Shown: piece by piece, positions 1 through 64,000 of the stretch | How the letters are laid out: each line of letters starts with the position of its first letter | Position numbering within the stretch: position 1 is the first letter of the stretch | NCBI RefSeq assembly: GCF_002210165.1 | Contig: NZ_AQQP01000007.1 | Location: 124,001-188,000, forward strand | DNA: 64,000 nt | From: Phaeobacter sp. 22II1-1F12B | GTDB taxonomy: Bacteria; Pseudomonadota; Alphaproteobacteria; Rhodobacterales; Rhodobacteraceae | Reading direction: 5' to 3' | Position numbers and translations under genes: made by a program | Notes under the pieces: model-generated | Databases searched by the model: none | Seen by the model: only the letters and a program-made list of their open reading frames with translations | What the model was told of the DNA's origin: nothing

Positions 1-61
1 CACAACTATCGCGAGCAAATTTGTTTTCAAAGATCTTCGGGTAACTTTAGATTTGCCCCAG

Positions 62-96
62 CAAAAGCAAAAGCCCGGCGCATCGCACCGGGCTTT
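62..96 (-). terminator. Terminator of the aminotransferase gene
   Basis: Bases 70-78 and 88-96 form a perfect 9-bp stem (AAAGCCCGG / CCGGGCTTT) with a 9-base loop. On the minus strand the stem is followed by TTTTGCTTTTGC, a T-rich tract. It lies 27 bp beyond the stop codon of the minus-strand aminotransferase gene, as expected for an intrinsic terminator. Confidence 0.8.
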
Positions 97-122
97 CCAT
101 TATTCAGACTGTCGCGCCGGGA

Positions 123-1496
123 TTAGAGCCCCAGATCACCCGCAGCAAGATCGATGGCCTTGGCGGTGCCGTCGACCATCTCGTCGACCTGCTCCTTGGT
201 GATGATCAGCGGCGGGCAGAAGGCAACCGCATCCATGATCGGACGCGAAATCACCCCGTTTTCCAGCATGCGCGCTGCAACCGCCGCCCCCATCGCGCCG
301 GGCTTTTCCAACGCGACCTTGGATTCCTTGTCAGTCACCAGTTCCAGCGCGGCGATCAGGCCGATGCCACGGTGTTCGCCCACCAGACGATGCTCGGCCA
401 GTTCAGCAAGCCGTTTTTGCATATGCGCGCCCACTTCGGCCGCGTTTTCCACGAGGTTGCGCTCTTCGATAATCTTGATGTTTTCCAGCGCGACCGCCGC
501 CGCGACGGGGTGACCGCCACCGGTGTAGCCGTGGCCAAAAGCGCCGATCTTGTTGCTTTCATCGGCGATAGGCGCAAACATCTTTTCGCTGATCATCAGA
601 GCCGAAATCGGCTGGTACGAAGACGACAGCTGCTTGGACATCACGAGGATATCCGGCTTGAGATCATAGGTTTCAGTGGCGAACATCTTGCCGGTCCGGC
701 CAAAGCCGCAGATCACTTCGTCCGCGATCATCATGATGTCGTACTTTTCAAGCACCGCCTTGATCGCGGGCCAGTAGCCCTTCGGCGGCACGATCACGCC
801 GCCCGCGCCCATCACCGGTTCGGCGATGAAGGCCGCGATCGTTTCCGGACCTTCCTCGAGGATCATCGCCTCGAGCTCCGCCGCACGGCGGGCCGAGAAA
901 TCTTCTTCGCTCTCGCCCGGCTGGGCCTCGCGCCAGAAATGCGGGTTCCCGGTGTGCAGGAAGCCCGGCAGCGGCAGGCCAAAGGACATGTGGTTCATTG
1001 GCAGGCCGGTCATGCTGGCGGCCACGACGGTGATCCCGTGGTAGCCACGTACGCGGCTGATAATCTTGCGTTTTTCCGGCTGCCCGATAGCATTGGCGCG
1101 ATACCAGAGCATCTTGACGGCGGTGTCGTTCGCCTCGGAGCCTGAGTTGGTAAAGAACACCTTGCTCATCGGCACCGGCGACATGTCGATCAGCTTTTCC
1201 GCCAGCTCAACGGCGGGTTGGTGCGAACGCATTGAAAAGACGTGGTAATAAGGCAGCTTGAGCATCTGCTCATGAGCGACCTTGGCCAGACGTTCCTCAG
1301 AGAAGCCGACGGCAACGCTCCAGAGGCCGGCCATCGCCTCGATGTATTTCTTGCCGCCCACGTCAAAGACATGGATGCCTTCGCCGTGATCCATCACCAG
1401 CGGACCGGATTCCTGCAGAGCGCGGGCGTTGGTATAGGGGTGCATGTGAACGCGCGCATCCCGCGCTTCGATCGAGTTGGGGATATCGTCCATCAT
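123..1496 (-). CDS. Class III omega-aminotransferase (PLP-dependent)
   Basis: The 457-residue product is a full-length class III aminotransferase of the omega-amino acid:pyruvate or polyamine type. Visible family features are the cofactor-binding TNSGSEAND segment, RVRGYHGIT, the aspartate of MMIADEVICGFGRTG, and the presumed Schiff-base lysine in VMSKQLSSSYQP. The start is the first ATG of the MMDDIPN sequence, which has AGAGGTG just upstream; an upstream in-frame start has no such site. The gene follows the EctR-like regulator on the same strand, and an unusual 11-bp repeat array lies between them. The substrate cannot be read from sequence. A role in amine or diamine turnover is plausible beside ectoine genes, but it is not the EctB aminotransferase, which is encoded separately at 2984. 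Confidence 0.85.
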   Translation of the reverse strand: MMDDIPNSIEARDARVHMHPYTNARALQESGPLVMDHGEGIHVFDVGGKKYIEAMAGLWSVAVGFSEERLAKVAHEQMLKLPYYHVFSMRSHQPAVELAEKLIDMSPVPMSKVFFTNSGSEANDTAVKMLWYRANAIGQPEKRKIISRVRGYHGITVVAASMTGLPMNHMSFGLPLPGFLHTGNPHFWREAQPGESEEDFSARRAAELEAMILEEGPETIAAFIAEPVMGAGGVIVPPKGYWPAIKAVLEKYDIMMIADEVICGFGRTGKMFATETYDLKPDILVMSKQLSSSYQPISALMISEKMFAPIADESNKIGAFGHGYTGGGHPVAAAVALENIKIIEERNLVENAAEVGAHMQKRLAELAEHRLVGEHRGIGLIAALELVTDKESKVALEKPGAMGAAVAARMLENGVISRPIMDAVAFCPPLIITKEQVDEMVDGTAKAIDLAAGDLGL

Positions 1497-1635
1497 GGGG
1501 CACCTCTTGCTGTTCAGGAAATCATGCGCAACTCGTTGCACCAGCCCGAAGGGTCAGTCAATTCCGCAGCAGATAATTTGATCATTTTTTCCCTGCCCTG
1601 CCAGAATAGAGGCAAAACTCCGCTTTCGCCCCCGG

Positions 1636-1690
1636 TGCATAGGGGGTGTACAGGTGCTGTACGGCTTGTGTACGGGTTGTGCCCGGCCTT
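1636..1690. promoter_or_regulatory. 11-bp phased TGTAC repeat array upstream of aminotransferase
   Basis: TG-starting pentamers recur every 11 bp: TGCAT at 1636, TGTAC at 1647, 1658 and 1669, and TGCCC at 1680. The units at 1658 and 1669 read TGTACGG. The array fills most of the gap between the regulator gene (ending at 1698) and the aminotransferase start (1496). The 11-bp step keeps each unit on the same face of the helix, which suggests a multimeric DNA-binding protein. A similar array lies upstream of lpdA near 57016. The factor is unknown. Confidence 0.55.
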
Positions 1691-1697
1691 TTTCGCC

Positions 1698-2174
1698 CTA
1701 ACGGACCGCCCGAAGATCACCCGAATCCAGAACCGGCGAGGCATCGATGTCAGAGGCGTCGAGCATTCCCGCGACCCGCTCCAGCACCGCGTTCACCATC
1801 AACTGCTCCCAGGGCTCCATCGCCTCGAAAGCGCGCACGTAGCGCTGTTGAAGCGGATCGGGCGCATCATTGACCTTGTCGCGCCCCAGATCGGTGATCA
1901 CCAGATCCATCTGCCGCTTGTCGACCTCGGATCTGTGCCTGGTCAAAAGCTGTTTCTTTTCCAATTTGTCGACAAGCGCCGTCATCGTCGCCTGGGTCAC
2001 GCCCATCCGGGTCGACAGTTGCTTGGCCGTGCTCGACCCGGTTTCGGCGATGATCTGAAGCACCCGCAACTGAACCGCCGTCAGCCCCGCCTCGGCGGCA
2101 AGCTTGCGCCCGTAAAGCTCGGTTGATCGAAGAATACGACGGAGTGAAATCAGGCTTTCATCGGTGCGGTTCAT
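1698..2174 (-). CDS. ectR: MarR-family regulator, EctR-like
   Basis: The 158-residue protein has the winged-helix MarR fold: helix-turn-helix STAKQLSTRMGVTQATMTALVDKL at about residues 50-75, then the wing region with the conserved DKR (RSEVDKRQMDLVIT). It is divergent from ectABC-ask, the usual position of EctR, the repressor of ectoine genes in halotolerant bacteria. The start is set at the ATG of MNRTDESL; an ATG at 2201 would add nine residues but lacks a ribosome-binding site. Its probable operators are the 18-bp repeats in the 2175-2422 gap. The assignment to EctR is by family and position; it could also control the downstream aminotransferase. Confidence 0.8.
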   Translation of the reverse strand: MNRTDESLISLRRILRSTELYGRKLAAEAGLTAVQLRVLQIIAETGSSTAKQLSTRMGVTQATMTALVDKLEKKQLLTRHRSEVDKRQMDLVITDLGRDKVNDAPDPLQQRYVRAFEAMEPWEQLMVNAVLERVAGMLDASDIDASPVLDSGDLRAVR

Positions 2175-2243
2175 CGGTGTCTCGTTCGAAATTACCAGCA
2201 TACGCTAAAGTTCAGTGGCACTTTTGCAACCCAATAATACAAG

Positions 2244-2261
2244 CATATACTAAGCCTTGCG
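2244..2261 (+). repeat. Direct repeat copy 1, candidate EctR operator
   Basis: CATATACTAAGCCTTGCG occurs here and again, identical over 18 bp, at 2375-2392. This copy is about 70 bp upstream of the ectR start. A weaker match (CATACGCTAAAG) begins at 2199. Identical repeats in a divergent MarR/ect control region are likely operators. Confidence 0.6.
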
Positions 2262-2374
2262 CAGTAAAATCACGCCCAGAATCGCCAGGAAACAAAGGGA
2301 TTCTCCCTACGGGAGGAACCTTTTCGCCGATTTATAGTTTATTTTACGATGGTGTTGATTATATCAGCGCCGTA

Positions 2375-2392
2375 CATATACTAAGCCTTGCG
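2375..2392 (+). repeat. Direct repeat copy 2, candidate EctR operator near ectA
   Basis: Second perfect copy of the 18-bp sequence, ending 30 bp before the ectA ATG, where a bound repressor could block promoter clearance or initiation of ectABC-ask. The two copies start 131 bp apart, so looping between bound regulators is possible. Function is inferred from position only. Confidence 0.6.
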
Positions 2393-2422
2393 AAATAAAT
2401 GTAACAACGGATAACGACGGAC

Positions 2423-2938
2423 ATGGCTGCAAAAGATGAAATCACACTTCGCGAACCCGTAGGCGAAGATGGATCGGCAGTGTGGGAGCTGGTCAAGGAA
2501 TGCAAACCGCTGGATGAAAACTCCATGTATTGCAACCTTATCCAATGCGATCACTTCGCCGAAACCTGCGTGCTTGCCGAGATCGATGGCGAAGCCGTGG
2601 GCTGGATTTCCGCCTATATCCGTCCCGACGACCCGGACACGCTGTTTGTCTGGCAGGTCGCCGTATCCGCCAAGGCACGCGGTGCCGGGCTTGGCACGCG
2701 CATGCTCGAACATATCCTCGACCGCGAGGTCTGCGCAGATGTGACCCAGATGCAGACGACCATTACCAAGGACAATGATGCATCCTGGGCGCTGTTTTCC
2801 CGTTTTGCCGACCGTCAGGACGGCGATATGGACAGCGAGCCGCATTTCAAGCGCGAAGAACATTTCGATGGCGCGCACGCGACCGAACACATGGTCACCA
2901 TCGAGTTCCCCGTCGAGGAATTCAAGAAGGCGGCCTGA
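2423..2938 (+). CDS. ectA: L-2,4-diaminobutyrate N(gamma)-acetyltransferase
   Basis: EctA acetylates 2,4-diaminobutyrate with acetyl-CoA to N-gamma-acetyl-diaminobutyrate, the second step of ectoine synthesis. The 171-residue protein is a single GNAT domain; the acetyl-CoA loop is visible in VSAKARGAGLGTRML at about residues 80-94, and the family opening EITLREPVGEDG is clear. It is the first gene of ectABC-ask and is followed after 45 bp by ectB. Expression is probably controlled by the EctR-like protein through the upstream 18-bp repeats and by osmotic stress, as in other ectoine producers. Confidence 0.96.
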   Translation: MAAKDEITLREPVGEDGSAVWELVKECKPLDENSMYCNLIQCDHFAETCVLAEIDGEAVGWISAYIRPDDPDTLFVWQVAVSAKARGAGLGTRMLEHILDREVCADVTQMQTTITKDNDASWALFSRFADRQDGDMDSEPHFKREEHFDGAHATEHMVTIEFPVEEFKKAA

Positions 2939-2983
2939 AACGCGCCGCATATCCCCTTTTAGCTATAGACCTGGAGGTCTCCT

Positions 2984-4273
2984 ATGCCGACTGAAAATTC
3001 AGCCGATAAACAAGTATTTGCCCGACGTGAGTCGGAGGTGCGCAGCTATTGCCGCAGCTTCGATACCGTCTTCACCTCTGCCAGCGGGTCGGAAATGACC
3101 GATGTCGAAGGCAAGACATATATCGATTTCCTGGCCGGGTGTTCCTCGCTGAACTACGGCCACAACGACGCCGATATGAAGGCCGCGCTGATCGAGCATA
3201 TCCAGAACGATGGCATTGCCCATGGCCTGGACATGTACACGGATGCCAAGGCCGCGTTCCTCGACAGCTTTGAGAAGCACATCCTCGAGCCCCGCGGCAT
3301 GGACCACAAGGTAATGATGGTTGGCCCGACCGGCACCAACGCCGTCGAAGCCGCGCTGAAACTGGCCCGCAAGGTCACTGGCCGCACGAATGTCATCGCC
3401 TTCACCAATGGTTTCCACGGCATGACGCTGGGGTCGCTGTCGCTCACCGGTAACGCCGGCAAGCGGAACGGTGGCGGTGTCAGCCTTGGCGACGTGACCC
3501 ACCTGCCCTACGAAGGGTCGATGGGCGATGTCGATACGCTCAAGCTGGCCGAAGAAATGCTCGACAACCCGTCGAGCGGCATCGACGCCCCGGCCGCGTT
3601 CATTTTTGAACCCATCCAAGGCGAAGGCGGGCTGAACGCCGCGTCCAAGGAATGGATGCAAGGTATTGCCAAGCTTGCGAAAAAGCATGGCGCCAAGCTG
3701 ATCGTCGATGACATTCAGGCGGGTCTTGGCCGCAGCGGCACGTTCTTTTCCTTCGAGGAATATGACATCGAGCCGGACATGGTTCCGCTGGCAAAATCGC
3801 TGTCTGGCATGGGTCTGCCCTTTGCCGCACTGCTGATCAAGCCAGAGCTCGATGTGTGGAGCCCTGCCGAGCATAACGGCACCTTCCGTGGCAACACCCA
3901 CGCTTTTGTCACCGCGCGTGTCGCGATCGAGAAATTCTGGACCGACGATGCGTTCAAGAACGAGATCGCCGAAAAGGCCCAGATCCTCGAAGATCACCTG
4001 ACCACGCTGGCGGGCATGGTGCCCGGCGCCAAGCTCAAGGGCCGTGGCATGATGCGCGGCGTCGATGTTGGCACCGGTGAGATGGCCGGAGAAATCTGCG
4101 CCCGCGCCTTTGAAAAGGGCCTGATCATCGAAACATCCGGCGCCAATGACGAAGTCGTCAAGGTGCTCGCCCCCCTCACCACGCCCAAGCAGACATTTGT
4201 GAAGGGCCTCAATATCCTGCTGGACGCCGCACAGGACGTGCTTGGCGCCACCAACAAAATCGCAGCGGAGTAA
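2984..4273 (+). CDS. ectB: Diaminobutyrate--2-oxoglutarate aminotransferase
   Basis: EctB converts aspartate semialdehyde and glutamate to 2,4-diaminobutyrate and 2-oxoglutarate, committing aspartate semialdehyde to ectoine. The 429-residue length is typical. Family features are [17 protein letters not shown] (cofactor phosphate region), [10 protein letters not shown], the cofactor-contacting aspartate in [14 protein letters not shown], and the PLP lysine in [11 protein letters not shown] strong GGAGG at 2973-2977 sits at good spacing before the ATG. The stop is 4 bp from ectC, so the two are probably translated in a coupled way. Confidence 0.97.
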
Positions 4274-4277
4274 AACA

Positions 4278-4664
4278 ATGATTGTACGCGACCTGAACAA
4301 GCTGAAAGACACCGACCGCGCCGTATCCGACGCCCAGTGGACATCCGTCCGGATGCTGCTTGCCGATGACGGCATGGGCTTCAGCTTTCACATCACTTAT
4401 CTGCAAGCCGGTTCCGAACATACGTTCGAATACAAGAACCACTTTGAATCGGTTTTCTGCATGCAGGGCAAAGGCTCGATCACGGATATTGCCACCGGCG
4501 AAACCCATGAGATCACGCCCGGCGTCATGTACGCGCTGAACAAGCACGACCGTCACATCCTGCGTGCCGAAGAAGAGCTGGTCATGGCCTGCTGCTTCAA
4601 CCCGCCGGTCACCGGCAACGAAGTGCACCGCGAAGACGGCTCTTACGCATTGGCAGATGCCTGA
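4278..4664 (+). CDS. ectC: L-ectoine synthase
   Basis: EctC is a cupin-fold enzyme that cyclises N-gamma-acetyl-diaminobutyrate to ectoine with loss of water. The protein opens with the family signature [16 protein letters not shown] and is 128 residues, the usual size. The conserved segments [20 protein letters not shown] and [15 protein letters not shown] carry the metal-binding and active-site residues of the family. An earlier in-frame ATG at 4242 lies inside ectB and is rejected. No ectD hydroxylase gene follows, so the product is probably ectoine rather than 5-hydroxyectoine unless ectD is elsewhere. Confidence 0.96.
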
Positions 4665-4665
4665 C

Positions 4666-4700
4666 AAAAGGAGAGCCCGGGGCAACCCGGGCTGATACAT
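4666..4700 (+). promoter_or_regulatory. SD-hairpin-ATG initiation region of ask
   Basis: AAAAGGAG (4666-4673) is followed at once by a perfect 8-bp hairpin, AGCCCGGG (4674-4681), GCAA loop (4682-4685), CCCGGGCT (4686-4693), then GATACAT and the ask ATG at 4701. The linear spacing from the Shine-Dalgarno to the ATG is 27 bases, too long for normal initiation. With the 20-base hairpin folded, the spacing becomes 7 bases. GCAA is a stable GNRA tetraloop. Confidence 0.65.
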
Positions 4701-6131
4701 ATGAACTTTCCCGAGCATACAGTCGAAAAGATCGGCGGCACGTCGATGTCCCGCGCGCGTGAACTGGTGGACACCCTGTTCATCGGCGACCGCAAGGACG
4801 TCTACAACCGCATCTTTGTCGTTTCCGCCTTTGGCGGCATCACCAACCTGCTGCTGGAAGACAAGAAAACCGGCGAACCGGGCGTTTATGGCCTGTTCGC
4901 CAGCGGTGAAAACAACCACGCCTGGCTCGACAAGCTGACCGAGGTCGGCGACGCCATGCGCGAAGCTCACCGTGCGTTGCTGGAGCACCCCGGCGACCTC
5001 AAGGAAGCAGACGATTTCGTACGTGACCGGATCGAAGGCGCGCGCAGCTGTCTTCTCGACCTGCAACGCCTGTGTTCCTACGGCCATTTCCGCCTGTCCG
5101 AGCATATGCGCATTATTCGCGAGCTGCTGTCGGGTCTGGGTGAGGCGCATTCCGCGCTATCCTCGGCCCTGATGCTGCGCCGTGCAGGTGTCGAGGCGCG
5201 GACAATCGACCTGTCCGGCTGGCGTGATGAACGCGAGATGTCGCTGAAAGAGCGCATAGAATCGGGCCTGCAAGATGCCGATCCGTCGCGCGAGATCCTG
5301 ATCGTGACCGGGTACGCACAGTGCCGCGAAGGTCTGATGAAGGAATACGATCGCGGTTATTCCGAGGTTACCTTCTCGCGGATTGCTGCCATGACCGGCG
5401 CGCGCGAAGCGATCATTCACAAGGAATTCCACCTGTCCTCGGCCGACCCGAAACTGGTTGGCATGGAGAACGTGCGCAAGCTGGGCCACACCAACTATGA
5501 CGTGGCCGACCAGCTGTCGAACATGGGCATGGAAGCGATCCATCCGAAAGCGGCCCGTACCCTGCGTCAGGCGCAAGTGCCGCTTCGCGTGACCAATGCG
5601 TTCGAGCCGAAAGATCCCGGCACCCTGATCGATGACCAGCCGACGAATACACCGGCCGCGGAAATCGTCTGCGGTCTGGATATCTACGCGCTGGACCTGT
5701 TCGAACAGGACATGCTGGGGGTCAAAGGCTATGACAGCACGATCCTTGAAATCCTGCGTCGGCACAACGTGAACATCGTGTCGAAGACGTCGAACGCGAA
5801 TACGATCACGCATTTCCTCGACGCGTCGTTCAAGGCGATCCGCCGGGTCGAGCGTGACCTGATCGAGACCTATCCCAACGCAGATGTCTCGGTGCGGGCG
5901 CTGTCGCTGGCATCGGTGATCGGGCGCGACCTGTCGGGTCTGGGCGTTCTGGGTCGCGGCATGACCGCGCTTGACGAAAAGGGCATCGAAGTCGTGGCCG
6001 CACAGCAGCCGCCGCGCCTTGTGGATGTGCAATTCATCGTACCGAGAGACCAGCTCGACGATACGATATGCACGATGCACGATCTGTTCTTTGGCCGTGC
6101 CAGCAAGGCGGTCGAGAAAAAAGCGGCCTGA
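4701..6131 (+). CDS. ask: Ectoine-pathway aspartate kinase (Ask_Ect)
   Basis: Aspartate kinase phosphorylates L-aspartate as the first step toward aspartate semialdehyde, the EctB substrate. The 476-residue sequence has the ectoine-associated variant VEKIGGTSMSR at the N-terminus, in place of the KFGGTS of housekeeping enzymes, and a C-terminal ACT-like region (SVIGRDLSGLGVLGRGMTAL at about residues 400-420). Specialised kinases of this type are known to be less sensitive to end-product control and to sit at the end of ect operons, as here. The start codon is separated from its ribosome-binding site by a hairpin (see 4666-4700). A terminator follows at 6158. Confidence 0.93.
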   Translation: MNFPEHTVEKIGGTSMSRARELVDTLFIGDRKDVYNRIFVVSAFGGITNLLLEDKKTGEPGVYGLFASGENNHAWLDKLTEVGDAMREAHRALLEHPGDLKEADDFVRDRIEGARSCLLDLQRLCSYGHFRLSEHMRIIRELLSGLGEAHSALSSALMLRRAGVEARTIDLSGWRDEREMSLKERIESGLQDADPSREILIVTGYAQCREGLMKEYDRGYSEVTFSRIAAMTGAREAIIHKEFHLSSADPKLVGMENVRKLGHTNYDVADQLSNMGMEAIHPKAARTLRQAQVPLRVTNAFEPKDPGTLIDDQPTNTPAAEIVCGLDIYALDLFEQDMLGVKGYDSTILEILRRHNVNIVSKTSNANTITHFLDASFKAIRRVERDLIETYPNADVSVRALSLASVIGRDLSGLGVLGRGMTALDEKGIEVVAAQQPPRLVDVQFIVPRDQLDDTICTMHDLFFGRASKAVEKKAA

Positions 6132-6157
6132 TCGGACGAAATTCTATCGCAAATTTA

Positions 6158-6190
6158 GGGGCGTGCCGTTGGCGCGCCCCTTATTTTGTT
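6158..6190 (+). terminator. Terminator of ectABC-ask
   Basis: GGGGCG and CGCCCC arms with an internal GCC/GGC extension around a short loop form a GC-rich hairpin at 6158-6180, followed by TTATTTTGTT. It begins 26 bp after the ask stop codon. The rest of the gap to 6409 holds no feature I can name. Confidence 0.8.
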
Positions 6191-6409
6191 CAAGAACAGC
6201 CCTTGGTGAAGCCTTCCTGAAATTCATTTCCTGAAAACCGCCCAATTTGAAAAACCATTTCTTAATACAGGCCAACTACATTTGATTGACGAAAGCATCC
6301 TTTTGCCAGCCGTGTTTGCGTCAAAATTTCGCCTAATCATCACTTTAGATCGCTTTACCAACATTGGGAAAAGCCTCCGCCGGGGCAAATTTATCAGGGC
6401 GGCTGAAAA

Positions 6410-8521
6410 ATGAAGAAAAACATCTGGGGCGGCGTGTCGCGAACCTATCTGCTACTGGCATTCTGCACGGCAGTGCTTTGCATCGGGGCGGGGTATGCGA
6501 TCATCAAGAAAGATCAATCGATCTATCTGAATGAAAAACGCGCCGAGCTTCAGAGGGACCTCAGCCACGTGGCCGATTCCCTTGCGGCCAAGCTGTTTGG
6601 CATGGAACTTGTCGCCAACCGTCTGGCGAGCTTCGTGTCCCTCTCCCCCGAGCTGAGCGACGAGGCGGTCTCGCAAGCCGCCGATCAGCTGCTCGACCGG
6701 TATCCCGGCATTCTTTCCGTCGCCATCGCGCCCGATCTGAAAGTCACGCATGTATCGCCGCTCGAGGGCAACGAATCCGTCATCGGGCTTGAATACGCTT
6801 TTGTGCCGACGCAACTGGCAAGCGTCGCGCGCGCCTACCGCCAGAGCGCGCCGGTGTTCGACGGGCCGATCAACCTTGTTCAGGGCGGACGCGGCTACAT
6901 CCTGCGCTACCCGGTCATTACCCCACATGTGAATGGCAGGACGGAAAGCTTCTGGGGCATCATCTCGATCGTCCTTTCCGAAGAAGGGCTGTTTCGTGGG
7001 GACGAAGGGCTGGCCCATATCATCGACAACCTCCAGCTGTCCCTGCGGGAAGTGTCGCCAACCGGAAAGCTGATCAAACATCTCTATGGCGCGCCCGAGC
7101 TGTTCACTCCGGATCGTTCGACCCAGACCCTGACCGCCTTTGGCCGCAACTGGGAACTTGCCGCGACGCCAAACGAAGACTGGGCGCCTTATTCCCCGAA
7201 CATGTGGAAATTCCTGGCGACGACGATTGTATCGCTGTTGACCCTTGTCGGGTCCATCCTGCTGATCCGCCGCTTTGCGATGCGCAGCCAGTACGCGCAC
7301 AACATCCTCCAGCATGCGGTTGAATCCCTCGACGCCGGGTTCTCGCTGTTCGACCATAACGGCAGGCTTCTTATGGCAAACGACGCCTACGCCGATATCC
7401 TGCATCTGGACAAGGACGCGCTGAAACCGGGTCTTTCGATCGCGGACATTCTTTACATGTCGATCCGTCAGGGCCACGTGCCCGAGGCCATCGGCCGCGA
7501 GGATGCGTGGGTCAAATCCCAGCTCAAGAACTACGACCGCAACGCGACGACCATCGAACACCTGCCCGACGGGCGCTGGCTTAGCATTTCGCTGTCGAAA
7601 ACGCCGGAAGAATACACGGTTGTCATCTGCGCGGATGTAACCGCCCAGAAAGAGGCGCAGATTGCCGCCGAGGCCGCCAACAAGCAAAAGTCGGAGTTCC
7701 TTGGCAATGTCACGCATGAGCTGCGCACGCCGTTGACGGTGATTTCCGGCTACGCCTCTTTCCTGCGCCAAAGCCAGAGCATGCCGGCGGCACGGGAAAT
7801 CAACACACTGCTGGATCAACCTGACAATGCCGACAAGGTGGACAGCGACACGATGCGCGGCCTGATCACCAAGCAGGCTGATGGTATCTCGGCCCAGAGC
7901 GAAAAAATTCTTGGCGCATCGAAACACATGTTGAATATGGTCAATGACCTGCTCGACTGGGCCAAGGCCGAAGGCGGCGACCTCAAGATCGCACCGGAAA
8001 CCGTGTCTGTCGCGAACTCGGTCCAGACCATCATCGACGATCTGAACCCGCAGGCGGAAAAGAAAGGCATCAAGCTGGTCGGCAAGATCGAGGATGTCAT
8101 GATCGAGGCAGATCCTCTGCGGCTCAAGCAGGTGCTGTACAACCTTGTCGGCAATGCGCTGAAGTTTACCAACGAAGGCTCGATCACCATTTCCGTGCAT
8201 CCCGACGGCACCCGCACCCGGATCGCGGTCGAGGACACCGGCTGCGGCATTCCAGCCAAGGATCACGCGCTGATCTTCCAGCGGTTCCAGCAGGCGGACG
8301 GGTCGGACACGCGCGCACATGGCGGCTTTGGGCTTGGTCTGACCATCGCCCGGCAGATTGTAAAACTGCATGGCGGCGATCTGGGCGTGACCAGCGAACC
8401 GGGTGTCGGCAGCCGTTTCGAATTCGACATGCCCAGCGCGAATGTCACGCCAATCTCGCATACGCGCAAATCCCGGCGGGCATCGACCACACAACGGGCA
8501 CAACTGCGGTCGGCCGGATAA
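6410..8521 (+). CDS. Membrane sensor histidine kinase (CHASE-PAS-HisKA-HATPase)
   Basis: The 703-residue kinase has a transmembrane helix at about 11-30 and a periplasmic CHASE-type domain at about 80-200 (SVAIAPDLKVTHVSPLEGN, GPINLVQGGRGYILRYPV). A second membrane helix lies at about 266-286 and a PAS domain at about 298-400. The dimerisation helix carries the phospho-acceptor His436 in NVTHELRTPL, and the ATPase domain has N-box LYNLVGNALKF, DTGCGIP and GFGLGLTIA. There is no receiver domain and no response regulator gene beside it, so it is an orphan kinase. CHASE domains bind small ligands; which one is unknown. Position after the ectoine operon makes a stress role possible but unproven. 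Confidence 0.9.
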   Translation: MKKNIWGGVSRTYLLLAFCTAVLCIGAGYAIIKKDQSIYLNEKRAELQRDLSHVADSLAAKLFGMELVANRLASFVSLSPELSDEAVSQAADQLLDRYPGILSVAIAPDLKVTHVSPLEGNESVIGLEYAFVPTQLASVARAYRQSAPVFDGPINLVQGGRGYILRYPVITPHVNGRTESFWGIISIVLSEEGLFRGDEGLAHIIDNLQLSLREVSPTGKLIKHLYGAPELFTPDRSTQTLTAFGRNWELAATPNEDWAPYSPNMWKFLATTIVSLLTLVGSILLIRRFAMRSQYAHNILQHAVESLDAGFSLFDHNGRLLMANDAYADILHLDKDALKPGLSIADILYMSIRQGHVPEAIGREDAWVKSQLKNYDRNATTIEHLPDGRWLSISLSKTPEEYTVVICADVTAQKEAQIAAEAANKQKSEFLGNVTHELRTPLTVISGYASFLRQSQSMPAAREINTLLDQPDNADKVDSDTMRGLITKQADGISAQSEKILGASKHMLNMVNDLLDWAKAEGGDLKIAPETVSVANSVQTIIDDLNPQAEKKGIKLVGKIEDVMIEADPLRLKQVLYNLVGNALKFTNEGSITISVHPDGTRTRIAVEDTGCGIPAKDHALIFQRFQQADGSDTRAHGGFGLGLTIARQIVKLHGGDLGVTSEPGVGSRFEFDMPSANVTPISHTRKSRRASTTQRAQLRSAG

Positions 8522-8586
8522 TCCGGCCGCCAAAGGGCAGCAATTCGCTTGCCGCGACCAATCCGAGACGATAAACGACACCCGTG

Positions 8587-8741
8587 ATGTGGGAGAACCG
8601 GCAAAAGCCGGTGCCGAAGGAGCAACCGCCCCGGAAACTCTCAGGCGCAAGGACCGCATCCGCCAAGACGACTCTGGAGAGAGCCCGGCCATAACCGGGA
8701 CGCCGAAGGGATAACGATCTCAGGCAAAAGGACAGAGGGGG
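8587..8741 (+). promoter_or_regulatory. Tandem glycine riboswitch upstream of gcvT
   Basis: Two consecutive glycine aptamers are recognisable by their conserved cores. Aptamer 1 (about 8590-8656) has GGGAGA, CCGAAGGAGCAA, and ACTCTCAGGCGCAAGGAC. Aptamer 2 (about 8671-8740) has GGAGAGAG, GCCGAAGGGATAAC, and ATCTCAGGCAAAAGGACAG. A short linker joins them. The tandem sits 88 bases before the gcvT start. In this class, glycine binding usually turns on the glycine cleavage genes. Confidence 0.95.
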
Positions 8742-8828
8742 CATCACGCTTGCGGGCAATCGCCTGCGAAATTTGGGATGCCGCATGATTTCCTTGAGAA
8801 TCACGCTGGTCTTGGACTTGGATCGGGT

Positions 8829-9953
8829 ATGACGGATTTACTGAGAACCCCTCTGCACGCGCTGCACCTTGAGTTGGGCGGCAAGATGGTCGGCTTTGCG
8901 GGCTATGACATGCCCGTGCAATTCCGCGCCGGCATCATGGCCGAACACACCCATACGCGCGAAAAGGCCGGGCTTTTCGATGTGAGCCACATGGGGCAGG
9001 TCGTGATATCGGGCGGGGACTGGGACGCGCTGGCGACCGCCTTTGAAACGCTCGTGCCGATGGATGTGCTCGGTCTCAAGGAAGGCCGGCAACGCTATGG
9101 TCTTTTCACGGATAAAAACGGCGGCATCACCGATGACCTGATGTTCGCCAACCGGGGCGATCACCTGTTCGTCGTGGTCAATGCCGCCTGCAAGGATCAG
9201 GACATCGCGCATATGAAATCTGCGCTGGAACCGGCGCTGGATGTGGCCCCCGTGACCGACCGCGCGCTGCTGGCGCTGCAGGGGCCTGCCGCTGAAACCG
9301 TGTTGTCTGAACTGGCCCCCGAGGCGGCGGGGATGAAATTCATGGACGTAGCGACGCTGATGCTCGACGGCGCGGAATGCTGGGTTTCACGCTCGGGGTA
9401 TACGGGCGAAGACGGCTATGAAATCTCGGTCCCGTCGGAACATGCCGAGTCGCTGGCCCGCCGCCTGCTGGATCATGACGATGTCCTGCCCATTGGCCTT
9501 GGCGCGCGGGATTCTCTGCGGCTCGAGGCGGGGCTTTGCCTTTACGGGCATGATATCGACACCACCACCCTGCCCGCCGAGGCATCGCTGACATGGGCGA
9601 TTCAGAAGGCCCGGCGGCAGGGCGGCGCGCGCGAAGGCGGGTTCCCCGGTGCCGAAGCGGTCCTGAGCCAGATGCAGGACGGGCCGGCACGCAAGCGCGT
9701 TGGGTTGCGCCCCGAGGGTCGTGCGCCCATGCGCGAAGGCGTCGAACTCTTTGCCGAGGACGCAGGTGGTGAACCTGTCGGCAAAATCACCTCGGGCGGG
9801 TTTGGCCCCACGGTCGGCGGCCCCGTCGCGATGGGCTATGTCCCCGCCGACAAGGCCGAACCGGGCACCGTTCTTTACGGCGAGCTGCGCGGCAAGCGCC
9901 TGCCCGTCACCGTTTCCGCGATGCCCTTCGTCGCGGCCAATTTCAAACGATAA
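8829..9953 (+). CDS. gcvT: Glycine cleavage system T protein (aminomethyltransferase)
   Basis: GcvT transfers the methylene group from the aminomethyl-lipoyl H protein to tetrahydrofolate, releasing ammonia. The 374-residue protein starts MTDLLRTPLHALHLELGGKMVGFAGYDMP in family style, with the folate-site motif LFDVSHMGQ and SRSGYTGEDGYEI. I chose the ATG at 8829; an upstream in-frame ATG at 8778 would add 17 atypical residues next to the riboswitch. It is the first gene of gcvT-gcvH-VOC-gcvP and is controlled by the glycine riboswitch just upstream. Confidence 0.95.
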   Translation: MTDLLRTPLHALHLELGGKMVGFAGYDMPVQFRAGIMAEHTHTREKAGLFDVSHMGQVVISGGDWDALATAFETLVPMDVLGLKEGRQRYGLFTDKNGGITDDLMFANRGDHLFVVVNAACKDQDIAHMKSALEPALDVAPVTDRALLALQGPAAETVLSELAPEAAGMKFMDVATLMLDGAECWVSRSGYTGEDGYEISVPSEHAESLARRLLDHDDVLPIGLGARDSLRLEAGLCLYGHDIDTTTLPAEASLTWAIQKARRQGGAREGGFPGAEAVLSQMQDGPARKRVGLRPEGRAPMREGVELFAEDAGGEPVGKITSGGFGPTVGGPVAMGYVPADKAEPGTVLYGELRGKRLPVTVSAMPFVAANFKR

Positions 9954-9973
9954 TCAACAGGGAAGTGACCTCC

Positions 9974-10336
9974 ATGAAATACACCGAAGAGCATGAATGG
10001 CTGCTGGAAGAAGACGGCCTGATCGTGGTCGGCATCACCGCCTATGCGGCGGAGCAGATGGGCGACGTGGTCTTTGTCGAACTGCCCGAGGAAGGCACCG
10101 AGATCACCAAGGATGACGAAGTCGTGGTGATCGAAAGCGTCAAGGCCGCCTCGGATATCCTTGCCCCGCTGGATGGCGAAATCGTCGAAGTGAACTCGAC
10201 CCTTGCCGACAACCCCGCGCTGGTCAACGACGACCCCACCGGCGATGCATGGTTCTTCAAGATGAAGCCGTCGGATCTTTCGCCGATGGACGATTACATG
10301 GACGACGCGGCCTACAAGGAATTCATCGGAGACTGA
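9974..10336 (+). CDS. gcvH: Glycine cleavage system H protein
   Basis: GcvH carries the lipoyl arm that shuttles the aminomethyl intermediate between P, T and L proteins. The 120-residue product has the family opening MKYTEEHEWL and the lipoylation site VVIESVKAASDI, with lysine in the expected position. The ATG at 9974 is preferred over an in-frame GTG at 9965 and has GGAAG upstream. The stop is 3 bp from the next gene. The L protein partner is probably LpdA encoded at 57102. Confidence 0.96.
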   Translation: MKYTEEHEWLLEEDGLIVVGITAYAAEQMGDVVFVELPEEGTEITKDDEVVVIESVKAASDILAPLDGEIVEVNSTLADNPALVNDDPTGDAWFFKMKPSDLSPMDDYMDDAAYKEFIGD

Positions 10337-10339
10337 TCC

Positions 10340-10696
10340 TTGGCCGTCAGACGCATCGTCAGCAATATCCGCACGGATAATCCGACGGCGCTGGCAGCCT
10401 TTTACAGCGAGGTCTTCGACCTTGATATCGTGATGGATATGGGCTGGATCACGACGCTTGCCGCGCCGGACAGCCCTGCGACGCAGCTCTCACTCGCACG
10501 CCATGGCGGATCGGACACCGAGCTGCCCGCGCTGTCCATCGAGGTCGATGATCTGAGCGACATACTGGATCGCCTGGAAAGCCGGGGGATCCAACCCGAA
10601 TACGGACCGACGAACGAAGATTGGGGGGTGCGGCGGTTCTACTTTCGCGACCCCGCCGGGACATTGATCAATGTCCTGACCCATATTGCGCCTTAA
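10340..10696 (+). CDS. VOC-superfamily (glyoxalase-like) protein inside gcv operon
   Basis: The 118-residue protein is a single vicinal-oxygen-chelate module: [24 protein letters not shown] at the N-terminus and [18 protein letters not shown] at the C-terminus. The proposed start is a TTG at 10340 with GGAGA about 8 bases upstream; no ATG is available at a sensible position. It lies 3 bp after gcvH and 17 bp before gcvP, so it is translated within the operon. VOC proteins include glyoxalases, dioxygenases and resistance proteins; neither substrate nor reaction can be deduced. Its place between H and P proteins is unusual. Confidence 0.75.
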
Positions 10697-10713
10697 CCCG
10701 AGGAGCCTTTCCC

Positions 10714-13563
10714 ATGGCCTACGAGCCTATCGACTACCTGCCCTACGATTTCGCCAACCGCCGTCATATCGGCCCTTCCCCGACCGAGATGAGCGATATG
10801 CTCGAAACTCTTGGTGTGGCATCGCTTGAGCAGCTGATCGATGAAACCGTTCCCAAGGCAATCCGGCAGGAAAAGCCGCTGGATTTCGGCAAACCGAAAT
10901 CGGAACGCGAGCTGCTGCATCACATGCGCCAGACCGCCAAGAAGAACAAGGTGATGACCTCGCTTATCGGTCAGGGGTATCACGGCACGGTCACCCCGCC
11001 CGCGATCCAGCGCAACATTCTTGAAAACCCGGCGTGGTACACGGCCTATACCCCCTATCAGCCGGAAATCTCGCAGGGGCGGCTTGAGGCGCTGCTGAAC
11101 TTTCAGACCATGGTCAGCGATCTGACCGGGCTTGAAATCGCCAATGCCTCGCTTTTGGACGAAGCGACCGCCTGCGCCGAGGCGATGACGATGGCGCAGC
11201 GGGTGGCCAAGTCGAAATCAAAGGCGTTCTTCGTGGATGAGAACTGCCATCCGCAAAATATCGCGGTGATCCAGACCCGTGCCGCGCCGCTGGGGATCGA
11301 GGTCATCCTGGGCGCGCCGGAAGATATGGACGCAACCGCCGTATTCGGCGCGATATTCCAGTATCCGGGCACCTATGGCGATCTGCAGGATTTCTCGGCC
11401 CCGATTGCCGCGCTGCACGAGGCCAATGCCATCGCGATCATGTCCGCCGATATCCTTGCGCTGACCCTGCTGAAAGAGCCAGGTGCGATGGGGGCCGATA
11501 TCGCTGTCGGCAATACGCAGCGTTTCGGCGTGCCGCTGGGCTATGGCGGTCCGCACGCGGCCTATATGGCCACCAAACAGCAATACGCGCGCAACATGCC
11601 CGGTCGTCTGGTCGGGGTCAGCGTCGACAGCCATGGCAACCGTGCTTACCGCCTGTCGCTGCAAACCCGCGAGCAGCATATCCGCCGCGAAAAGGCGACG
11701 TCCAACGTTTGCACCGCGCAGGCGCTTCTGGCGGTGATGGCCGGCTTCTATGCGGTCTTCCACGGCCCTGAAGGTCTGCGGGCCATCGCCCAGCGCGTGC
11801 ACCGCAAGACGGTGCGGATGGCACGCGGTCTGGAAGAGGCCGGTTTCAGCGTCGAACCCAAGACCTATTTCGACACGATCACCGTGGATGTGGGCCTGCT
11901 TCAGCGTGGTGTTTTGCAGGCTGCCGAACGTGAAGGCGTGAACCTGCGCCGGGTCGGCAAGACCCGTGTCGGCATCACGCTTGACGAATGCACCCGCCCC
12001 GCGACGATCGAGAAAGTCTGGCGCGCCTTCGGCATTATCCGCAAGGACGACGACCTGAGCCCCGAATACCGTCTGCCCGACGATCTGATCCGCCAGTCCG
12101 GCTACCTCGAACATCCGATTTTCCACATGAACCGGGCCGAGACCGAGATGATGCGCTATATGCGTCGTCTCGCGGATCGCGATCTCGCGCTCGACCGGGC
12201 GATGATCCCGCTGGGGTCCTGCACGATGAAGCTGAACTCGGCCGCCGAGATGATGCCGATCAGCTGGGCCGAGTTCGCCCATCTGCACCCATTTGCCCCG
12301 GCCGATCAGGCGCAGGGCTACCGGATGATGATCGACGACCTGTCGGCCAAGCTCTGCGAGATCACCGGTTATGCCGCGATTTCGATGCAGCCGAATTCGG
12401 GCGCGCAGGGCGAATATGCAGGGCTTCTGACCATCGCCGCATGGCACCGTGCGCAAGGCAACGAAAACCGCAACGTATGCCTGATCCCGACAAGCGCGCA
12501 TGGCACCAACCCGGCCAGCGCCCAGATGGTGGGCTGGAAGGTCGTGCCGGTGAAATCGTCAGAAAATGGCGACATCGACCTCGACGATTTCCGCGCCAAG
12601 GCCGAGAAATACACCGATCAGCTTGCCGCCTGTATGATCACCTACCCCTCGACCCATGGCGTGTTCGAGGAAACCGTGCGCGATGTCTGCCAGATCACCC
12701 ATGAGCATGGCGGGCAGGTCTATATCGACGGGGCCAACATGAATGCGATGGTCGGCCTGTCGCGTCCCGGCGATCTGGGCGGCGACGTAAGCCACCTTAA
12801 CCTGCACAAGACCTTCTGCATCCCGCATGGCGGCGGCGGACCCGGCATGGGACCGATCGGCGTCAAGGAACATCTGGTGCAGCACCTGCCCGGTCACCCC
12901 TCGACCGGTGGTGTCGAAGGCCCGGTATCTGCCGCGCCCTATGGTTCGCCCTCGCTCCTGCCGATTTCATGGGCCTACACGCTGATGATGGGGGGCGAAG
13001 GGCTGACGCAGGCGACCCGCGTCGCGATCCTGAACGCCAACTATATCGCGCAGCGGCTCGAGGGCGCTTACAAGGTGCTCTATCGCGGCAAGCAAGGGCG
13101 AGTGGCGCATGAGTGCATCATCGACACCCGTCCCTTTGCCGATAGCGCCGGGGTCACCGTGGATGACATTGCGAAACGGCTGGTCGATAGCGGATTCCAC
13201 GCCCCGACCATGAGCTGGCCCGTCGCGGGCACGCTGATGATCGAACCCACCGAAAGCGAAACCAAGGCCGAGCTTGACCGGTTCTGCGATGCGATGCTGG
13301 CGATCCGCGAGGAAATCCGCGCCATCGAGGAAGAACAGATCGACCGCGAGAACAACCCGCTCAAGAACGCGCCGCACACGATGGAAGACCTCGTGCGCGA
13401 CTGGGACCGGCCCTATAGCCGCGAACAGGGCTGTTTCCCGCCGGGTGCATTCCGTGTCGATAAATATTGGCCGCCGGTCAATCGCGTCGACAACGTCTAT
13501 GGCGACCGTAACCTTGTTTGCTCCTGCCCGCCGATGGAGGATTACGCCGAGGCGGCCGAGTAA
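10714..13563 (+). CDS. gcvP: Glycine dehydrogenase (decarboxylating), P protein
   Basis: GcvP decarboxylates glycine with PLP and loads the aminomethyl group on GcvH. The 949-residue protein is the fused, homodimeric form. The N-terminal half has RRHIGPS and [20 protein letters not shown]; the catalytic C-terminal half has the glycine-rich segment HGGGGPGMG and the PLP lysine, Lys699, in [13 protein letters not shown]. The ATG at 10714 has GAGGAG 8 bases upstream. A terminator hairpin begins 23 bp after the stop. Confidence 0.97.
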
Positions 13564-13583
13564 TCCGCGGTTTTCGAACCTTG

Positions 13584-14633
13584 ATGCGAGGCGCCCTGCG
13601 CGCCTCGCCTTTCCTTTTATCAGCGGCGCTGTTGATCTGGTCGCTGAACCAGTCGCCTTTCACTCGGCCTTTCGTCGAAGCCGCCCCGGCACAGATCGAA
13701 CGCAGCCTACAGCGAGCGATGGCGCGACAGGTGTCACCGGACTGGCTTGCGGCCGAACTTGGCCACGCGCTTGAGGCGCGCGATCTCGACCGGATCGAAA
13801 CGCTGGTTCTGATCGCAGAGGATCACAGCCTGATCCCCCTGCCTGAACAGCAGGAGGAAATCGAGGCCCTGCGCGCGGACTCCTCGGGTTTCTGGGCCAC
13901 CACGCAGAATTGTGCGCTTTGCATGGCCGATATAGAGAGCTGCCCTTCGCTGGCCTTGATAGGCAGTTGTTCCATTCCCTTTGAACTGACACCGCTTGGC
14001 GATGCCAACGCGCTGCGCCGTGCCGGTCTGTCCGCCTGGGAAGGCGAACCAGTGGACAAGCTTGACGTATCGCTCGCGCTGGTGGGGCTGGGCGCGACGA
14101 CAGCGGTTGTCGTCACCGGGGGCAGCAGCGTGACGGTCAAGGCCGGTGCGACTGTCCTTCGGATTGCGCGGCGCATGGGAACGCTGACGCCGTCTTTCAT
14201 GCGCACCCTCGCCCGTCTCAGCGATATCAATCTGCGCGGTGATCTTATCCTTCCCTACATGCGTGGCAGTGTTCCTGCCTCGCGCGTGGTCGATACCGCC
14301 CGGCTAAGCGGGCTTGGCGAGGTCGCCACCGACCTCTCGCGGGTTGCCGCGAACACGTCGCTGACGGACACGGTCCGGCTTATGCAGCACGTAGATGACG
14401 CCGCCGATGCGCGCCGTCTCGCAAGGGTTTCCGAGGTGACCGGGCCGCGCACGGCGGCGGTGTTCGACGTGCTTGGTAAGCAACGCGTGTTCCGCGCGCT
14501 TGTGCGACTGTCGGATACCGCCATTGCCACCGCTGCCCTGATCTATTTGACATTGCTGCAGATTTCCCTGTACATCGCAGGCCGTGCCGGAATTGGCCTT
14601 TATCGTATGGCGATCCGCAAACAGCCGCGCTGA
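13584..14633 (+). CDS. Uncharacterised membrane protein
   Basis: I do not recognise this 349-residue protein. It has a hydrophobic N-terminus suited to a signal anchor (FLLSAALLIWSL), an acidic soluble stretch with a cysteine cluster (NCALCMADIESC and GSCSIPFE), a central hydrophobic segment (SLALVGLGATTAVVVTGG), and a C-terminal membrane helix (AIATAALIYLTLLQISLYIAG). The start is uncertain: the ATG at 13584 lies 2 bases before a terminator-like hairpin, and the segment 5' to it has no good ribosome-binding site. It follows gcvP by 20 bp but may be a separate unit. Confidence 0.6.
   Translation: MRGALRASPFLLSAALLIWSLNQSPFTRPFVEAAPAQIERSLQRAMARQVSPDWLAAELGHALEARDLDRIETLVLIAEDHSLIPLPEQQEEIEALRADSSGFWATTQNCALCMADIESCPSLALIGSCSIPFELTPLGDANALRRAGLSAWEGEPVDKLDVSLALVGLGATTAVVVTGGSSVTVKAGATVLRIARRMGTLTPSFMRTLARLSDINLRGDLILPYMRGSVPASRVVDTARLSGLGEVATDLSRVAANTSLTDTVRLMQHVDDAADARRLARVSEVTGPRTAAVFDVLGKQRVFRALVRLSDTAIATAALIYLTLLQISLYIAGRAGIGLYRMAIRKQPR
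13586..13618 (+). terminator. Terminator-like hairpin after gcvP, overlapping next start
   Basis: GCGAGGCG (13586-13593) and CGCCTCGC (13601-13608) form a perfect 8-bp stem with a 7-base loop, followed by CTTTCCTTTTATC. This has the form of an intrinsic terminator for the gcv operon. The hairpin begins only 2 bases after the first base of the ATG used for the next gene and therefore includes its first codons. Confidence 0.65.
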
Positions 14634-14708
14634 CAGGCTTTGCCACAGCATTCTATTGCGCGCGCCCGACCCTTGGGTCATGATCCGCACCTGTAAGGGA
14701 GACCTGAA

Positions 14709-15164
14709 ATGCGCAAGTTCCTTGTGGTTCTCGATGACAGCCGCGAATGCCTGAACGCGATGCGTTTTGCAGCGATGCGGGCGGCCCATACCGGTGGCGG
14801 CGTCTGTGTGCTCTCGGTCATTCCGCCAGACGAGTTCAACCATTGGATCGGCGTCGGAGAGGTCATGCGCGAAGAGGCGCGCGAACGCATCCATGCTCAT
14901 TTCGAGGTTTTTGCGAAATGGATGCGCGACCGGCAGGGTGTCGACCCTGAGCTTGTGATCCGCGAAGGCGATCCGGTGCAGCAGATTATCGAACATATCG
15001 GCGAAGACCCGGAGATTGGCGTTGTGGTGCTGGGCGCTGGCACCGACAAGAAAGGCCCCGGGCCGCTTGTGACGCATATGTCGCGCTCGGCCGGGTCGCT
15101 GCCGGTGCCGATCACGATCGTTCCGGGCGACCTTTCCAAGGAAAAGCTTGAAGCGATTACCTGA
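14709..15164 (+). CDS. Universal stress protein (UspA family)
   Basis: The 151-residue protein is a single Usp domain: N-terminal strand KFLVVLDDS, the mid-region, and a C-terminal VVLGAGTDKKGPG that resembles the ATP-binding glycine-rich loop but departs from the classical G2xG9GS/T pattern. The ATG has GGGAGA upstream. It stands alone between the membrane protein gene and nfuA. Usp proteins help survival in starvation or oxidative stress; the specific role here is unknown. Confidence 0.85.
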   Translation: MRKFLVVLDDSRECLNAMRFAAMRAAHTGGGVCVLSVIPPDEFNHWIGVGEVMREEARERIHAHFEVFAKWMRDRQGVDPELVIREGDPVQQIIEHIGEDPEIGVVVLGAGTDKKGPGPLVTHMSRSAGSLPVPITIVPGDLSKEKLEAIT

Positions 15165-15183
15165 CGTTCCCGCTTGGGGCGAA

Positions 15184-15231
15184 ATTAGAATCGTTCCAAT
15201 TCTTGACGATCCGGCCGCGGAAGCGCATATA
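15184..15231 (+). promoter_or_regulatory. nfuA promoter with Irr/ICE-like inverted repeat
   Basis: ATTAGAA-TCG-TTCCAAT (15184-15200) is an inverted repeat with one mismatch, close in form to the iron-control element bound by alphaproteobacterial Irr (TTAGAA-N3-TTCTAA core). Two bases later comes TTGACG (15203-15208) and, 17 bp on, CATATA (15226-15231), a fair -35/-10 pair. The arrangement suggests iron-responsive control of nfuA. The regulator is inferred, not shown. Confidence 0.5.
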
Positions 15232-15260
15232 TGAAGCAACCGAGAAAAGGTGCACATCAG

Positions 15261-15824
15261 ATGTTTATTCAGACCGAATCCACGCCGAACCCGGCAACGC
15301 TGAAGTTTCTCCCCGGCCAGTCCGTTCTGGAAATGGGCACCGCCGATTTTCCAAGCGCCGAGTCCGCAGGCAAGTCGCCGCTCGCCAGCCGCATTTTCGC
15401 GGTAGATGGTGTCGAGGGTGTCTTTTTCGGCAATGACTTCGTGACGGTCACCAAGGCCGACAGCGTCGACTGGGACCATATCAAACCCGCCATCCTTGGC
15501 GCGGTTATGGAGCATTACCAGTCCGGTCAGCCGGTCATGGACGAAGGCCAGACAGCAGCATCGGGCCATGCGGAACATTCCGGCGACGATTCGGAAATCG
15601 TGGGTCAGATCAAGGACCTGCTTGACACCCGCGTGCGTCCTGCCGTGGCGCAGGACGGTGGCGACATCACTTTCCACGGCTTTGAGCGCGGCGTTGTCTA
15701 TCTCCACATGCAGGGCGCATGCGCGGGCTGCCCCTCCTCGACCCTGACGCTCAAGATGGGGATCGAGAACCTGCTGCGTCACTACATCCCCGAAGTGACC
15801 GAAGTCCGCCCCGTCGCGGTCTGA
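15261..15824 (+). CDS. nfuA: Nfu-type Fe-S cluster carrier protein
   Basis: The 187-residue protein has the two-domain Nfu layout. An N-terminal Nfu_N domain (MFIQTESTPNPATLKFLPG, EGVFFGNDFVTV) is followed by a C-terminal NifU-like domain from about residue 110 with the cluster-binding CxxC in GACAGCPSSTLTLK. Such proteins receive 4Fe-4S clusters and deliver them to targets; candidates here include SdhB and the lipoyl pathway. The ATG at 15261 has AAAAGG upstream and matches the family start; an in-frame ATG at 15231 overlaps the promoter. A terminator follows. Confidence 0.93.
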   Translation: MFIQTESTPNPATLKFLPGQSVLEMGTADFPSAESAGKSPLASRIFAVDGVEGVFFGNDFVTVTKADSVDWDHIKPAILGAVMEHYQSGQPVMDEGQTAASGHAEHSGDDSEIVGQIKDLLDTRVRPAVAQDGGDITFHGFERGVVYLHMQGACAGCPSSTLTLKMGIENLLRHYIPEVTEVRPVAV

Positions 15825-15850
15825 TCCGGCAGCTTCACTCGCACCATTGA

Positions 15851-15880
15851 AAAGGCGTCCCGACGGGCGCCTTTTTCTTT
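15851..15880 (+). terminator. Terminator of nfuA
   Basis: AAAGGCG and CGCCTTT arms with an inner CCC-GAC-GGG step form a hairpin, followed by TTTTCTTT. It starts 27 bp after the nfuA stop codon. Confidence 0.85.
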
Positions 15881-15961
15881 ATCGGATCGGTACGGACGGC
15901 ACCGGGCGATTGCATCCCCTGTCCAAGCCCGGCATAGCTGAACGAAACCGAAACACAGCAG

Positions 15962-16558
15962 ATGCCCGGCCGAATGACCTCAGCCCCCAGACACGCGGAA
16001 ACGATACTCGCCTTTGACACCTCCGCAGGCCATTGCGCGGCGGCGGTTTTGCGCGACGGCGATATCGTGATCGCAAAAGCAGAGGACATGACGCGCGGAC
16101 AGGCGGAACGTCTGGTGCCGCTGCTCGAAGAGATTCTGGCCGAGGCCGGGTTGGCATGGTCCGATCTCGACCGGATCGGCGTTGGCGTCGGTCCCGGCAA
16201 TTTCACCGGCATCCGTATCTCCGTTGCCACGGCGCGTGGCCTGGCGCTTGGGCTGGGAGTTCCAGCGATTGGCGTCACGACATTCGACGCCATCGCGAGC
16301 ATCACGCCCGGCGACACGGCGGTTCCCGCGCCACGCGACCAGGTCTACCTCAGCCACGCAGGCCATGAACCGGAACTGGTGCCAAAAGATCAGGCACGCT
16401 CGGCCAACCTGCCCCCACCTGCGCCAGAACTTGCCGCAGCCATCGCGCTATGCGCCGCTGCGGCCGATCCGGCAGAATGCCCGGCCCCTGCCCCCTTTTA
16501 CCTGCGACCGGCAGATGCGGCCCCGTCGCGCGATCTGCCACCCCCCCTGCTCGATTGA
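15962..16558 (+). CDS. tsaB: tRNA threonylcarbamoyladenosine biosynthesis protein TsaB
   Basis: TsaB is the non-catalytic partner of TsaD in making t6A37 of ANN-reading tRNAs. The 198-residue protein has the ASKHA opening ILAFDTSAGHCAAAVL and the family signature GVGPGNFTGIRISVATARGLALGL. Starts at 15962 and 15974 are both possible. Its stop overlaps the rimI start by one base (TGATG), a common tsaB-rimI arrangement that suggests coupled translation. Confidence 0.9.
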   Translation: MPGRMTSAPRHAETILAFDTSAGHCAAAVLRDGDIVIAKAEDMTRGQAERLVPLLEEILAEAGLAWSDLDRIGVGVGPGNFTGIRISVATARGLALGLGVPAIGVTTFDAIASITPGDTAVPAPRDQVYLSHAGHEPELVPKDQARSANLPPPAPELAAAIALCAAAADPAECPAPAPFYLRPADAAPSRDLPPPLLD

Positions 16559-16971
16559 TGACCCCGGAAACGCTCGCCCTTGTTCACAAGGCGGCTTATG
16601 CGCCGGACAGGCCGTGGTCGGTCGAGGAATTCGCCGTGCTGCTTGACCAGCCCGGTACCGTGGTCACGGGGGACGAACGCGGTTTTGCCCTTGCCCGGGT
16701 GCTTTTCGACGAGGCCGAGTTGCTAACCATCGCAACCCATCCCGATCACCGCAGGCAAGGGATCGGCTACGAGCTGATGCAGGCATGGCAAAACATTTGC
16801 GCCGAAAAAGGAGCGACGCGTGCGCTCCTTGAAGTCGCCGCCGACAACACCGCCGCGCGCGCACTTTATGCACGTTGCGGATACGAGCAGATTGGTCAGC
16901 GCAAGGGATATTACGCGCGGGCAGATGCACCGGCTGTCGATGCAATAGTCATGTCCCTGCCTTTGACCTGA
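16558..16971 (+). CDS. rimI: Ribosomal protein S18-alanine N-acetyltransferase family (RimI)
   Basis: A 137-residue GNAT protein with the acetyl-CoA motif TIATHPDHRRQGIGYELMQ and the C-terminal AARALYARCGYEQIGQRKGYY typical of RimI. RimI acetylates the N-terminal alanine of ribosomal protein S18. Overlap with tsaB supports the name, since these two genes are often paired. The ATG at 16558 is preferred to an upstream frame running back into tsaB. Confidence 0.85.
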   Translation: MTPETLALVHKAAYAPDRPWSVEEFAVLLDQPGTVVTGDERGFALARVLFDEAELLTIATHPDHRRQGIGYELMQAWQNICAEKGATRALLEVAADNTAARALYARCGYEQIGQRKGYYARADAPAVDAIVMSLPLT

Positions 16972-17125
16972 CGACAGATTGCCGAATCCGGCTGGAGCGG
17001 ACAAAAAGCGGTTGACCGTCGCCGCGCCTGCGTCCTTATTTGAACTATCTCAGCATGACCGCATGTTGGATCGGGCGGAGAGACAAAACCCTGCCGCCCC
17101 AAACACATAAACCGGGAGAACAACT

Positions 17126-18121
17126 ATGACCCTCATGAAATCCCTGATGGGCGCCGCTGCAGGCCTCGCGCTTTGTGCCGGGGCGGCTATGGCCGAACCC
17201 GCGGTGATCTACGATCTGGGTGGGAAATTCGACAAGTCCTTCAACGAAGCCGCCTTTGCCGGTGCCCAGCGCTGGGCCGATGAAACCGGCGAGAGCTTTC
17301 GCGACATCGAACTGCAATCCGAAGCCCAGCGTGAACAGGCACTGCGTCGCTTTGCCGAAAGCGGCTCCAACCCAATCGTGATGGTCGGCTTTGCCTTTGC
17401 CGATGCGCTGGGTCAGGTTGCCGCCGATTATCCGGATACGAAATTCGTCATCATCGACATGGTCGTCGATGCGCCGAACGTGCGTTCCGTCGTTTTCAAC
17501 GAACACGAAGGTTCGTACCTTGTCGGCATGATGGCCGCGATGGCATCTGAATCGGATACGGTCGGCTTTATCGGCGGTATGGACATCCCGCTGATCCGCA
17601 AATTCGCCTGCGGTTATGCGCAGGGCGTCAAGGCGGCGAACCCGGATGCGACCGTGATCTCGAACATGACCGGCACGACCCCTGCCGCGTGGAATGACCC
17701 GGTCAAAGGGTCCGAGCTGACAAAGGCGCAGATCAGTCAGGGCGCGGACGTGGTCTATGCTGCGGCTGGCGGCACCGGCGTTGGCGTGCTGCAGACCGCA
17801 GCCGACGAAGACATCCTGTCGATCGGCGTGGACAGCAACCAGAACTACCTGCACCCGGGCAAGGTCCTGACCTCGATGACAAAACGCGTCGACAACGCGG
17901 TTTATGACGCGCTGACCGACGGCGCCGAGATGGAAACCGGCTTCGAAGTCATGGGTCTGGCCAATGGTGGTGTCGGCTATGCGATGGACGAATACAACAA
18001 GGATCTCGTCAGCGCTGACATGCAGTCCGCCATCGACGAAGCCGCTGAAAAGATCGCCAGCGGCGAGATCGAAGTTCACGACTACATGTCCGACGACAGC
18101 TGCCCGGCTCTGAGCTTCTGA
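17126..18121 (+). CDS. BMP-family ABC transporter substrate-binding protein
   Basis: The 331-residue periplasmic protein has a classical signal peptide ending GAAMA before EPAVIYDLGGKFDKSFNEAA, the BMP/PnrA-like opening in which DKSFN lines the ligand site. Other family segments are FAFADALGQVAADYPDTKFVIID and GFIGGMDIPLIRKF. Relatives bind nucleosides (PnrA) or related compounds. It is the first gene of a binding protein-ATPase-permease-permease operon. GGGAG precedes the ATG. A purine or nucleoside ligand is the best inference. Confidence 0.9.
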   Translation: MTLMKSLMGAAAGLALCAGAAMAEPAVIYDLGGKFDKSFNEAAFAGAQRWADETGESFRDIELQSEAQREQALRRFAESGSNPIVMVGFAFADALGQVAADYPDTKFVIIDMVVDAPNVRSVVFNEHEGSYLVGMMAAMASESDTVGFIGGMDIPLIRKFACGYAQGVKAANPDATVISNMTGTTPAAWNDPVKGSELTKAQISQGADVVYAAAGGTGVGVLQTAADEDILSIGVDSNQNYLHPGKVLTSMTKRVDNAVYDALTDGAEMETGFEVMGLANGGVGYAMDEYNKDLVSADMQSAIDEAAEKIASGEIEVHDYMSDDSCPALSF

Positions 18122-18123
18122 GC

Positions 18124-19686
18124 ATGGCAATGAACGACCAGACGGAGCGGCAGGACACTGCCGCTCCGGCGATTGAACTGAAGGGCATTTCCAAGTCCTT
18201 TGGCCCGGTGCAGGCCAACAAGGACATCTCCATTTCGGTGCGGCCCGGCACCATTCACGGTATCATCGGCGAAAATGGCGCTGGAAAATCGACCCTGATG
18301 AGCATTCTCTACGGCTTTTACAAAGCCGACCGGGGCGAGATCTTTATCAACGGAAAAAAGACTGAAATTCCCGACAGCCAGGCGGCTATTGCGGCCGGTA
18401 TCGGCATGGTCTTTCAGCATTTCAAACTGGTGGAAAATTTCACCGTCCTCGAAAACATCATTCTTGGTGCCGAAGACGGCGGCCTGTTGAAACCCTCGCT
18501 CGCCAAGGCGCGCAAGTCGCTGATCGAGCTTGAGCGGGAATACGGGCTGAACGTGGACCCGGATGCTGTTATTCAGGATATCGGCGTCGGCAAGCAGCAG
18601 CGGGTCGAAATCCTCAAGGCGCTCTACCGTCAGGCCGAGGTTCTGATCCTCGACGAACCGACCGGCGTGCTGACACCGGCCGAGGCCGACCAGCTTTTCC
18701 GCATCCTCGGGCGGCTGCGCGACGAAGGAAAGACCATCATCCTGATCACCCACAAGCTGCGCGAGATCATGGATATCACCGATACGGTCAGCGTGATGCG
18801 ACGGGGCGAGATGACCGCGACGGTCAAAACCTCGGAAACCAGCCCCGAGCAACTGGCCGAATTGATGGTGGGGCGCAAGGTCCTGCTCCGCGTGGATAAG
18901 GTACCGGCCAAACCCGGCAAGCCTGTGCTTGAAATCGAAAATCTCAAGGTGACCGACGAAAAGGGTGTCGAGCGCCTAAAGGGGATCGACCTGACCGTAC
19001 GTGCGGGAGAAATTCTTGGCATCGCGGGCGTGGCCGGGAACGGACAGTCGGAACTGCTTGAGGTGCTTGGAGGCATGCGGCGGGGCGAAGGCACGATCCG
19101 GCTTAACGGTGCGCCGCTTGCGCTGGACGGGCCAAATTCCGACGGGCGCGCGCGGCGGGCGCAGGGCGTTGCCCATGTGCCCGAGGACCGACAGCGCGAA
19201 GGTCTGATCATGGATTTCCACGCGTGGGAAAACGTGGCCTTTGGCTATCATCTGGATGCGAGCTATCGCCGGGGGCCGTTCATGGACAATACCGCCCTGC
19301 GCCGCGATACCGAAGCCAAGATGAAAAAGTTCGACGTGCGTCCACCCGATCCATGGCTCACGGCCAAGAATTTCTCGGGCGGGAACCAGCAGAAAATCGT
19401 GGTCGCGCGTGAGATCGAACGTAACCCCGACCTGCTTCTGGTCGGGCAACCGACGCGCGGCGTCGACATCGGCGCAATCGAGTTCATCCATAACGAGATC
19501 GTTGCCCTGCGCGATCAGGGCAAGGCGATCCTTCTGGTCTCGGTCGAGCTGGAAGAGATATTTTCCCTTGCGGACCGGATCGCCGTGATGTTCGACGGGC
19601 ATATCATGGGCGAACGCTTGCCCAATGAAACAGACGAAAAAGAACTGGGCATGCTGATGGCCGGCATGTCAGGAGAAGCGGCGTGA
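18124..19686 (+). CDS. ABC transporter ATP-binding protein, two NBDs (nucleoside/simple-sugar type)
   Basis: The 520-residue protein contains two fused ATPase domains. The first has Walker A GENGAGKSTLM (about residue 50) and Walker B VLILDEPTGVLTP. The second has a degenerate Walker A, GVAGNGQSELL (about 305), and signature NFSGGNQQK. This dual layout with one altered site is usual for sugar and nucleoside importers of the RbsA/YufO type. It begins 2 bp after the binding-protein stop. The protein powers uptake together with the two permeases that follow. Confidence 0.92.
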   Translation: MAMNDQTERQDTAAPAIELKGISKSFGPVQANKDISISVRPGTIHGIIGENGAGKSTLMSILYGFYKADRGEIFINGKKTEIPDSQAAIAAGIGMVFQHFKLVENFTVLENIILGAEDGGLLKPSLAKARKSLIELEREYGLNVDPDAVIQDIGVGKQQRVEILKALYRQAEVLILDEPTGVLTPAEADQLFRILGRLRDEGKTIILITHKLREIMDITDTVSVMRRGEMTATVKTSETSPEQLAELMVGRKVLLRVDKVPAKPGKPVLEIENLKVTDEKGVERLKGIDLTVRAGEILGIAGVAGNGQSELLEVLGGMRRGEGTIRLNGAPLALDGPNSDGRARRAQGVAHVPEDRQREGLIMDFHAWENVAFGYHLDASYRRGPFMDNTALRRDTEAKMKKFDVRPPDPWLTAKNFSGGNQQKIVVAREIERNPDLLLVGQPTRGVDIGAIEFIHNEIVALRDQGKAILLVSVELEEIFSLADRIAVMFDGHIMGERLPNETDEKELGMLMAGMSGEAA

Positions 19687-19724
19687 GTACCTATCTGCCA
19701 AACGTGAAACGGGGGCCTTTCTGA
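19683..19724 (+). other. Possible 13-codon minigene between ATPase and permease genes
   Basis: A GTG overlapping the ATPase stop (GTGA at 19683-19686) opens a 13-residue frame, MSTYLPNVKRGPF, that ends in TGA one base before the permease ATG (TGACATG). It may relay ribosomes between the genes, may be a remnant of a longer permease N-terminus, or may be chance. Confidence 0.25.
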
Positions 19725-19725
19725 C

Positions 19726-20820
19726 ATGGATGTCATGCCGAAATGGGCCGAAGTCGTTCTGGTCCCTCTTATCTCCCTCCTTCTTGCGGCGATCCTGTCG
19801 GCACTGGTGATCCTTGCCATCGGCGAAGACCCGATCGCGGCGGTCGAACTCATGGTGCAGGGCGCGCTCGGGTCGACCTATGGCTGGGGCTACACGCTTT
19901 ATTACGCGACGAATTTCATGTTCACCGGGCTCGCTGTTGCGGTCGCCTTTCACGCCAAGATGTTCAACATCGGCGGTGAAGGTCAGGCGATGCTTGGCGG
20001 GCTTGGCGTCGCGCTCGCCTGTCTGTACTTTCCATGGCCCCACTGGTCGCTCGCGCTGATCGCGGCCACGGTTGGCGCCGCGCTGTTCGGCGCGGCTTGG
20101 GCGGCGATCCCGGCCTATCTGCAAGCGAAACGCGGTAGCCATATCGTGATCACCACGATCATGTTCAATTTCATCGCCGCTGCCGTGCTGAACTATATGC
20201 TGGTCAATGTCTTGCGGCCCGAAGGGTCGATGGACCCGGCGACCGAGCGGTTCTCTCCCACGGTACATCTGCCGACCCTGCACGAAATTCTCGCCCCCTT
20301 TGGCATCGAGTTTTCCAAGGCGGCTCCTGCCAACTTCTCGCTGCTCGTGGCGATTGCGGCTTGTATTCTGGTCTGGGCGCTGATCTGGCGCACGCGGCTT
20401 GGGTATGAAATCCGCGCCTATGGGTTTTCGGAACCCGGCGCGCGTTATGCCGGTATCTCACCCACGCGTATCATCATGATTTCCATGCTGATTTCCGGCG
20501 GTCTTGCCGGGCTGATGGCGATCAACAACGTGATGGGCGAAGCCGAGCGGCTGGTGCTCAACGCAACCGAGGGCGCGGGATTTATCGGGATTGCCGTGGC
20601 GCTGATGGGGCGGTCGCACCCGCTGGGTGTCTTCCTTGCCGCGATCCTGTTCGGGTTCCTCTACCAGGGCGGTGCCGAGCTTGCGCTCTGGACGTCGATC
20701 CCGCGCGAGCTGATCGTCGTCATCCAGGCGCTTGTCATCCTCTTTACAGGTGCGCTGGACAACATGGTGCGGATGCCGCTGGAAAGCCTCTTCCTGCGCT
20801 ATCGGAAAGGACGGTCGTGA
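19726..20820 (+). CDS. ABC transporter permease (BMP/nucleoside type), subunit 1
   Basis: A 364-residue polytopic membrane protein of the branched-chain/simple-sugar permease family. The cytoplasmic coupling segment FHAKMFNIGGEGQAMLGGLG is characteristic of the YufP-type nucleoside permeases. Around ten hydrophobic helices are visible. Its last base overlaps the next permease gene (TGATG), so the two permeases should be made in equal amounts. Confidence 0.9.
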   Translation: MDVMPKWAEVVLVPLISLLLAAILSALVILAIGEDPIAAVELMVQGALGSTYGWGYTLYYATNFMFTGLAVAVAFHAKMFNIGGEGQAMLGGLGVALACLYFPWPHWSLALIAATVGAALFGAAWAAIPAYLQAKRGSHIVITTIMFNFIAAAVLNYMLVNVLRPEGSMDPATERFSPTVHLPTLHEILAPFGIEFSKAAPANFSLLVAIAACILVWALIWRTRLGYEIRAYGFSEPGARYAGISPTRIIMISMLISGGLAGLMAINNVMGEAERLVLNATEGAGFIGIAVALMGRSHPLGVFLAAILFGFLYQGGAELALWTSIPRELIVVIQALVILFTGALDNMVRMPLESLFLRYRKGRS

Positions 20821-21785
20821 TGGATTTTCTGACGATCATCCAGATCCTCGATTCGACGATCCGGTTGGCGACACCGCTCTTGCTGGCCTGCCTTGCCGGG
20901 CTGTTTTCGGAACGAGCGGGCATCTTCGACATCGGCCTTGAAGGCAAGATGCTCGCGGCGGCCTTTTTCTCGGCGGCCACGGCGGCCATCACCGGGTCGG
21001 TCTGGCTTGGCCTGCTGGCCGGCACGCTGGCCTCGATGGTGCTTTCGGCGCTGCACGGGCTGGCCTCGATCACCTTTCGCGGCAATCAGCTTATCTCGGG
21101 TGTGGCAATCAACTTCCTTGCTGCCGGGATGACGGTGCTGATCGCGCAGGACTGGTTCCAGCAAGGCGGTCGAACGCCGTCGCTGATCGGACAGGGCCGG
21201 TTCAACGCCGTCACCCTGCCCTTTGCCGATGCGCTGGCCGATGTCCCGGTTCTTGGGCCGATTTACAGCGAATTGATCTCGGGCCATTCGATCCTAGTTT
21301 ACCTCGCCTTCCTTTGCGTTCCGGCGACTTGGTGGCTGTTATTCAGAACCCGGTTCGGCCTGCGCCTGCGCGCCGTGGGCGAAAACCCGGCAGCCGTCGA
21401 TACGGCGGGCATCTCGGTGATCGGCATGCGCTATGCGGCCGTTGCGATCTGCGGTCTGCTCTGCGGGATTGCCGGTGCCTATCTCGCGACTGCGCTGCAG
21501 GCCGGTTTCGTCAAGGACATGACCGCCGGGCGCGGATATATTGCGCTTGCAGCACTGATCTTTGCCAAATGGCGCCCGTGGCATGCGATGTTCTCCTGCC
21601 TGCTGTTCGGTTTCCTCCAAGCCGTCGCCCTGCGCTATCAGAACATTCACATCGGTGATTTCGTCATCCCGGTTCAGGCGATGGACGCGCTGCCCTATAT
21701 CCTCACCGTGGTGATTCTCGCCGGGTTCGTCGGCAAGGCGATCCCCCCCCGTGCGGGCGGCGAACCCTACGTGAAAGAACGATAA
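20820..21785 (+). CDS. ABC transporter permease (BMP/nucleoside type), subunit 2
   Basis: The 321-residue partner permease, with the matching coupling motif ERAGIFDIGLEGKMLAAAF. The start is the ATG at 20820, overlapping the upstream stop by one base; a preceding GTG is also in frame. It completes the BMP importer operon and is followed by a hairpin at 21789. Confidence 0.9.
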   Translation: MDFLTIIQILDSTIRLATPLLLACLAGLFSERAGIFDIGLEGKMLAAAFFSAATAAITGSVWLGLLAGTLASMVLSALHGLASITFRGNQLISGVAINFLAAGMTVLIAQDWFQQGGRTPSLIGQGRFNAVTLPFADALADVPVLGPIYSELISGHSILVYLAFLCVPATWWLLFRTRFGLRLRAVGENPAAVDTAGISVIGMRYAAVAICGLLCGIAGAYLATALQAGFVKDMTAGRGYIALAALIFAKWRPWHAMFSCLLFGFLQAVALRYQNIHIGDFVIPVQAMDALPYILTVVILAGFVGKAIPPRAGGEPYVKER

Positions 21786-21788
21786 AAA

Positions 21789-21811
21789 CCTGCCCGTTTT
21801 CGACGGGCAGG
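21789..21811 (+). terminator. Hairpin after the BMP importer operon
   Basis: CCTGCCCGT and ACGGGCAGG make a perfect 9-bp stem with a TTTCG loop, 3 bp beyond the permease stop. No T-run follows on the plus strand, so it may end transcription weakly or protect the 3' end of the message. Confidence 0.6.
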
Positions 21812-21900
21812 ATTGCGAGTTTGCCCGATCACGTCCGGCGGCGGATCAATTTCAAGCCAGCCGGATTGATTTGTCAGTCGGGGACGGTTTAGGAAACGCC

Positions 21901-22833
21901 ATGCAAATCTACCTCCCCATCGCCGAGGTATCGGTCAACGCTTTCCTGCTTCTGGGCCTTGGGGGTCTTGTAGGCATTCTGTCAGGCATGTTTGGCGTCG
22001 GGGGCGGGTTCCTTATCACACCGCTCTTGTTCTTTGTCGGTATTCCCCCTGCGGTCGCTGTTGCAACATCGGCCAACCAGATTGTGGCCTCGTCTTTCTC
22101 GGGCGTGCTTGCGCATTTCCAACGAAAGACGGTCGATCTCAAGATGGGGACGGTGACCTTATGCGGCGGCCTTGTTGGTGCTGCGCTTGGCGTGTTTGCG
22201 TTCAACTACCTGAAATCCATCGGTCAGGTCGATCTGATGGTCCGGCTCTGCTATGTCCTGTTCCTTGGGATCGTCGGCGCGCTGATGTTCGTGGAAAGCC
22301 TGAACGCCCTGCGCAAGACGCGCAAAGCCGCTACTTCGGGCCGACCAACGCCAACCAAACGCAACAAGCACAACTGGGTGCACGCCCTGCCCTTCAAGAT
22401 GCGGTTCCGCACCTCGGGCCTTTACATCTCGGTCATTCCGCCGCTTCTTGTGGGTCTGACCGTCGGGGTATTGGCCGCGGTCATGGGTGTGGGTGGCGGG
22501 TTCATCATGGTGCCCGCGATGATCTATATTCTTGGCATGCCCACCAAGGTCGTGATCGGAACCTCGCTGTTCCAGATCATCTTTGTCGCGGCTTTTACCA
22601 CGATGCTGCATGCCACGACGAACTACACGGTGGATGTTGTTCTGGCGCTTTTGCTGCTGATCGGCGGCGTGATCGGCGCCCAGTTCGGCACCCAGATCGG
22701 GCTACGCATGAAGGCGGAACAACTGCGCGTTCTGCTGGCGCTCTTGGTTTTGCTGGTCTGTTTCAAACTGGCGCTGGATCTGCTGATCGAACCGCATGAG
22801 CTTTATTCGCTCACGCCGCTGGAGCCTCGCTAA
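21901..22833 (+). CDS. TSUP (TauE/SafE) family transporter
   Basis: A 310-residue membrane protein with the duplicated TSUP signature: GMFGVGGGFLITPLLFFVGIPPAVAVATS near the start and VMGVGGGFIMVPAMIYILGMPTKVVIGTS in the second half. Family members export or import small organosulfur or carbon anions such as sulfite, sulfoacetate or oxalate. The ATG at 21901 has AGGAAA upstream. The next gene, 3 bp away, encodes a TIGR02186 protein, a recurrent partner of this transporter type in alphaproteobacteria. Confidence 0.88.
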   Translation: MQIYLPIAEVSVNAFLLLGLGGLVGILSGMFGVGGGFLITPLLFFVGIPPAVAVATSANQIVASSFSGVLAHFQRKTVDLKMGTVTLCGGLVGAALGVFAFNYLKSIGQVDLMVRLCYVLFLGIVGALMFVESLNALRKTRKAATSGRPTPTKRNKHNWVHALPFKMRFRTSGLYISVIPPLLVGLTVGVLAAVMGVGGGFIMVPAMIYILGMPTKVVIGTSLFQIIFVAAFTTMLHATTNYTVDVVLALLLLIGGVIGAQFGTQIGLRMKAEQLRVLLALLVLLVCFKLALDLLIEPHELYSLTPLEPR

Positions 22834-22836
22834 GCC

Positions 22837-23595
22837 ATGCGGTTTCTGCTCCTCATCCTGCTGATCCTCCCGCTAAGCGCGGGGGCGGAAACCGTCGTCC
22901 TTGGTCTGTCGCGCGACCGGATCAACATCACGGCGAATTTCGATGGCTCCGAAATCCTTGTCTTTGGCGCTGTGAAACGCGAAGTGCCGATCTCGGACGA
23001 GGAACCGCTGGAAGTCATCGTCACCGTCGCAGGCCCGTCGACGCCCGTCGTGGTGCGGCGCAAGGACAAACGATATGGCATCTGGGTGAATAACGCCGCC
23101 GTCGAAGTCGATGCCGCGCCCAGCTTTTACGCCGTGGCGACCTCTGGCCCACTTGAAGATGTGCTGCTGCGGGTCGAGGACCTGCGCCACAAGATCACGA
23201 CCACCCGCGCGATCAGGTCGGTCGGCGCGCCGGACGACATCCGCGATTCAAGCAAGTTCACTGATGCGCTGATCCGTGTCCGGCAGCAGAACGGGCTGTA
23301 TCAACTGCTGGAAGGTGTGGTGGCGTTCGACCAGCAGACGCTTTTCAATACCTCGATCCGTCTGCCCGCCAACCTGACCGAGGGCGGATACACCACCCGG
23401 ATTTTCCTGACCCGTGGCGGCGCTGTGGTGTCGGATTACGAGGCGACGATATTTGTCGGCAAGGTCGGGCTGGAACGCTGGCTCTACATGCTGTCGCGTT
23501 CCCAGCCCTTGGTTTACGGGATCATGTCGATCACCATCGCGGTGCTCGCCGGATGGGGCGCTTCGGCTGCCTTCCGACTGCTGCGCAATTCCTGA
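22837..23595 (+). CDS. TIGR02186-type membrane-anchored periplasmic protein
   Basis: The 252-residue protein has a signal sequence (FLLLILLILPLSAGA), a beta-rich periplasmic body (ILVFGAVKREVPISDEEPLEVIVTVAGP) and a C-terminal membrane helix (PLVYGIMSITIAVLAGWGASAAF). It matches the alphaproteobacterial family TIGR02186, of unknown function. The 3-bp gap from the TSUP gene implies joint translation, so it is probably an accessory subunit of that transporter. No catalytic motif is visible. Confidence 0.8.
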   Translation: MRFLLLILLILPLSAGAETVVLGLSRDRINITANFDGSEILVFGAVKREVPISDEEPLEVIVTVAGPSTPVVVRRKDKRYGIWVNNAAVEVDAAPSFYAVATSGPLEDVLLRVEDLRHKITTTRAIRSVGAPDDIRDSSKFTDALIRVRQQNGLYQLLEGVVAFDQQTLFNTSIRLPANLTEGGYTTRIFLTRGGAVVSDYEATIFVGKVGLERWLYMLSRSQPLVYGIMSITIAVLAGWGASAAFRLLRNS

Positions 23596-23603
23596 ACCTT
23601 GGG

Positions 23604-24332
23604 TTATCCCCGCCCGATATAGGGCATCTTGGTCGCCATCACCGTCATGAACTGCACGTTCGCACTTAGCGGCAGATCTGCCATGTGCAACACCGAACGG
23701 GCGGCGTCATCGACTTCCATCGTCGGTGGCACATCGATCCCTTCGGCCAGCGCCCGGGACTTGAGATTTGCCACCATCGGGGTTTCTGCATTGCCGATAT
23801 CGATCTGGCCGCAGGCGATGTCATAGGGGCGACCGTCCAGCGACAGCGACTTGGTAAGGCCGGTGATCGCGTGCTTGGTGGTCGTGTAGGTGACCGATCC
23901 CGGACGCGGCACATGGGCCGAGATCGATCCGTTATTGATGATCCGCCCGCCCTGCGGATTCTGTCCGCGCATGATGGAAAAGGCGAAGCGGGCCGCAAGG
24001 AACATGCCGTTCAGGTTCACCGCAACGGAATCGAACCAGTGCTCAATCGGGATTTCATCAATGGGACCGGCTGGCGTGAACATGCCCGCGTTGTTGAACA
24101 GCACATCCAGCCGCCCGGCCTTGTCCACAAAGCTGTCGAAGGCATTCTGGAGGGCGTCCATATCGGTCACATCCGCGATCAGGGGCACGGCGTTGTCATG
24201 CTGCGCCGCGATTTCTTCAAGCAGGTCGCCGCGCCGCGCCAGAACGCCAACGCGCCATCCTTGGCTGAGGAAAAGCTCTGCGGTGGCCCGGCCAATGCCC
24301 GAACTCGCCCCGGTGATCAGGATGGATTTCAT
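23604..24332 (-). CDS. Short-chain dehydrogenase/reductase
   Basis: A 242-residue classical SDR: cofactor loop TGASSGIGRA at residues 7-16, the NNAG motif, a serine in the NNGSISAH segment, and catalytic YTTTK. The arginine-rich stretch after beta-2 (VGVLARRGD) suggests NADP(H) preference. Substrate is unknown. Its ATG overlaps the stop of the upstream helicase gene by 4 bases (ATGA), so the two form one unit. It converges with the TIGR02186 gene. Confidence 0.88.
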   Translation of the reverse strand: MKSILITGASSGIGRATAELFLSQGWRVGVLARRGDLLEEIAAQHDNAVPLIADVTDMDALQNAFDSFVDKAGRLDVLFNNAGMFTPAGPIDEIPIEHWFDSVAVNLNGMFLAARFAFSIMRGQNPQGGRIINNGSISAHVPRPGSVTYTTTKHAITGLTKSLSLDGRPYDIACGQIDIGNAETPMVANLKSRALAEGIDVPPTMEVDDAARSVLHMADLPLSANVQFMTVMATKMPYIGRG

Positions 24333-25855
24333 GTTTCTTCTCCTTCAAGCGTCAGCGCCACGGCGGGCGCGCGCAGGTCATCGACCCTCAAATCATGCTG
24401 CGGTTTGGACAGGCGGTTGCGCACGACCCAGATCAGTCTTTCCTGCGCCCGCGTGATCGCGACATAGGCGAGCCTTTTCCAGAGCGGCTGGCCCGCTTCC
24501 ATCCGGCCCATCCGGGCGGCGACAAAAAGGTCGGGCGCAAAGACCTGCACCGTGTCCCATTGCGACCCCTGCGCCTTGTGGATGGTGCAGGCCGCCCCAT
24601 GCAAGAAAGTCGCGCCCATGCCCGCAGCGAAGGGAATGAACGGTTCTTCCTCGTCCGGCTTTTCGATCTTCACGATCGAAGCCGCGCTGATCTGCGGATC
24701 TTCGGCCCCCATCACGTGCAGCCGCGAGAACCCCGGTTTGCGGCCGGGCCCTAGGTACACAACCTGCGCGCCCTTGATGAGACCCCGCGCCTCGAGATCG
24801 AGGCGTTTCTTGCGGTGTTTCAGCGGCAGTTCCAACCCGTCGCAGATCAGCGGTTCGCCTGCCAGCAGCGCGTCTTCCGGCGCTTGGTAGACCGTTCGGA
24901 ACGCGTTGATCAGCCTGATCCGCGTGGCATTTCTCCAAACCAGAACCGGGCTGCGCGCCATCAGGTCGACCTCGACCCGCTGCCCCCAGACGACCCGGTC
25001 ATCGCGCTTGGCCAGTTCCTCGACCATGCGTTCGAAATCGTGAAATTCCATCTGCGGGTCGGCCAGCGCATGGGCCAGATCAAGGATCGGGTTATCCGCC
25101 TCCTGCCGGTGCACACGGCTGAGTTCAAGCTTGCGTGGCTCGGACAGACCGTCAAACACCATCGCGCCCGACTGGTTCACCGGTGCCAGCTGGGCCGGGT
25201 CGCCAAAGAGCAGAAGGTTAGGAAAGATTTCCTGAAGGTCGGTGAACTGCCGGTCATCCAGCATCGAGGCTTCGTCGACAAACCCGATATCGAGCGGTTC
25301 TTCCCGCCGTTTCCAGCCGGTGATGAAATCCGAGCCGCGCAGACCGGCGGCGGCCAGCGCGCCGGGGATCGATTTGTTATTGGCATAGAATGCGGCGGCG
25401 CGATCCAATGCCTCTTCGCTCATGCCTTCGATTTCGGGGCGCTCGCCCTCACCCGCCAGCCATTCGGCGATGCGCTCGTATTCCGGGTCGTAGACCGGCG
25501 TATAAAGAATGCGGTGGATCGTGGTGGCCGGAACACCGCGCAGCCGCAAAACGCTTGCCGCCTTGTTGGTCGGAGCAAGGATGGCCAATGACCGTTTGTC
25601 CTTGCGTTTGCGGCTTTCGTAATCGCCGGAAACGATCTCGACCCCCGCCTGTTCCAGCGCCTTGTAAAGCTCGGCCAGCAAAAGCGTTTTGCCCGACCCG
25701 GCCTTGCCGATCACGGCAAGCACACCCTTGCCCGAACCGACGGGTGGCTTCAGCAGGTTGTCGTCAAGATCGACCCCCGCTTCGCGCAGCATGGCGGCAA
25801 CACTGTCAAAGGCGCTTGCCTGATCTTCGGAAAATTGTACGGGCGTCAAAGTCAT
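24329..25855 (-). CDS. RecD-like superfamily 1 DNA helicase / AAA ATPase
   Basis: The 508-residue protein has the SF1 motifs of the RecD/TraA group: Walker A IGKAGSGKTLLL (about 49-60), motif Ia LAPTNKAA, Walker B GFVDEASMLDD, motif III FGDPAQLAPV, motif V CTIHKAQGSQWDTVQVF and motif VI YVAITRAQERLIWV. It lacks the long N-terminal region of RecD2, so it is a compact form. A role in DNA repair or recombination is likely; a partner nuclease is not encoded nearby. Confidence 0.85.
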   Translation of the reverse strand: MTLTPVQFSEDQASAFDSVAAMLREAGVDLDDNLLKPPVGSGKGVLAVIGKAGSGKTLLLAELYKALEQAGVEIVSGDYESRKRKDKRSLAILAPTNKAASVLRLRGVPATTIHRILYTPVYDPEYERIAEWLAGEGERPEIEGMSEEALDRAAAFYANNKSIPGALAAAGLRGSDFITGWKRREEPLDIGFVDEASMLDDRQFTDLQEIFPNLLLFGDPAQLAPVNQSGAMVFDGLSEPRKLELSRVHRQEADNPILDLAHALADPQMEFHDFERMVEELAKRDDRVVWGQRVEVDLMARSPVLVWRNATRIRLINAFRTVYQAPEDALLAGEPLICDGLELPLKHRKKRLDLEARGLIKGAQVVYLGPGRKPGFSRLHVMGAEDPQISAASIVKIEKPDEEEPFIPFAAGMGATFLHGAACTIHKAQGSQWDTVQVFAPDLFVAARMGRMEAGQPLWKRLAYVAITRAQERLIWVVRNRLSKPQHDLRVDDLRAPAVALTLEGEET

Positions 25856-25903
25856 GGCGCGACCCTACAGTCGCGCCTGACCAAAGCCCAGATGCCAAAA
25901 TGA

Positions 25904-26542
25904 TTAAGCCGTCATGCGAATTTGATCGGTGTGGGCCATGCCGAACGAGCGGTCGAACCAAAGCCGCGAGAGATCGCAGGATATGCCCGCGCGGCGGGCT
26001 ACGCGGAACTTTGCATCCTGAGTGAAGGACCAGAGGCCGAGGCTGACCTTGTCGCGGCCCGTTCCTTCGGACCCGAGAATTTCCGGCGATGACCCGATCA
26101 CGCGATAGATCCGCTCCATCCGCAGATCGAAAACTCCAAGGAAATGCTTGATCCCGAAGCGGCTCATGATCTCGCCCCCGGCAAGCATCAGGGCCGCAGC
26201 AACCCGGGGTTCGGCGTCCCGCGACAGGCAGAAGCGCGTGCATTCCCATATCAGCGGGCTGGAAATCGGGTTGCCACCTGTCAGGTGACCGAAAACTTCG
26301 TTGGCCATTACCCGGCCGGTTGTCGGCAGAAACCGCATCGATCCGCCGTGACGCCCGTTCGCGTTTTCCCAGATAACATAGAGCGGGTTCAGCTCGTCGT
26401 AGCCGTCGTGTTCCTCGCCCTGCTCATCGACATTCACGTCCCATTCAAGGCGCGTGCGAAACTGGTCCGCACGGTCCTGAAACATGCTGTGAGCAAGTTT
26501 CTGGTACTTGTGAAGATCATGGCCGTAAATATAGCGCAGCAT
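25904..26542 (-). CDS. Acyl-homoserine-lactone synthase (LuxI family)
   Basis: A 212-residue LuxI-family enzyme that makes an N-acyl-homoserine lactone signal from S-adenosylmethionine and an acyl carrier. All hallmark residues are in register: Arg24, Phe28, Trp34, Asp46, Asp49, Arg70, Glu100 and Arg103. The ATG has GGGGA about 8 bases upstream. It lies downstream of a luxR gene on the same strand, separated by 155 bp with two inverted repeats. Acyl chain length cannot be predicted reliably. Confidence 0.93.
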   Translation of the reverse strand: MLRYIYGHDLHKYQKLAHSMFQDRADQFRTRLEWDVNVDEQGEEHDGYDELNPLYVIWENANGRHGGSMRFLPTTGRVMANEVFGHLTGGNPISSPLIWECTRFCLSRDAEPRVAAALMLAGGEIMSRFGIKHFLGVFDLRMERIYRVIGSSPEILGSEGTGRDKVSLGLWSFTQDAKFRVARRAGISCDLSRLWFDRSFGMAHTDQIRMTA

Positions 26543-26596
26543 TTTTCAGTCCCCTGTCTGGCTGTCCGATGCCGAAAGGGTAACGAAACCTTGGTT

Positions 26597-26622
26597 AACG
26601 CACGCTGGTCGAAACGTGCGTT
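26597..26622. promoter_or_regulatory. Inverted repeat upstream of luxI, candidate operator
   Basis: AACGCACG, a 10-base spacer, then CGTGCGTT: a perfect 8-bp inverted repeat spanning 26 bp, 55 bp upstream of the luxI start. The position suits a LuxR-type operator, though the sequence is not the classical CTG-N10-CAG lux box. It could instead be an RNA hairpin. Confidence 0.45.
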
Positions 26623-26647
26623 TTATTAATCCTGCGCCTTTTCGATT

Positions 26648-26670
26648 CCGCCAACGCATCACGTTGGCGG
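26648..26670 (-). terminator. Hairpin between luxR and luxI
   Basis: CCGCCAACG and CGTTGGCGG form a perfect 9-bp stem with a 5-base loop, 28 bp after the luxR stop. There is no T-run on the minus strand, so it may be an attenuator or stabilising hairpin rather than a full terminator. Confidence 0.5.
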
Positions 26671-26697
26671 GTCCGGATTATGAAATAGCCAAAGAAT

Positions 26698-27417
26698 TCA
26701 GACGACTATCAGTCCGCAACCAATGGCCCTCGCTACGGCGTGAGTGGTGTTCATTGCCCCAAGTTTGAAACGGGCGCTTTCGATGTATACCCGCAGCGTA
26801 TGTTCCGAAATCGAAAGCGCATGTGCCACCTGCGGTCGGCTGTAGCCCATGGCCAGCAATGTCATCGCGTCGATTTCCCGCGGAGACAAGGAACGCGATT
26901 GCTCCATCTTTTTGTCCGCTTCGAATTCAAGTGCCTTCCTGTTAAAATAATGCGCGATCAGAATAAGATCCCGCCCGTTCTGCTCGATGAATTCCGCCCA
27001 GGTCGCGTCGTCGCAATTATGGCTCGCCGTAAAAAGCGCGAATTGTCCCTGTGGCCCCCTTACCGGTATCGAGTACCCCTGATTGCCTACTCCGAAACTT
27101 TGCGCGTCCGCAAAAAATTGCCTTGCCTGTTTCGAGGACCAGTCGAGCCTTTTCCAGTCGATCGGGTGAAAGCGCTGGTAACACCCGATGATAACCGGAT
27201 CGACCCTGAGATAGTTTTTCTCCGAGTAGTGGTCGATCCATTTGAGTGGATAGGTCCCGCACCCATACTGCTCTCCGGCGCTGTCGACCCAGTGATAGAC
27301 GATATGATCAATGCCAAAGACCCGTCGGAGCGAGACGATGGCTTTCTGCAGCCCCTCAAGCTCTTCTGTTTTCTCCAGACCGGCGAGAATCTGGTCCAAT
27401 TCGGCTCGGTTCACCAT
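26698..27417 (-). CDS. LuxR-family quorum-sensing regulator
   Basis: The 239-residue protein has an N-terminal autoinducer-binding domain with expected ligand residues in VYHWVDS and KWIDHYSEKNYLRVDPVI. Its C-terminal LuxR helix-turn-helix begins at about residue 173 (LSPREIDAMTLLAMGYSRPQ, ISEHTLRVYIESARFKL). The start is taken at the ATG of MVNRAELDQ; upstream residues in frame are arginine/lysine-rich and out of character. The gene overlaps a small upstream ORF by 62 bp and is followed by luxI, so the pair forms a typical AHL circuit. Confidence 0.9.
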   Translation of the reverse strand: MVNRAELDQILAGLEKTEELEGLQKAIVSLRRVFGIDHIVYHWVDSAGEQYGCGTYPLKWIDHYSEKNYLRVDPVIIGCYQRFHPIDWKRLDWSSKQARQFFADAQSFGVGNQGYSIPVRGPQGQFALFTASHNCDDATWAEFIEQNGRDLILIAHYFNRKALEFEADKKMEQSRSLSPREIDAMTLLAMGYSRPQVAHALSISEHTLRVYIESARFKLGAMNTTHAVARAIGCGLIVV

Positions 27418-27571
27418 TGATGTGTACGCGCGTCTCTTTTTCCTTCGACGCCAGTTCGGACGCGGCAATCATTGTCGTGTCGTCAAGCTGTTCAGCCAGA
27501 GCCGCCAATTCGTTCGCTATTGCAAATGTTTTGAGGTCCGCCAGTACGTCGAGTATCCATTCATTCTGCAT
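27356..27571 (-). CDS. Small hypothetical protein overlapping luxR
   Basis: A 71-residue frame, opening MQNEWILDVLADLKTFA, with GAGG 6 bases before its ATG. It reads like a helical acidic protein for the first 50 residues, then becomes basic where it overlaps the luxR start by 62 bp in another frame. The good ribosome-binding site, contrasted with none for luxR, suggests it is translated and may couple luxR translation. Function unknown. Confidence 0.55.
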   Translation of the reverse strand: MQNEWILDVLADLKTFAIANELAALAEQLDDTTMIAASELASKEKETRVHINGEPSRIGPDSRRSGENRRA

Positions 27572-27784
27572 CTTCAACCTCGCCTTTGGGGAGTTAACAA
27601 AAGATTAAACTGAATATAGCACTTCCAAATTTCTCAGAAAATTCGCCGATTCCAGTTCCCCATAAATAGCGAGGTCCGGATTTATAAACCGTTGATGCAA
27701 CTTGTGCGTGTCCCCTTGACGAAGTTGCGCCCGCGAATCACGGGGATCCGGCGGGCGCATGAATTGTTCTTTGTCGGGCTGGAA

Positions 27785-29071
27785 TCAGGACTTGTGGTCA
27801 AGAACCTCTTCCAGAGTGCGCAGTCCTGTCCTTGGTGACTGGACAAGAACCGACATGTTCCCCGGCTTATGCTCGTTACGCATCATCTTCATATGCGCCT
27901 GCGGAAGGTCCGCCCAGGTAAAGACTTCGGACATGCAGGGATCAAGGCGACGCTCGAGCATCAGCTTGTTGGCCGCGCTGGCCTGCTTGAGATGCGCAAA
28001 ATGGCTGCCCTGCAGGCGCTTCTGGTGCATCCACATGTAGCGCACGTCGAATGTCAGGTTGAAACCCGAGGTGCCGGCGCAGATCACGACCATGCCACCC
28101 TTTTTCACAACAAAGGTGGACACGGGGAACGTCGCTTCGCCCGGGTGCTCGAACACCATGTCGACATTGACGCCCTTGCCGGTGATGTCCCAGATCGCCT
28201 TGCCGAAACGGCGCGCTTCCTTGAACCACTCCCCGTATTCGGGCGTGTTCACCGTGGGGAGCTGGCCCCAGCAGTTGAAATCCTTGCGGTTGATGACACC
28301 CTTCGCGCCGATATCCAGAACGAACTGGCGCTTGGATTCATCCGAGATCACGCCAATGGCGTTGGCACCCGCCGTGTTGATCAGCTGGATGGCGTAAGAG
28401 CCAAGACCTCCCGAGGCGCCCCAGACCAGCACGTTCTGACCGGGCTTGAGATCGTGAGGCTCGTGACCAAAGAGCATGCGATAGGCGGTGGCCAGCGTCA
28501 GAGTGTAACAGGCCGACTCTTCCCATGTCAGATGCTTCGGACGCGGCATGAGTTGCTGCGACTGCACGCGGGTGAACTGCGCAAAAGAGCCATCCGGCGT
28601 CTCATAGCCCCAGATCCGCTGGCTGGGCGAATACATCGGATCGCCGCCGTTGCATTCCTCGTCGTCACCATCGTCCTGGTTGCAGTGGATTACGACCTCA
28701 TCACCGACCTTCCAGCGCGTGACCTTGTCACCCACGGCCCAGACGATGCCCGAGGCATCCGAGCCCGCGATGTGAAAGGGCTGCTTGTGGCCGTCAAAGG
28801 GGCTGATCGGCTTGCCGAGCGCCGCCCAGACACCGTTGTAGTTTACGCCCGCTGCCATCACGAGCACGAGAACATCGTGACTGTCGAGCTGCGGCACATC
28901 CACGACTTCTTCCAGCATGGCCGTATCCGGCTCACCATGCCGCTCTCTGCGGATCGCCCAAGCGTACATTTGCTTGGGGACATAGCCGAGCGGAGGGATT
29001 TCACCCATTTCGTACAGGTCTTTTTCTGGCGCTTCATAGGGCGCGATATCGGCGTGGGTATCCAATGCCAT
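27785..29071 (-). CDS. ccr: Crotonyl-CoA carboxylase/reductase
   Basis: Ccr reductively carboxylates crotonyl-CoA with NADPH and CO2 to (2S)-ethylmalonyl-CoA, the key step of the ethylmalonyl-CoA pathway. The 428-residue MDR-family protein has the active-site segments GVNYNGVWAALGKP and MVFEHPGEATFP, and cofactor loop VLVWGASGGLGSYAIQL. Length and opening (IPPLGYVPKQMYAWAIRRERHG) are typical. Ecm is encoded close by at 30956, and Mch and Mcl2 lie 12-15 kb away. A CGCAATATTGC element is 73 bp upstream. Confidence 0.97.
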   Translation of the reverse strand: MALDTHADIAPYEAPEKDLYEMGEIPPLGYVPKQMYAWAIRRERHGEPDTAMLEEVVDVPQLDSHDVLVLVMAAGVNYNGVWAALGKPISPFDGHKQPFHIAGSDASGIVWAVGDKVTRWKVGDEVVIHCNQDDGDDEECNGGDPMYSPSQRIWGYETPDGSFAQFTRVQSQQLMPRPKHLTWEESACYTLTLATAYRMLFGHEPHDLKPGQNVLVWGASGGLGSYAIQLINTAGANAIGVISDESKRQFVLDIGAKGVINRKDFNCWGQLPTVNTPEYGEWFKEARRFGKAIWDITGKGVNVDMVFEHPGEATFPVSTFVVKKGGMVVICAGTSGFNLTFDVRYMWMHQKRLQGSHFAHLKQASAANKLMLERRLDPCMSEVFTWADLPQAHMKMMRNEHKPGNMSVLVQSPRTGLRTLEEVLDHKS

Positions 29072-29144
29072 GTCGTCCTCCGTTCATATCGAGCTTGCCG
29101 CGATGCGGAATCGGCGGCGTCTCACAGTCGAATATGATCTACCG

Positions 29145-29155
29145 CGCAATATTGC
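29145..29155. promoter_or_regulatory. CGCAATATTGC element upstream of ccr
   Basis: The 10-bp palindrome GCAATATTGC at 29146-29155, preceded by C and followed by AATACG, lies about 75 bp upstream of the ccr ATG. The half-site CGCAATATT recurs upstream of ecm (30919) and mcl2 (43882-43874, minus strand). Proposed shared operator; regulator unknown. Confidence 0.5.
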
Positions 29156-29206
29156 AATACGTTTGAACCAAATATTGAAACTTTATGACCCAGCGGGTGC
29201 AGAAAA

Positions 29207-30598
29207 CTACTTTGCGCCCGCAGAATAATCGAGAGCTTCCAAGGGCATGAGATGACCGATGGAGTTCGCATAAAACTGCAACAAATCCTCTTGTCCGGCG
29301 CGCACGCTGTATTCCCCGTTCTCGTTGAGGGTAAGAATCCTGCGCCTGGTAAGGTTGCCCAGCCCCGCTTCGGCCGCGTAACCACGATTATCCCGGGGCA
29401 AATGAAGGTTCGACCGTCCAAGCACGCGTGCGATATGGCCCATCGCTATTTCAAGCCCTGTGCGCGAGATGCTGCCTTTTTCCCGGATGATCCAGCAGAT
29501 TAGCGGCACCGGCAAAACCGGAACGATGGCGCCGATCCTCTGCATCAATTCCTCTGCCAGCGGTTCAAGGTCGATTGTTTCCGCGTCGCCCGCGAAACCG
29601 CGCAAAGACAAGGGATCACCGAAACTGACAGCGGCCGAACCGAAACGGCGATACCGCCCGGTCAACCGCAGCCAGACCTGCCGCAGCACGTTCCGCATCG
29701 CCGCCCCAAGACCGGCCCGAAACCGATGGCCCTTGCGATTGGCCGCCGCGATAAGAGTCCTGTCCTCCAGCACCCGGTCATAATTCAGCGCGACAGGGAC
29801 AAAGACCACGTCCCTGCTCTCGGGTCCAAAGCCATCAGTAATATACTTGAGCAAGCCAAGCTTTGGCGCGGCCAATGCCCCGGTTCGCGAAAGCCCGCCC
29901 TCCGGAAACATTGCCTGCGTCACGCCCGCCGACGTCGCAAGCTGGACATAGCGGGCTAGAATCGTCCGGTAGAGATCATTGCTGGACGCGCGACGGATAA
30001 AGTACGCCCCCATCGCCCGGATAAGCCAGGAAAGCGGCCAGATCCGCGCCCATTCTCCGACCGCGTAGGATAAGGCCGACCTTTCGGCCGCGAGGTATGT
30101 CACCAGCACGTAATCCATGTTCGAGCGATGGTTCATCACAAAAACCACCGTCGCCTCCGGGTCGATTTCCCGCAGAGGGCCAGCCTTGTAATGGCCAAGG
30201 CGGACGTGAAACAAAGCATTGCTCAGCCAGCGCGCCGCGCGGATGGCAAAGCCGAAATAGGCTGTTGCTGAAAAGGACGGCACGATTTCGCGCGCATATC
30301 TGCGGGCCTTTTCCGCCGCGACGTTTTCGGGAATGCCCTCTTCTGCCGCATGGGCCGTCACGGCCCGCAATACATCGGGATCGTAAATCAGGCGCTGAAT
30401 CATGTCATAGCGACGTGCGAGCTTGAATGGCTGGATCGGTCTTTCCAGCCGCTGATTCAAACGCGCCACCGCTCTTTCCAGTCGCAACCGGAAAAACCAG
30501 CGCACCGATGGAAACAGAAAATGCGATGCAAACGTCACCGCCGCAAACAACAGGATCAGGATGAACAGCCAAAGCGGCAAGCTGACGGTCGTAGACAT
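29207..30598 (-). CDS. PlsB-like glycerol-3-phosphate acyltransferase family protein
   Basis: The 463-residue protein has an N-terminal membrane anchor (LPLWLFILILLFAAVTFASHFLF) and the acyltransferase HX4D motif in NHRSNMDYVL, then AYFIRRAS and FPEGGLSRTG, the phosphate-binding block. The order and spacing resemble the PlsB family of glycerol-3-phosphate acyltransferases, but it is shorter than E. coli PlsB. The start is the ATG at 30598; upstream in-frame sequence is not convincing. It is divergent from ecm and lies upstream of ccr on the same strand, an arrangement I believe is shared by relatives, although a metabolic link is not evident. Confidence 0.8.
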   Translation of the reverse strand: MSTTVSLPLWLFILILLFAAVTFASHFLFPSVRWFFRLRLERAVARLNQRLERPIQPFKLARRYDMIQRLIYDPDVLRAVTAHAAEEGIPENVAAEKARRYAREIVPSFSATAYFGFAIRAARWLSNALFHVRLGHYKAGPLREIDPEATVVFVMNHRSNMDYVLVTYLAAERSALSYAVGEWARIWPLSWLIRAMGAYFIRRASSNDLYRTILARYVQLATSAGVTQAMFPEGGLSRTGALAAPKLGLLKYITDGFGPESRDVVFVPVALNYDRVLEDRTLIAAANRKGHRFRAGLGAAMRNVLRQVWLRLTGRYRRFGSAAVSFGDPLSLRGFAGDAETIDLEPLAEELMQRIGAIVPVLPVPLICWIIREKGSISRTGLEIAMGHIARVLGRSNLHLPRDNRGYAAEAGLGNLTRRRILTLNENGEYSVRAGQEDLLQFYANSIGHLMPLEALDYSAGAK

Positions 30599-30955
30599 AG
30601 GAAATTCTTGCCGTTCCCCTTCGCATCGGTAAACAGGTTTTAGGTTTTGGGAACGGATTAACCCGGTGCCAGATGCTGTTGCGACACGCGCCCAAGGGCC
30701 ACAGCGCAGGCAATCCGAAATTTCCACCTGCTGGTGCGAGGAAATTCAACTAACGCAAGAATACATCCAGTTATTTCAATCGAGACTGCGGATTCATTTT
30801 TGCAGCCCCCAGCCGGCGGCCTATCGTTCCGCAAAGGTCTTGACGTCAAACCAATCGACGGGATGCCGCAGCGCGGCGAATTGACAATGGTCGAAGATTT
30901 CTGTTTAGACGACTTTGACGCAATATTATTACCCACCCGACTCGCGAGGCACATC
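30599..30955. other. Divergent control region between plsB-like gene and ecm
   Basis: This 357-bp gap has no convincing gene. It is less GC-rich than its surroundings toward ecm. It holds TTGACA at 30881-30886 with a weak TTTAGA 17 bp later, and CGCAATATT at 30919-30927, 28 bp before the ecm ATG. An in-frame ATG at 30887 would extend Ecm by 23 residues, but these do not resemble the family N-terminus. Confidence 0.6.
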
Positions 30956-32920
30956 ATGACTCAGACTGAAAAAGACCGTCCCTGGCTGATCCGGACTTAT
31001 GCGGGCCACTCCACCGCCAAAGCATCCAACGCCCTTTATCGCGGCAACCTCGCGAAGGGACAGACCGGCCTTTCAGTTGCTTTCGATCTTCCGACGCAGA
31101 CGGGCTACGATAGCGATCATGTTCTTGCCCGTGGCGAAGTGGGTAAAGTCGGCGTGCCTGTCGCGCACCTCGGCGACATGCGCACACTTTTCGATTCCAT
31201 TCCGCTGGAACAAATGAACACCTCCATGACTATCAACGCCACCGCCCCTTGGCTGTTGGCGCTCTATATTGCCGTGGCAGAGGAACAGGGCGCGGATATT
31301 TCCAAGCTGCAGGGAACCGTGCAGAACGATATCATCAAGGAATATCTTTCGCGCGGCACGTACATCTGCCCGCCGAAACCTTCGCTGAAATTGATTACCG
31401 ACGTCGCGGCCTATTGCTATCGGAATGTTCCGAAATGGAACCCGATGAACGTTTGTTCCTACCACCTGCAAGAAGCGGGCGCGACGCCGGAACAAGAATT
31501 GGCCTTTGCGCTGGCCACCGCGCAGGCCGTTCTTGACGGAATGAAGGACATCGTGCCCGAAGAAGATTTCCCCACGGTTGTCGGCCGCATTTCGTTTTTC
31601 GTGAATGCCGGGATTCGCTTCGTCACCGAAATGTGCAAGATGAGAGCTTTCGTCGACCTCTGGGATGAAATCTGCCTGACGCGATATGGCGTCACGAATC
31701 CTAAACTGCGCCGCTTCCGATATGGTGTTCAAGTTAATTCACTTGGGTTGACCGAACAACAACCGGAAAACAACGTCTATCGGATCTTGATTGAAATGCT
31801 CGCGGTGACATTGTCCAAAAACGCACGTGCCCGCGCCGTGCAATTGCCAGCATGGAACGAAGCATTAGGTCTGCCGCGTCCCTGGGACCAGCAGTGGTCT
31901 ATGCGAATGCAGCAAATTCTCGCCTATGAGACGGATCTTCTGGAATATGACGATTTATTCGACAATAACCCCGCAATTGATGCGAAAGTTGCCGAATTGA
32001 AGAAGAACGCCCGCGCTGAATTGGACAACCTCGAAGGCATGGGCGGCGCGATCTCCTCCATCGAATACATGAAATCTCGTCTCGTCGACTCCAACTCGGA
32101 GCGGCTGAACCGGATCGAATCCGGCATGACCACCGTCGTTGGCGTCAACAAGTTCACAACGAGCGAGCCTTCCCCGCTCATGAGCGAGGACGGCGGGATC
32201 ATGACGGTCGACCCGGCCACCGAGCAGGACCAGATCGATCGCCTGAACGCATGGCGCGAAACCCGTGACGAAAACGCCGTAAGAAGCGCTCTGGAAGGTC
32301 TCAGAGCCGCTGCGACGTCAGGCGCGAACATCATGGAACCCTCTATTATTGCGGCGAAAGCCGGTGTTACCACGGGCGAGTGGGCGGAAGAGATGCGCCG
32401 AGCCTTTGGCACGTACCGCGGCCCCACGGGTGTCTCCGCCTCGCCCTCCAACAAGACCGAAGGGCTGGACGAAATCCGCGCGGCCGTGGACGCGATCAGC
32501 GACACGCTCGGGCGGCGCCTTAAATTCCTGGTGGGCAAGCCCGGCCTCGACGGACACTCTAATGGCGCCGAGCAGATCGCCGTTCGTGCCCGCGACTGTG
32601 GCATGGATATCACCTATGACGGCATCAGAATGACGCCGGAAGAAATAGTTGACGAAGCGTCAAAACAGGACGCGCATGTAATTGGTTTATCAATTTTGTC
32701 AGGAAGCCATCTGCCTTTGGTCGAAGACGTAATTGAGCGGCTAAAAGCCAAAAAAATGAGCCACATTCCCGTGATCGTGGGCGGTATTATTCCTGACGAG
32801 GATGCCGAGAAACTTATCAAAATGGGAGTTTCTAAAGTTTATACGCCCAAGAATTTTGAGCTTAATACAATCATGATGGATATTGTTGGCTTGGTTAACC
32901 CTTCGTTAATAGCGGCATAA
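30956..32920 (+). CDS. ecm: Ethylmalonyl-CoA mutase
   Basis: Ecm is a B12-dependent mutase that turns (2R)-ethylmalonyl-CoA into (2S)-methylsuccinyl-CoA in the ethylmalonyl-CoA pathway. The 654-residue protein opens RPWLIRTYAGHSTAKASNALYR, has FDLPTQTGYDSDH and SFFVNAGIRFVTEMCKMRAF, and ends in a B12-binding domain with the DxHxxG motif in GLDGHSNGAEQI (about 527-538), GLSILSGSH and VVGGIIP. The family start fits the ATG at 30956. Codon use shifts within the gene: AT-richer before about 32030, GC-rich to about 32635, then AT-rich to the end. Confidence 0.95.
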   Translation: MTQTEKDRPWLIRTYAGHSTAKASNALYRGNLAKGQTGLSVAFDLPTQTGYDSDHVLARGEVGKVGVPVAHLGDMRTLFDSIPLEQMNTSMTINATAPWLLALYIAVAEEQGADISKLQGTVQNDIIKEYLSRGTYICPPKPSLKLITDVAAYCYRNVPKWNPMNVCSYHLQEAGATPEQELAFALATAQAVLDGMKDIVPEEDFPTVVGRISFFVNAGIRFVTEMCKMRAFVDLWDEICLTRYGVTNPKLRRFRYGVQVNSLGLTEQQPENNVYRILIEMLAVTLSKNARARAVQLPAWNEALGLPRPWDQQWSMRMQQILAYETDLLEYDDLFDNNPAIDAKVAELKKNARAELDNLEGMGGAISSIEYMKSRLVDSNSERLNRIESGMTTVVGVNKFTTSEPSPLMSEDGGIMTVDPATEQDQIDRLNAWRETRDENAVRSALEGLRAAATSGANIMEPSIIAAKAGVTTGEWAEEMRRAFGTYRGPTGVSASPSNKTEGLDEIRAAVDAISDTLGRRLKFLVGKPGLDGHSNGAEQIAVRARDCGMDITYDGIRMTPEEIVDEASKQDAHVIGLSILSGSHLPLVEDVIERLKAKKMSHIPVIVGGIIPDEDAEKLIKMGVSKVYTPKNFELNTIMMDIVGLVNPSLIAA

Positions 32921-32962
32921 TATTTCTTAGATCGTAAAAAAAGGCGTGTATCCCGCGAATGA

Positions 32963-33007
32963 ACGTTATATTAACGTCATATGTGTCAAGTGTTGACGCT
33001 AATTAGC
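32963..33007. promoter_or_regulatory. Palindromes upstream of the H-NS-like gene
   Basis: ACGTTA-TAT-TAACGT (32963-32977) is a perfect 15-bp palindrome, and GCTAATTAGC (32998-33007) a perfect 10-bp one, in an AT-rich 113-bp gap before the H-NS-like start. AT-rich palindromes here could be operators or autoregulatory sites. No promoter with good spacing was found. Confidence 0.4.
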
Positions 33008-33033
33008 ATCAATACAAAGTTAAGGATGGTTAC

Positions 33034-33363
33034 ATGGCTATTGATCTAACGACGATGTCGCGCAAGGAACTTCTGAAATTGCGTGATGATGTCGAGAAGG
33101 AATTGACGCTTGTGGAAGAGCGTGAACGCAAAGAGGCACTGAAAGCGGCCCAGGATGTGGCAGCTCAATACGGCTATTCCCTTTCGGAACTCGCCGAAGC
33201 GGCTGGCAAAAAAGGGCGCGGCAAAGGAAAACGTTCCAAAACCGGGCCGAAATACCGCAATCCGGATGATGCTGAACAGACATGGTCGGGTCTCGGCCGG
33301 AAACCGCAATGGTTCCATGATGCGCTTGCAAATGGCGTCGACATGAAAGACCTTGAAATCTGA
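33034..33363 (+). CDS. H-NS family nucleoid protein (HvrA-like)
   Basis: A 109-residue H-NS-type protein. The N-terminal half is a charged coiled-coil oligomerisation region (ELLKLRDDVEKELTLVEERERKEAL). The C-terminal DNA-binding part is KYRNPDDAEQTWSGLGRKPQWF, with a basic linker KKGRGKGKRSK before it. Relatives include HvrA of Rhodobacter, which affects photosynthesis and redox genes by binding AT-rich DNA. AAGGA precedes the ATG by 8 bases. It probably silences AT-rich regions and may bind its own AT-rich upstream region. Confidence 0.9.
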   Translation: MAIDLTTMSRKELLKLRDDVEKELTLVEERERKEALKAAQDVAAQYGYSLSELAEAAGKKGRGKGKRSKTGPKYRNPDDAEQTWSGLGRKPQWFHDALANGVDMKDLEI

Positions 33364-33384
33364 TAATAATATTCGGATTTCGAA

Positions 33385-34089
33385 ATGACGATACACATCG
33401 GCGCTCAACCGGGCGATATTGCACAGACAGTGCTGTTGCCCGGCGATCCTTATAGGGCCAAATGGGCAGCCACCACGTTTCTTGATGATGCGCGGCTGGT
33501 TAATGATGTGCGGGGCATGCTGGGCTATACCGGCACCTGGAAAGGAAACCCCGTCACCATACAGGGAAGCGGCATGGGCATGCCCTCCCTGTCAATTTAC
33601 GTAAATGAACTGATCCGCGACTATGACGCGCAGACCCTGATCAGGATCGGGTCCTGTGGTGCCATGCAGAACTCGGTGAAGGTCCGCGATGTCATCATCG
33701 CAATGACGGCCAGCACGATGAGCACGCCGTCACGGGGGATCTTCCGCGAATTGCAATTCGCGCCCTGTGCCGACTGGTCCCTGCTGTCAGCCGCAGCCAA
33801 GGCAGCTGAGGCCAAAGGCACAAGGACGCATGTGGGCGGCATTTATTCGTCTGATACGTTCTATGATGAGAGACCGGACCTGAACGAGGAAATGACGCGC
33901 CACGGCATCCTGGGTGTCGAAATGGAAGCGGCGGAGCTTTACACGCTTGCAGCGCGCTATGGTCGGCGTGCCCTCGCGGTGCTGACTGTTTCCGACCATC
34001 TTCTGACCGGTGACGCACTGCCCTCGGACCAGCGTGAGACCAGCTTTGGCGATATGGTCGAGATCGCCCTGCAATCAGCCTTTGAATAA
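33385..34089 (+). CDS. deoD: Purine-nucleoside phosphorylase, DeoD type
   Basis: DeoD cleaves purine (deoxy)nucleosides with phosphate to base and (deoxy)ribose-1-phosphate. The 234-residue protein has the trimeric-class features: opening [34 protein letters not shown], and [33 protein letters not shown] with the catalytic-site aspartate. The nucleoside-type BMP importer at 17126-21785 could supply its substrate. A bidirectional hairpin separates it from the convergent VPLPA-CTERM gene. Confidence 0.94.
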
Positions 34090-34093
34090 AAAA

Positions 34094-34117
34094 ACAGCGA
34101 CCCGAAAGGGTCGCTGT
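34094..34117 (-). terminator. Shared hairpin terminator between deoD and VPLPA-CTERM gene
   Basis: ACAGCGACCC-GAAA-GGGTCGCTGT is a perfect 10-bp stem with a GNRA tetraloop. On the minus strand it is followed by seven T residues, making a strong terminator for the VPLPA-CTERM gene. For deoD the plus-strand side lacks a T-run, so it may only stabilise the 3' end. Confidence 0.88.
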
Positions 34118-34139
34118 CATCACGTTCATTTATTGCCGA

Positions 34140-34796
34140 TCAGGATTTCGACTTGCGGCGCCGCATCGCTGCCAGCCCACCGAAACCAGCCAGCATCAGC
34201 CAACCTGCCGCCGGAAGAGGCACCTGAGCACCCGGGTTCGGGTTGCCCGGGCTTTCGCCCGCTGTCGTGATCACCGACTTGGCAAGGGTCACGATCCATC
34301 CAGCGGTCAGCACGTCGATGTCCATCCAGAGTTTCAGCCCGGTCTCCACATCATCGTAGAGAGCCGTATCAAGGGTAAACTCTGTAAAGGAATAGGCGTT
34401 ATCCATACCGGTCAGCGCCCCGATCAAAAGCCACTCACCAGCTCCGGCATTACCCGCAGCGTCATATCCGTAGATATTGTCGACTTCGCAAGAACTACCG
34501 CCACAAACGTCGTCAACGTCGTAGTTCGAGACGTTCAGTTTGATTTCGCTCGCAGAACTGGCTCCCGGAATGGCGTCGTGCATCCAGCCCCAGTCCTCAC
34601 TTGAACCCCGGTAATAGGGGCTGTCCGTCGGCGAATTGGCAGGCGGGATGAAATAGTTAGAGTTCGTACTCGACCCACCGAAGTCGACCAGAGTGGCCGC
34701 GTCCGTGTAGTCGTAAGTATCGACTGCGGCGCTTGCCATACCTGCCGACAATGTCGTGGCCAGGACGGCAGCTAGGGTTACTTTCAACTTCATCAT
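34140..34796 (-). CDS. VPLPA-CTERM sorting-domain protein
   Basis: A 218-residue exported protein with signal peptide ending GMASAA and the C-terminal sorting tail VPLPAAGWLMLAGFGGLAAM followed by RRRKSKS: motif, membrane helix, basic end. This is the VPLPA variant of PEP-CTERM, processed by an exosortase-type enzyme and often linked to exopolysaccharide or surface proteins. The middle has two cysteines (VCGGSSCEV) and no known domain. The ATG at 34796 has GGAG 8 bases upstream. No exosortase gene is in the window. Confidence 0.88.
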   Translation of the reverse strand: MMKLKVTLAAVLATTLSAGMASAAVDTYDYTDAATLVDFGGSSTNSNYFIPPANSPTDSPYYRGSSEDWGWMHDAIPGASSASEIKLNVSNYDVDDVCGGSSCEVDNIYGYDAAGNAGAGEWLLIGALTGMDNAYSFTEFTLDTALYDDVETGLKLWMDIDVLTAGWIVTLAKSVITTAGESPGNPNPGAQVPLPAAGWLMLAGFGGLAAMRRRKSKS

Positions 34797-35074
34797 ATTA
34801 AAACTCCGAAAACGCATAATATTAGGTCACAAGCACCTTTAGATTGCCTTATTTTTGCCTGAATTCAAAACAGTTTCCCGCATTTGGACACGCCGCATAG
34901 CTTTCACACAACCCTGGCAACCGGATAAAAACAATGTTTTCAGACTGTTGACGGAAAACGAGGTAATAAGTTTTTTCTTACCCCCGCGCTGCCCTGGCCT
35001 CGCGAAGCACACAATTCAAAGCGAATTTGAACCAGAACAGGTTTTTCAGCATGCGCGGCGGCCAGATGGGGGCG

Positions 35075-35923
35075 CTAACTGATTCCGTGACCGCCTTCGT
35101 AGGCACTTGGCGCCGGTTCCTGCCATCCAGCCAAGTCATTGGCCGCCGGAGCAAATATCTCCACATGCAAAGGATGGCACGCCGCCGTGTCGCTTGAATG
35201 TTCCGAGCTGCAATCCCCGCCGGGACAGGCGCTGAGCGATCCGATTAGATCGATCTCGGCAAAGAACTCAAGATAATCGCCGGGCCGTACAGGGCTGGCT
35301 TTCATGAAATATTGCCCGGTATCGCGGGTGAACCCCGTACACATGAAAACGTTCAGCACATCATGCACGCGAGTCTCGGCGACCTCCACGGGCATATCCA
35401 GATAGGCGGACAGGCTGCGCGTCAGGTTCGAATGGCAGCAGTGATGGTAAGAGCCACCGGACAGCAGCGCGCCGGTATAAGGGTCGCAGCGTGTTCCGAT
35501 CACGTCATGAACCGAGCCGCCGAATGCGTCGATACCGTACCAGTCCAGCGTGTCCTCAATGATCGTCGCCATCGGTCGCATGTTTGGAAAACTCGACCAC
35601 AAACGATCGCCGGTGCTGACATGGGTGCCGTGCAGCGCGCGGGTCTTGCCGGAATAGAACCTTTCGGAAATGTCATTCGCGTTCCACAGGTTGAGATCGC
35701 CAACCTGCGGCCCCTCCACCGATGAAATACGAAAGAAATGCCCCGCTGGCACGCGAAAGCAGCGCGCATCCCGGGGCGGCACCATAACCTCATCCGTCGA
35801 CAAGGCCCCTGCCCTCGCCGCGCGGTAGAGCGAGAGATCGGGTTTCGGCAGGGTCTCGGTCGGGTAACAGATCACCGGCGCAATCGCGCGGCGGGCCTCT
35901 GCATCATCTGGAGCATCATTCAT
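35075..35923 (-). CDS. DUF1989 (urea carboxylase-associated) family protein
   Basis: The 282-residue protein contains the DUF1989 fold: VPPRDARCFRVPAGHFFRI, GPQVGDLNLWNANDISERF, then GGSYHHCCHSNLTRSL and DVLNVFMCTGFT with clustered His/Cys residues that may bind a metal. Family members often sit near urea or guanidine carboxylase genes, but none is present here. The start is uncertain: ATG at 35923 is used; a GTG at 35953 would add ten residues. The biochemical role is unknown. Confidence 0.78.
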   Translation of the reverse strand: MNDAPDDAEARRAIAPVICYPTETLPKPDLSLYRAARAGALSTDEVMVPPRDARCFRVPAGHFFRISSVEGPQVGDLNLWNANDISERFYSGKTRALHGTHVSTGDRLWSSFPNMRPMATIIEDTLDWYGIDAFGGSVHDVIGTRCDPYTGALLSGGSYHHCCHSNLTRSLSAYLDMPVEVAETRVHDVLNVFMCTGFTRDTGQYFMKASPVRPGDYLEFFAEIDLIGSLSACPGGDCSSEHSSDTAACHPLHVEIFAPAANDLAGWQEPAPSAYEGGHGIS

Positions 35924-35963
35924 GCCAGCACGTTGCGTCGAAACAGCAGGCACCGCAAGCCCG

Positions 35964-36158
35964 TCACGTTTTCAGACAGGTCTGCGGCGGTTTGCCTGTA
36001 TCGCTCATGACTTCAGCACCGCAGGCGGCACAGCGGAAAAAGCTTTGCTCTTCCGTGTCGCGCCGCTTGTCCATGCGCCACCGGCAACCGCGGGTTTCGG
36101 GGCGCGAATAGATCATGATCAGCACAAGGGCGACGATAAAGATGATGGGATAGATCAT
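35964..36158 (-). CDS. Small membrane protein with CxxC
   Basis: A 64-residue protein with one N-terminal helix (YPIIFIVALVLIMIY) and a C-terminal FRCAACGAEV that looks like half a zinc ribbon, plus another cysteine near the end. AGGGATC precedes the ATG. It is unrecognised, but the ribosome-binding site and composition support a real gene. Confidence 0.6.
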   Translation of the reverse strand: MIYPIIFIVALVLIMIYSRPETRGCRWRMDKRRDTEEQSFFRCAACGAEVMSDTGKPPQTCLKT

Positions 36159-36202
36159 GTCCGATCCCTATCCCCTTTCCTGCCCGAATTGCAAAACCCT
36201 GA

Positions 36203-36346
36203 TCAGGCGACTTCTGCGTAATCGAAAAGATCGGGTTCGCGTGTTTCAGCTTCGGCTTTTTCGGCCGGGGTGAAATAATCCCAAGCTTCTTCAAGCAAGG
36301 CGAGCGCACGTTGAGCGGGGGTCTGGTTCTGATGGTCTTCCAGCAT
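36203..36346 (-). CDS. Small acidic hypothetical protein (47 aa)
   Basis: MLEDHQNQTPAQRALALLEE begins a 47-residue helical, acidic protein. AGGAGAGA lies 6-7 bases before the ATG, a strong ribosome-binding site. A longer open frame upstream is a non-coding shadow. Function unknown; a regulatory or adaptor peptide is possible. Confidence 0.65.
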   Translation of the reverse strand: MLEDHQNQTPAQRALALLEEAWDYFTPAEKAEAETREPDLFDYAEVA

Positions 36347-36462
36347 GGGAGTCTCTCCTGGACGTGTTTTCCTCCCTGCCCCCCATGTACTCCGACCGCC
36401 TGCGGATGACCTCCGATGAAACCGAAAACACGCCATGCATTCGGCGCAATGCTTACCCAAGG

Positions 36463-36909
36463 TTAGTTTAGCCGCCAGACCTGCAGGGTCTCTGTATCCA
36501 CCACCCAGTCCACCGTCAGTGTCGGGCAGCAACGCGGATCGTTCGGCCCCGGCATCGTCGTCTTTAGCCGGACCTGACCGGGGTAGAAATTCGCCTCGCG
36601 CGGGCTTGTGCCGAAAACCTCGACCGGGCCGATGAAATGCCATCCGTCGGGTTTGCGCTTGAAAAGCCCGGCGTTCAGCATTGTCGCGTTACCACCGTCG
36701 CGATTGTCAAAGTAGTGAAAGATCAGCGCGGTTTCCGCGACACCGGGATCGGGATCATTCGAAAACAGGATCGGCGCCCTGTCGCCAGGCCGGACATCCA
36801 GCACCTGTGCGGTCAGCGGAGAGATAAAGCTCCAGTCCTGCGCGACAGCAGGACCGGAAAAAAGGGAAAACGCCAGCAAAAACCCTGCCAGCGTTCTCCG
36901 CGTATGCAT
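36463..36909 (-). CDS. Small exported protein downstream of sdhB
   Basis: A 148-residue protein with a signal peptide ending PAVAQ and a mature part that includes YFDNRDGGNATMLNAGLF and a CC pair in DPRCCPTLTVDWVV. Its ATG overlaps the sdhB stop by one base (TGATG), so it is co-translated with the succinate dehydrogenase genes. I know no function. Its linkage suggests a role in the periplasm connected with respiration or simply use of the strong sdh transcript. Confidence 0.75.
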   Translation of the reverse strand: MHTRRTLAGFLLAFSLFSGPAVAQDWSFISPLTAQVLDVRPGDRAPILFSNDPDPGVAETALIFHYFDNRDGGNATMLNAGLFKRKPDGWHFIGPVEVFGTSPREANFYPGQVRLKTTMPGPNDPRCCPTLTVDWVVDTETLQVWRLN

Positions 36910-37688
36910 CAGACGGCGCGCTCCACCATCATCTTCTTGATCTCTGCAATTGCCTTGGCCGGGTTCAGGCCCTTGGGGCAGGTCTTGGTGCAGTTCATGA
37001 TCGTGTGGCAGCGATACAGCTTGAACGGGTCTTCCAGCCCGTCCAGACGCTCGCCCGTGGCCTCGTCGCGGCTGTCGATGATCCAGCGATAGGCATGGAG
37101 CAATGCGGCCGGCCCAAGGTAACGGTCGCCATTCCACCAATAGCTCGGGCAGGATGTCGAGCACGACGCGCACATCACGCATTCATACAACCCGTCAAGC
37201 TTCTTGCGGTCCTCGATGGACTGCTTCCACTCTTTCGCGGGACGGTTCGTCTTGGTTTCGAGCCACGGCATGATGCTGGCGTGCTGGGCATAGAAATGCG
37301 TCAAGTCCGGGATCAGGTCGCGCACCACCGGCATATGCGGCAGCGGATAGATCTTTACGTCACCCTTGACCTCGTCCAGCCCGTAGATACAGGCCAGCGT
37401 GTTGATCCCGTCGATGTTCATCGCACAAGAGCCGCAGATCCCTTCGCGGCAGGACCGGCGGAAGGTCAGCGTCGGGTCGATCTCGTTCTTGATCTTGATG
37501 AGCGCGTCCAGAACCATCGGGCCGCACTTGTCCATATCAAGGAAATAGGTATCGACGCGCGGGTTTTCCCCGTCATCGGGCGACCAGCGATAGATGTCGA
37601 ACTTGCGAACGTTCGTCGCGCCCTCGGGCTTGGGCCATGTCTTGCCCTTCTTCATGCGCGAATTCTTGGGAAGTGTCAGTTGTACCAT
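36909..37688 (-). CDS. sdhB: Succinate dehydrogenase iron-sulfur subunit
   Basis: SdhB passes electrons from the flavin subunit to quinone through 2Fe-2S, 4Fe-4S and 3Fe-4S clusters. The 259-residue protein shows the cysteine sets in order: [12 protein letters not shown] (N-terminal ferredoxin domain), [16 protein letters not shown], and [24 protein letters not shown] precedes the ATG. It is the fourth gene of sdhCDAB. Confidence 0.98.
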
Positions 37689-37698
37689 TTTGCTCTCC

Positions 37699-39504
37699 TC
37701 AGAACGTCCGTTCTTTCGGCGCGATCTTCTTCAGCGAGATACCACCTTCGGCCTCGGTGCTGAGCGGATCCTTGATCACGTCGCGATAGGTCAGCTTGAC
37801 GTTTTTGCCGTCGAGATGCGCAATCGTGTGCACCCGCCAGTTTTCGTCGTCGCGGGCTGTGAAATCCTCGTGCGCATGGGCGCCACGGCTTTCCTTGCGG
37901 GCCTCGGCACCGGCGATGGTCGCCAGCGCGTTCGGCATCAGGTTCGTGAGCTCCAGCGTTTCCATCAGGTCCGAGTTCCAGACAAGGCTGCGGTCCGTGA
38001 CCTTAATGTCGCTCAGCTTGGCCGCGATGGCATCCATCTTCTCGACGCCTTCCGAGAGCGTTTTCGAGGTCCGGAACACCGCCGCATCCGCCTGCATGGT
38101 GCGCTGCATCTCAAGCCGCAGTTCTGCCGTCGGCACGGCGCCATTGGCGTTGCGGAAATGATCGAACCGATCAAAGGCCGCATCCACGCTCGCCTGGTTG
38201 AGCACCGGGTTCTTGCTCGACGGATCGACAACCTTACCGGCCCGGATCGCAGCCGCACGGCCGAACACCACGAGGTCGATCAGCGAGTTCGAGCCCAGAC
38301 GGTTCGCGCCATGCACGCTGGCACAACCAGCCTCGCCCACGGCCATCAGGCCCGGCACGATGGCGTTGGAGTCGCTCTCGGTCGGGTTCAGCACTTCGCC
38401 CCAGTAGTTGGTCGGAATGCCACCCATGTTGTAATGGACCGTCGGCAGAACCGGGATCGGTTCCTTGGTCACGTCGACACCGGCAAAAATCTTGGCCGAT
38501 TCCGAGATGCCCGGCAGCCGTTCCGCCAGCGCTTCGGCAGGCAGGTGGCTCAGGTTCAGGTGGATGTGGTCACCATGTTCACCAACGCCACGGCCTTCGC
38601 GGATCTCCATCGTCATCGAGCGCGAGACGTAGTCCCGCGGCGCGAGATCCTTGTAGGTCGGCGCGTAGCGTTCCATGAAACGCTCGCCTTCAGAGTTGGT
38701 GAGGTAGCCGCCTTCGCCACGTGCGCCCTCGGTAATCAGGCAGCCCGACCCGTAAATGCCGGTCGGGTGGAACTGCACAAACTCCATGTCCTGCAGCGCA
38801 AGACCTGCGCGCGCCACCATGCCGCCACCGTCACCGGTGCAGGTATGGGCCGAGGTCGCGCTGAAATAGGCACGGCCGTAACCGCCCGTCGCCAGCACCA
38901 CCATCTTGGCGTTGAAGACGTGCATGGTGCCGTCGTCGAGCTTCCAGCAAACAACACCCTGACACTGCCCGTCCTCGGACATGATCAGGTCGATGGCGAA
39001 GTATTCAACGTAGAACTCGGCGTTGTTCTTCAGCGACTGGCCGTAAAGCGTGTGCAGGATCGCGTGGCCGGTCCGGTCTGCCGCGGCACAGGTCCGCTGC
39101 ACCGGGGGGCCTTCGCCGAATTCAGTCGTGTGGCCACCGAACGGGCGCTGGTAGATCTTGCCCTCTTCGGTGCGCGAGAAGGGCACACCGTAGTGTTCCA
39201 GTTCATATACCGCCTTGGGCGCTTCGCGGGCGAGGTATTCCATCGCATCCGTGTCGCCCAGCCAGTCCGACCCCTTGACGGTGTCATACATGTGCCACTG
39301 CCAGTTGTCCGGACCCATGTTGGACAGCGAAGCGGCGATCCCGCCCTGCGCCGCAACCGTGTGCGAACGCGTCGGGAAAACCTTGGTCACGCAGGCGGTG
39401 CGCAGCCCCTGCTCGGCCATGCCGAGCGTCGCACGCAAGCCCGCGCCACCGGCGCCGACAACTACGACGTCATATTCATGCGTCTCGTATTCGTATGCGG
39501 CCAT
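37699..39504 (-). CDS. sdhA: Succinate dehydrogenase flavoprotein subunit
   Basis: SdhA oxidises succinate to fumarate on covalently bound FAD. The 601-residue protein has the dinucleotide fold [16 protein letters not shown], the FAD-linking histidine in [14 protein letters not shown], and the active-site region [23 protein letters not shown]. The ATG has AAGGAG upstream. Downstream spacing to sdhB is 10 bp. Confidence 0.98.
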
Positions 39505-39514
39505 TTTAGTCTCC

Positions 39515-39886
39515 TTACAGGGCGAGCTTGATCAGCGCATAGACGGACACTGCGATGATGGCGTAGGCCACGCAGGTAACGGCGATGATCGTAATGCGGC
39601 CCGTGAAGCCGTGAACATAGTCCTCAATCGCCATCTGGGCGCCGGACTTAAAGTGAAGCATCCCGACCCAGATCGTCAGCGCGGCGACGATGGCGGGGAA
39701 CGGACGGCTGTAATAGGCGGTGACCTCTTCATAGGTGCCGCCCAGCGCCGAGCCAAAGGTAAAGACGAACAGCGGCACCAGAATGATCAGCGCAATCGAG
39801 CTGATCTGCATATGCCAGTGATGTTCGGTGCCGGATTTGGCCGAACCAAGGCCAACGGCGCGCTTGCGGTCGGTAAGATAACGCAT
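39515..39886 (-). CDS. sdhD: Succinate dehydrogenase membrane anchor subunit
   Basis: A 123-residue protein with three membrane helices that anchors SdhAB. Features are [16 protein letters not shown] at the N-terminus and [16 protein letters not shown] before the third helix. GAGGAGG lies just upstream of the ATG. It sits between sdhC and sdhA with 10-bp gaps. Confidence 0.95.
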
Positions 39887-39896
39887 CTGGGCCTCC

Positions 39897-40286
39897 TCAG
39901 ACGATGATGACGGTCAAAAGCGTCAGGACAACAGAACCGCCAATGACGATCCAGCCAAGCTTGTCGGCGGTTTCCATCTCAAGGCACAGCCCCTGATCCC
40001 AGATCAGGTGCCGGATACCCGCCAGCGAGTGATACCAGAGCCCTAGCACCGAGAAGAACATGATGAGATCGCCGATAAACGAGGTGACGAACCAGTCGGC
40101 CCGGTTGAAAGCGGCCTCGGACGTGGCGGCGGCAAGCAACCACCAGGCGATCATCAGCGCGGCCACGATCATCGCGTTTCCGGTGATACGGGTCAGGATA
40201 GACGTGACAGAGTTGAGCTGAGGCCTGTAGTATTTCCCCAACATAAAGGGTGACAGCGGGCGATTGCCCCGATTGACATCGGCCAT
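39897..40286 (-). CDS. sdhC: Succinate dehydrogenase cytochrome b556 subunit
   Basis: The 129-residue SdhC has the family pattern RPLSPFMLGKYYRPQLNSVTSILTRITG and the haem-region WYHSLAGIRHLIWD, with three membrane helices. It helps bind haem b and ubiquinone. AAAGGAG precedes the ATG at 40286. It is the first gene of sdhCDAB; a pair of TGTGATCACA-type sites lies 116 bp upstream. Confidence 0.96.
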   Translation of the reverse strand: MADVNRGNRPLSPFMLGKYYRPQLNSVTSILTRITGNAMIVAALMIAWWLLAAATSEAAFNRADWFVTSFIGDLIMFFSVLGLWYHSLAGIRHLIWDQGLCLEMETADKLGWIVIGGSVVLTLLTVIIV

Positions 40287-40401
40287 CTTGGCTCCTTTCA
40301 GGTTGGCTGCCCCCGTTAATAATGGATTTTTGCGCCGTGTCACGCGGCTGCATCCATAAAAGGCGCGGTTTTTTGGCGCGGCTGGCAATGTTTCCACATT
40401 T

Positions 40402-40432
40402 TGTGATCACGAAGTTTTCCGCTGTGATCACA
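40402..40432 (-). promoter_or_regulatory. Paired TGTGATCACA operators upstream of sdhC
   Basis: TGTGATCACA at 40423-40432 and TGTGATCACG at 40402-40411 start exactly 21 bp apart, two helical turns. The proximal copy ends 116 bp before the sdhC ATG. Read toward the gene, the pair matches that upstream of sucC at 46652-46682 in sites, spacing, flanks (CACAAA then TGT) and distance. The remainder of the 40287-40559 gap has no gene. The regulator is unknown; the palindrome type is compatible with a GntR-like dimer. Confidence 0.65.
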
Positions 40433-40559
40433 CTAGCGCGGATTAAACCCGTTTCGAGGCGACTCGTTAAATTCTTACTGAAAATCTGCGAATTACGCCG
40501 TCTGTCGCGGCGCGTTCATTTTCACACAGCACCTTGCTCGCCCGCGAAACTACCGCCGA

Positions 40560-41150
40560 TCAAAGCCTCTCCAGTTGCTCCATCGGCGCCCATCCGGCCT
40601 TTACCGCGCGGTTTTCGGGATCGAACCTGTACCAGTTGCCGCCGCCCTTCTGATCATGGCTCCGGCTGATCGGTTTCCCGGCCAGTGCGCACCACAAAAG
40701 CGTCCCCACCGCCCCATGTCCGACAAAGACAAGAGGCCCCTCGGGGACCGTGCGCACGACCTCATTCACTTCGCGCAGAATACGCTGCTGCGCCGCCTCG
40801 GCGGTTTCCCAGCCACGCACCGGCTCTCCGGGACGGGCAAAGAACTGATCCGCAACCTGCTCGAACTCCTCGCGCGGCAGGTATCCCGTCGCCGAGCGGT
40901 TGTTCTCGTGCATGTTCGGGCGCGTGATAACGGGATTCCCACTCCGGAGAGCCAGTGGAGCGGCAGTTTCCAGCGCCTTGCGCTCGTCGCTCGAAACCAC
41001 CTGCGCGCCAGACAGGCCGCGCAACCGGGCGACAAGCGCCTCGGCCCGCGCCAGACCAACGGCGGAAAGAGACCAGTCAGTCACCTCTCGCGCCGGGTCG
41101 ATTTCGACTTCCGGGTGGCTCAGATAGATCGCCCGGAACCCGTTGCTCAC
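40560..41150 (-). CDS. Histidine phosphatase superfamily protein
   Basis: A 196-residue protein of the phosphoglycerate-mutase-like fold. The usual RHG motif reads LSHPE (AIYLSHPEVEIDP): the catalytic histidine remains but the preceding arginine is lost. The second histidine is in LVFVGHGAVGTLLW. Loss of the arginine may alter or abolish phosphatase activity. The GTG at 41150, overlapping the mch stop (GTGA), is used; an ATG at 41168 would add six residues. Substrate unknown. Confidence 0.7.
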   Translation of the reverse strand: MSNGFRAIYLSHPEVEIDPAREVTDWSLSAVGLARAEALVARLRGLSGAQVVSSDERKALETAAPLALRSGNPVITRPNMHENNRSATGYLPREEFEQVADQFFARPGEPVRGWETAEAAQQRILREVNEVVRTVPEGPLVFVGHGAVGTLLWCALAGKPISRSHDQKGGGNWYRFDPENRAVKAGWAPMEQLERL

Positions 41151-42178
41151 AGCGGCATCAATGCCCAATAGTCAAGATCAAGCAGCACCTCGGACAGATA
41201 CTTGCCATCCTCGCCTTTCAGCTTGAACGGTTCTCCGCCCTTGGTCGCGACCAGCCGCAACCGGATCGCACCGACACCCGGCGCGCTTGTTTCGGCCTTG
41301 TCCAGCACCTCGGACCACGCCTTGACCGTATCGCCCGAGAAGCACGGGTTCGCATGCGCACCACCATTCAGCCCGACGATCATCTGCGCGTTCGCCAGCC
41401 CGTTAAAGGACAGCGCCCGCGCCATCGAAATCACATGCCCGCCATAGATCAGACGTTGCCCATCGGGCCGGAAGGTCGCGTCGAAATGCACCTTGGCCGT
41501 GTTCTGCCACAGCCGCGTGGCGATCATGTGCTCGGCTTCCTCGATGGTCACCCCGTCCACATGATCGATGGTCTCGCCGATTTCGTAATCGCTCCAGCGA
41601 TGCGACTCTCCGGCCAGCGCAAAATCATAACCGCTGAAATCCAGCCCATCCGGGATCACCAGATCCTCTGGCGCCACCACCTTGCTCAGTTCTGGCACCA
41701 CCGTTTCCGGCGCAGGCGCGTCGAGGTCGCTCTTGCGCACCATTACCCAGCGCACGTATTCCATGACGGTCTCGTCCCGCTGGTTCACACCGCGAGAGCG
41801 TACATAAACCACCCCGGTCTTGCCGTTCGAGTTCTGCTTGAGCCCGATCACCTCGGATTCCGACCGCAGCGTATCCCCCGCCCAGACCGGTTTCAGCCAG
41901 CGCCCCTCGGCATAGCCAAGATTCGCCACCGCGTTCAGCGACACATCCGGCACCGTTTTGCCGAATACGACGTGAAACGCTGCCAGATCATCGATGGGGC
42001 TTGCCGCCAAACCACTGGCGCGGGCGAACTCATCCGACGAATAAAGCGCATGCCGCGCCGGGTAGAGCGCATGATAAAGCGCACGTTCCCCTCCGGAAAC
42101 GGTACGCGGCACCGCGTGGGTCAGAACCTGACCCAGTTGGTAATCCTCAAAGAAACGGCCGGGGTTGGTCTTGGCCAT
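41147..42178 (-). CDS. mch: Mesaconyl-CoA hydratase (MaoC-type)
   Basis: Mch hydrates mesaconyl-CoA to beta-methylmalyl-CoA in the ethylmalonyl-CoA pathway. The 343-residue protein has two hot-dog modules; FFEDYQLGQVLTHAVPRTVSGGE opens the first and DYEIGETIDHVDGVTIEEAEHM the second. Length and sequence style fit the Mch group rather than single-domain MaoC proteins. GGGAGAG lies upstream of the ATG, which overlaps the DUF1737 stop by one base. Mcl2 is encoded 1 kb upstream on the same strand. Confidence 0.9.
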   Translation of the reverse strand: MAKTNPGRFFEDYQLGQVLTHAVPRTVSGGERALYHALYPARHALYSSDEFARASGLAASPIDDLAAFHVVFGKTVPDVSLNAVANLGYAEGRWLKPVWAGDTLRSESEVIGLKQNSNGKTGVVYVRSRGVNQRDETVMEYVRWVMVRKSDLDAPAPETVVPELSKVVAPEDLVIPDGLDFSGYDFALAGESHRWSDYEIGETIDHVDGVTIEEAEHMIATRLWQNTAKVHFDATFRPDGQRLIYGGHVISMARALSFNGLANAQMIVGLNGGAHANPCFSGDTVKAWSEVLDKAETSAPGVGAIRLRLVATKGGEPFKLKGEDGKYLSEVLLDLDYWALMPL

Positions 42179-42381
42179 TACTGCTCTCCCAGCTTGATGT
42201 CCGGCGTATAGGTGCCGTCCACCTCTTTCGTGACCGCCTGCCCGCAACGCATCGACCCGGTTTCTGCATCATGCGCATAGGTCGGAGAGCCGTAAAGCTC
42301 CCACCCCTTGTTCAACGCATCCGTAACCTTATGGCAAAAGGCCGAAGTGTCGTTTTCGCTGAGAAAGCGGTAAAGTTTCAT
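42178..42381 (-). CDS. DUF1737 protein
   Basis: A 67-residue protein with the DUF1737 pattern MKLYRFLSENDTSAFCHKVTDALNKGWELYGSPTY in which the Trp-Glu-Leu-Tyr-Gly core is conserved. AGGAG precedes the ATG. The stop overlaps mch by one base. Function is unknown. Confidence 0.8.
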   Translation of the reverse strand: MKLYRFLSENDTSAFCHKVTDALNKGWELYGSPTYAHDAETGSMRCGQAVTKEVDGTYTPDIKLGEQ

Positions 42382-42401
42382 TCAGATCTCCTGATTTCGG
42401 G

Positions 42402-42947
42402 TTACCCGAAAGGGTTATAGCCAAGCAGCATGTGGATCACGGCGACAACGGCAAAGACCACCACACCGCCAACGACGGCCATGATTTCCTTGCGCACCGG
42501 TGCAGGCTCCGGCGGTGTCCATGTCGGTTCGGTGCGGTTGATCATGACCATCGACACAATCGCCCATACCAACAGCCCGCCCCAGAGAACGAAAGACGGC
42601 GTGTCCCCGTTGACCAGCAGATGCCCCACGCACCAGAGCGAAAAACCGATGAGCTGCGGATGCCGGGTAAGGCGCGTCACGCGCGTCTTCATGCCCGATG
42701 CGGCGAAAAGGTAGAAAGCCACCAGCACCAGCAGGTTGTTGATGCCGGTCATTGCCGGGCTGCGGCCCCAGAAAAAGGCGCCATCCGCGCTGCGATAGCC
42801 GATCACCATCAAAATGATCGACAGAAGCAGCGCGAGCGAGATCGGACCGCGCCCCTTTTCTCCCATACGGGCCCGCGCATCGGGCGCGATGAACTTGAAC
42901 AGATGTGCAAGCGCCCAGAGCAGGACACCGAGAGTGAGGATGAGCAT
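42402..42947 (-). CDS. NnrU-family membrane protein
   Basis: The 181-residue membrane protein shows the NnrU pattern: LILTLGVLLWALAHLFKF, PALTG-like loop, RHPQLIGFSLWCVGHLLVNGD and a final helix. NnrU was linked with nitric oxide and nitrite reduction in Rhodobacter, but most family members occur apart from those genes, as here. The RHP motif is shared with isoprenylcysteine methyltransferase-like proteins. GGAG lies 8 bases before the ATG. Confidence 0.82.
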   Translation of the reverse strand: MLILTLGVLLWALAHLFKFIAPDARARMGEKGRGPISLALLLSIILMVIGYRSADGAFFWGRSPAMTGINNLLVLVAFYLFAASGMKTRVTRLTRHPQLIGFSLWCVGHLLVNGDTPSFVLWGGLLVWAIVSMVMINRTEPTWTPPEPAPVRKEIMAVVGGVVVFAVVAVIHMLLGYNPFG

Positions 42948-42999
42948 GGCTTACTCCGTAAAGCGGCTGGATCTTATGTGAATCCAGTTCACATAGCCC

Positions 43000-43854
43000 T
43001 TATTGCGCCATCGCCGCAATAGCCTCGGCTTTGGCCAGTGTCTTTTGAGCGGTTTCCACGTGCAGGTTCTCGACAATTTTACCATCCACCACGGCAACGC
43101 CCTGCCCCGACTTGTGCGTCTCCTCATAGGCCGAAATCTGACGCCGGGCGAGGTCGACCTCTTCTTCCGACGGCGCAAAGGCACGGTTTGTCACCTCGAC
43201 CTGCGCCGGATGGATCAGGGTCTTGCCGTCAAAGCCCATGTCGCGGCCCTGAATACATTCTTCTTCCAGCCCGTTTTCGTCGAGATAGGCGTTGAACACA
43301 CCATCCACGATGATCAGCCCTTCGGCCTTGGCCGCCAGCAGGCACAGTCCCAGCGCGGTGAGCATCGGTTCACGGTCGGGGCGGAACCGGGTCTGCAATT
43401 CCTTGGCAAGGTCATTGGTGCCCATCACCATGCCCTGCAATTTCGGATGCGCGGCAATTTCGGCGGCGCGCAGCATGCCGCGCGGCGTCTCCATCATCGC
43501 CCAGATCGGCAGATCGCCGGTGATCTCGGCCAGGGCGTCCAGATCGGCAGCACTGTTCACCTTGGGAAGCAGCACCGCGTCGACATCCATTTCGCGCACG
43601 GCTTCGGCATCGGCCTTGCCCCAGGGCGTATCGAACCCGTTGATCCTTACAATCCGCGCCCGATTGCCATATCCGCCGTCTGCAATCGCCTTCGCCAGAA
43701 CCGCGCGCGAGGCGTCTTTTTCCTCGGGCGTCACCGCGTCCTCGAGATCGAAGATGATCGCATCCACCGCCAGACCCCGCGCCTTGTCCAACGCGCGTTC
43801 TTTCGACGCCGGAATATAAAGAACGGAACGGTAGGGGCGATTCATCGGGTCCAT
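43000..43854 (-). CDS. mcl2: (3S)-malyl-CoA thioesterase (Mcl2-type CoA ester lyase fold)
   Basis: The 284-residue protein has the citrate-lyase beta fold: SVLYIPASKERALDKARGL, IIFDLEDAVTPEEK, magnesium-site glutamate in MMETPRGML, and VMGTNDLAKELQTRFRPD. Its length and these segments fit Rhodobacter-type Mcl2, which hydrolyses malyl-CoA to malate, rather than the longer Mcl1 lyase. The ATG at 43854 has GGAGG 5 bases upstream. It sits with mch and completes the exit of the ethylmalonyl-CoA pathway; mcl1 is not in the window. A CGCAATATT element lies 19 bp upstream. Confidence 0.88.
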   Translation of the reverse strand: MDPMNRPYRSVLYIPASKERALDKARGLAVDAIIFDLEDAVTPEEKDASRAVLAKAIADGGYGNRARIVRINGFDTPWGKADAEAVREMDVDAVLLPKVNSAADLDALAEITGDLPIWAMMETPRGMLRAAEIAAHPKLQGMVMGTNDLAKELQTRFRPDREPMLTALGLCLLAAKAEGLIIVDGVFNAYLDENGLEEECIQGRDMGFDGKTLIHPAQVEVTNRAFAPSEEEVDLARRQISAYEETHKSGQGVAVVDGKIVENLHVETAQKTLAKAEAIAAMAQ

Positions 43855-44190
43855 ACTGGCCTCCAAAGGTCATAATATTGCGTGGAAAGGGGCATTTTTT
43901 TACGGAAAGTTCAAGGCGAAATGCGCCGCGATGCAGCAATTGAAGTAAATTCTTCCTATTTGAATGCGCCCGTTAGGCGGGAAATCAAAAGAAAGGGCGC
44001 TCGATTAACCATTTCTCAGCCCGACTCGCCCTAGGTTTTCATATCGGATCCGGGAACTCGGCATTGGCTTACCTGCCTTCTTTAAACAGGCACCGGATTC
44101 CAAAGCATACAAACTGGGCTTTTCCGCCCGGCACACCGGGCGACCGGCGTGCCAGTCCGGATCGGCACGACTCATGGATAGGTATAGAAG
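43855..44190. other. Divergent intergenic region with operator and hairpins
   Basis: The 336-bp gap has no convincing gene. On the minus strand CGCAATATT (43882-43874) continues as ATGACC just before the mcl2 ribosome-binding site. On the plus strand, ahead of the exported-protein gene, two hairpins can form: CGCCCGG/CCGGGCG at 44125-44142 and CGTGCC/GGCACG at 44148-44169. The rest shows nothing I can name. Confidence 0.55.
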
Positions 44191-44508
44191 ATGAAAAACG
44201 CATTCTTCCCGCTGGCGATCACCGCCATCACCTTCGCGTCGGCGGCCGAAATCGCCCAGGCGCAACAAACCCGCAACTGCGCCCCGCGTGAGGTTGTCGT
44301 TGGCCGTCTTGCTGGTGGTTACGGCGAAACCCGGCAAAGCATGGGACTCGCCGCGCGCGGTTCCGTGGTCGAGGTTTTTGCCTCGGACGAAACCGGCACG
44401 TGGACGATCACCGTGACCAACCCCGCCGGTGTCACCTGCCTCGTTGCCTCCGGCCAGTCGTTCGAGGCTTTAGCCGAGGCGCTGCCCCCAGAAGGCAACG
44501 ACGCCTGA
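44191..44508 (+). CDS. Small exported hypothetical protein
   Basis: A 105-residue protein with a signal peptide ending AQAQQ and a mature part of about 80 residues, including NCAPREVVVGRLAGGYGETRQ and WTITVTNPAGVTCLVASG with two cysteines that may pair. Small SH3-like secreted proteins of this look are common in Rhodobacteraceae, without known function. Two hairpins precede it. Confidence 0.7.
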   Translation: MKNAFFPLAITAITFASAAEIAQAQQTRNCAPREVVVGRLAGGYGETRQSMGLAARGSVVEVFASDETGTWTITVTNPAGVTCLVASGQSFEALAEALPPEGNDA

Positions 44509-44615
44509 ACCAGACGTTCCATCCGGCTGGCGCGGCTCTGGTGCACCGCCAGCGGAACTTCAGCCACCCGCCACGCGGAAAGTGAACTCCCTTCAGACTT
44601 TCCCAAAGATGGCCT

Positions 44616-45371
44616 TCAGGCGAGCCCTTCCCAGATCAGCTTTGCACCGGTCACGACCAGCAACACATAGGTCAGACCGAAAAAGAGCCGTTCAGGCACG
44701 ATCCGGTGCGCTTTTACTCCGATCAGAGCCCCCGCAATCGCAACCGGCGCAAGCGCCAGGTTGGCGAGCGCAGTTTCGGCCGTGAACAGGCCCAGAAATG
44801 CATAGGGCACAAATTTCACGATATTGATGACCCAGAACACCAGCACCGTCGTGCCCTGATAGCTTGTCTTGTCCAGCTTCCGCGACAACAGGTACACGGC
44901 CGCGGGCGGCCCGCCCGCATGGCTCACGAAACTGGTGAACCCCGCGACCAGCCCGGCCAGCCCGCCGACCCAGGCTGACAGACGCGTGCCCCCGGCCCGG
45001 ATCAGCCTCATGCGCCGCCCTGCCTGCCAAACGACGAAGGCAAGCGAAATCCCCCCGATCAGCACCCGGAACACATCGGGCTCGGCAACCTTGTAGAGCA
45101 AGGCGCCCAGAACCACCCCGGGCACGGCACCAAGGATCAGCAGCCGCGCATCCGGCCAGCTCCACGTTTTCCAATAGGGTCGCAGCGTCGTCGCATCAAT
45201 CAGCATCAACAGCGGCAGCATCACCCCAAGCGCCTGTCCCGGCGTCAGAAAAAGCGCCAGAATCGTCGAAGAGGCAAAGGCCGCCCCGGACCCGAATCCG
45301 CCCTTCGAGATGCCCGCGAACAACACCGCAGGCACCGCCACCGCGAAAAATGCCCAGTTCAACTCAAGCAT
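44616..45371 (-). CDS. TSUP (TauE/SafE) family permease
   Basis: A 251-residue membrane protein with GISKGGFGSGAAFASSTILALFLTPGQALGVMLP at the N-terminus and FTSFVSHAGGPPAAVYLL in the second half, both typical of the TSUP family. It is a different branch from the 21901 gene and lacks a TIGR02186 partner. Likely transport of a small anion; the substrate cannot be inferred. Confidence 0.85.
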   Translation of the reverse strand: MLELNWAFFAVAVPAVLFAGISKGGFGSGAAFASSTILALFLTPGQALGVMLPLLMLIDATTLRPYWKTWSWPDARLLILGAVPGVVLGALLYKVAEPDVFRVLIGGISLAFVVWQAGRRMRLIRAGGTRLSAWVGGLAGLVAGFTSFVSHAGGPPAAVYLLSRKLDKTSYQGTTVLVFWVINIVKFVPYAFLGLFTAETALANLALAPVAIAGALIGVKAHRIVPERLFFGLTYVLLVVTGAKLIWEGLA

Positions 45372-45462
45372 TGGCTACCCCCTAAGCACCTCGTTTGCCT
45401 AGGGATTAACCGATCGTCAATCTTTCCGGCAGACCGTCCTGCGACGCGTACAGTTGCAGTGA

Positions 45463-46503
<1,041 letters not shown>

Positions 46504-46525
46504 TCGGGCCGATTTTCGACCTTTT

Positions 46526-46558
46526 ACGCCGCTCCGGACCACCCGGGGCGGCGTTTTT
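46526..46558 (+). terminator. Terminator of mdh
   Basis: ACGCCGC and GCGGCGT arms with inner CCGG/CCGG pairing form a strong hairpin followed by TTTTT. It separates mdh from the sucC promoter region. Confidence 0.85.
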
Positions 46559-46651
46559 CATTGCGCGCCCCCCTCTCGCGACAGGCAAACTGTCAGCCCG
46601 GCCCGCAACCCTTTGCTGTTTCCCGCCTAATTCCCCCGCACAACCGGCGTT

Positions 46652-46682
46652 TGTGATCACAGCTTTTCGGCCTGTGATCACA
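46652..46682 (+). promoter_or_regulatory. Paired TGTGATCACA operators upstream of sucC
   Basis: Two perfect TGTGATCACA palindromes at 46652-46661 and 46673-46682, starting 21 bp apart, themselves form a larger inverted repeat (TTTGTGATCACAG, 9-base spacer, CTGTGATCACAAA). They end 111 bp before the sucC ATG. The same pair, in the same orientation and distance, precedes sdhC. This points to one regulator of both TCA-cycle operons. Confidence 0.7.
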
Positions 46683-46793
46683 AATGTCGTTTTTTTTGTC
46701 AAAACCTGTGGCCAGACCCCATTTTTGGGTTAACCCGTTATCAAGACTGGGCGTATAGCCCCGAGCAAACGCAAGCAGACGGGAACGACTTTC

Positions 46794-47987
46794 ATGAACA
46801 TCCACGAATATCAGGCCAAGGCCCTTCTTCGCAGCTACGGCGCCCCGGTGTCCGACGGCAAGGTCATCCTCCGCGCGGAAGACGCGAAAAACGCGGCTGG
46901 CGAACTTGATGGACCGCTCTGGGTCGTCAAGGCACAGATCCACGCCGGCGGCCGCGGCAAGGGCTCGTTCAAGGAAGCCGAAGCAGGCGAAAAAGGCGGT
47001 GTCCGTCTTGCCAAATCGGTCGAGGAAGCCGCCGAGGAAGCCAAGAAGATGCTTGGCAAGACCCTCGTGACTCACCAGACCGGCCCGGCGGGCAAGCAGG
47101 TCAACCGCATCTATATCGAAGACGGCTCGGATATCGAGCGTGAGCTTTATCTCGCCCTTCTGGTCGATCGCGTTTCCAGCCGCGTTTCTTTCGTCTGCTC
47201 GACCGAAGGCGGCATGGACATCGAAGAGGTCGCTGCCTCGACCCCGGAAAAGATCCTCAGCTTCAGCGTCGATCCCGCCACCGGTTACCAGCCGTTCCAC
47301 GGTCGCCGCGTCGCCTTTGCGCTGGGTCTCGAAGGCCCCGCCGTCAAGCAATGCGTTCAGCTCATGGGCATCCTCTACAAGGCCTTCATCGAGAAGGACA
47401 TGGAGATGCTGGAAATCAACCCGCTGATCTTGATGCCCGGCGGCCAGCTCAAGGTACTCGACGCCAAGCTCGGCTTTGACGGCAACGCCATGTACCGCCA
47501 GCCCGAGGTATCCGAACTTCGCGACACGACCGAGGAAGACCCCAAGGAACTCGAAGCCTCCAAGTATGACCTGAACTACATCGCGCTTGACGGTGAGATC
47601 GGCTGCATGGTGAACGGCGCGGGTCTTGCGATGGCCACGATGGACATCATCAAGCTCTACGGTGCGGAACCCGCCAACTTCCTCGACGTGGGCGGCGGCG
47701 CGACCAAGGAAAAAGTGACCGAAGCGTTCAAGATCATCACATCGGACGAACAGGTCAAAGGCATTCTCGTCAACATCTTCGGCGGCATCATGCGCTGCGA
47801 CGTCATCGCCGAAGGCGTGGTCGCTGCGGTGAAAGAAGTCGGCCTTCAGGTGCCGCTGGTTGTCCGTCTCGAAGGCACCAACGTCGAGGAAGGCAAGAAG
47901 ATCATCAACGAAAGCGGTCTGGACGTCATCGCCGCCGATGATCTGAAAGACGGCGCCGAAAAGATCGTGAAAGCGGTCAAAGGCTGA
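46794..47987 (+). CDS. sucC: Succinyl-CoA synthetase beta subunit (ADP-forming type)
   Basis: SucC with SucD makes succinate, nucleoside triphosphate and CoA from succinyl-CoA. The 397-residue protein opens [19 protein letters not shown] and has the ATP-grasp segments [14 protein letters not shown] and [23 protein letters not shown], and [16 protein letters not shown] near the C-terminus. sucD follows 1.5 kb later rather than directly, because two other genes lie between. Confidence 0.97.
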
Positions 47988-48081
47988 TCCATGTTTCCCG
48001 TCCGTCAGGTCTGGCACAGGTTAAAGCGCACCGTCGGGGAACCGACGGTGGCTTTGGCCGTTGATGTGCATCAGGACATGA

Positions 48082-48405
48082 ATGGACAGGACGATGGATT
48101 TACCAGGCAAGGATTATTTGGAAGACGACCGGGTCACACCGATTGCGGTGGGCGTTGGCCTGCTGGCGGTCGGGGCGCTATTGTGGAAAACCAAGCCCTC
48201 GATGCTCGACATGCCCGACCCGCTGCCGCTGGGCAAGGAACCGGACGACAGCTTTTCCCGCCGCGCCCTGCGCAAGACCCGCGACGGGGTGAGCCACGTG
48301 GCCCCCAGCAACCTCAGCGTCTCTCTGGGCCGTTCGATGGTGATCGGCGGGCTGGCACTCGTGTTGACACGCATTCTGGACGAGCTCACCGGCAAAGAAG
48401 ACTGA
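48082..48405 (+). CDS. Small membrane protein between sucC and sucD
   Basis: A 107-residue protein with two hydrophobic helices (VTPIAVGVGLLAVGALLW and SLGRSMVIGGLALVLTRIL) joined by a basic loop. AGGA is 5 bases before the ATG at 48082; a second ATG at 48094 has poor spacing. Unrecognised, but composition matches the flanking genes, so it is probably a native small gene of this operon. Confidence 0.55.
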   Translation: MDRTMDLPGKDYLEDDRVTPIAVGVGLLAVGALLWKTKPSMLDMPDPLPLGKEPDDSFSRRALRKTRDGVSHVAPSNLSVSLGRSMVIGGLALVLTRILDELTGKED

Positions 48406-48479
48406 CGTCGGCTGTTGCGACGCAAGCGACCGATCGCTCGAATACCGCTCCTTCGAATTGCAGAACTGCCGGGTACAGC

Positions 48480-49496
48480 CTGAGCACATTCGTTGGCGCT
48501 GCTGGCTTTGTCCTTGCGTGTCTCTTCTTCCCCGACGCATCCACGGCGCAGACCCCCGGCGACATCAATGCCGCCAACGAGTTGCGCATATGTCTCTGGG
48601 AAGATGCCGGGCTTCGTACCGCGCCGCGAGCCGGCGAATTACAACGCGGCATCGACCGTTTCCAGAATGAAGAAATCTGGTCTGTCAGTGAGATTGACAC
48701 TGGCGTCTACAGGATTGCGCGGAGCAAATCCTCAGGGCTCACGGCTGAAATCCGACTGCCGGACGCGAATGGAAACGCGACGTGCCTTCTTTACGGACCG
48801 GCGATGTCGCCCGGTCAGGCGGCTGGCGCAGCGGATAAATTCGTAGAATTCGGCATCCTCAAGGGTTTCCCCGAGGGCGGAGGCTTCGTTGCAGCGGAAC
48901 CACTGCCAAACATGTCACGTCGCTACGTGGCTCAGGGCCTGCCCTTCTCTCTTGAACTAGTGGCCTACGAAGCGCCCGGTTTCGGTCAAATCGTCGGGAT
49001 GACTTTCACGGGGCTCGACAAGGTTGAGGACGCCCGCCAATTGACCGCTGGGCAGCCCCCGGAATCTCGCGACACGCTGCGTGCCTATTCAGCATGGGCT
49101 CTACAAACCTGCGCTCAGAACATCTCAGACAGCGACTGGTTGCGTTCAGCATTCGACAACAGTGGTATGGAGTACGGCTGGCCGGCATCGAACGGTCACG
49201 TGTACTTTCTTGCCGACAACACTTTGTCCGCAAATGTCGGTTCGTTCACTTGTGAAATCGACACTCATTACATGGGAGTGACCGAGGCCCGCCAGCTTGT
49301 TCGGGAAACGCTGAACCGCGCTTATCCCGGACAGTTTAACGAAAGCGAATCCAGCTACAGCGGCTGCCCCAGATTCATCAGCAACGCCAACCCGAACATG
49401 CCGATCATCATCAATGTCGAAAACCTCGACAAAGATGCTCAGCGAACATGTGTAGAGAACGGCGCAAGCCGTATCTACTTCGAAATTCCAGGATAA
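48480..49496 (+). CDS. Exported hypothetical protein without clear start codon
   Basis: About 338 residues are coded here. The N-terminal part is a good signal peptide ([22 protein letters not shown]) and the mature protein has several cysteines ([36 protein letters not shown]). No ATG, GTG or TTG in frame precedes the signal peptide nearby; the best positioned codon is CTG at 48480. The start may be non-standard, or the gene may have lost its start. Codon use and content differ from sucC and sucD on either side. I do not recognise the family. Confidence 0.5.
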
Positions 49497-49512
49497 CCAC
49501 AAAGGGACCATC

Positions 49513-50394
49513 ATGGCCGTACTTATCGACGAAAACACCAAGGTGATCTGCCAGGGCCTGACCGGCTCGCAGGGGACCTTCCACACGGAACAGGCCATTG
49601 CCTATGGCACCAAGATGGTCGGCGGCGTCACCCCCGGCAAAGGCGGCCAGACCCACCTCGACCTGCCGGTCTTCAACTCGGTCCACGAAGCCAAGGCCAA
49701 GACCGAAGCGAACGCGACCGTGATCTACGTGCCGCCCCCCTTCGCAGCGGATTCGATCATGGAAGCCATCGACGCCGAGATGGAAGTCATCGTCTGCATC
49801 ACCGAAGGTATCCCGGTGCTCGACATGATGAAGGTCAAGCGCGCGCTTGAAGGTTCCAAATCGCGCCTGATCGGGCCGAACTGCCCGGGCGTCATCACCC
49901 CCGACGCCTGCAAGATCGGCATCATGCCCGGCCACATCCACAAGCGCGGCTCCTGCGGCGTGGTTTCGCGCTCGGGCACGCTGACATACGAGGCGGTCAA
50001 GCAGACCACCGACGTCGGCATCGGCCAGTCCACCTGCGTCGGCATCGGCGGCGACCCGATCAAGGGAACCGAGCACCTCGACGTGCTGGAATGGTTCCTC
50101 GCGGATGACGAAACCGAAAGCATCATCATGATCGGTGAAATCGGCGGTTCCGCCGAAGAAGAAGCCGCGCAGTTCCTCGCCGACGAAAAGAAGAAAGGCC
50201 GCTGGAAGCCGACCGCCGGTTTCATCGCCGGCCGCACCGCCCCTCCGGGCCGCCGCATGGGCCATGCCGGTGCCATCGTCGCCGGTGGCAAGGGCGGCGC
50301 CGAGGACAAGATCGAAGCGATGAAGTCTGCGGGCATCGTCGTTGCCGACAGCCCTGCCCAGCTGGGCGAAGCCGTGCTGAAAGCGATCGGCTAA
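49513..50394 (+). CDS. sucD: Succinyl-CoA synthetase alpha subunit
   Basis: SucD carries the phosphohistidine of succinyl-CoA synthetase. The 293-residue protein has the CoA-binding opening [39 protein letters not shown], and the active-site histidine in [21 protein letters not shown] precedes the ATG. It is followed by a small gene 3 bp later. Confidence 0.97.
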
Positions 50395-50397
50395 GAC

Positions 50398-50781
50398 ATG
50401 CAGGCCGGTCACCTTATAACTGCTGGCGCTGTGGCGGCTTTGGCCGGGTGTGTTGACCCCGCGGCCGAAACCTACCAGCCCGCGCAAGAGGTGACCGCTT
50501 CTGACCTGACGTCACGAGAGCTCGGCGAGGACGTCGCCGGGCTCTCGCAATACGCGGATTTCACCCGTGGTTTTCTCGTTGTCCAGTACAACCAGCCCAA
50601 GCCGAAAATGACGCTCGTCGGCAGTGAGGATGCAAATCTGCCGCGCAAGACGCGGGCCGATTTGCAACAGATGGGACTGGTGATGTGCAGGGAATTGGGC
50701 ACCCCCTCGCAAAATATCGGCGTCAGCGACATCGTCGATGAAACGCGACGAACCATCCTGACCTTCATCAAATGTCAGTAA
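50398..50781 (+). CDS. Small putative lipoprotein
   Basis: The 127-residue protein starts 3 bp after sucD and has a short hydrophobic N-terminus ending in a lipobox, AALAGC, so Cys18 may be lipidated. The n-region lacks a clear lysine or arginine, which weakens the call. The mature part (SQYADFTRGFLVVQYNQPKPKM) is unrecognised. Probably a native small gene of the operon. Confidence 0.6.
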   Translation: MQAGHLITAGAVAALAGCVDPAAETYQPAQEVTASDLTSRELGEDVAGLSQYADFTRGFLVVQYNQPKPKMTLVGSEDANLPRKTRADLQQMGLVMCRELGTPSQNIGVSDIVDETRRTILTFIKCQ

Positions 50782-50795
50782 GGACAGGCCCCCAG

Positions 50796-50921
50796 ATGAA
50801 AATTGCCACAACCGTGAACGTTGAACGCATTTCCTCGATTGCAGCTTCCGCAGGTTCAGCATACGAGGCCGCCGCACAGACCCCCGGTCACGCCGGGAAC
50901 GACTTTGGAATCAAAGGCTAG
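50796..50921 (+). CDS. Possible 41-residue ORF
   Basis: ATG at 50796 opens a 41-residue frame beginning MKIATTVNVERISSIAASAG. It fills most of the gap between the lipoprotein gene and the DUF805 gene. AGGA lies 13 bases upstream, too far for strong initiation. Evidence is weak. Confidence 0.25.
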   Translation: MKIATTVNVERISSIAASAGSAYEAAAQTPGHAGNDFGIKG

Positions 50922-51014
50922 ACCGATGACCCGACAGGGCAGAGAACAGGACGGACAAGCGGCGCATTTCGCCCTGCGCCCCCGTGCCGCTGCCCCTTTG
51001 GCGGGAGACATCGC

Positions 51015-51551
51015 ATGACATTCAAGGAAGCCGTCCGCACCTGTTTCTCCAAGTACGTCACCTTCTCGGGCCGCGCCTCGCGTTCGGAATACTGGTATTT
51101 CGTGCTCTTCGTGATCCTCGGCAGCATTGTCTGCAACATCGTCGACACGATCCTGTTCGGCACAGCCACGGTTGAGACCGGCCCCGGTGAGATCAACGCC
51201 AGCGCCTCGACCAACGGTCCGATCAACGCGCTGTTCTCGCTCGCCACCCTGCTGCCCTCTCTCGCGGCGGGCTGGCGTCGAATGCACGATACCGGCCGTT
51301 CGGGCCTGTTCCTGCTTTACCCGCTGATCGTCATGATCGGCATCATTACCTTTGTCGGCTTCCTGTCCGGCTTCCCGGCCCTCATGGCCGGCGATTTCAG
51401 CGGCATCATCGGTGGCACCAGTGCCATCATCCTTGTCGTTGCCGTCATCGTCCTCATCATCTCTCCGCTTCTGGTCCTGTGGTGGCTGACCCGCCCCTCC
51501 CAGCCCGGCACGAACACATTTGGTCCAAACCCTCACGAGGTAACCCCATGA
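51015..51551 (+). CDS. DUF805 membrane protein
   Basis: The 178-residue protein shows the DUF805 pattern FSKYVTFSGRASRSEYWYFVLF, then GWRRMHDTGRSGLFLLYPL, with four membrane helices. Function is unknown. Its stop overlaps the sucA ATG by 4 bases (ATGA), so sucA translation is likely coupled to this gene. GGGAGA precedes the ATG. Confidence 0.85.
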   Translation: MTFKEAVRTCFSKYVTFSGRASRSEYWYFVLFVILGSIVCNIVDTILFGTATVETGPGEINASASTNGPINALFSLATLLPSLAAGWRRMHDTGRSGLFLLYPLIVMIGIITFVGFLSGFPALMAGDFSGIIGGTSAIILVVAVIVLIISPLLVLWWLTRPSQPGTNTFGPNPHEVTP

Positions 51552-54511
51552 CCGACCAATCCTCAAACGCGCAGTTTCATGCCTCCTCCTTCATGCAGGG
51601 GCATAATGCCGAGTATCTCGAACAGCTCTACGCGCAATATGCCGGTGATCCCTCGGCGGTAGACGCGGCGTGGGCCGAATTCTTCAAGGCTCTGGGCGAC
51701 AACGGGCAGGATGTCCGGGCCGAGGCGCAGGGACCAAGCTGGGCGCGCCCCGACTGGCCGCCGATGCCCGACGACGACCTGACCGGCGCGATGACGGGCG
51801 AATGGGCGCCCGCCCCGGCCGAAGCCAAGGCCGCCAAGCAAAAGATCGAAAGCAAGGCTAAGGAAACCGGCGCCTCTGTCACTGACGACCAGATCAAGCG
51901 CGCCGTGCTGGATTCTATCCGCGCTCTCATGCTGATCCGCGCCTACCGGATCCGCGGCCACCTTGTTGCCGATCTCGACCCGCTGGGCATGCGCGACCAG
52001 ACCCCGCACCCCGAGCTTGATCCGAAAAGCTATGGCTTCAACGAAGAAGACATGGACCGTCCGATCTTTATCGACAATGTGCTCGGCCTTCAGGTCGCGC
52101 CGATGCGCCAGATCGTCGACATCGTCCAACGCACCTATTGCGGCACCTTCGCGCTGCAATACATGCATATTTCCAACCCGGAAGAGGCCGGCTGGCTGAA
52201 AGAGCGGATCGAAGGGTTTGACAAGGAAATCAAGTTCACCCGCGAAGGCCGCAAGGCTATCCTCAACAAGATGGTCGAGGCCGAGGGCTTCGAAAAATTC
52301 CTCCATGTGAAATACATGGGCACCAAGCGTTTCGGTCTGGACGGCGGCGAAAGCCTGATCCCCGCGATGGAACAGATCATCAAGCGCGGCGGTGCACTTG
52401 GCGTGCAGGACATCATCATCGGCATGCCGCACCGGGGCCGTCTTTCGGTGCTCGCGAACGTGATGCAGAAACCCTACCGCGCGATCTTCAACGAATTCCA
52501 GGGCGGCAGCTTCAAGCCCGAGGATGTCGACGGCTCCGGCGACGTGAAATACCACCTCGGCGCGTCTTCTGATCGTGAATTCGATGGCAACGCCGTTCAC
52601 CTGTCGCTGACCGCGAACCCCTCTCACCTCGAGGCGGTGAACCCGGTGGTGCTGGGCAAGGCCCGCGCCAAGCAGGACCAGTCCCACGACCACGATCGTT
52701 CCAAGGTGCTGCCGATCCTGCTGCATGGCGATGCGGCATTTGCCGGTCAGGGCGTCGTGGCAGAAGGTTTCGGTCTCTCGGGGCTGAAAGGCCACCGCAC
52801 CGGCGGCACCATGCATATCGTGGTGAACAACCAGATCGGCTTCACCACCGCACCGCATTTCTCGCGCTCCTCGCCCTACCCGACGGACATCGCGCTGATG
52901 GTCGAGGCGCCGATTTTCCACGTCAATGGCGACGACCCCGAGGCCGTGGTTCACGCCGCCAAGGTCGCCACCGAATTCCGGCAGAAGTTCCACAAGGACG
53001 TTGTCATCGACATCTTCTGCTACCGCCGCTTTGGTCATAACGAGGGTGACGAGCCCATGTTCACCAACCCGATCATGTACAAGCGGATCAAGACCCATAA
53101 GACCACCCTCTCGCTTTATACCGAGCGGCTGGTCAAGGATGGCCTGATCCCCGAGGGCGAGATCGAGGATATGAAAGCGGCCTTCCAGGCCAAGATGAAC
53201 GAAGAGTTCGAAGCCGGTAAGGAATACAAGCCCAACAAGGCCGACTGGCTTGACGGGCGGTGGGCGCATCTGGACCACAACAAAGAAGACTACGTGCGTG
53301 GCACCACCGAAATCACGCCGGAAACGCTTGCCGAGATCGGCAAATCGCTGACCACCGCACCCGATGGCTTTCCGGTGCACCGCACCGTCCAGCGTCTGCT
53401 CGATGCCAAGAAGGAAATGTTCGAGACCGGCAAGGGCTTTGACTGGGCCACCGGTGAGGCACTGGCCTTTGGCTCGCTCCTGACCGAGGGCTATCCCGTC
53501 CGTCTTGCCGGGCAGGATTCGACGCGCGGCACCTTCTCGCAGCGCCACTCGGCCTTCATCAACCAGGAAACCGAAGAGCGTTACTTCCCGCTGAACCATG
53601 TCCGCGACGGTCAGGCCCAGTACGAAGTCATCGACTCGATGCTCTCGGAATATGCGGTACTCGGGTTCGAATACGGCTACTCGCTGGCCGAACCTAACGC
53701 GCTCGTCATGTGGGAAGCCCAATTCGGCGATTTCGCCAACGGCGCGCAGATCATGTTCGACCAGTTCATCTCGTCGGGTGAATCCAAGTGGCTGCGCATG
53801 TCGGGCCTCGTCTGCCTGCTGCCCCACGGCTATGAGGGTCAGGGCCCCGAGCATTCCTCGGCCCGTCTGGAACGCTTCCTGACCATGTGCGGTCAGGACA
53901 ACTGGATCGTCGCCAACTGTACGACCCCGGCGAACTACTTCCACATCCTGCGCCGCCAGATCCACCGTTCCTTCCGCAAGCCGCTCATCCTGATGACGCC
54001 GAAATCGCTGCTGCGTCACAAGCTGGCGATCTCCACGGCCGAAGATTTTACCACCGGGTCGAGCTTTCACCGCGTGCTCTGGGACGATGCGGAAAAGGGC
54101 AACTCGGATACCAAGCTGGCCAAGGACGACAAGATCAAGCGCGTCGTCATGTGCTCGGGCAAGGTCTACTACGACCTGCTGGAAGAGCGCGATGCCCGCG
54201 GGATCGACGATGTCTACCTGCTCCGCATCGAACAGTTCTACCCCTTCCCGGCGATCAGCCTCGTCAAGGAACTGGAACGGTTCAAGGGCGCGGAAATGGT
54301 CTGGTGCCAGGAAGAGCCCAAGAACCAGGGCCCCTGGTCCTTTATCGAACCCAATATCGAATGGGTGCTGAACCGCATCGGCGCCACGCACCAGCGCCCC
54401 GTCTACGTGGGTCGTGCCACCGCCGCCTCGCCCGCAACCGGGCTCGCCAGCCAACACAAAGCCCAACAAGCCGCCCTCGTGAACGAGGCGCTGACCATCG
54501 AAGGAAACTAA
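51548..54511 (+). CDS. sucA: 2-Oxoglutarate dehydrogenase E1 component
   Basis: The 987-residue thiamine-diphosphate enzyme decarboxylates 2-oxoglutarate and succinylates the lipoyl arm of SucB. Landmarks include SSFMQGHNAEYLEQLYAQYAGDP at the start, IIGMPHRGRLSVLANVM, AFAGQGVVAEGF, the ThDP-binding region RRFGHNEGDEP, and HGYEGQGPEHSSARLER. The ATG at 51548 is within the DUF805 stop; GAGGT lies upstream. sucB follows after 3 bp. Confidence 0.98.
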   Translation: MTDQSSNAQFHASSFMQGHNAEYLEQLYAQYAGDPSAVDAAWAEFFKALGDNGQDVRAEAQGPSWARPDWPPMPDDDLTGAMTGEWAPAPAEAKAAKQKIESKAKETGASVTDDQIKRAVLDSIRALMLIRAYRIRGHLVADLDPLGMRDQTPHPELDPKSYGFNEEDMDRPIFIDNVLGLQVAPMRQIVDIVQRTYCGTFALQYMHISNPEEAGWLKERIEGFDKEIKFTREGRKAILNKMVEAEGFEKFLHVKYMGTKRFGLDGGESLIPAMEQIIKRGGALGVQDIIIGMPHRGRLSVLANVMQKPYRAIFNEFQGGSFKPEDVDGSGDVKYHLGASSDREFDGNAVHLSLTANPSHLEAVNPVVLGKARAKQDQSHDHDRSKVLPILLHGDAAFAGQGVVAEGFGLSGLKGHRTGGTMHIVVNNQIGFTTAPHFSRSSPYPTDIALMVEAPIFHVNGDDPEAVVHAAKVATEFRQKFHKDVVIDIFCYRRFGHNEGDEPMFTNPIMYKRIKTHKTTLSLYTERLVKDGLIPEGEIEDMKAAFQAKMNEEFEAGKEYKPNKADWLDGRWAHLDHNKEDYVRGTTEITPETLAEIGKSLTTAPDGFPVHRTVQRLLDAKKEMFETGKGFDWATGEALAFGSLLTEGYPVRLAGQDSTRGTFSQRHSAFINQETEERYFPLNHVRDGQAQYEVIDSMLSEYAVLGFEYGYSLAEPNALVMWEAQFGDFANGAQIMFDQFISSGESKWLRMSGLVCLLPHGYEGQGPEHSSARLERFLTMCGQDNWIVANCTTPANYFHILRRQIHRSFRKPLILMTPKSLLRHKLAISTAEDFTTGSSFHRVLWDDAEKGNSDTKLAKDDKIKRVVMCSGKVYYDLLEERDARGIDDVYLLRIEQFYPFPAISLVKELERFKGAEMVWCQEEPKNQGPWSFIEPNIEWVLNRIGATHQRPVYVGRATAASPATGLASQHKAQQAALVNEALTIEGN

Positions 54512-54514
54512 CCC

Positions 54515-56050
54515 ATGACCACCGAAGTACGCGTCCCGACGCTGGGCGAATCCGTGACCGAAGCGACCGTGGCGACCTGGTTCAAGAAACCGGGCGACCC
54601 GGTTGCGGTCGATGAAATGCTCTGCGAGTTGGAAACCGACAAGGTAACGGTCGAGGTTCCCAGCCCGATCGCCGGCGTCCTCGCTGATATCGTCGCGAAC
54701 GAAGGCGATACCGTGGGCGTCGACGCGCTCCTCGCCAATATCGCCGCCTCGGGCGAAGCAGGCGCCGAAACGGTCGAGGAACGCCCCTCGCAGAAAAAGC
54801 CCGAAGCCGACAAGAACGCGCCCTCCGAGGGCAGCGCCGAAACCATCGACGTGATGGTGCCGACGCTTGGTGAATCGGTCAGCGAGGCCACCGTTTCCAC
54901 GTGGTTCAAGAAAGCCGGCGACAGCGTCGAAGCGGATGAAATGCTCTGCGAGTTGGAAACCGACAAGGTCTCGGTCGAGGTGCCCGCCCCTGCCGCCGGC
55001 GTCCTGCAGGAAATCCTCAAGGGCGAAGGCGACACGGTCGAGGCTGGCGGCAAGCTGGCCGTCATGACCACTGGCGCAGGTGCCGCAGCGAAACCCGCCG
55101 CCGACTCCGCCCCGGCAGAACCCGCAGCCGCCCCCGCCAGTTCGGGCGGCAAGGACGTGGAAAACGCACCCTCCGCGCAAAAGGCGATGGCCGAGGCCGG
55201 TCTCAGCGCCGATCAGGTCACCGGTACGGGCCGCGATGGCCGCATCATGAAGGAAGACGTGCAAAAGGCGCTTGCCGCAGGCACCAGTGCCGCATCCGCA
55301 CCCGCCCCGGCGGCACAGGCCCCGCGCGCGCCCTCTCCGGCTGCTGATGCCGACCGCGAGGAACGGGTCAAGATGACCCGCCTGCGCCAGACCATCGCCC
55401 GCCGCCTGAAAGAGGCGCAGAACACCGCAGCCATGCTCACCACCTATAACGAGGTGGACATGACCGAGGTCATGGCGCTCCGGAACGAATACAAGGACCT
55501 GTTCGAGAAGAAGCACGGCGTGCGTCTCGGCTTTATGTCCTTCTTCACCAAAGCCTGCTGCCACGCGCTGAAAGAGGTGCCCGAGGTCAACGCCGAAATC
55601 GACGGCACCGACGTGGTCTACAAGAACTTCGTCCACATGGGCATCGCCGCCGGCACCCCCACCGGGCTTGTCGTGCCGGTCATCCGCGATGCGGATTCCA
55701 TGTCCTTCGCCGAGATAGAGAAAGCCATCGCCGAAAAGGGCAAGCGCGCCCGTGACGGCAAGCTCTCCATGGCGGAAATGCAGGGCGGCACCTTCACCAT
55801 CTCCAACGGTGGCGTCTATGGCTCGCTGATGTCCTCGCCAATCCTGAACCCCCCGCAGTCGGGCATCCTCGGCATGCACAAGATCCAGGACCGTCCGATG
55901 GTCATCAACGGAGAAATCAAGATCCGCCCGATGATGTACCTCGCGCTCTCCTACGATCACCGCATCGTCGACGGCAAAGGCGCCGTAACCTTCCTCGTCC
56001 GCGTCAAGGAAGCGCTGGAGGATCCCCGCCGCCTGTTAATGGATCTCTGA
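54515..56050 (+). CDS. sucB: 2-Oxoglutarate dehydrogenase E2 (dihydrolipoyl succinyltransferase), two lipoyl domains
   Basis: The 511-residue E2 has two N-terminal lipoyl domains instead of one: residues about 1-75 and 109-185, each with the lipoylation site ELETDKV. A linker and peripheral subunit-binding domain follow ([22 protein letters not shown]), then the catalytic domain with the catalytic histidine in YDHRIVDG. A 35-bp stretch around the lipoyl-lysine is identical in both domains (54611-54645 and 54935-54969). Two-domain forms occur in some alphaproteobacteria. It transfers succinyl groups to CoA. Confidence 0.96.
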
Positions 56051-56052
56051 TT

Positions 56053-56589
56053 ATGGACTCTGTGCTCTCGCAATTGGTTGAGCGGTTGTTCCAACCAATT
56101 GCGTTGGGCACTTTGACCCTATACCCAACAGCTATATTGTCCCATCAAGCGGGGTTCAGCAGTGAGCCGATGGTAGCTGGACAAGTTCCAGAATTTTTGA
56201 GTGACCCTATGACTAAAGCGATTATTTTTGCGATGGCTGCATTTCTCGTCGGCCAATTCGCGTCAGTTGTTGGACAATCAATTTTCACTCGTTTATTCAC
56301 GCGCATCGTGAAGCCCGACAAGAGCTTTTTTGCCAAGGTCAAAGAAGCAGATGATCCATTTATCGAAAAAAGGTACGACCATATCCGCTATCAGGTCGAC
56401 ATGCTGTGTGGCGGAATAGGTATTGGTTTGGTCGTGGCTTCTCTAACCGTGATCTTGTTTTGGCTCAGTGAAACTGGAGAGATTCCCTGGGCTGTAGTGT
56501 TTGGCTTTATGGGTGTCAGCATACTTTCATGGGGCGCAGCTCATTTTCACGCTCGTGAATTCTGGAAACATCTTAAGGAAGCGTCTTGA
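56053..56589 (+). CDS. Unrecognised membrane protein inserted after sucB
   Basis: The 178-residue protein has membrane segments at about 52-72 (KAIIFAMAAFLVGQFASVVGQ) and two near the C-terminus (GGIGIGLVVASLTVILFW, WAVVFGFMGVSILSWGA), with a charged loop between. Its DNA is clearly AT-richer than sucB and lpdA (for example TTG, ATT, GTT codons). It starts 2 bp after sucB and its stop overlaps a TTG start of the MAPEG gene, so it fits tightly between two native genes. It may have been acquired by transfer. Family unknown. Confidence 0.6.
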   Translation: MDSVLSQLVERLFQPIALGTLTLYPTAILSHQAGFSSEPMVAGQVPEFLSDPMTKAIIFAMAAFLVGQFASVVGQSIFTRLFTRIVKPDKSFFAKVKEADDPFIEKRYDHIRYQVDMLCGGIGIGLVVASLTVILFWLSETGEIPWAVVFGFMGVSILSWGAAHFHAREFWKHLKEAS

Positions 56590-56975
56590 CCACCGAACTC
56601 ACCGTCCTGACGCTTGCGGCGCTGCTCCAGTTCGCGCAGTTCCTGGTCTACTCGGCGCTTGCTAACAAGCAGGTCGGGCCGAAAAAGGCGCTTGGGCCAC
56701 GCGATACCAAGATCGAACTGGCAGGTTACGCGGGCCGCGCCCAGCGGGCCATGAACAACCATTTCGAAGGCCTGATCCTATTCACCATCGCGGTTTTCGT
56801 CGTCACCCTTGGGGGTCAGTCCACCGGCTTTACCCAAGGCTGCGCCTGGGTCTACCTGATCGCGCGCGTGCTCTATGTCCCCGCCTATCTCATGGGTCTT
56901 ACGCCCTGGCGCTCGGTCATCTGGTGCTTTGGCATCGGCGCGACGGTGCTGATGCTGCTGGCGGCGCTGGTCTGA
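56586..56975 (+). CDS. MAPEG-family membrane protein
   Basis: A 129-residue four-helix membrane protein with the MAPEG pattern RAQRAMNNHFEGLILFT and YVPAYLMGLTPWRSVIW. Family members include glutathione S-transferases and related membrane enzymes; bacterial ones are mostly uncharacterised. The best start is a TTG overlapping the preceding stop (TTGA); the family opening follows at once. Possibly its original ATG was lost when the upstream gene was inserted. Confidence 0.8.
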   Translation: MTTELTVLTLAALLQFAQFLVYSALANKQVGPKKALGPRDTKIELAGYAGRAQRAMNNHFEGLILFTIAVFVVTLGGQSTGFTQGCAWVYLIARVLYVPAYLMGLTPWRSVIWCFGIGATVLMLLAALV

Positions 56976-57015
56976 TGCGTATCCCCGGCCCCATACCCAA
57001 TCCATTCCCGGCCGC

Positions 57016-57059
57016 TGTACGGCCGGTGTACACATGCTGCACAGCCTGTGTACGGAAAT
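57016..57059. promoter_or_regulatory. 11-bp phased TGTAC repeat array upstream of lpdA
   Basis: TGTAC at 57016, TGTAC at 57027, TGCAC at 57038 and TGTAC at 57049 recur at exact 11-bp steps, 49 bp before the lpdA ATG. Two of the units read TGTACGG, as in the array near 1658. The shared period and motif suggest one DNA-binding factor acts at both sites. Its identity is unknown. Confidence 0.6.
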
Positions 57060-57101
57060 CACCCCCCCATTTCCGGCCACGTCTCGGATAAAGGAGAACA
57101 C

Positions 57102-58490
57102 ATGTCCAGCTACGACGTCATCATCATCGGCTCCGGCCCCGGCGGCTATGTCTGCGCCATTCGCTGCGCGCAACTGGGTCTCAAGGTGGCCTGTGTCGAA
57201 GGTCGTGAAACGCTTGGCGGCACCTGCCTGAACGTGGGCTGCATCCCCTCCAAGGCCCTGCTTCACGCCAGCCACATGCTGCACGAGGCCGAGCATAATT
57301 TCGCCGCGATGGGCCTCAAGGGCAAATCTCCCTCGGTCGACTGGAAACAGATGCTTTCTTACAAGCAGGACACCATCGACACCAACACCAAGGGCATCGA
57401 ATTCCTGTTCAAAAAGAACAAGGTAGACTGGATCAAGGGCTGGGCCAGCATCCCCGAGGCGGGCAAGGTCAAGGTCGGCGACGACGTGCACGAAGCCAAG
57501 AACATCATCATCGCCTCTGGCTCCGAGGTTTCCCCGCTCAAGGGTGTCGAGGTCGACGAGAAAGTCGTCGTGACCTCCACCGGCGCGCTGGAACTGACCA
57601 AGGTGCCGAAAAAGATGGTGGTGATCGGTGCGGGCGTCATCGGGCTCGAACTCGGTTCGGTCTACAAACGTCTGGGCGCCGAGGTAACGGTTATTGAATA
57701 CCTTGATGCGATCACCCCCGGGATGGACGGCGAAGTGCAGAAGACCTTCCAGCGTCTGCTGAAAAAGCAGGGCATGGAATTCGTCATGGGCGCCGCCGTT
57801 CAAAAGACCGAAGCGACCAAGACCAAGGCCAAGGTGACCTACAAGCTGAAAAAAGACGACAGCGAACACGAAATCGACGCCGACGTGGTGCTGCTAGCCA
57901 CAGGCCGCCGCCCCTATACCGAAGGTCTCGGTCTCGACAAGCTGGGCGTGGAAATGTCCGAGCGCGGCCAGATCAAGGTCGGCAAGGACTGGCAGACCAA
58001 CGTCAAGGGCATCTATGCCATCGGTGACTGTATCGACGGCCCGATGCTGGCTCACAAGGCCGAGGACGAAGGCATGGCCGCCGCCGAACAGGTCGCAGGC
58101 AAGCATGGTCATGTGAACTACGGCGTGATCCCCGGCGTGATTTACACCCACCCCGAGGTCGCCAATGTCGGCGAAACCGAGGAGACGCTGAAGAAAGAGG
58201 GACGCGCCTACAAGGTCGGCAAGTTCTCCTTCATGGGCAACGGCCGGGCCAAGGCGAATTTTGCCGCCGACGGGTTCGTCAAGATCATCGTCGACAAGGA
58301 AAGTGACCGCATCCTTGGTGCCCATATCATCGGGCCAAGCGCGGGCGACCTGATCCACGAAATCTGCGTCGCAATGGAATTCGGCGCCAGTGCCGAGGAT
58401 CTGGCGCTCACCTGCCACGCGCACCCGACCTATTCCGAGGCCGTGCGCGAAGCGGCGCTTGCCTGTGGCGACGGACCGATCCATTCCTGA
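57102..58490 (+). CDS. lpdA: Dihydrolipoyl dehydrogenase (E3)
   Basis: LpdA reoxidises dihydrolipoyl groups of 2-oxoglutarate dehydrogenase and of GcvH, using FAD and NAD. The 462-residue protein has [15 protein letters not shown], the redox disulfide in [13 protein letters not shown], the NAD loop [16 protein letters not shown], and the C-terminal histidine-glutamate region [21 protein letters not shown] precedes the ATG at 57102. The gap upstream holds a phased repeat array, so lpdA probably has its own promoter besides the suc transcript. Confidence 0.97.
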
Positions 58491-58523
58491 CGGCCCTCAG
58501 GCGCAGATTGCCAAGACAGTAAG

Positions 58524-58550
58524 AACCCCGGTATCACAGCCGGGGTTTTG
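58524..58550 (+). terminator. Terminator of lpdA
   Basis: AACCCCGG (58524-58531) and CCGGGGTT (58540-58547) form a perfect 8-bp stem with an 8-base loop, followed by TTG after TTTT. It closes the TCA gene series. Confidence 0.85.
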
Positions 58551-58568
58551 CATTTCAAAGGGGGATTG

Positions 58569-58928
58569 ATGTCCGGTACCGGCATCGCGAAAAGTCTGCT
58601 GGCCGTCTGGGCCGGGGTCTATGCGGCCTCGGTGCTGCAATTCCTGTTCCTTGAGCCCAGCGGCGACGGGTTCACCCGCGGCCTTAACCAGATCATGGCC
58701 TTCCTGTCATGGCAGATGCTGGCCGCGATCATCGGCTGCACCGCGTGGTTCATCGGGTGGAAACATAACCCTGCGCGCGGCCTGCGCATTCTGCTTAGGT
58801 TGCCTCTGATACTGGCCGTACTGCTCTTTGGCGGGCTGATCCTGCTGATCGCCTATGCCCGGCTGGCGCCACCGCCTGAGCGCCCGGTTCAGCCGCCCGA
58901 ACAGCCCGCAAAGACCGCAAAGCCCTGA
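58569..58928 (+). CDS. Small membrane protein
   Basis: A 119-residue protein with three hydrophobic helices (IAKSLLAVWAGVYAASVLQF, WQMLAAIIGCTAWFIGW, LPLILAVLLFGGLILLIA) and a proline-rich tail (PPPERPVQPPEQP). The ATG at 58569 has AAGGGGG upstream. Unrecognised; converges with the PPOX gene. Confidence 0.65.
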   Translation: MSGTGIAKSLLAVWAGVYAASVLQFLFLEPSGDGFTRGLNQIMAFLSWQMLAAIIGCTAWFIGWKHNPARGLRILLRLPLILAVLLFGGLILLIAYARLAPPPERPVQPPEQPAKTAKP

Positions 58929-58929
58929 A

Positions 58930-59535
58930 CTACCAGAGCGTTTCCGCCGCCCGCTTGGGCCATGCCTGATCATAGGGCGCCCCGCCCTCTTCGCCTTCAG
59001 TCATCTCGGCAAGTATGTCCCCTGCACTAGGCAAGTCTTCGGGCGCGGGCTCACCGGACCACAGGCCCGATCGCATCAGGGCGCGCGCACACTGGGTGTA
59101 AATCTCGGTAATGGAAATCACGATCACCGTCGCAGGCAGCCGCCCTTTTTTCTCGAACCGCTGCCGCAGTTCCGCGTCCGCGGAGAGCCGCGCAGTGCCG
59201 TTCACCCGCACCACCGTGTTCGATCCGGGCACCATGAACATCAGTGACACCCGCCCGTCCGTAACGATATTCCGAAGGGAATCCAGACGGTTATTCCCGC
59301 GCCAGTCGGGCATGGCCAGCGTGCCGGGGTCCAGCTCCATCACGCAGGGGCCATCATCGCCCCGGGGGCTGCCATCGGTGCCGCCTTCGCCCACCGTGGT
59401 CAGAACGCAAAGCTTCGAGGACATGATCCACTTGCGATAAAGCGGCGTCATCTGCCGCGCCACCTTGCGGATCGCCGCGCTTGGGGGCGTGCCGTAAAGC
59501 GCTTCGAGCGAGGCGATATCGTCAATCCAGTTCAT
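58930..59535 (-). CDS. Pyridoxamine 5'-phosphate oxidase-fold (PPOX) flavoprotein
   Basis: The 201-residue protein has the split-barrel PPOX signature with SSKLCVLTTVGEGGTDGSPRGD and DWRGNNRLDSLRNIVTDGRVSLMFMVPG, matching the TIGR04025/MSMEG_1061-type flavoproteins. These bind FMN or F420-like cofactors; the substrate is unknown. The ATG at 59535 overlaps the end of plsC by 14 bases. No strong ribosome-binding site is visible, so translational coupling is likely. Confidence 0.82.
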   Translation of the reverse strand: MNWIDDIASLEALYGTPPSAAIRKVARQMTPLYRKWIMSSKLCVLTTVGEGGTDGSPRGDDGPCVMELDPGTLAMPDWRGNNRLDSLRNIVTDGRVSLMFMVPGSNTVVRVNGTARLSADAELRQRFEKKGRLPATVIVISITEIYTQCARALMRSGLWSGEPAPEDLPSAGDILAEMTEGEEGGAPYDQAWPKRAAETLW

Positions 59536-60262
59536 TAAGATCAAACCCCGCTTCTTTCATCAACGCGTTCGAACCTGTCTCGACACGTTTTTCCAGCTCG
59601 GCCATGAACTCGGCCCGTGGCATGCCCGGCGCGATCGGGTCGAGAAACTCGACCACCGCAAGCCCCGGATAGCGCATGATCCCCTTGCGTGGCCAGAACA
59701 GCCCGACATTGGTCGCCGCCGGATAGCAGGGCTCTTCCAGCCCGTCATAAAGCAGCGCCGCCCCGACCTTATAAGGCAGCCGGACGCCGGGCGAGACCCG
59801 TGTGCCCTGCGGATAGATCACCAGCTGACCGGGGTCGACGAATTCGGCAGCCACGTCCTTGACCAGCTGCGCAATCGCCTTGCCGCGCTTTTTGCGATCC
59901 ACCGGGATACAGCCGATCCGCTTGGCATACAGCCCGATCACCGGCGTCCAGAGCAGCTCGCGTTTCATGATGAACTTGGCATGCGGCACGGCCTGAAAGA
60001 TCAGGAGGATATCAAGGAACGACTGGTGCTTGGCCGCGATGATGACTTCACCCGTGGGGACCGTGCCGCGCACTTCGCTGCGGATACCGACCAGCACCCG
60101 CGCCAGCCAGCGCGCCCATACGCAGAACAGCTTGCAGGCGCGACGCGCGGCCTTGCGAGAGAACAGCGCGAAGGGCGCGAAAACCAGCCCCAGAACCGCC
60201 ATCCCCGCATAGGCCAGGATGATGAACATCAGCGAGCGGAGCCAGCGGAACGCGTGGGACAT
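59522..60262 (-). CDS. plsC: 1-Acyl-sn-glycerol-3-phosphate acyltransferase family
   Basis: The 246-residue membrane protein has an N-terminal helix and the acyltransferase blocks AAKHQSFLDI (HX4D) and LVIYPQGTRVSPG. PlsC makes phosphatidate from lysophosphatidate. Its ATG overlaps the ftsX stop by one base, so it is co-translated with ftsEX. The family also contains lyso-ornithine lipid acyltransferases (OlsA), which I cannot exclude. Confidence 0.82.
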   Translation of the reverse strand: MSHAFRWLRSLMFIILAYAGMAVLGLVFAPFALFSRKAARRACKLFCVWARWLARVLVGIRSEVRGTVPTGEVIIAAKHQSFLDILLIFQAVPHAKFIMKRELLWTPVIGLYAKRIGCIPVDRKKRGKAIAQLVKDVAAEFVDPGQLVIYPQGTRVSPGVRLPYKVGAALLYDGLEEPCYPAATNVGLFWPRKGIMRYPGLAVVEFLDPIAPGMPRAEFMAELEKRVETGSNALMKEAGFDLNELD

Positions 60263-61161
60263 CAGCTTATCTCCTCAAGCCTGCGCCGGGCCGCGAACCA
60301 CGTCGCGGCAAAAGCCACCAGCGCCCCAAGGATCGGGATCAGCAGCGGCGCGAACCAGCCCGCCCCCTGAAAACCAAGCCCGGTCAGGAACCCGCCCGCA
60401 TCAGATGTTTCGGGGAGCAAAAGGACACCGGCCATGCCAAACGCCACCCCTGCCGCCGCCCCGATCAAGGCACGGAGGGTGAAACGGCGAACGAAAGCCT
60501 GCGCGATATAGCTGTCGCGCGCGCCGACCAGCCGCAGCACAAGGATCACCTGCGCATTCGCCGCCAGCGCCGCATTGGCCGCCAGCGTGATCATCGCCGC
60601 CGTCGCCCCACCGATCAGCAGGATCGAGAACACCCCAAGCCGCCGCAGGCTGTTCGCCGCCTCGACCAGCGGACGCCGCCAGCGGGTATGGTCGTCCAGC
60701 ACCGCTCCGGGTACTTCGGCGGCAAGACGCAGGCGCAGACCTTCGGCGTCATAGCCTTCGTCGTCTTCGATCACTTCGATCAACTGCGGCACCGGCAGGC
60801 TGTCGAGCGGCAGATCGGCCCCGAACCACGGGGCCAGCAGGGCCGCCTGTTCCTCGTCACTCAGAGCCCGTGCGCTCGCGATGCCCGGCGTCTGTTCCAG
60901 CACCGCAAGTGCCGCACTAGTCTGGGCCGCTTTCTGGTCCGCCGGCGCGCTGATGCGCAGCGTCGCGCTGCGGGCCAGCTCATCCGACCAGCGATCCGCC
61001 AGCCGCCCCGCCGCCAGCGACAGGGCCAGCGCGAAAACCGCGAGGAAGGCCATCGCGGCCGAGGCAAACAACGTCAGATGCGCGGTAAAGCCCGAGGGCG
61101 GCACGACCCGGTCGGCCTGCGCATCGCCCAGCAAAAGCGAACGGATACGACCATTGCTCAC
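60262..61161 (-). CDS. ftsX: Cell division permease-like protein FtsX
   Basis: A 299-residue membrane protein with an N-terminal helix, a periplasmic domain (ARALSDEEQAALLAPWFG) and three C-terminal helices including LILGALVAFAATWFAA. It is the membrane partner of FtsE and transmits a signal to cell-wall hydrolases at division. Its ATG overlaps the ftsE stop by 4 bases (ATGA). The periplasmic region is family-divergent, so the name rests partly on synteny. Confidence 0.85.
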   Translation of the reverse strand: MSNGRIRSLLLGDAQADRVVPPSGFTAHLTLFASAAMAFLAVFALALSLAAGRLADRWSDELARSATLRISAPADQKAAQTSAALAVLEQTPGIASARALSDEEQAALLAPWFGADLPLDSLPVPQLIEVIEDDEGYDAEGLRLRLAAEVPGAVLDDHTRWRRPLVEAANSLRRLGVFSILLIGGATAAMITLAANAALAANAQVILVLRLVGARDSYIAQAFVRRFTLRALIGAAAGVAFGMAGVLLLPETSDAGGFLTGLGFQGAGWFAPLLIPILGALVAFAATWFAARRRLEEIS

Positions 61162-61835
61162 AGGTCCGACCCCGCCAGTTGCAGCCTGCGGTTGGAAATC
61201 CGCAGCACCCGCGCCTGAACCTGGCTCTTGGCGGCCCGGATCAGCGCCAGATCGTGGCTCGCGATCAGCACGGTCTTACCCATCTTGTTCAACTCCACCA
61301 GCAGATGCAGCAGGCGTTGCGACATCTCCCAGTCCACGTTCCCGGTCGGCTCGTCCGCCAGCACCACGTCGGGCGACATGATGACCGCCCGCGCCAGTGC
61401 CGCGCGCTGCCGCTCACCGCCCGAGAGTTCCGGCGGCAGGGCATCGGCGCGCCCGGAAAGCCCGACCCATTTCATCAATTCGGCAAGGTTCTCGCTCTCG
61501 GCGCGCTTGTCGCGGCCCGAAACGGTCAGCGGCAGCGCGATATTATCGGCAACCGGCAGATGGTCGAGAAACTTGCAATCCTGATGCACGACACCGATCC
61601 GGCGACGCATCAGCGCGGTCTGGTCGCGATCAAGGCGGCGCATGTCCGCGTCGAACACCTTGACGGTGCCATGGGTCGGCAAAAGCGCCCCATAACACAG
61701 TTTCATCAGGGTGGTCTTGCCCGCGCCCGAAGGGCCGGTCAGAAAGTGAAACGACCCGGGCATCAGGCGCACGGATACGTCGCTCAGCAGCTCGCCACCG
61801 CCATAGCTGTAGCCCACATTTTCCAGCTCGATCAC
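61158..61835 (-). CDS. ftsE: Cell division ATP-binding protein FtsE
   Basis: The 225-residue ABC ATPase shows Walker A TGPSGAGKTTLMKLCYG, Q-loop HQDCKFLDHLPVADNIALP, signature LSGGERQRAALARA and Walker B VVLADEPTGNVD. The start is the GTG in VIELENVGYSYGGGE with GGGGGT upstream; the family begins here, and 18 upstream in-frame residues are not coding-like. FtsEX regulates peptidoglycan hydrolases at the septum. Confidence 0.93.
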   Translation of the reverse strand: MIELENVGYSYGGGELLSDVSVRLMPGSFHFLTGPSGAGKTTLMKLCYGALLPTHGTVKVFDADMRRLDRDQTALMRRRIGVVHQDCKFLDHLPVADNIALPLTVSGRDKRAESENLAELMKWVGLSGRADALPPELSGGERQRAALARAVIMSPDVVLADEPTGNVDWEMSQRLLHLLVELNKMGKTVLIASHDLALIRAAKSQVQARVLRISNRRLQLAGSDL

Positions 61836-62018
61836 GAAAGACCCCCTGTACGCCCCGGGTCTTTTGCCTGACTGTCCCGGCAGATTCAATGCCGATTGGT
61901 CACGGTCGATTCATCGCTCTGGTTTCGTTGAGAATTCGACTTTGCGCAGCGACTCAACACGGCCTATGATAGCGAAAACGAAAAATCGGCAGGCATTTCC
62001 CAAGGAGCTGAGCGCCAT

Positions 62019-62852
62019 ATGCGAATAATTTGCCCCAATTGCGGCGCGCAATATGAGGTGCCCGATGAGGTCATCCCTCTCGACGGGCGCGACGTGCAAT
62101 GCTCCAATTGCGGCGATACCTGGTACCAGACCCATCCCGACGCCATGCTCGACCAGGAGCTCGCAGGCGATGACAGCGACGGGCTGCCCGAAGCCGCGCC
62201 CGAGTCCATGCCCGCGCCGCCCCAGTTCGAAACGGAATCCGAGATCGAGGAAGAGCTCGACATGGAATCCGATATCGACGAGGTGCCCGACGTGCTGCGC
62301 GAACGTGCGGCCCAGCCGCGCCGCGAGCTAAGCCCGGATGTTGCCGACATACTCCGCTCCGAAGCCGAACACGAAGCGCGGCTCCGCGAGGCCGAGAGCA
62401 GCGTTTTCGAAAGCCAGGGAGAACTGGGGCTCGAAGAAGCGCCCGCCACCGACACCGTCCGCCGGGTACGCGAAGCGCGCGAACGCATGGCGCTGATGCG
62501 CGGCAAGACCGCCGATGCCCAGCCCACGCTGACACCGGACGAAGCGCCCTCACGCAAGCAGTTCCTGCCCGATATCGACGAGCTGAATTCAAGCCTGCGT
62601 GCCGAAGGCCCCGGTGGCAAGACCGCCGATCTGCCGGTGCGCCACCAGTCCAGCGAAAAATCGAGACGCGGTTTCGGCCGCGGCTTTACGCTTATGCTGC
62701 TGGTGGCCGCGATCCTCGTGCTGGTCTACGTGAATGCCGACCGCATTGCGACGAACCTGCCGGCGCTGCGCCCGACGCTCGAAGCTTACGTCGCATTCAT
62801 CAACGAAGCACGTCTCTGGCTTGATACGCACATCCGGCAGCTGACTCCCTGA
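62019..62852 (+). CDS. Zinc-ribbon (MJ0042-type) membrane protein
   Basis: The 277-residue protein opens with a zinc ribbon, MRIICPNCGAQYEVPDEVIP and QCSNCGDTW: two CxxC pairs. A long acidic, disordered middle follows, and a single membrane helix lies near the C-terminus (GFTLMLLVAAILVLVYVNADR). Such proteins are common in alphaproteobacteria next to ftsE. AAGGAG lies 11 bases before the ATG. A role in envelope or division regulation is only a guess from position. Confidence 0.85.
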   Translation: MRIICPNCGAQYEVPDEVIPLDGRDVQCSNCGDTWYQTHPDAMLDQELAGDDSDGLPEAAPESMPAPPQFETESEIEEELDMESDIDEVPDVLRERAAQPRRELSPDVADILRSEAEHEARLREAESSVFESQGELGLEEAPATDTVRRVREARERMALMRGKTADAQPTLTPDEAPSRKQFLPDIDELNSSLRAEGPGGKTADLPVRHQSSEKSRRGFGRGFTLMLLVAAILVLVYVNADRIATNLPALRPTLEAYVAFINEARLWLDTHIRQLTP

Positions 62853-62868
62853 TCGGACGCCCCCACCG

Positions 62869-64000
62869 TCAGAACCGGTCCAGCAACCTTTCGAGGTAGT
62901 CGAGTTCCATCTGCGGACGCTCGCCTTCGCCGGTGCGGCGGCGGATCTCGTCCAGCAATTCGCGCGCGCGGCGATAGACATCCTCGCCCTGCAAAAGGTT
63001 CTCGTCGGTCCCGATCGATCCGTTGGACCCGGCGTTGCGGCCAAGCGGATCACGGTTGCGGGCGCGTTCCTGACCCTCGGCCATGCCCTGTCCGGGCTGC
63101 GATTGTTGCTCCTGCTGAGCCATCGCCTCGCCAAGGGCACGCATGCCTTCACGCAGGGCCTCCATCGCTTCGGACTGCTGGTCGATGGCCTCGGCCAGAT
63201 CGTCGCGGCGCAGGGAATCCTCGGCCCCTTCCATTGCACGGCCCGCCCGGTCCAGCGCATCCCGCGCGGCCTGACCTTCCTCGGTGCCGCCGCCGGGCAG
63301 GTTGCCCTGCTGGCGGCGCAACTCATTGCGCAGCTCGCGCTGGCGCTGTGCAAGGTTCTCCGCCATGCCGCCCTGCCCCTGCTGATCGCCCTGCGCCTGA
63401 CCTTGGTTCTGACCCGGATTTTGCCCCTGGCCCTGACCCTGGTTCTCGCCGGGGTTCTGGCCGTTCTGACCCTGATGACTCTGGCCCCGGCCCTGACCGC
63501 CGCTCTGACCTTCGTTATTCTCGCTCTGCCCGCTCTGGGCGTTCGGGTTGAACTGCTCCTGAAGATCGCGGAACGCCTGATCCGACAGGCCCTGCTGCTC
63601 TCGCAGCGTCTCGGACAGCCCCTGCATCGCCTGCTCGCCCGGCGACTGACCGCCCTGACCTTGGGTGACGCGCATGTTCTCCATCATCTGCTGCAATTCC
63701 TGCAGCGCCTGCTGGGCTTCGGCCATGCGGCCCTGTTCCATCAGCTCCTGAATACGGTCCATCATCCGTTGCAGATCGTCCTGCGACATCTGCATGGAAT
63801 TCTCGGACATCTGCTGCTGTTCGCCCTCTTCGCCATTCTGTTGCTGCTGCTGGGCAAGCTGGCGCATGTATTCATCGGTGGCGCGGCGTAATTCGTCCAT
63901 CAACTCGGCGATTTCCTCGTCCGAGGCACCGTTCTTCATCGCCTCGGCCAACCGTTCCTGCGCCCGGCGCAGACGTTCCAGCGCGTCGCTCAGATCGCCC
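62869..64000 (-). CDS. DUF4175/TIGR02302-type protein, C-terminal part (runs off window)
   Basis: The visible 377 or so residues are the C-terminal end; the 5' end is beyond base 64000. The sequence is low-complexity, rich in Gln, Gly and Asn (about 63360-63560), with helical repeats before it (ELMEQGRMAEAQQALQELQQMMENMR) and a conserved end (RRARELLDEIRRRTGEGERPQMELDYLERLLDRF). The pattern matches the C-terminus of alphaproteobacterial TIGR02302 proteins (DUF4175), large membrane proteins of unknown function. The N-terminal membrane part is not seen here. Confidence 0.75.
   Translation of the reverse strand, partial: GDLSDALERLRRAQERLAEAMKNGASDEEIAELMDELRRATDEYMRQLAQQQQQNGEEGEQQQMSENSMQMSQDDLQRMMDRIQELMEQGRMAEAQQALQELQQMMENMRVTQGQGGQSPGEQAMQGLSETLREQQGLSDQAFRDLQEQFNPNAQSGQSENNEGQSGGQGRGQSHQGQNGQNPGENQGQGQGQNPGQNQGQAQGDQQGQGGMAENLAQRQRELRNELRRQQGNLPGGGTEEGQAARDALDRAGRAMEGAEDSLRRDDLAEAIDQQSEAMEALREGMRALGEAMAQQEQQSQPGQGMAEGQERARNRDPLGRNAGSNGSIGTDENLLQGEDVYRRARELLDEIRRRTGEGERPQMELDYLERLLDRF

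Follow-up and report, generated by a model that had tools for sequence, protein, structure and literature searches.

Paired palindromes before sucC and sdhC as a probable tandem operator for the GntR-type activator AkgR

Results

The sucC and sdhC leaders

We analysed a window of 64,000 nucleotides (the whole stretch of DNA under study) in which sucC, encoding a subunit of succinyl-CoA synthetase, and sdhC, the first gene of the sdhCDAB operon, are each preceded by a pair of sites that match the palindromic 10-mer TGTGATCACA (Table 1). An earlier note on this DNA had described two perfect TGTGATCACA sites with a spacing of 21 bp, 111 bases before sucC, and the coordinates confirm this description. 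The same note held that the arrangement equals that at sdhC, which is true of the 21-base spacing but not of the distance to the start codon (111 versus 115 bases, the latter counted from site 2) or of the flank (CACAAATGT versus CACAAAATGT); the common orientation that it also listed is meaningless for a palindrome.

Table 1. Putative operator sites, possible promoters and proposed target genes in the window
Feature	Position	Strand	Remarks
Putative operator site 1, sucC leader	46652..46661		TGTGATCACA, perfect palindrome
Putative operator site 2, sucC leader	46673..46682		TGTGATCACA; 21 bases from site 1; 111 bases to ATG
Possible sucC promoter	46730..46759	+	TTAACC-N18-TATAGC, read by eye
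sucC, succinyl-CoA synthetase beta subunit	46794..47987	+	ATG at 46794; proposed target
Putative operator site 1, sdhC leader	40423..40432		TGTGATCACA, perfect
Putative operator site 2, sdhC leader	40402..40411		CGTGATCACA on the minus strand, one mismatch
Possible sdhC promoter	40316..40343	-	GTGACA-N16-TATTAA, read by eye, outside the promoter scan
sdhC, succinate dehydrogenase cytochrome b556 subunit	39897..40286	-	ATG at 40286; gene 1 of sdhCDAB; proposed target

A promoter scan upstream of sucC gave no sigma-70 match, and the promoters in Table 1 are readings by eye. If they are correct, the centres of the two sites would lie approximately 88 and 109 bases upstream of the transcription start at sucC, and approximately 97 and 118 bases upstream of it at sdhC. 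Such a distance upstream of the start is a usual location for an activator.

Several other features of the region were recorded. Between the sdhC pair and the sdhC start lies the block GCGCCAAAAAACCGCG (40379-40364, minus strand), for which we know of no factor. It has one exact copy genome-wide, and at two mismatches a reversed control matches equally often; with up to three mismatches it was found in 10/29 sdhC leaders versus 1/38 sucC leaders, the sucC set containing repeat fetches. The gap between sucC and sucD measures about 1.5 kb here and holds one or two extra open reading frames (47988-49512), while in L230, a locus of the relative G046 that is described below, it measures 7 bases. 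Genes that we read as those of the ethylmalonyl-CoA pathway (ccr, ecm, mch and an mcl2-like gene) lie at 27785-46503 among the sdh and mdh genes, with mch and the mcl2-like gene keeping the same position in L230.

Occurrence of the pair in the genome

Single sites are not significant: the window contains four matches to TGTGATCACA with at most one mismatch, a number that 7 of 100 shuffles also reach. The pair, in contrast, is rare. As a pattern of 20 fixed bases with a 21-base spacing and up to three mismatches, it occurs at exactly two places in the genome of 5,533,619 bases, namely before sucC and sdhC, and the reversed control of this pattern gave no match in the whole genome. Likewise, exact copies of the core GTGATCAC lying 16-26 bases apart were found genome-wide in the sucC and sdhC leaders only, with none for the control. 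The suggestion that gltA, icd and acn might carry the module was not borne out, because the genome holds the pair at these two places and nowhere else (the three genes were not individually located).

Perfect copies of TGTGATCACA number four genome-wide, two of them at sucC, one at sdhC and one at a gene of the GntR/FCD type. With up to one mismatch there are 62 sites in this genome, 50 of which are among the matches listed. Five listed sites of the CGTGATCACA/TGTGATCACG type outside the window were inspected as possible further targets and give no support for this idea, since four lie within long open frames; the fifth is 69 bases before an open reading frame that, in our own reading, resembles an aminotransferase. 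Outside this inspection fell six further sites from the list, of the GGTGATCACA or AGTGATCACA type, in which the GTGATCAC core is preserved, as well as the 12 sites beyond those listed, the window's site at 40402 included.

The GntR/FCD gene at the fourth perfect site

The fourth perfect TGTGATCACA (C22:372406-372415) ends 11 bases upstream of the ATG of a gene for a GntR/FCD protein of 215 amino acids, and overlaps its ribosome-binding region. This gene is located on contig C22, directly downstream of a gene for a YgjP-type metallopeptidase, and was also recovered by a search of the genome for FCD-type GntR proteins, where the match at C22:371783-372142 (minus strand), one of 29, adjoins the fourth perfect site. 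The protein combines an N-terminal GntR winged helix (PF00392, E = 1.6e-13) with a C-terminal FCD domain (PF07729, E = 1e-16), both over the cut-off, and thus belongs to the FCD subfamily. A protein with 100% identity to it is found in a record of Heliomarina baculiformis, which points to this genus, or a very close one, as the origin of the window.

The site before the regulator gene recurs in public sequences. Related public loci numbered 504, of which the best 80 were kept, a selection biased toward close relatives. A perfect TGTGATCACA is present upstream in 76 of these 80, and of the remaining four, two have a site with one mismatch, one a site with two and one none; sites were counted up to 104 bases before the matched stretch, whose start corresponds to residue 1-14. 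One public record (L180) is labelled Nocardioides marinus and is probably mislabelled or a mixed assembly. Four additional perfect sites, found in the public loci L114, L141, L158 and L164, revealed no coherent target.

Co-occurrence of the regulator gene and the pair in the family

Next we compared the distribution of the regulator with that of the pair. An orthologue of the C22 GntR protein is present in 106 of 120 genomes of the family, our own included, and absent in 14, a division based on the break in best E-values from 1.8e-81 to 3.7e-48; across relatives its identity ranges from 63 to 92%. A class-wide search (E <= 1e-60) found the orthologue in 6 of 387 genomes, again with our own included, all of which are from the same family. 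With a 21-base spacing and up to three mismatches, the pair was found in 100/105 relatives bearing the orthologue (62/66 + 38/39) versus 3/14 without it (Fisher p ~1e-9).

There are exceptions to this co-occurrence. Three genomes with the orthologue and no 21-base pair (G008, G050 and G063) carry a pair before sucC at a spacing of 20 bases. Two more have the orthologue: in G056 no pair was seen and sucC was not found, and in G080 none was seen with the 21-base pattern. On the other side, no orthologue was found in G018 and G105, although the pair in each is genuine; the two assemblies consist of 210 and 320 contigs, respectively, and the regulator gene may be missing from them for this reason. 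G106, also without the orthologue, has three-mismatch matches only, of which the one fetched lies at neither gene, and sucC was not found there. In the 11 genomes lacking both regulator and pair, sucC was found (13 loci, including two second copies) and no GTGATCAC core is present within 300 bases before it; in one of these genomes, G100, sucC is preceded by TGTGATCAAA, which differs from the site at one position.

These distributions bear on the rival explanation that some other regulator uses the palindromes, be it a different FCD-type GntR paralogue or a protein of the CRP/FNR type with TGTGA/TCACA half sites. The genome does hold 29 FCD-domain matches, and the half sites are similar to CRP half sites. 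However, the C22 gene is alone among the 29 in standing at a perfect site, and the presence of its orthologue tracks the presence of the pair; moreover, CRP sites have six bases between their half sites, whereas here there are zero. We consider this explanation very unlikely.

Position and spacing of the pair across relatives

Of 60 pair loci from two pattern searches, 59 lie before sucC or sdhC (29/30 + 30/30). Among the further pairs fetched from relatives, two with three mismatches (L192 and L193) stand at neither gene, and two sdhC leaders (L095 and L199) have degraded pairs with two mismatches that fail the stricter pattern. Given that the pair is restricted to two leaders across 5.5 Mb and conserved at the same genes throughout the family, we rejected a chance origin; although the shuffles reproduce the number of single sites in the window, the probability that these are chance palindromes is close to nil.

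For distinct leaders with a pair, the spacing is 21 bases in 58 and 20 bases in 3 at sucC, and 21 bases in 32 at sdhC, counts that overstate the uniformity because most leaders were fetched by the 21-base pattern. For the same reason the figure of 61/61 leaders is partly circular, while the per-genome tallies and the separate sucC search are free of this. A spacing of 20-21 bases amounts to two helical turns, and would most naturally be read as a pair of dimers bound to the same face of the helix.

In G037, a pair at L188:793-823 (G037:C16:228292-228322) ends 123 bases before fumC, encoding a class II fumarase, which suggests that the regulon may reach fumarase in some genera.

Relation to AkgR of Rhodobacter sphaeroides

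One of the relatives, G046, offers a bridge to a described system. Its sequence matches the solved malyl-CoA lyase chain 4l9y at 310/310 residues, the next best genome reaching 92%, and since 4l9y is an R. sphaeroides protein, we took G046 as Rhodobacter sphaeroides. Its gene order is lpd-sucB-sucA-sucD-sucC-mdh...mch-sdhCDAB, followed by a gap of 0.75 kb after sdhB, the GntR orthologue and ygjP. The GntR gene beside sdhB is 75% identical to the C22 GntR, and from the gene order we infer that it is RSP_0981. The same locus (L230) has a one-mismatch pair before sucC and a perfect pair before sdhC. In R. sphaeroides, RSP_0981 is known as AkgR and is said to activate TCA genes, reportedly from the work of Imam and co-workers (Imam et al. 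2015, mBio).

Passages of two papers link this regulator to the operons and the sequence found here. One passage predicts that RSP_0981 (GntR) regulates SCS, SDH and KGDH, with RSP_0967-6, RSP_0974-6 and RSP_0965-62 as predicted targets, which are the same operons (PMC4344238); another gives GTGATCAC as the motif of AkgR and calls the protein a transcriptional activator (PMC6365646). The present system is thus like the AkgR regulon, as far as these passages describe it (predicted targets sucCD, sucAB-lpd and sdh), in its GntR regulator, orthologous to RSP_0981 by the gene order of G046, and in the GTGATCAC core, of which the pairs before sucC and sdhC supply four copies in two leaders. The proposal of the earlier note, a common operator module for the TCA cycle with a GntR-type regulator, gains support from this comparative evidence and from the published AkgR motif. 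A literature text search with the full 10-mer TGTGATCACA returned no title recognisably on this regulator.

The two systems differ in that the C22 regulator gene lies on a different contig from sdhB and carries one perfect site where its own coding sequence begins, whereas in R. sphaeroides (G046) no site was found within 200 bases before gntR, the best match having four mismatches. Autoregulation through an own-gene site is therefore not universal. Two further regulators share single traits with the system. PS417_07240, a GntR protein of Pseudomonas simiae that is 32% identical to AkgR, has a GTGATCAC palindrome 40-47 bases before its own start; in contrast to AkgR, it is proposed in the relevant passage to control a deoxyribose catabolism cluster and not the TCA cycle (Price et al. 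2019, PMC6365646). CceR (RSP_1663) has mdh and sdh among its predicted targets in R. sphaeroides, but is described in a passage on it as a LacI-type regulator of central carbon metabolism with the motif [A/G/T]GTT N6-8 AAC[A/C/T] (PMC4344238).

Discussion

The pair is real and very probably functional. With high confidence we propose that AkgR, an activator of the FCD-type GntR group, uses it as a tandem operator, because of the orthologue and gene order in G046, the predicted targets and the published motif. It is a regulatory system of an already known kind, now found outside the genus of its first description, and as such of low surprise.

Under the proposed mechanism, each TGTGATCACA palindrome would be bound by one AkgR dimer, and two such dimers, two helical turns apart and possibly cooperating, would occupy the same side of the helix, upstream of the putative sucC and sdhC promoters. 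Bound AkgR would then stimulate transcription of both the suc and the sdh operon. At the lone site over its own translation-start region, AkgR would probably damp its own expression, repression at this gene being likely because the site overlaps the ribosome-binding region.

That overlap can also be taken to favour the view that the pairs are repressor operators, at which the GntR protein would keep both sucC and sdhC repressed until a metabolite releases it, and many GntR/FCD proteins are indeed repressors. Against this, the paired sites lie approximately 90-120 bases upstream of the putative starts and off the core promoters, insofar as the promoters are correctly placed, and AkgR is called a transcriptional activator in a passage of PMC6365646. 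Repression at sucC and sdhC is accordingly an unlikely role for the pair, although less remote than the action of another regulator.

Returning to AkgR as an activator, we put forward more tentatively that it may read the number and phase of its operators: a tandem pair at 20-21 bp would activate sucC and sdhC, and a lone site at its own start would repress. This arrangement would constitute a built-in feedback switch that is absent in R. sphaeroides, and the tandem module would reach fumC in one genus or more. The rule on spacing, the site at the regulator's own gene and the pair before fumC are candidate small additions to the knowledge of AkgR.

Read in this way, core operons of the TCA cycle would, in a broad family of bacteria, be placed under one dedicated and highly conserved regulator. 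Its operators are invariant enough to be spotted by eye. AkgR control may be predictable from sequence in many genera, and the system would provide a clean test case for the use of paired sites by activators of the FCD-GntR type.
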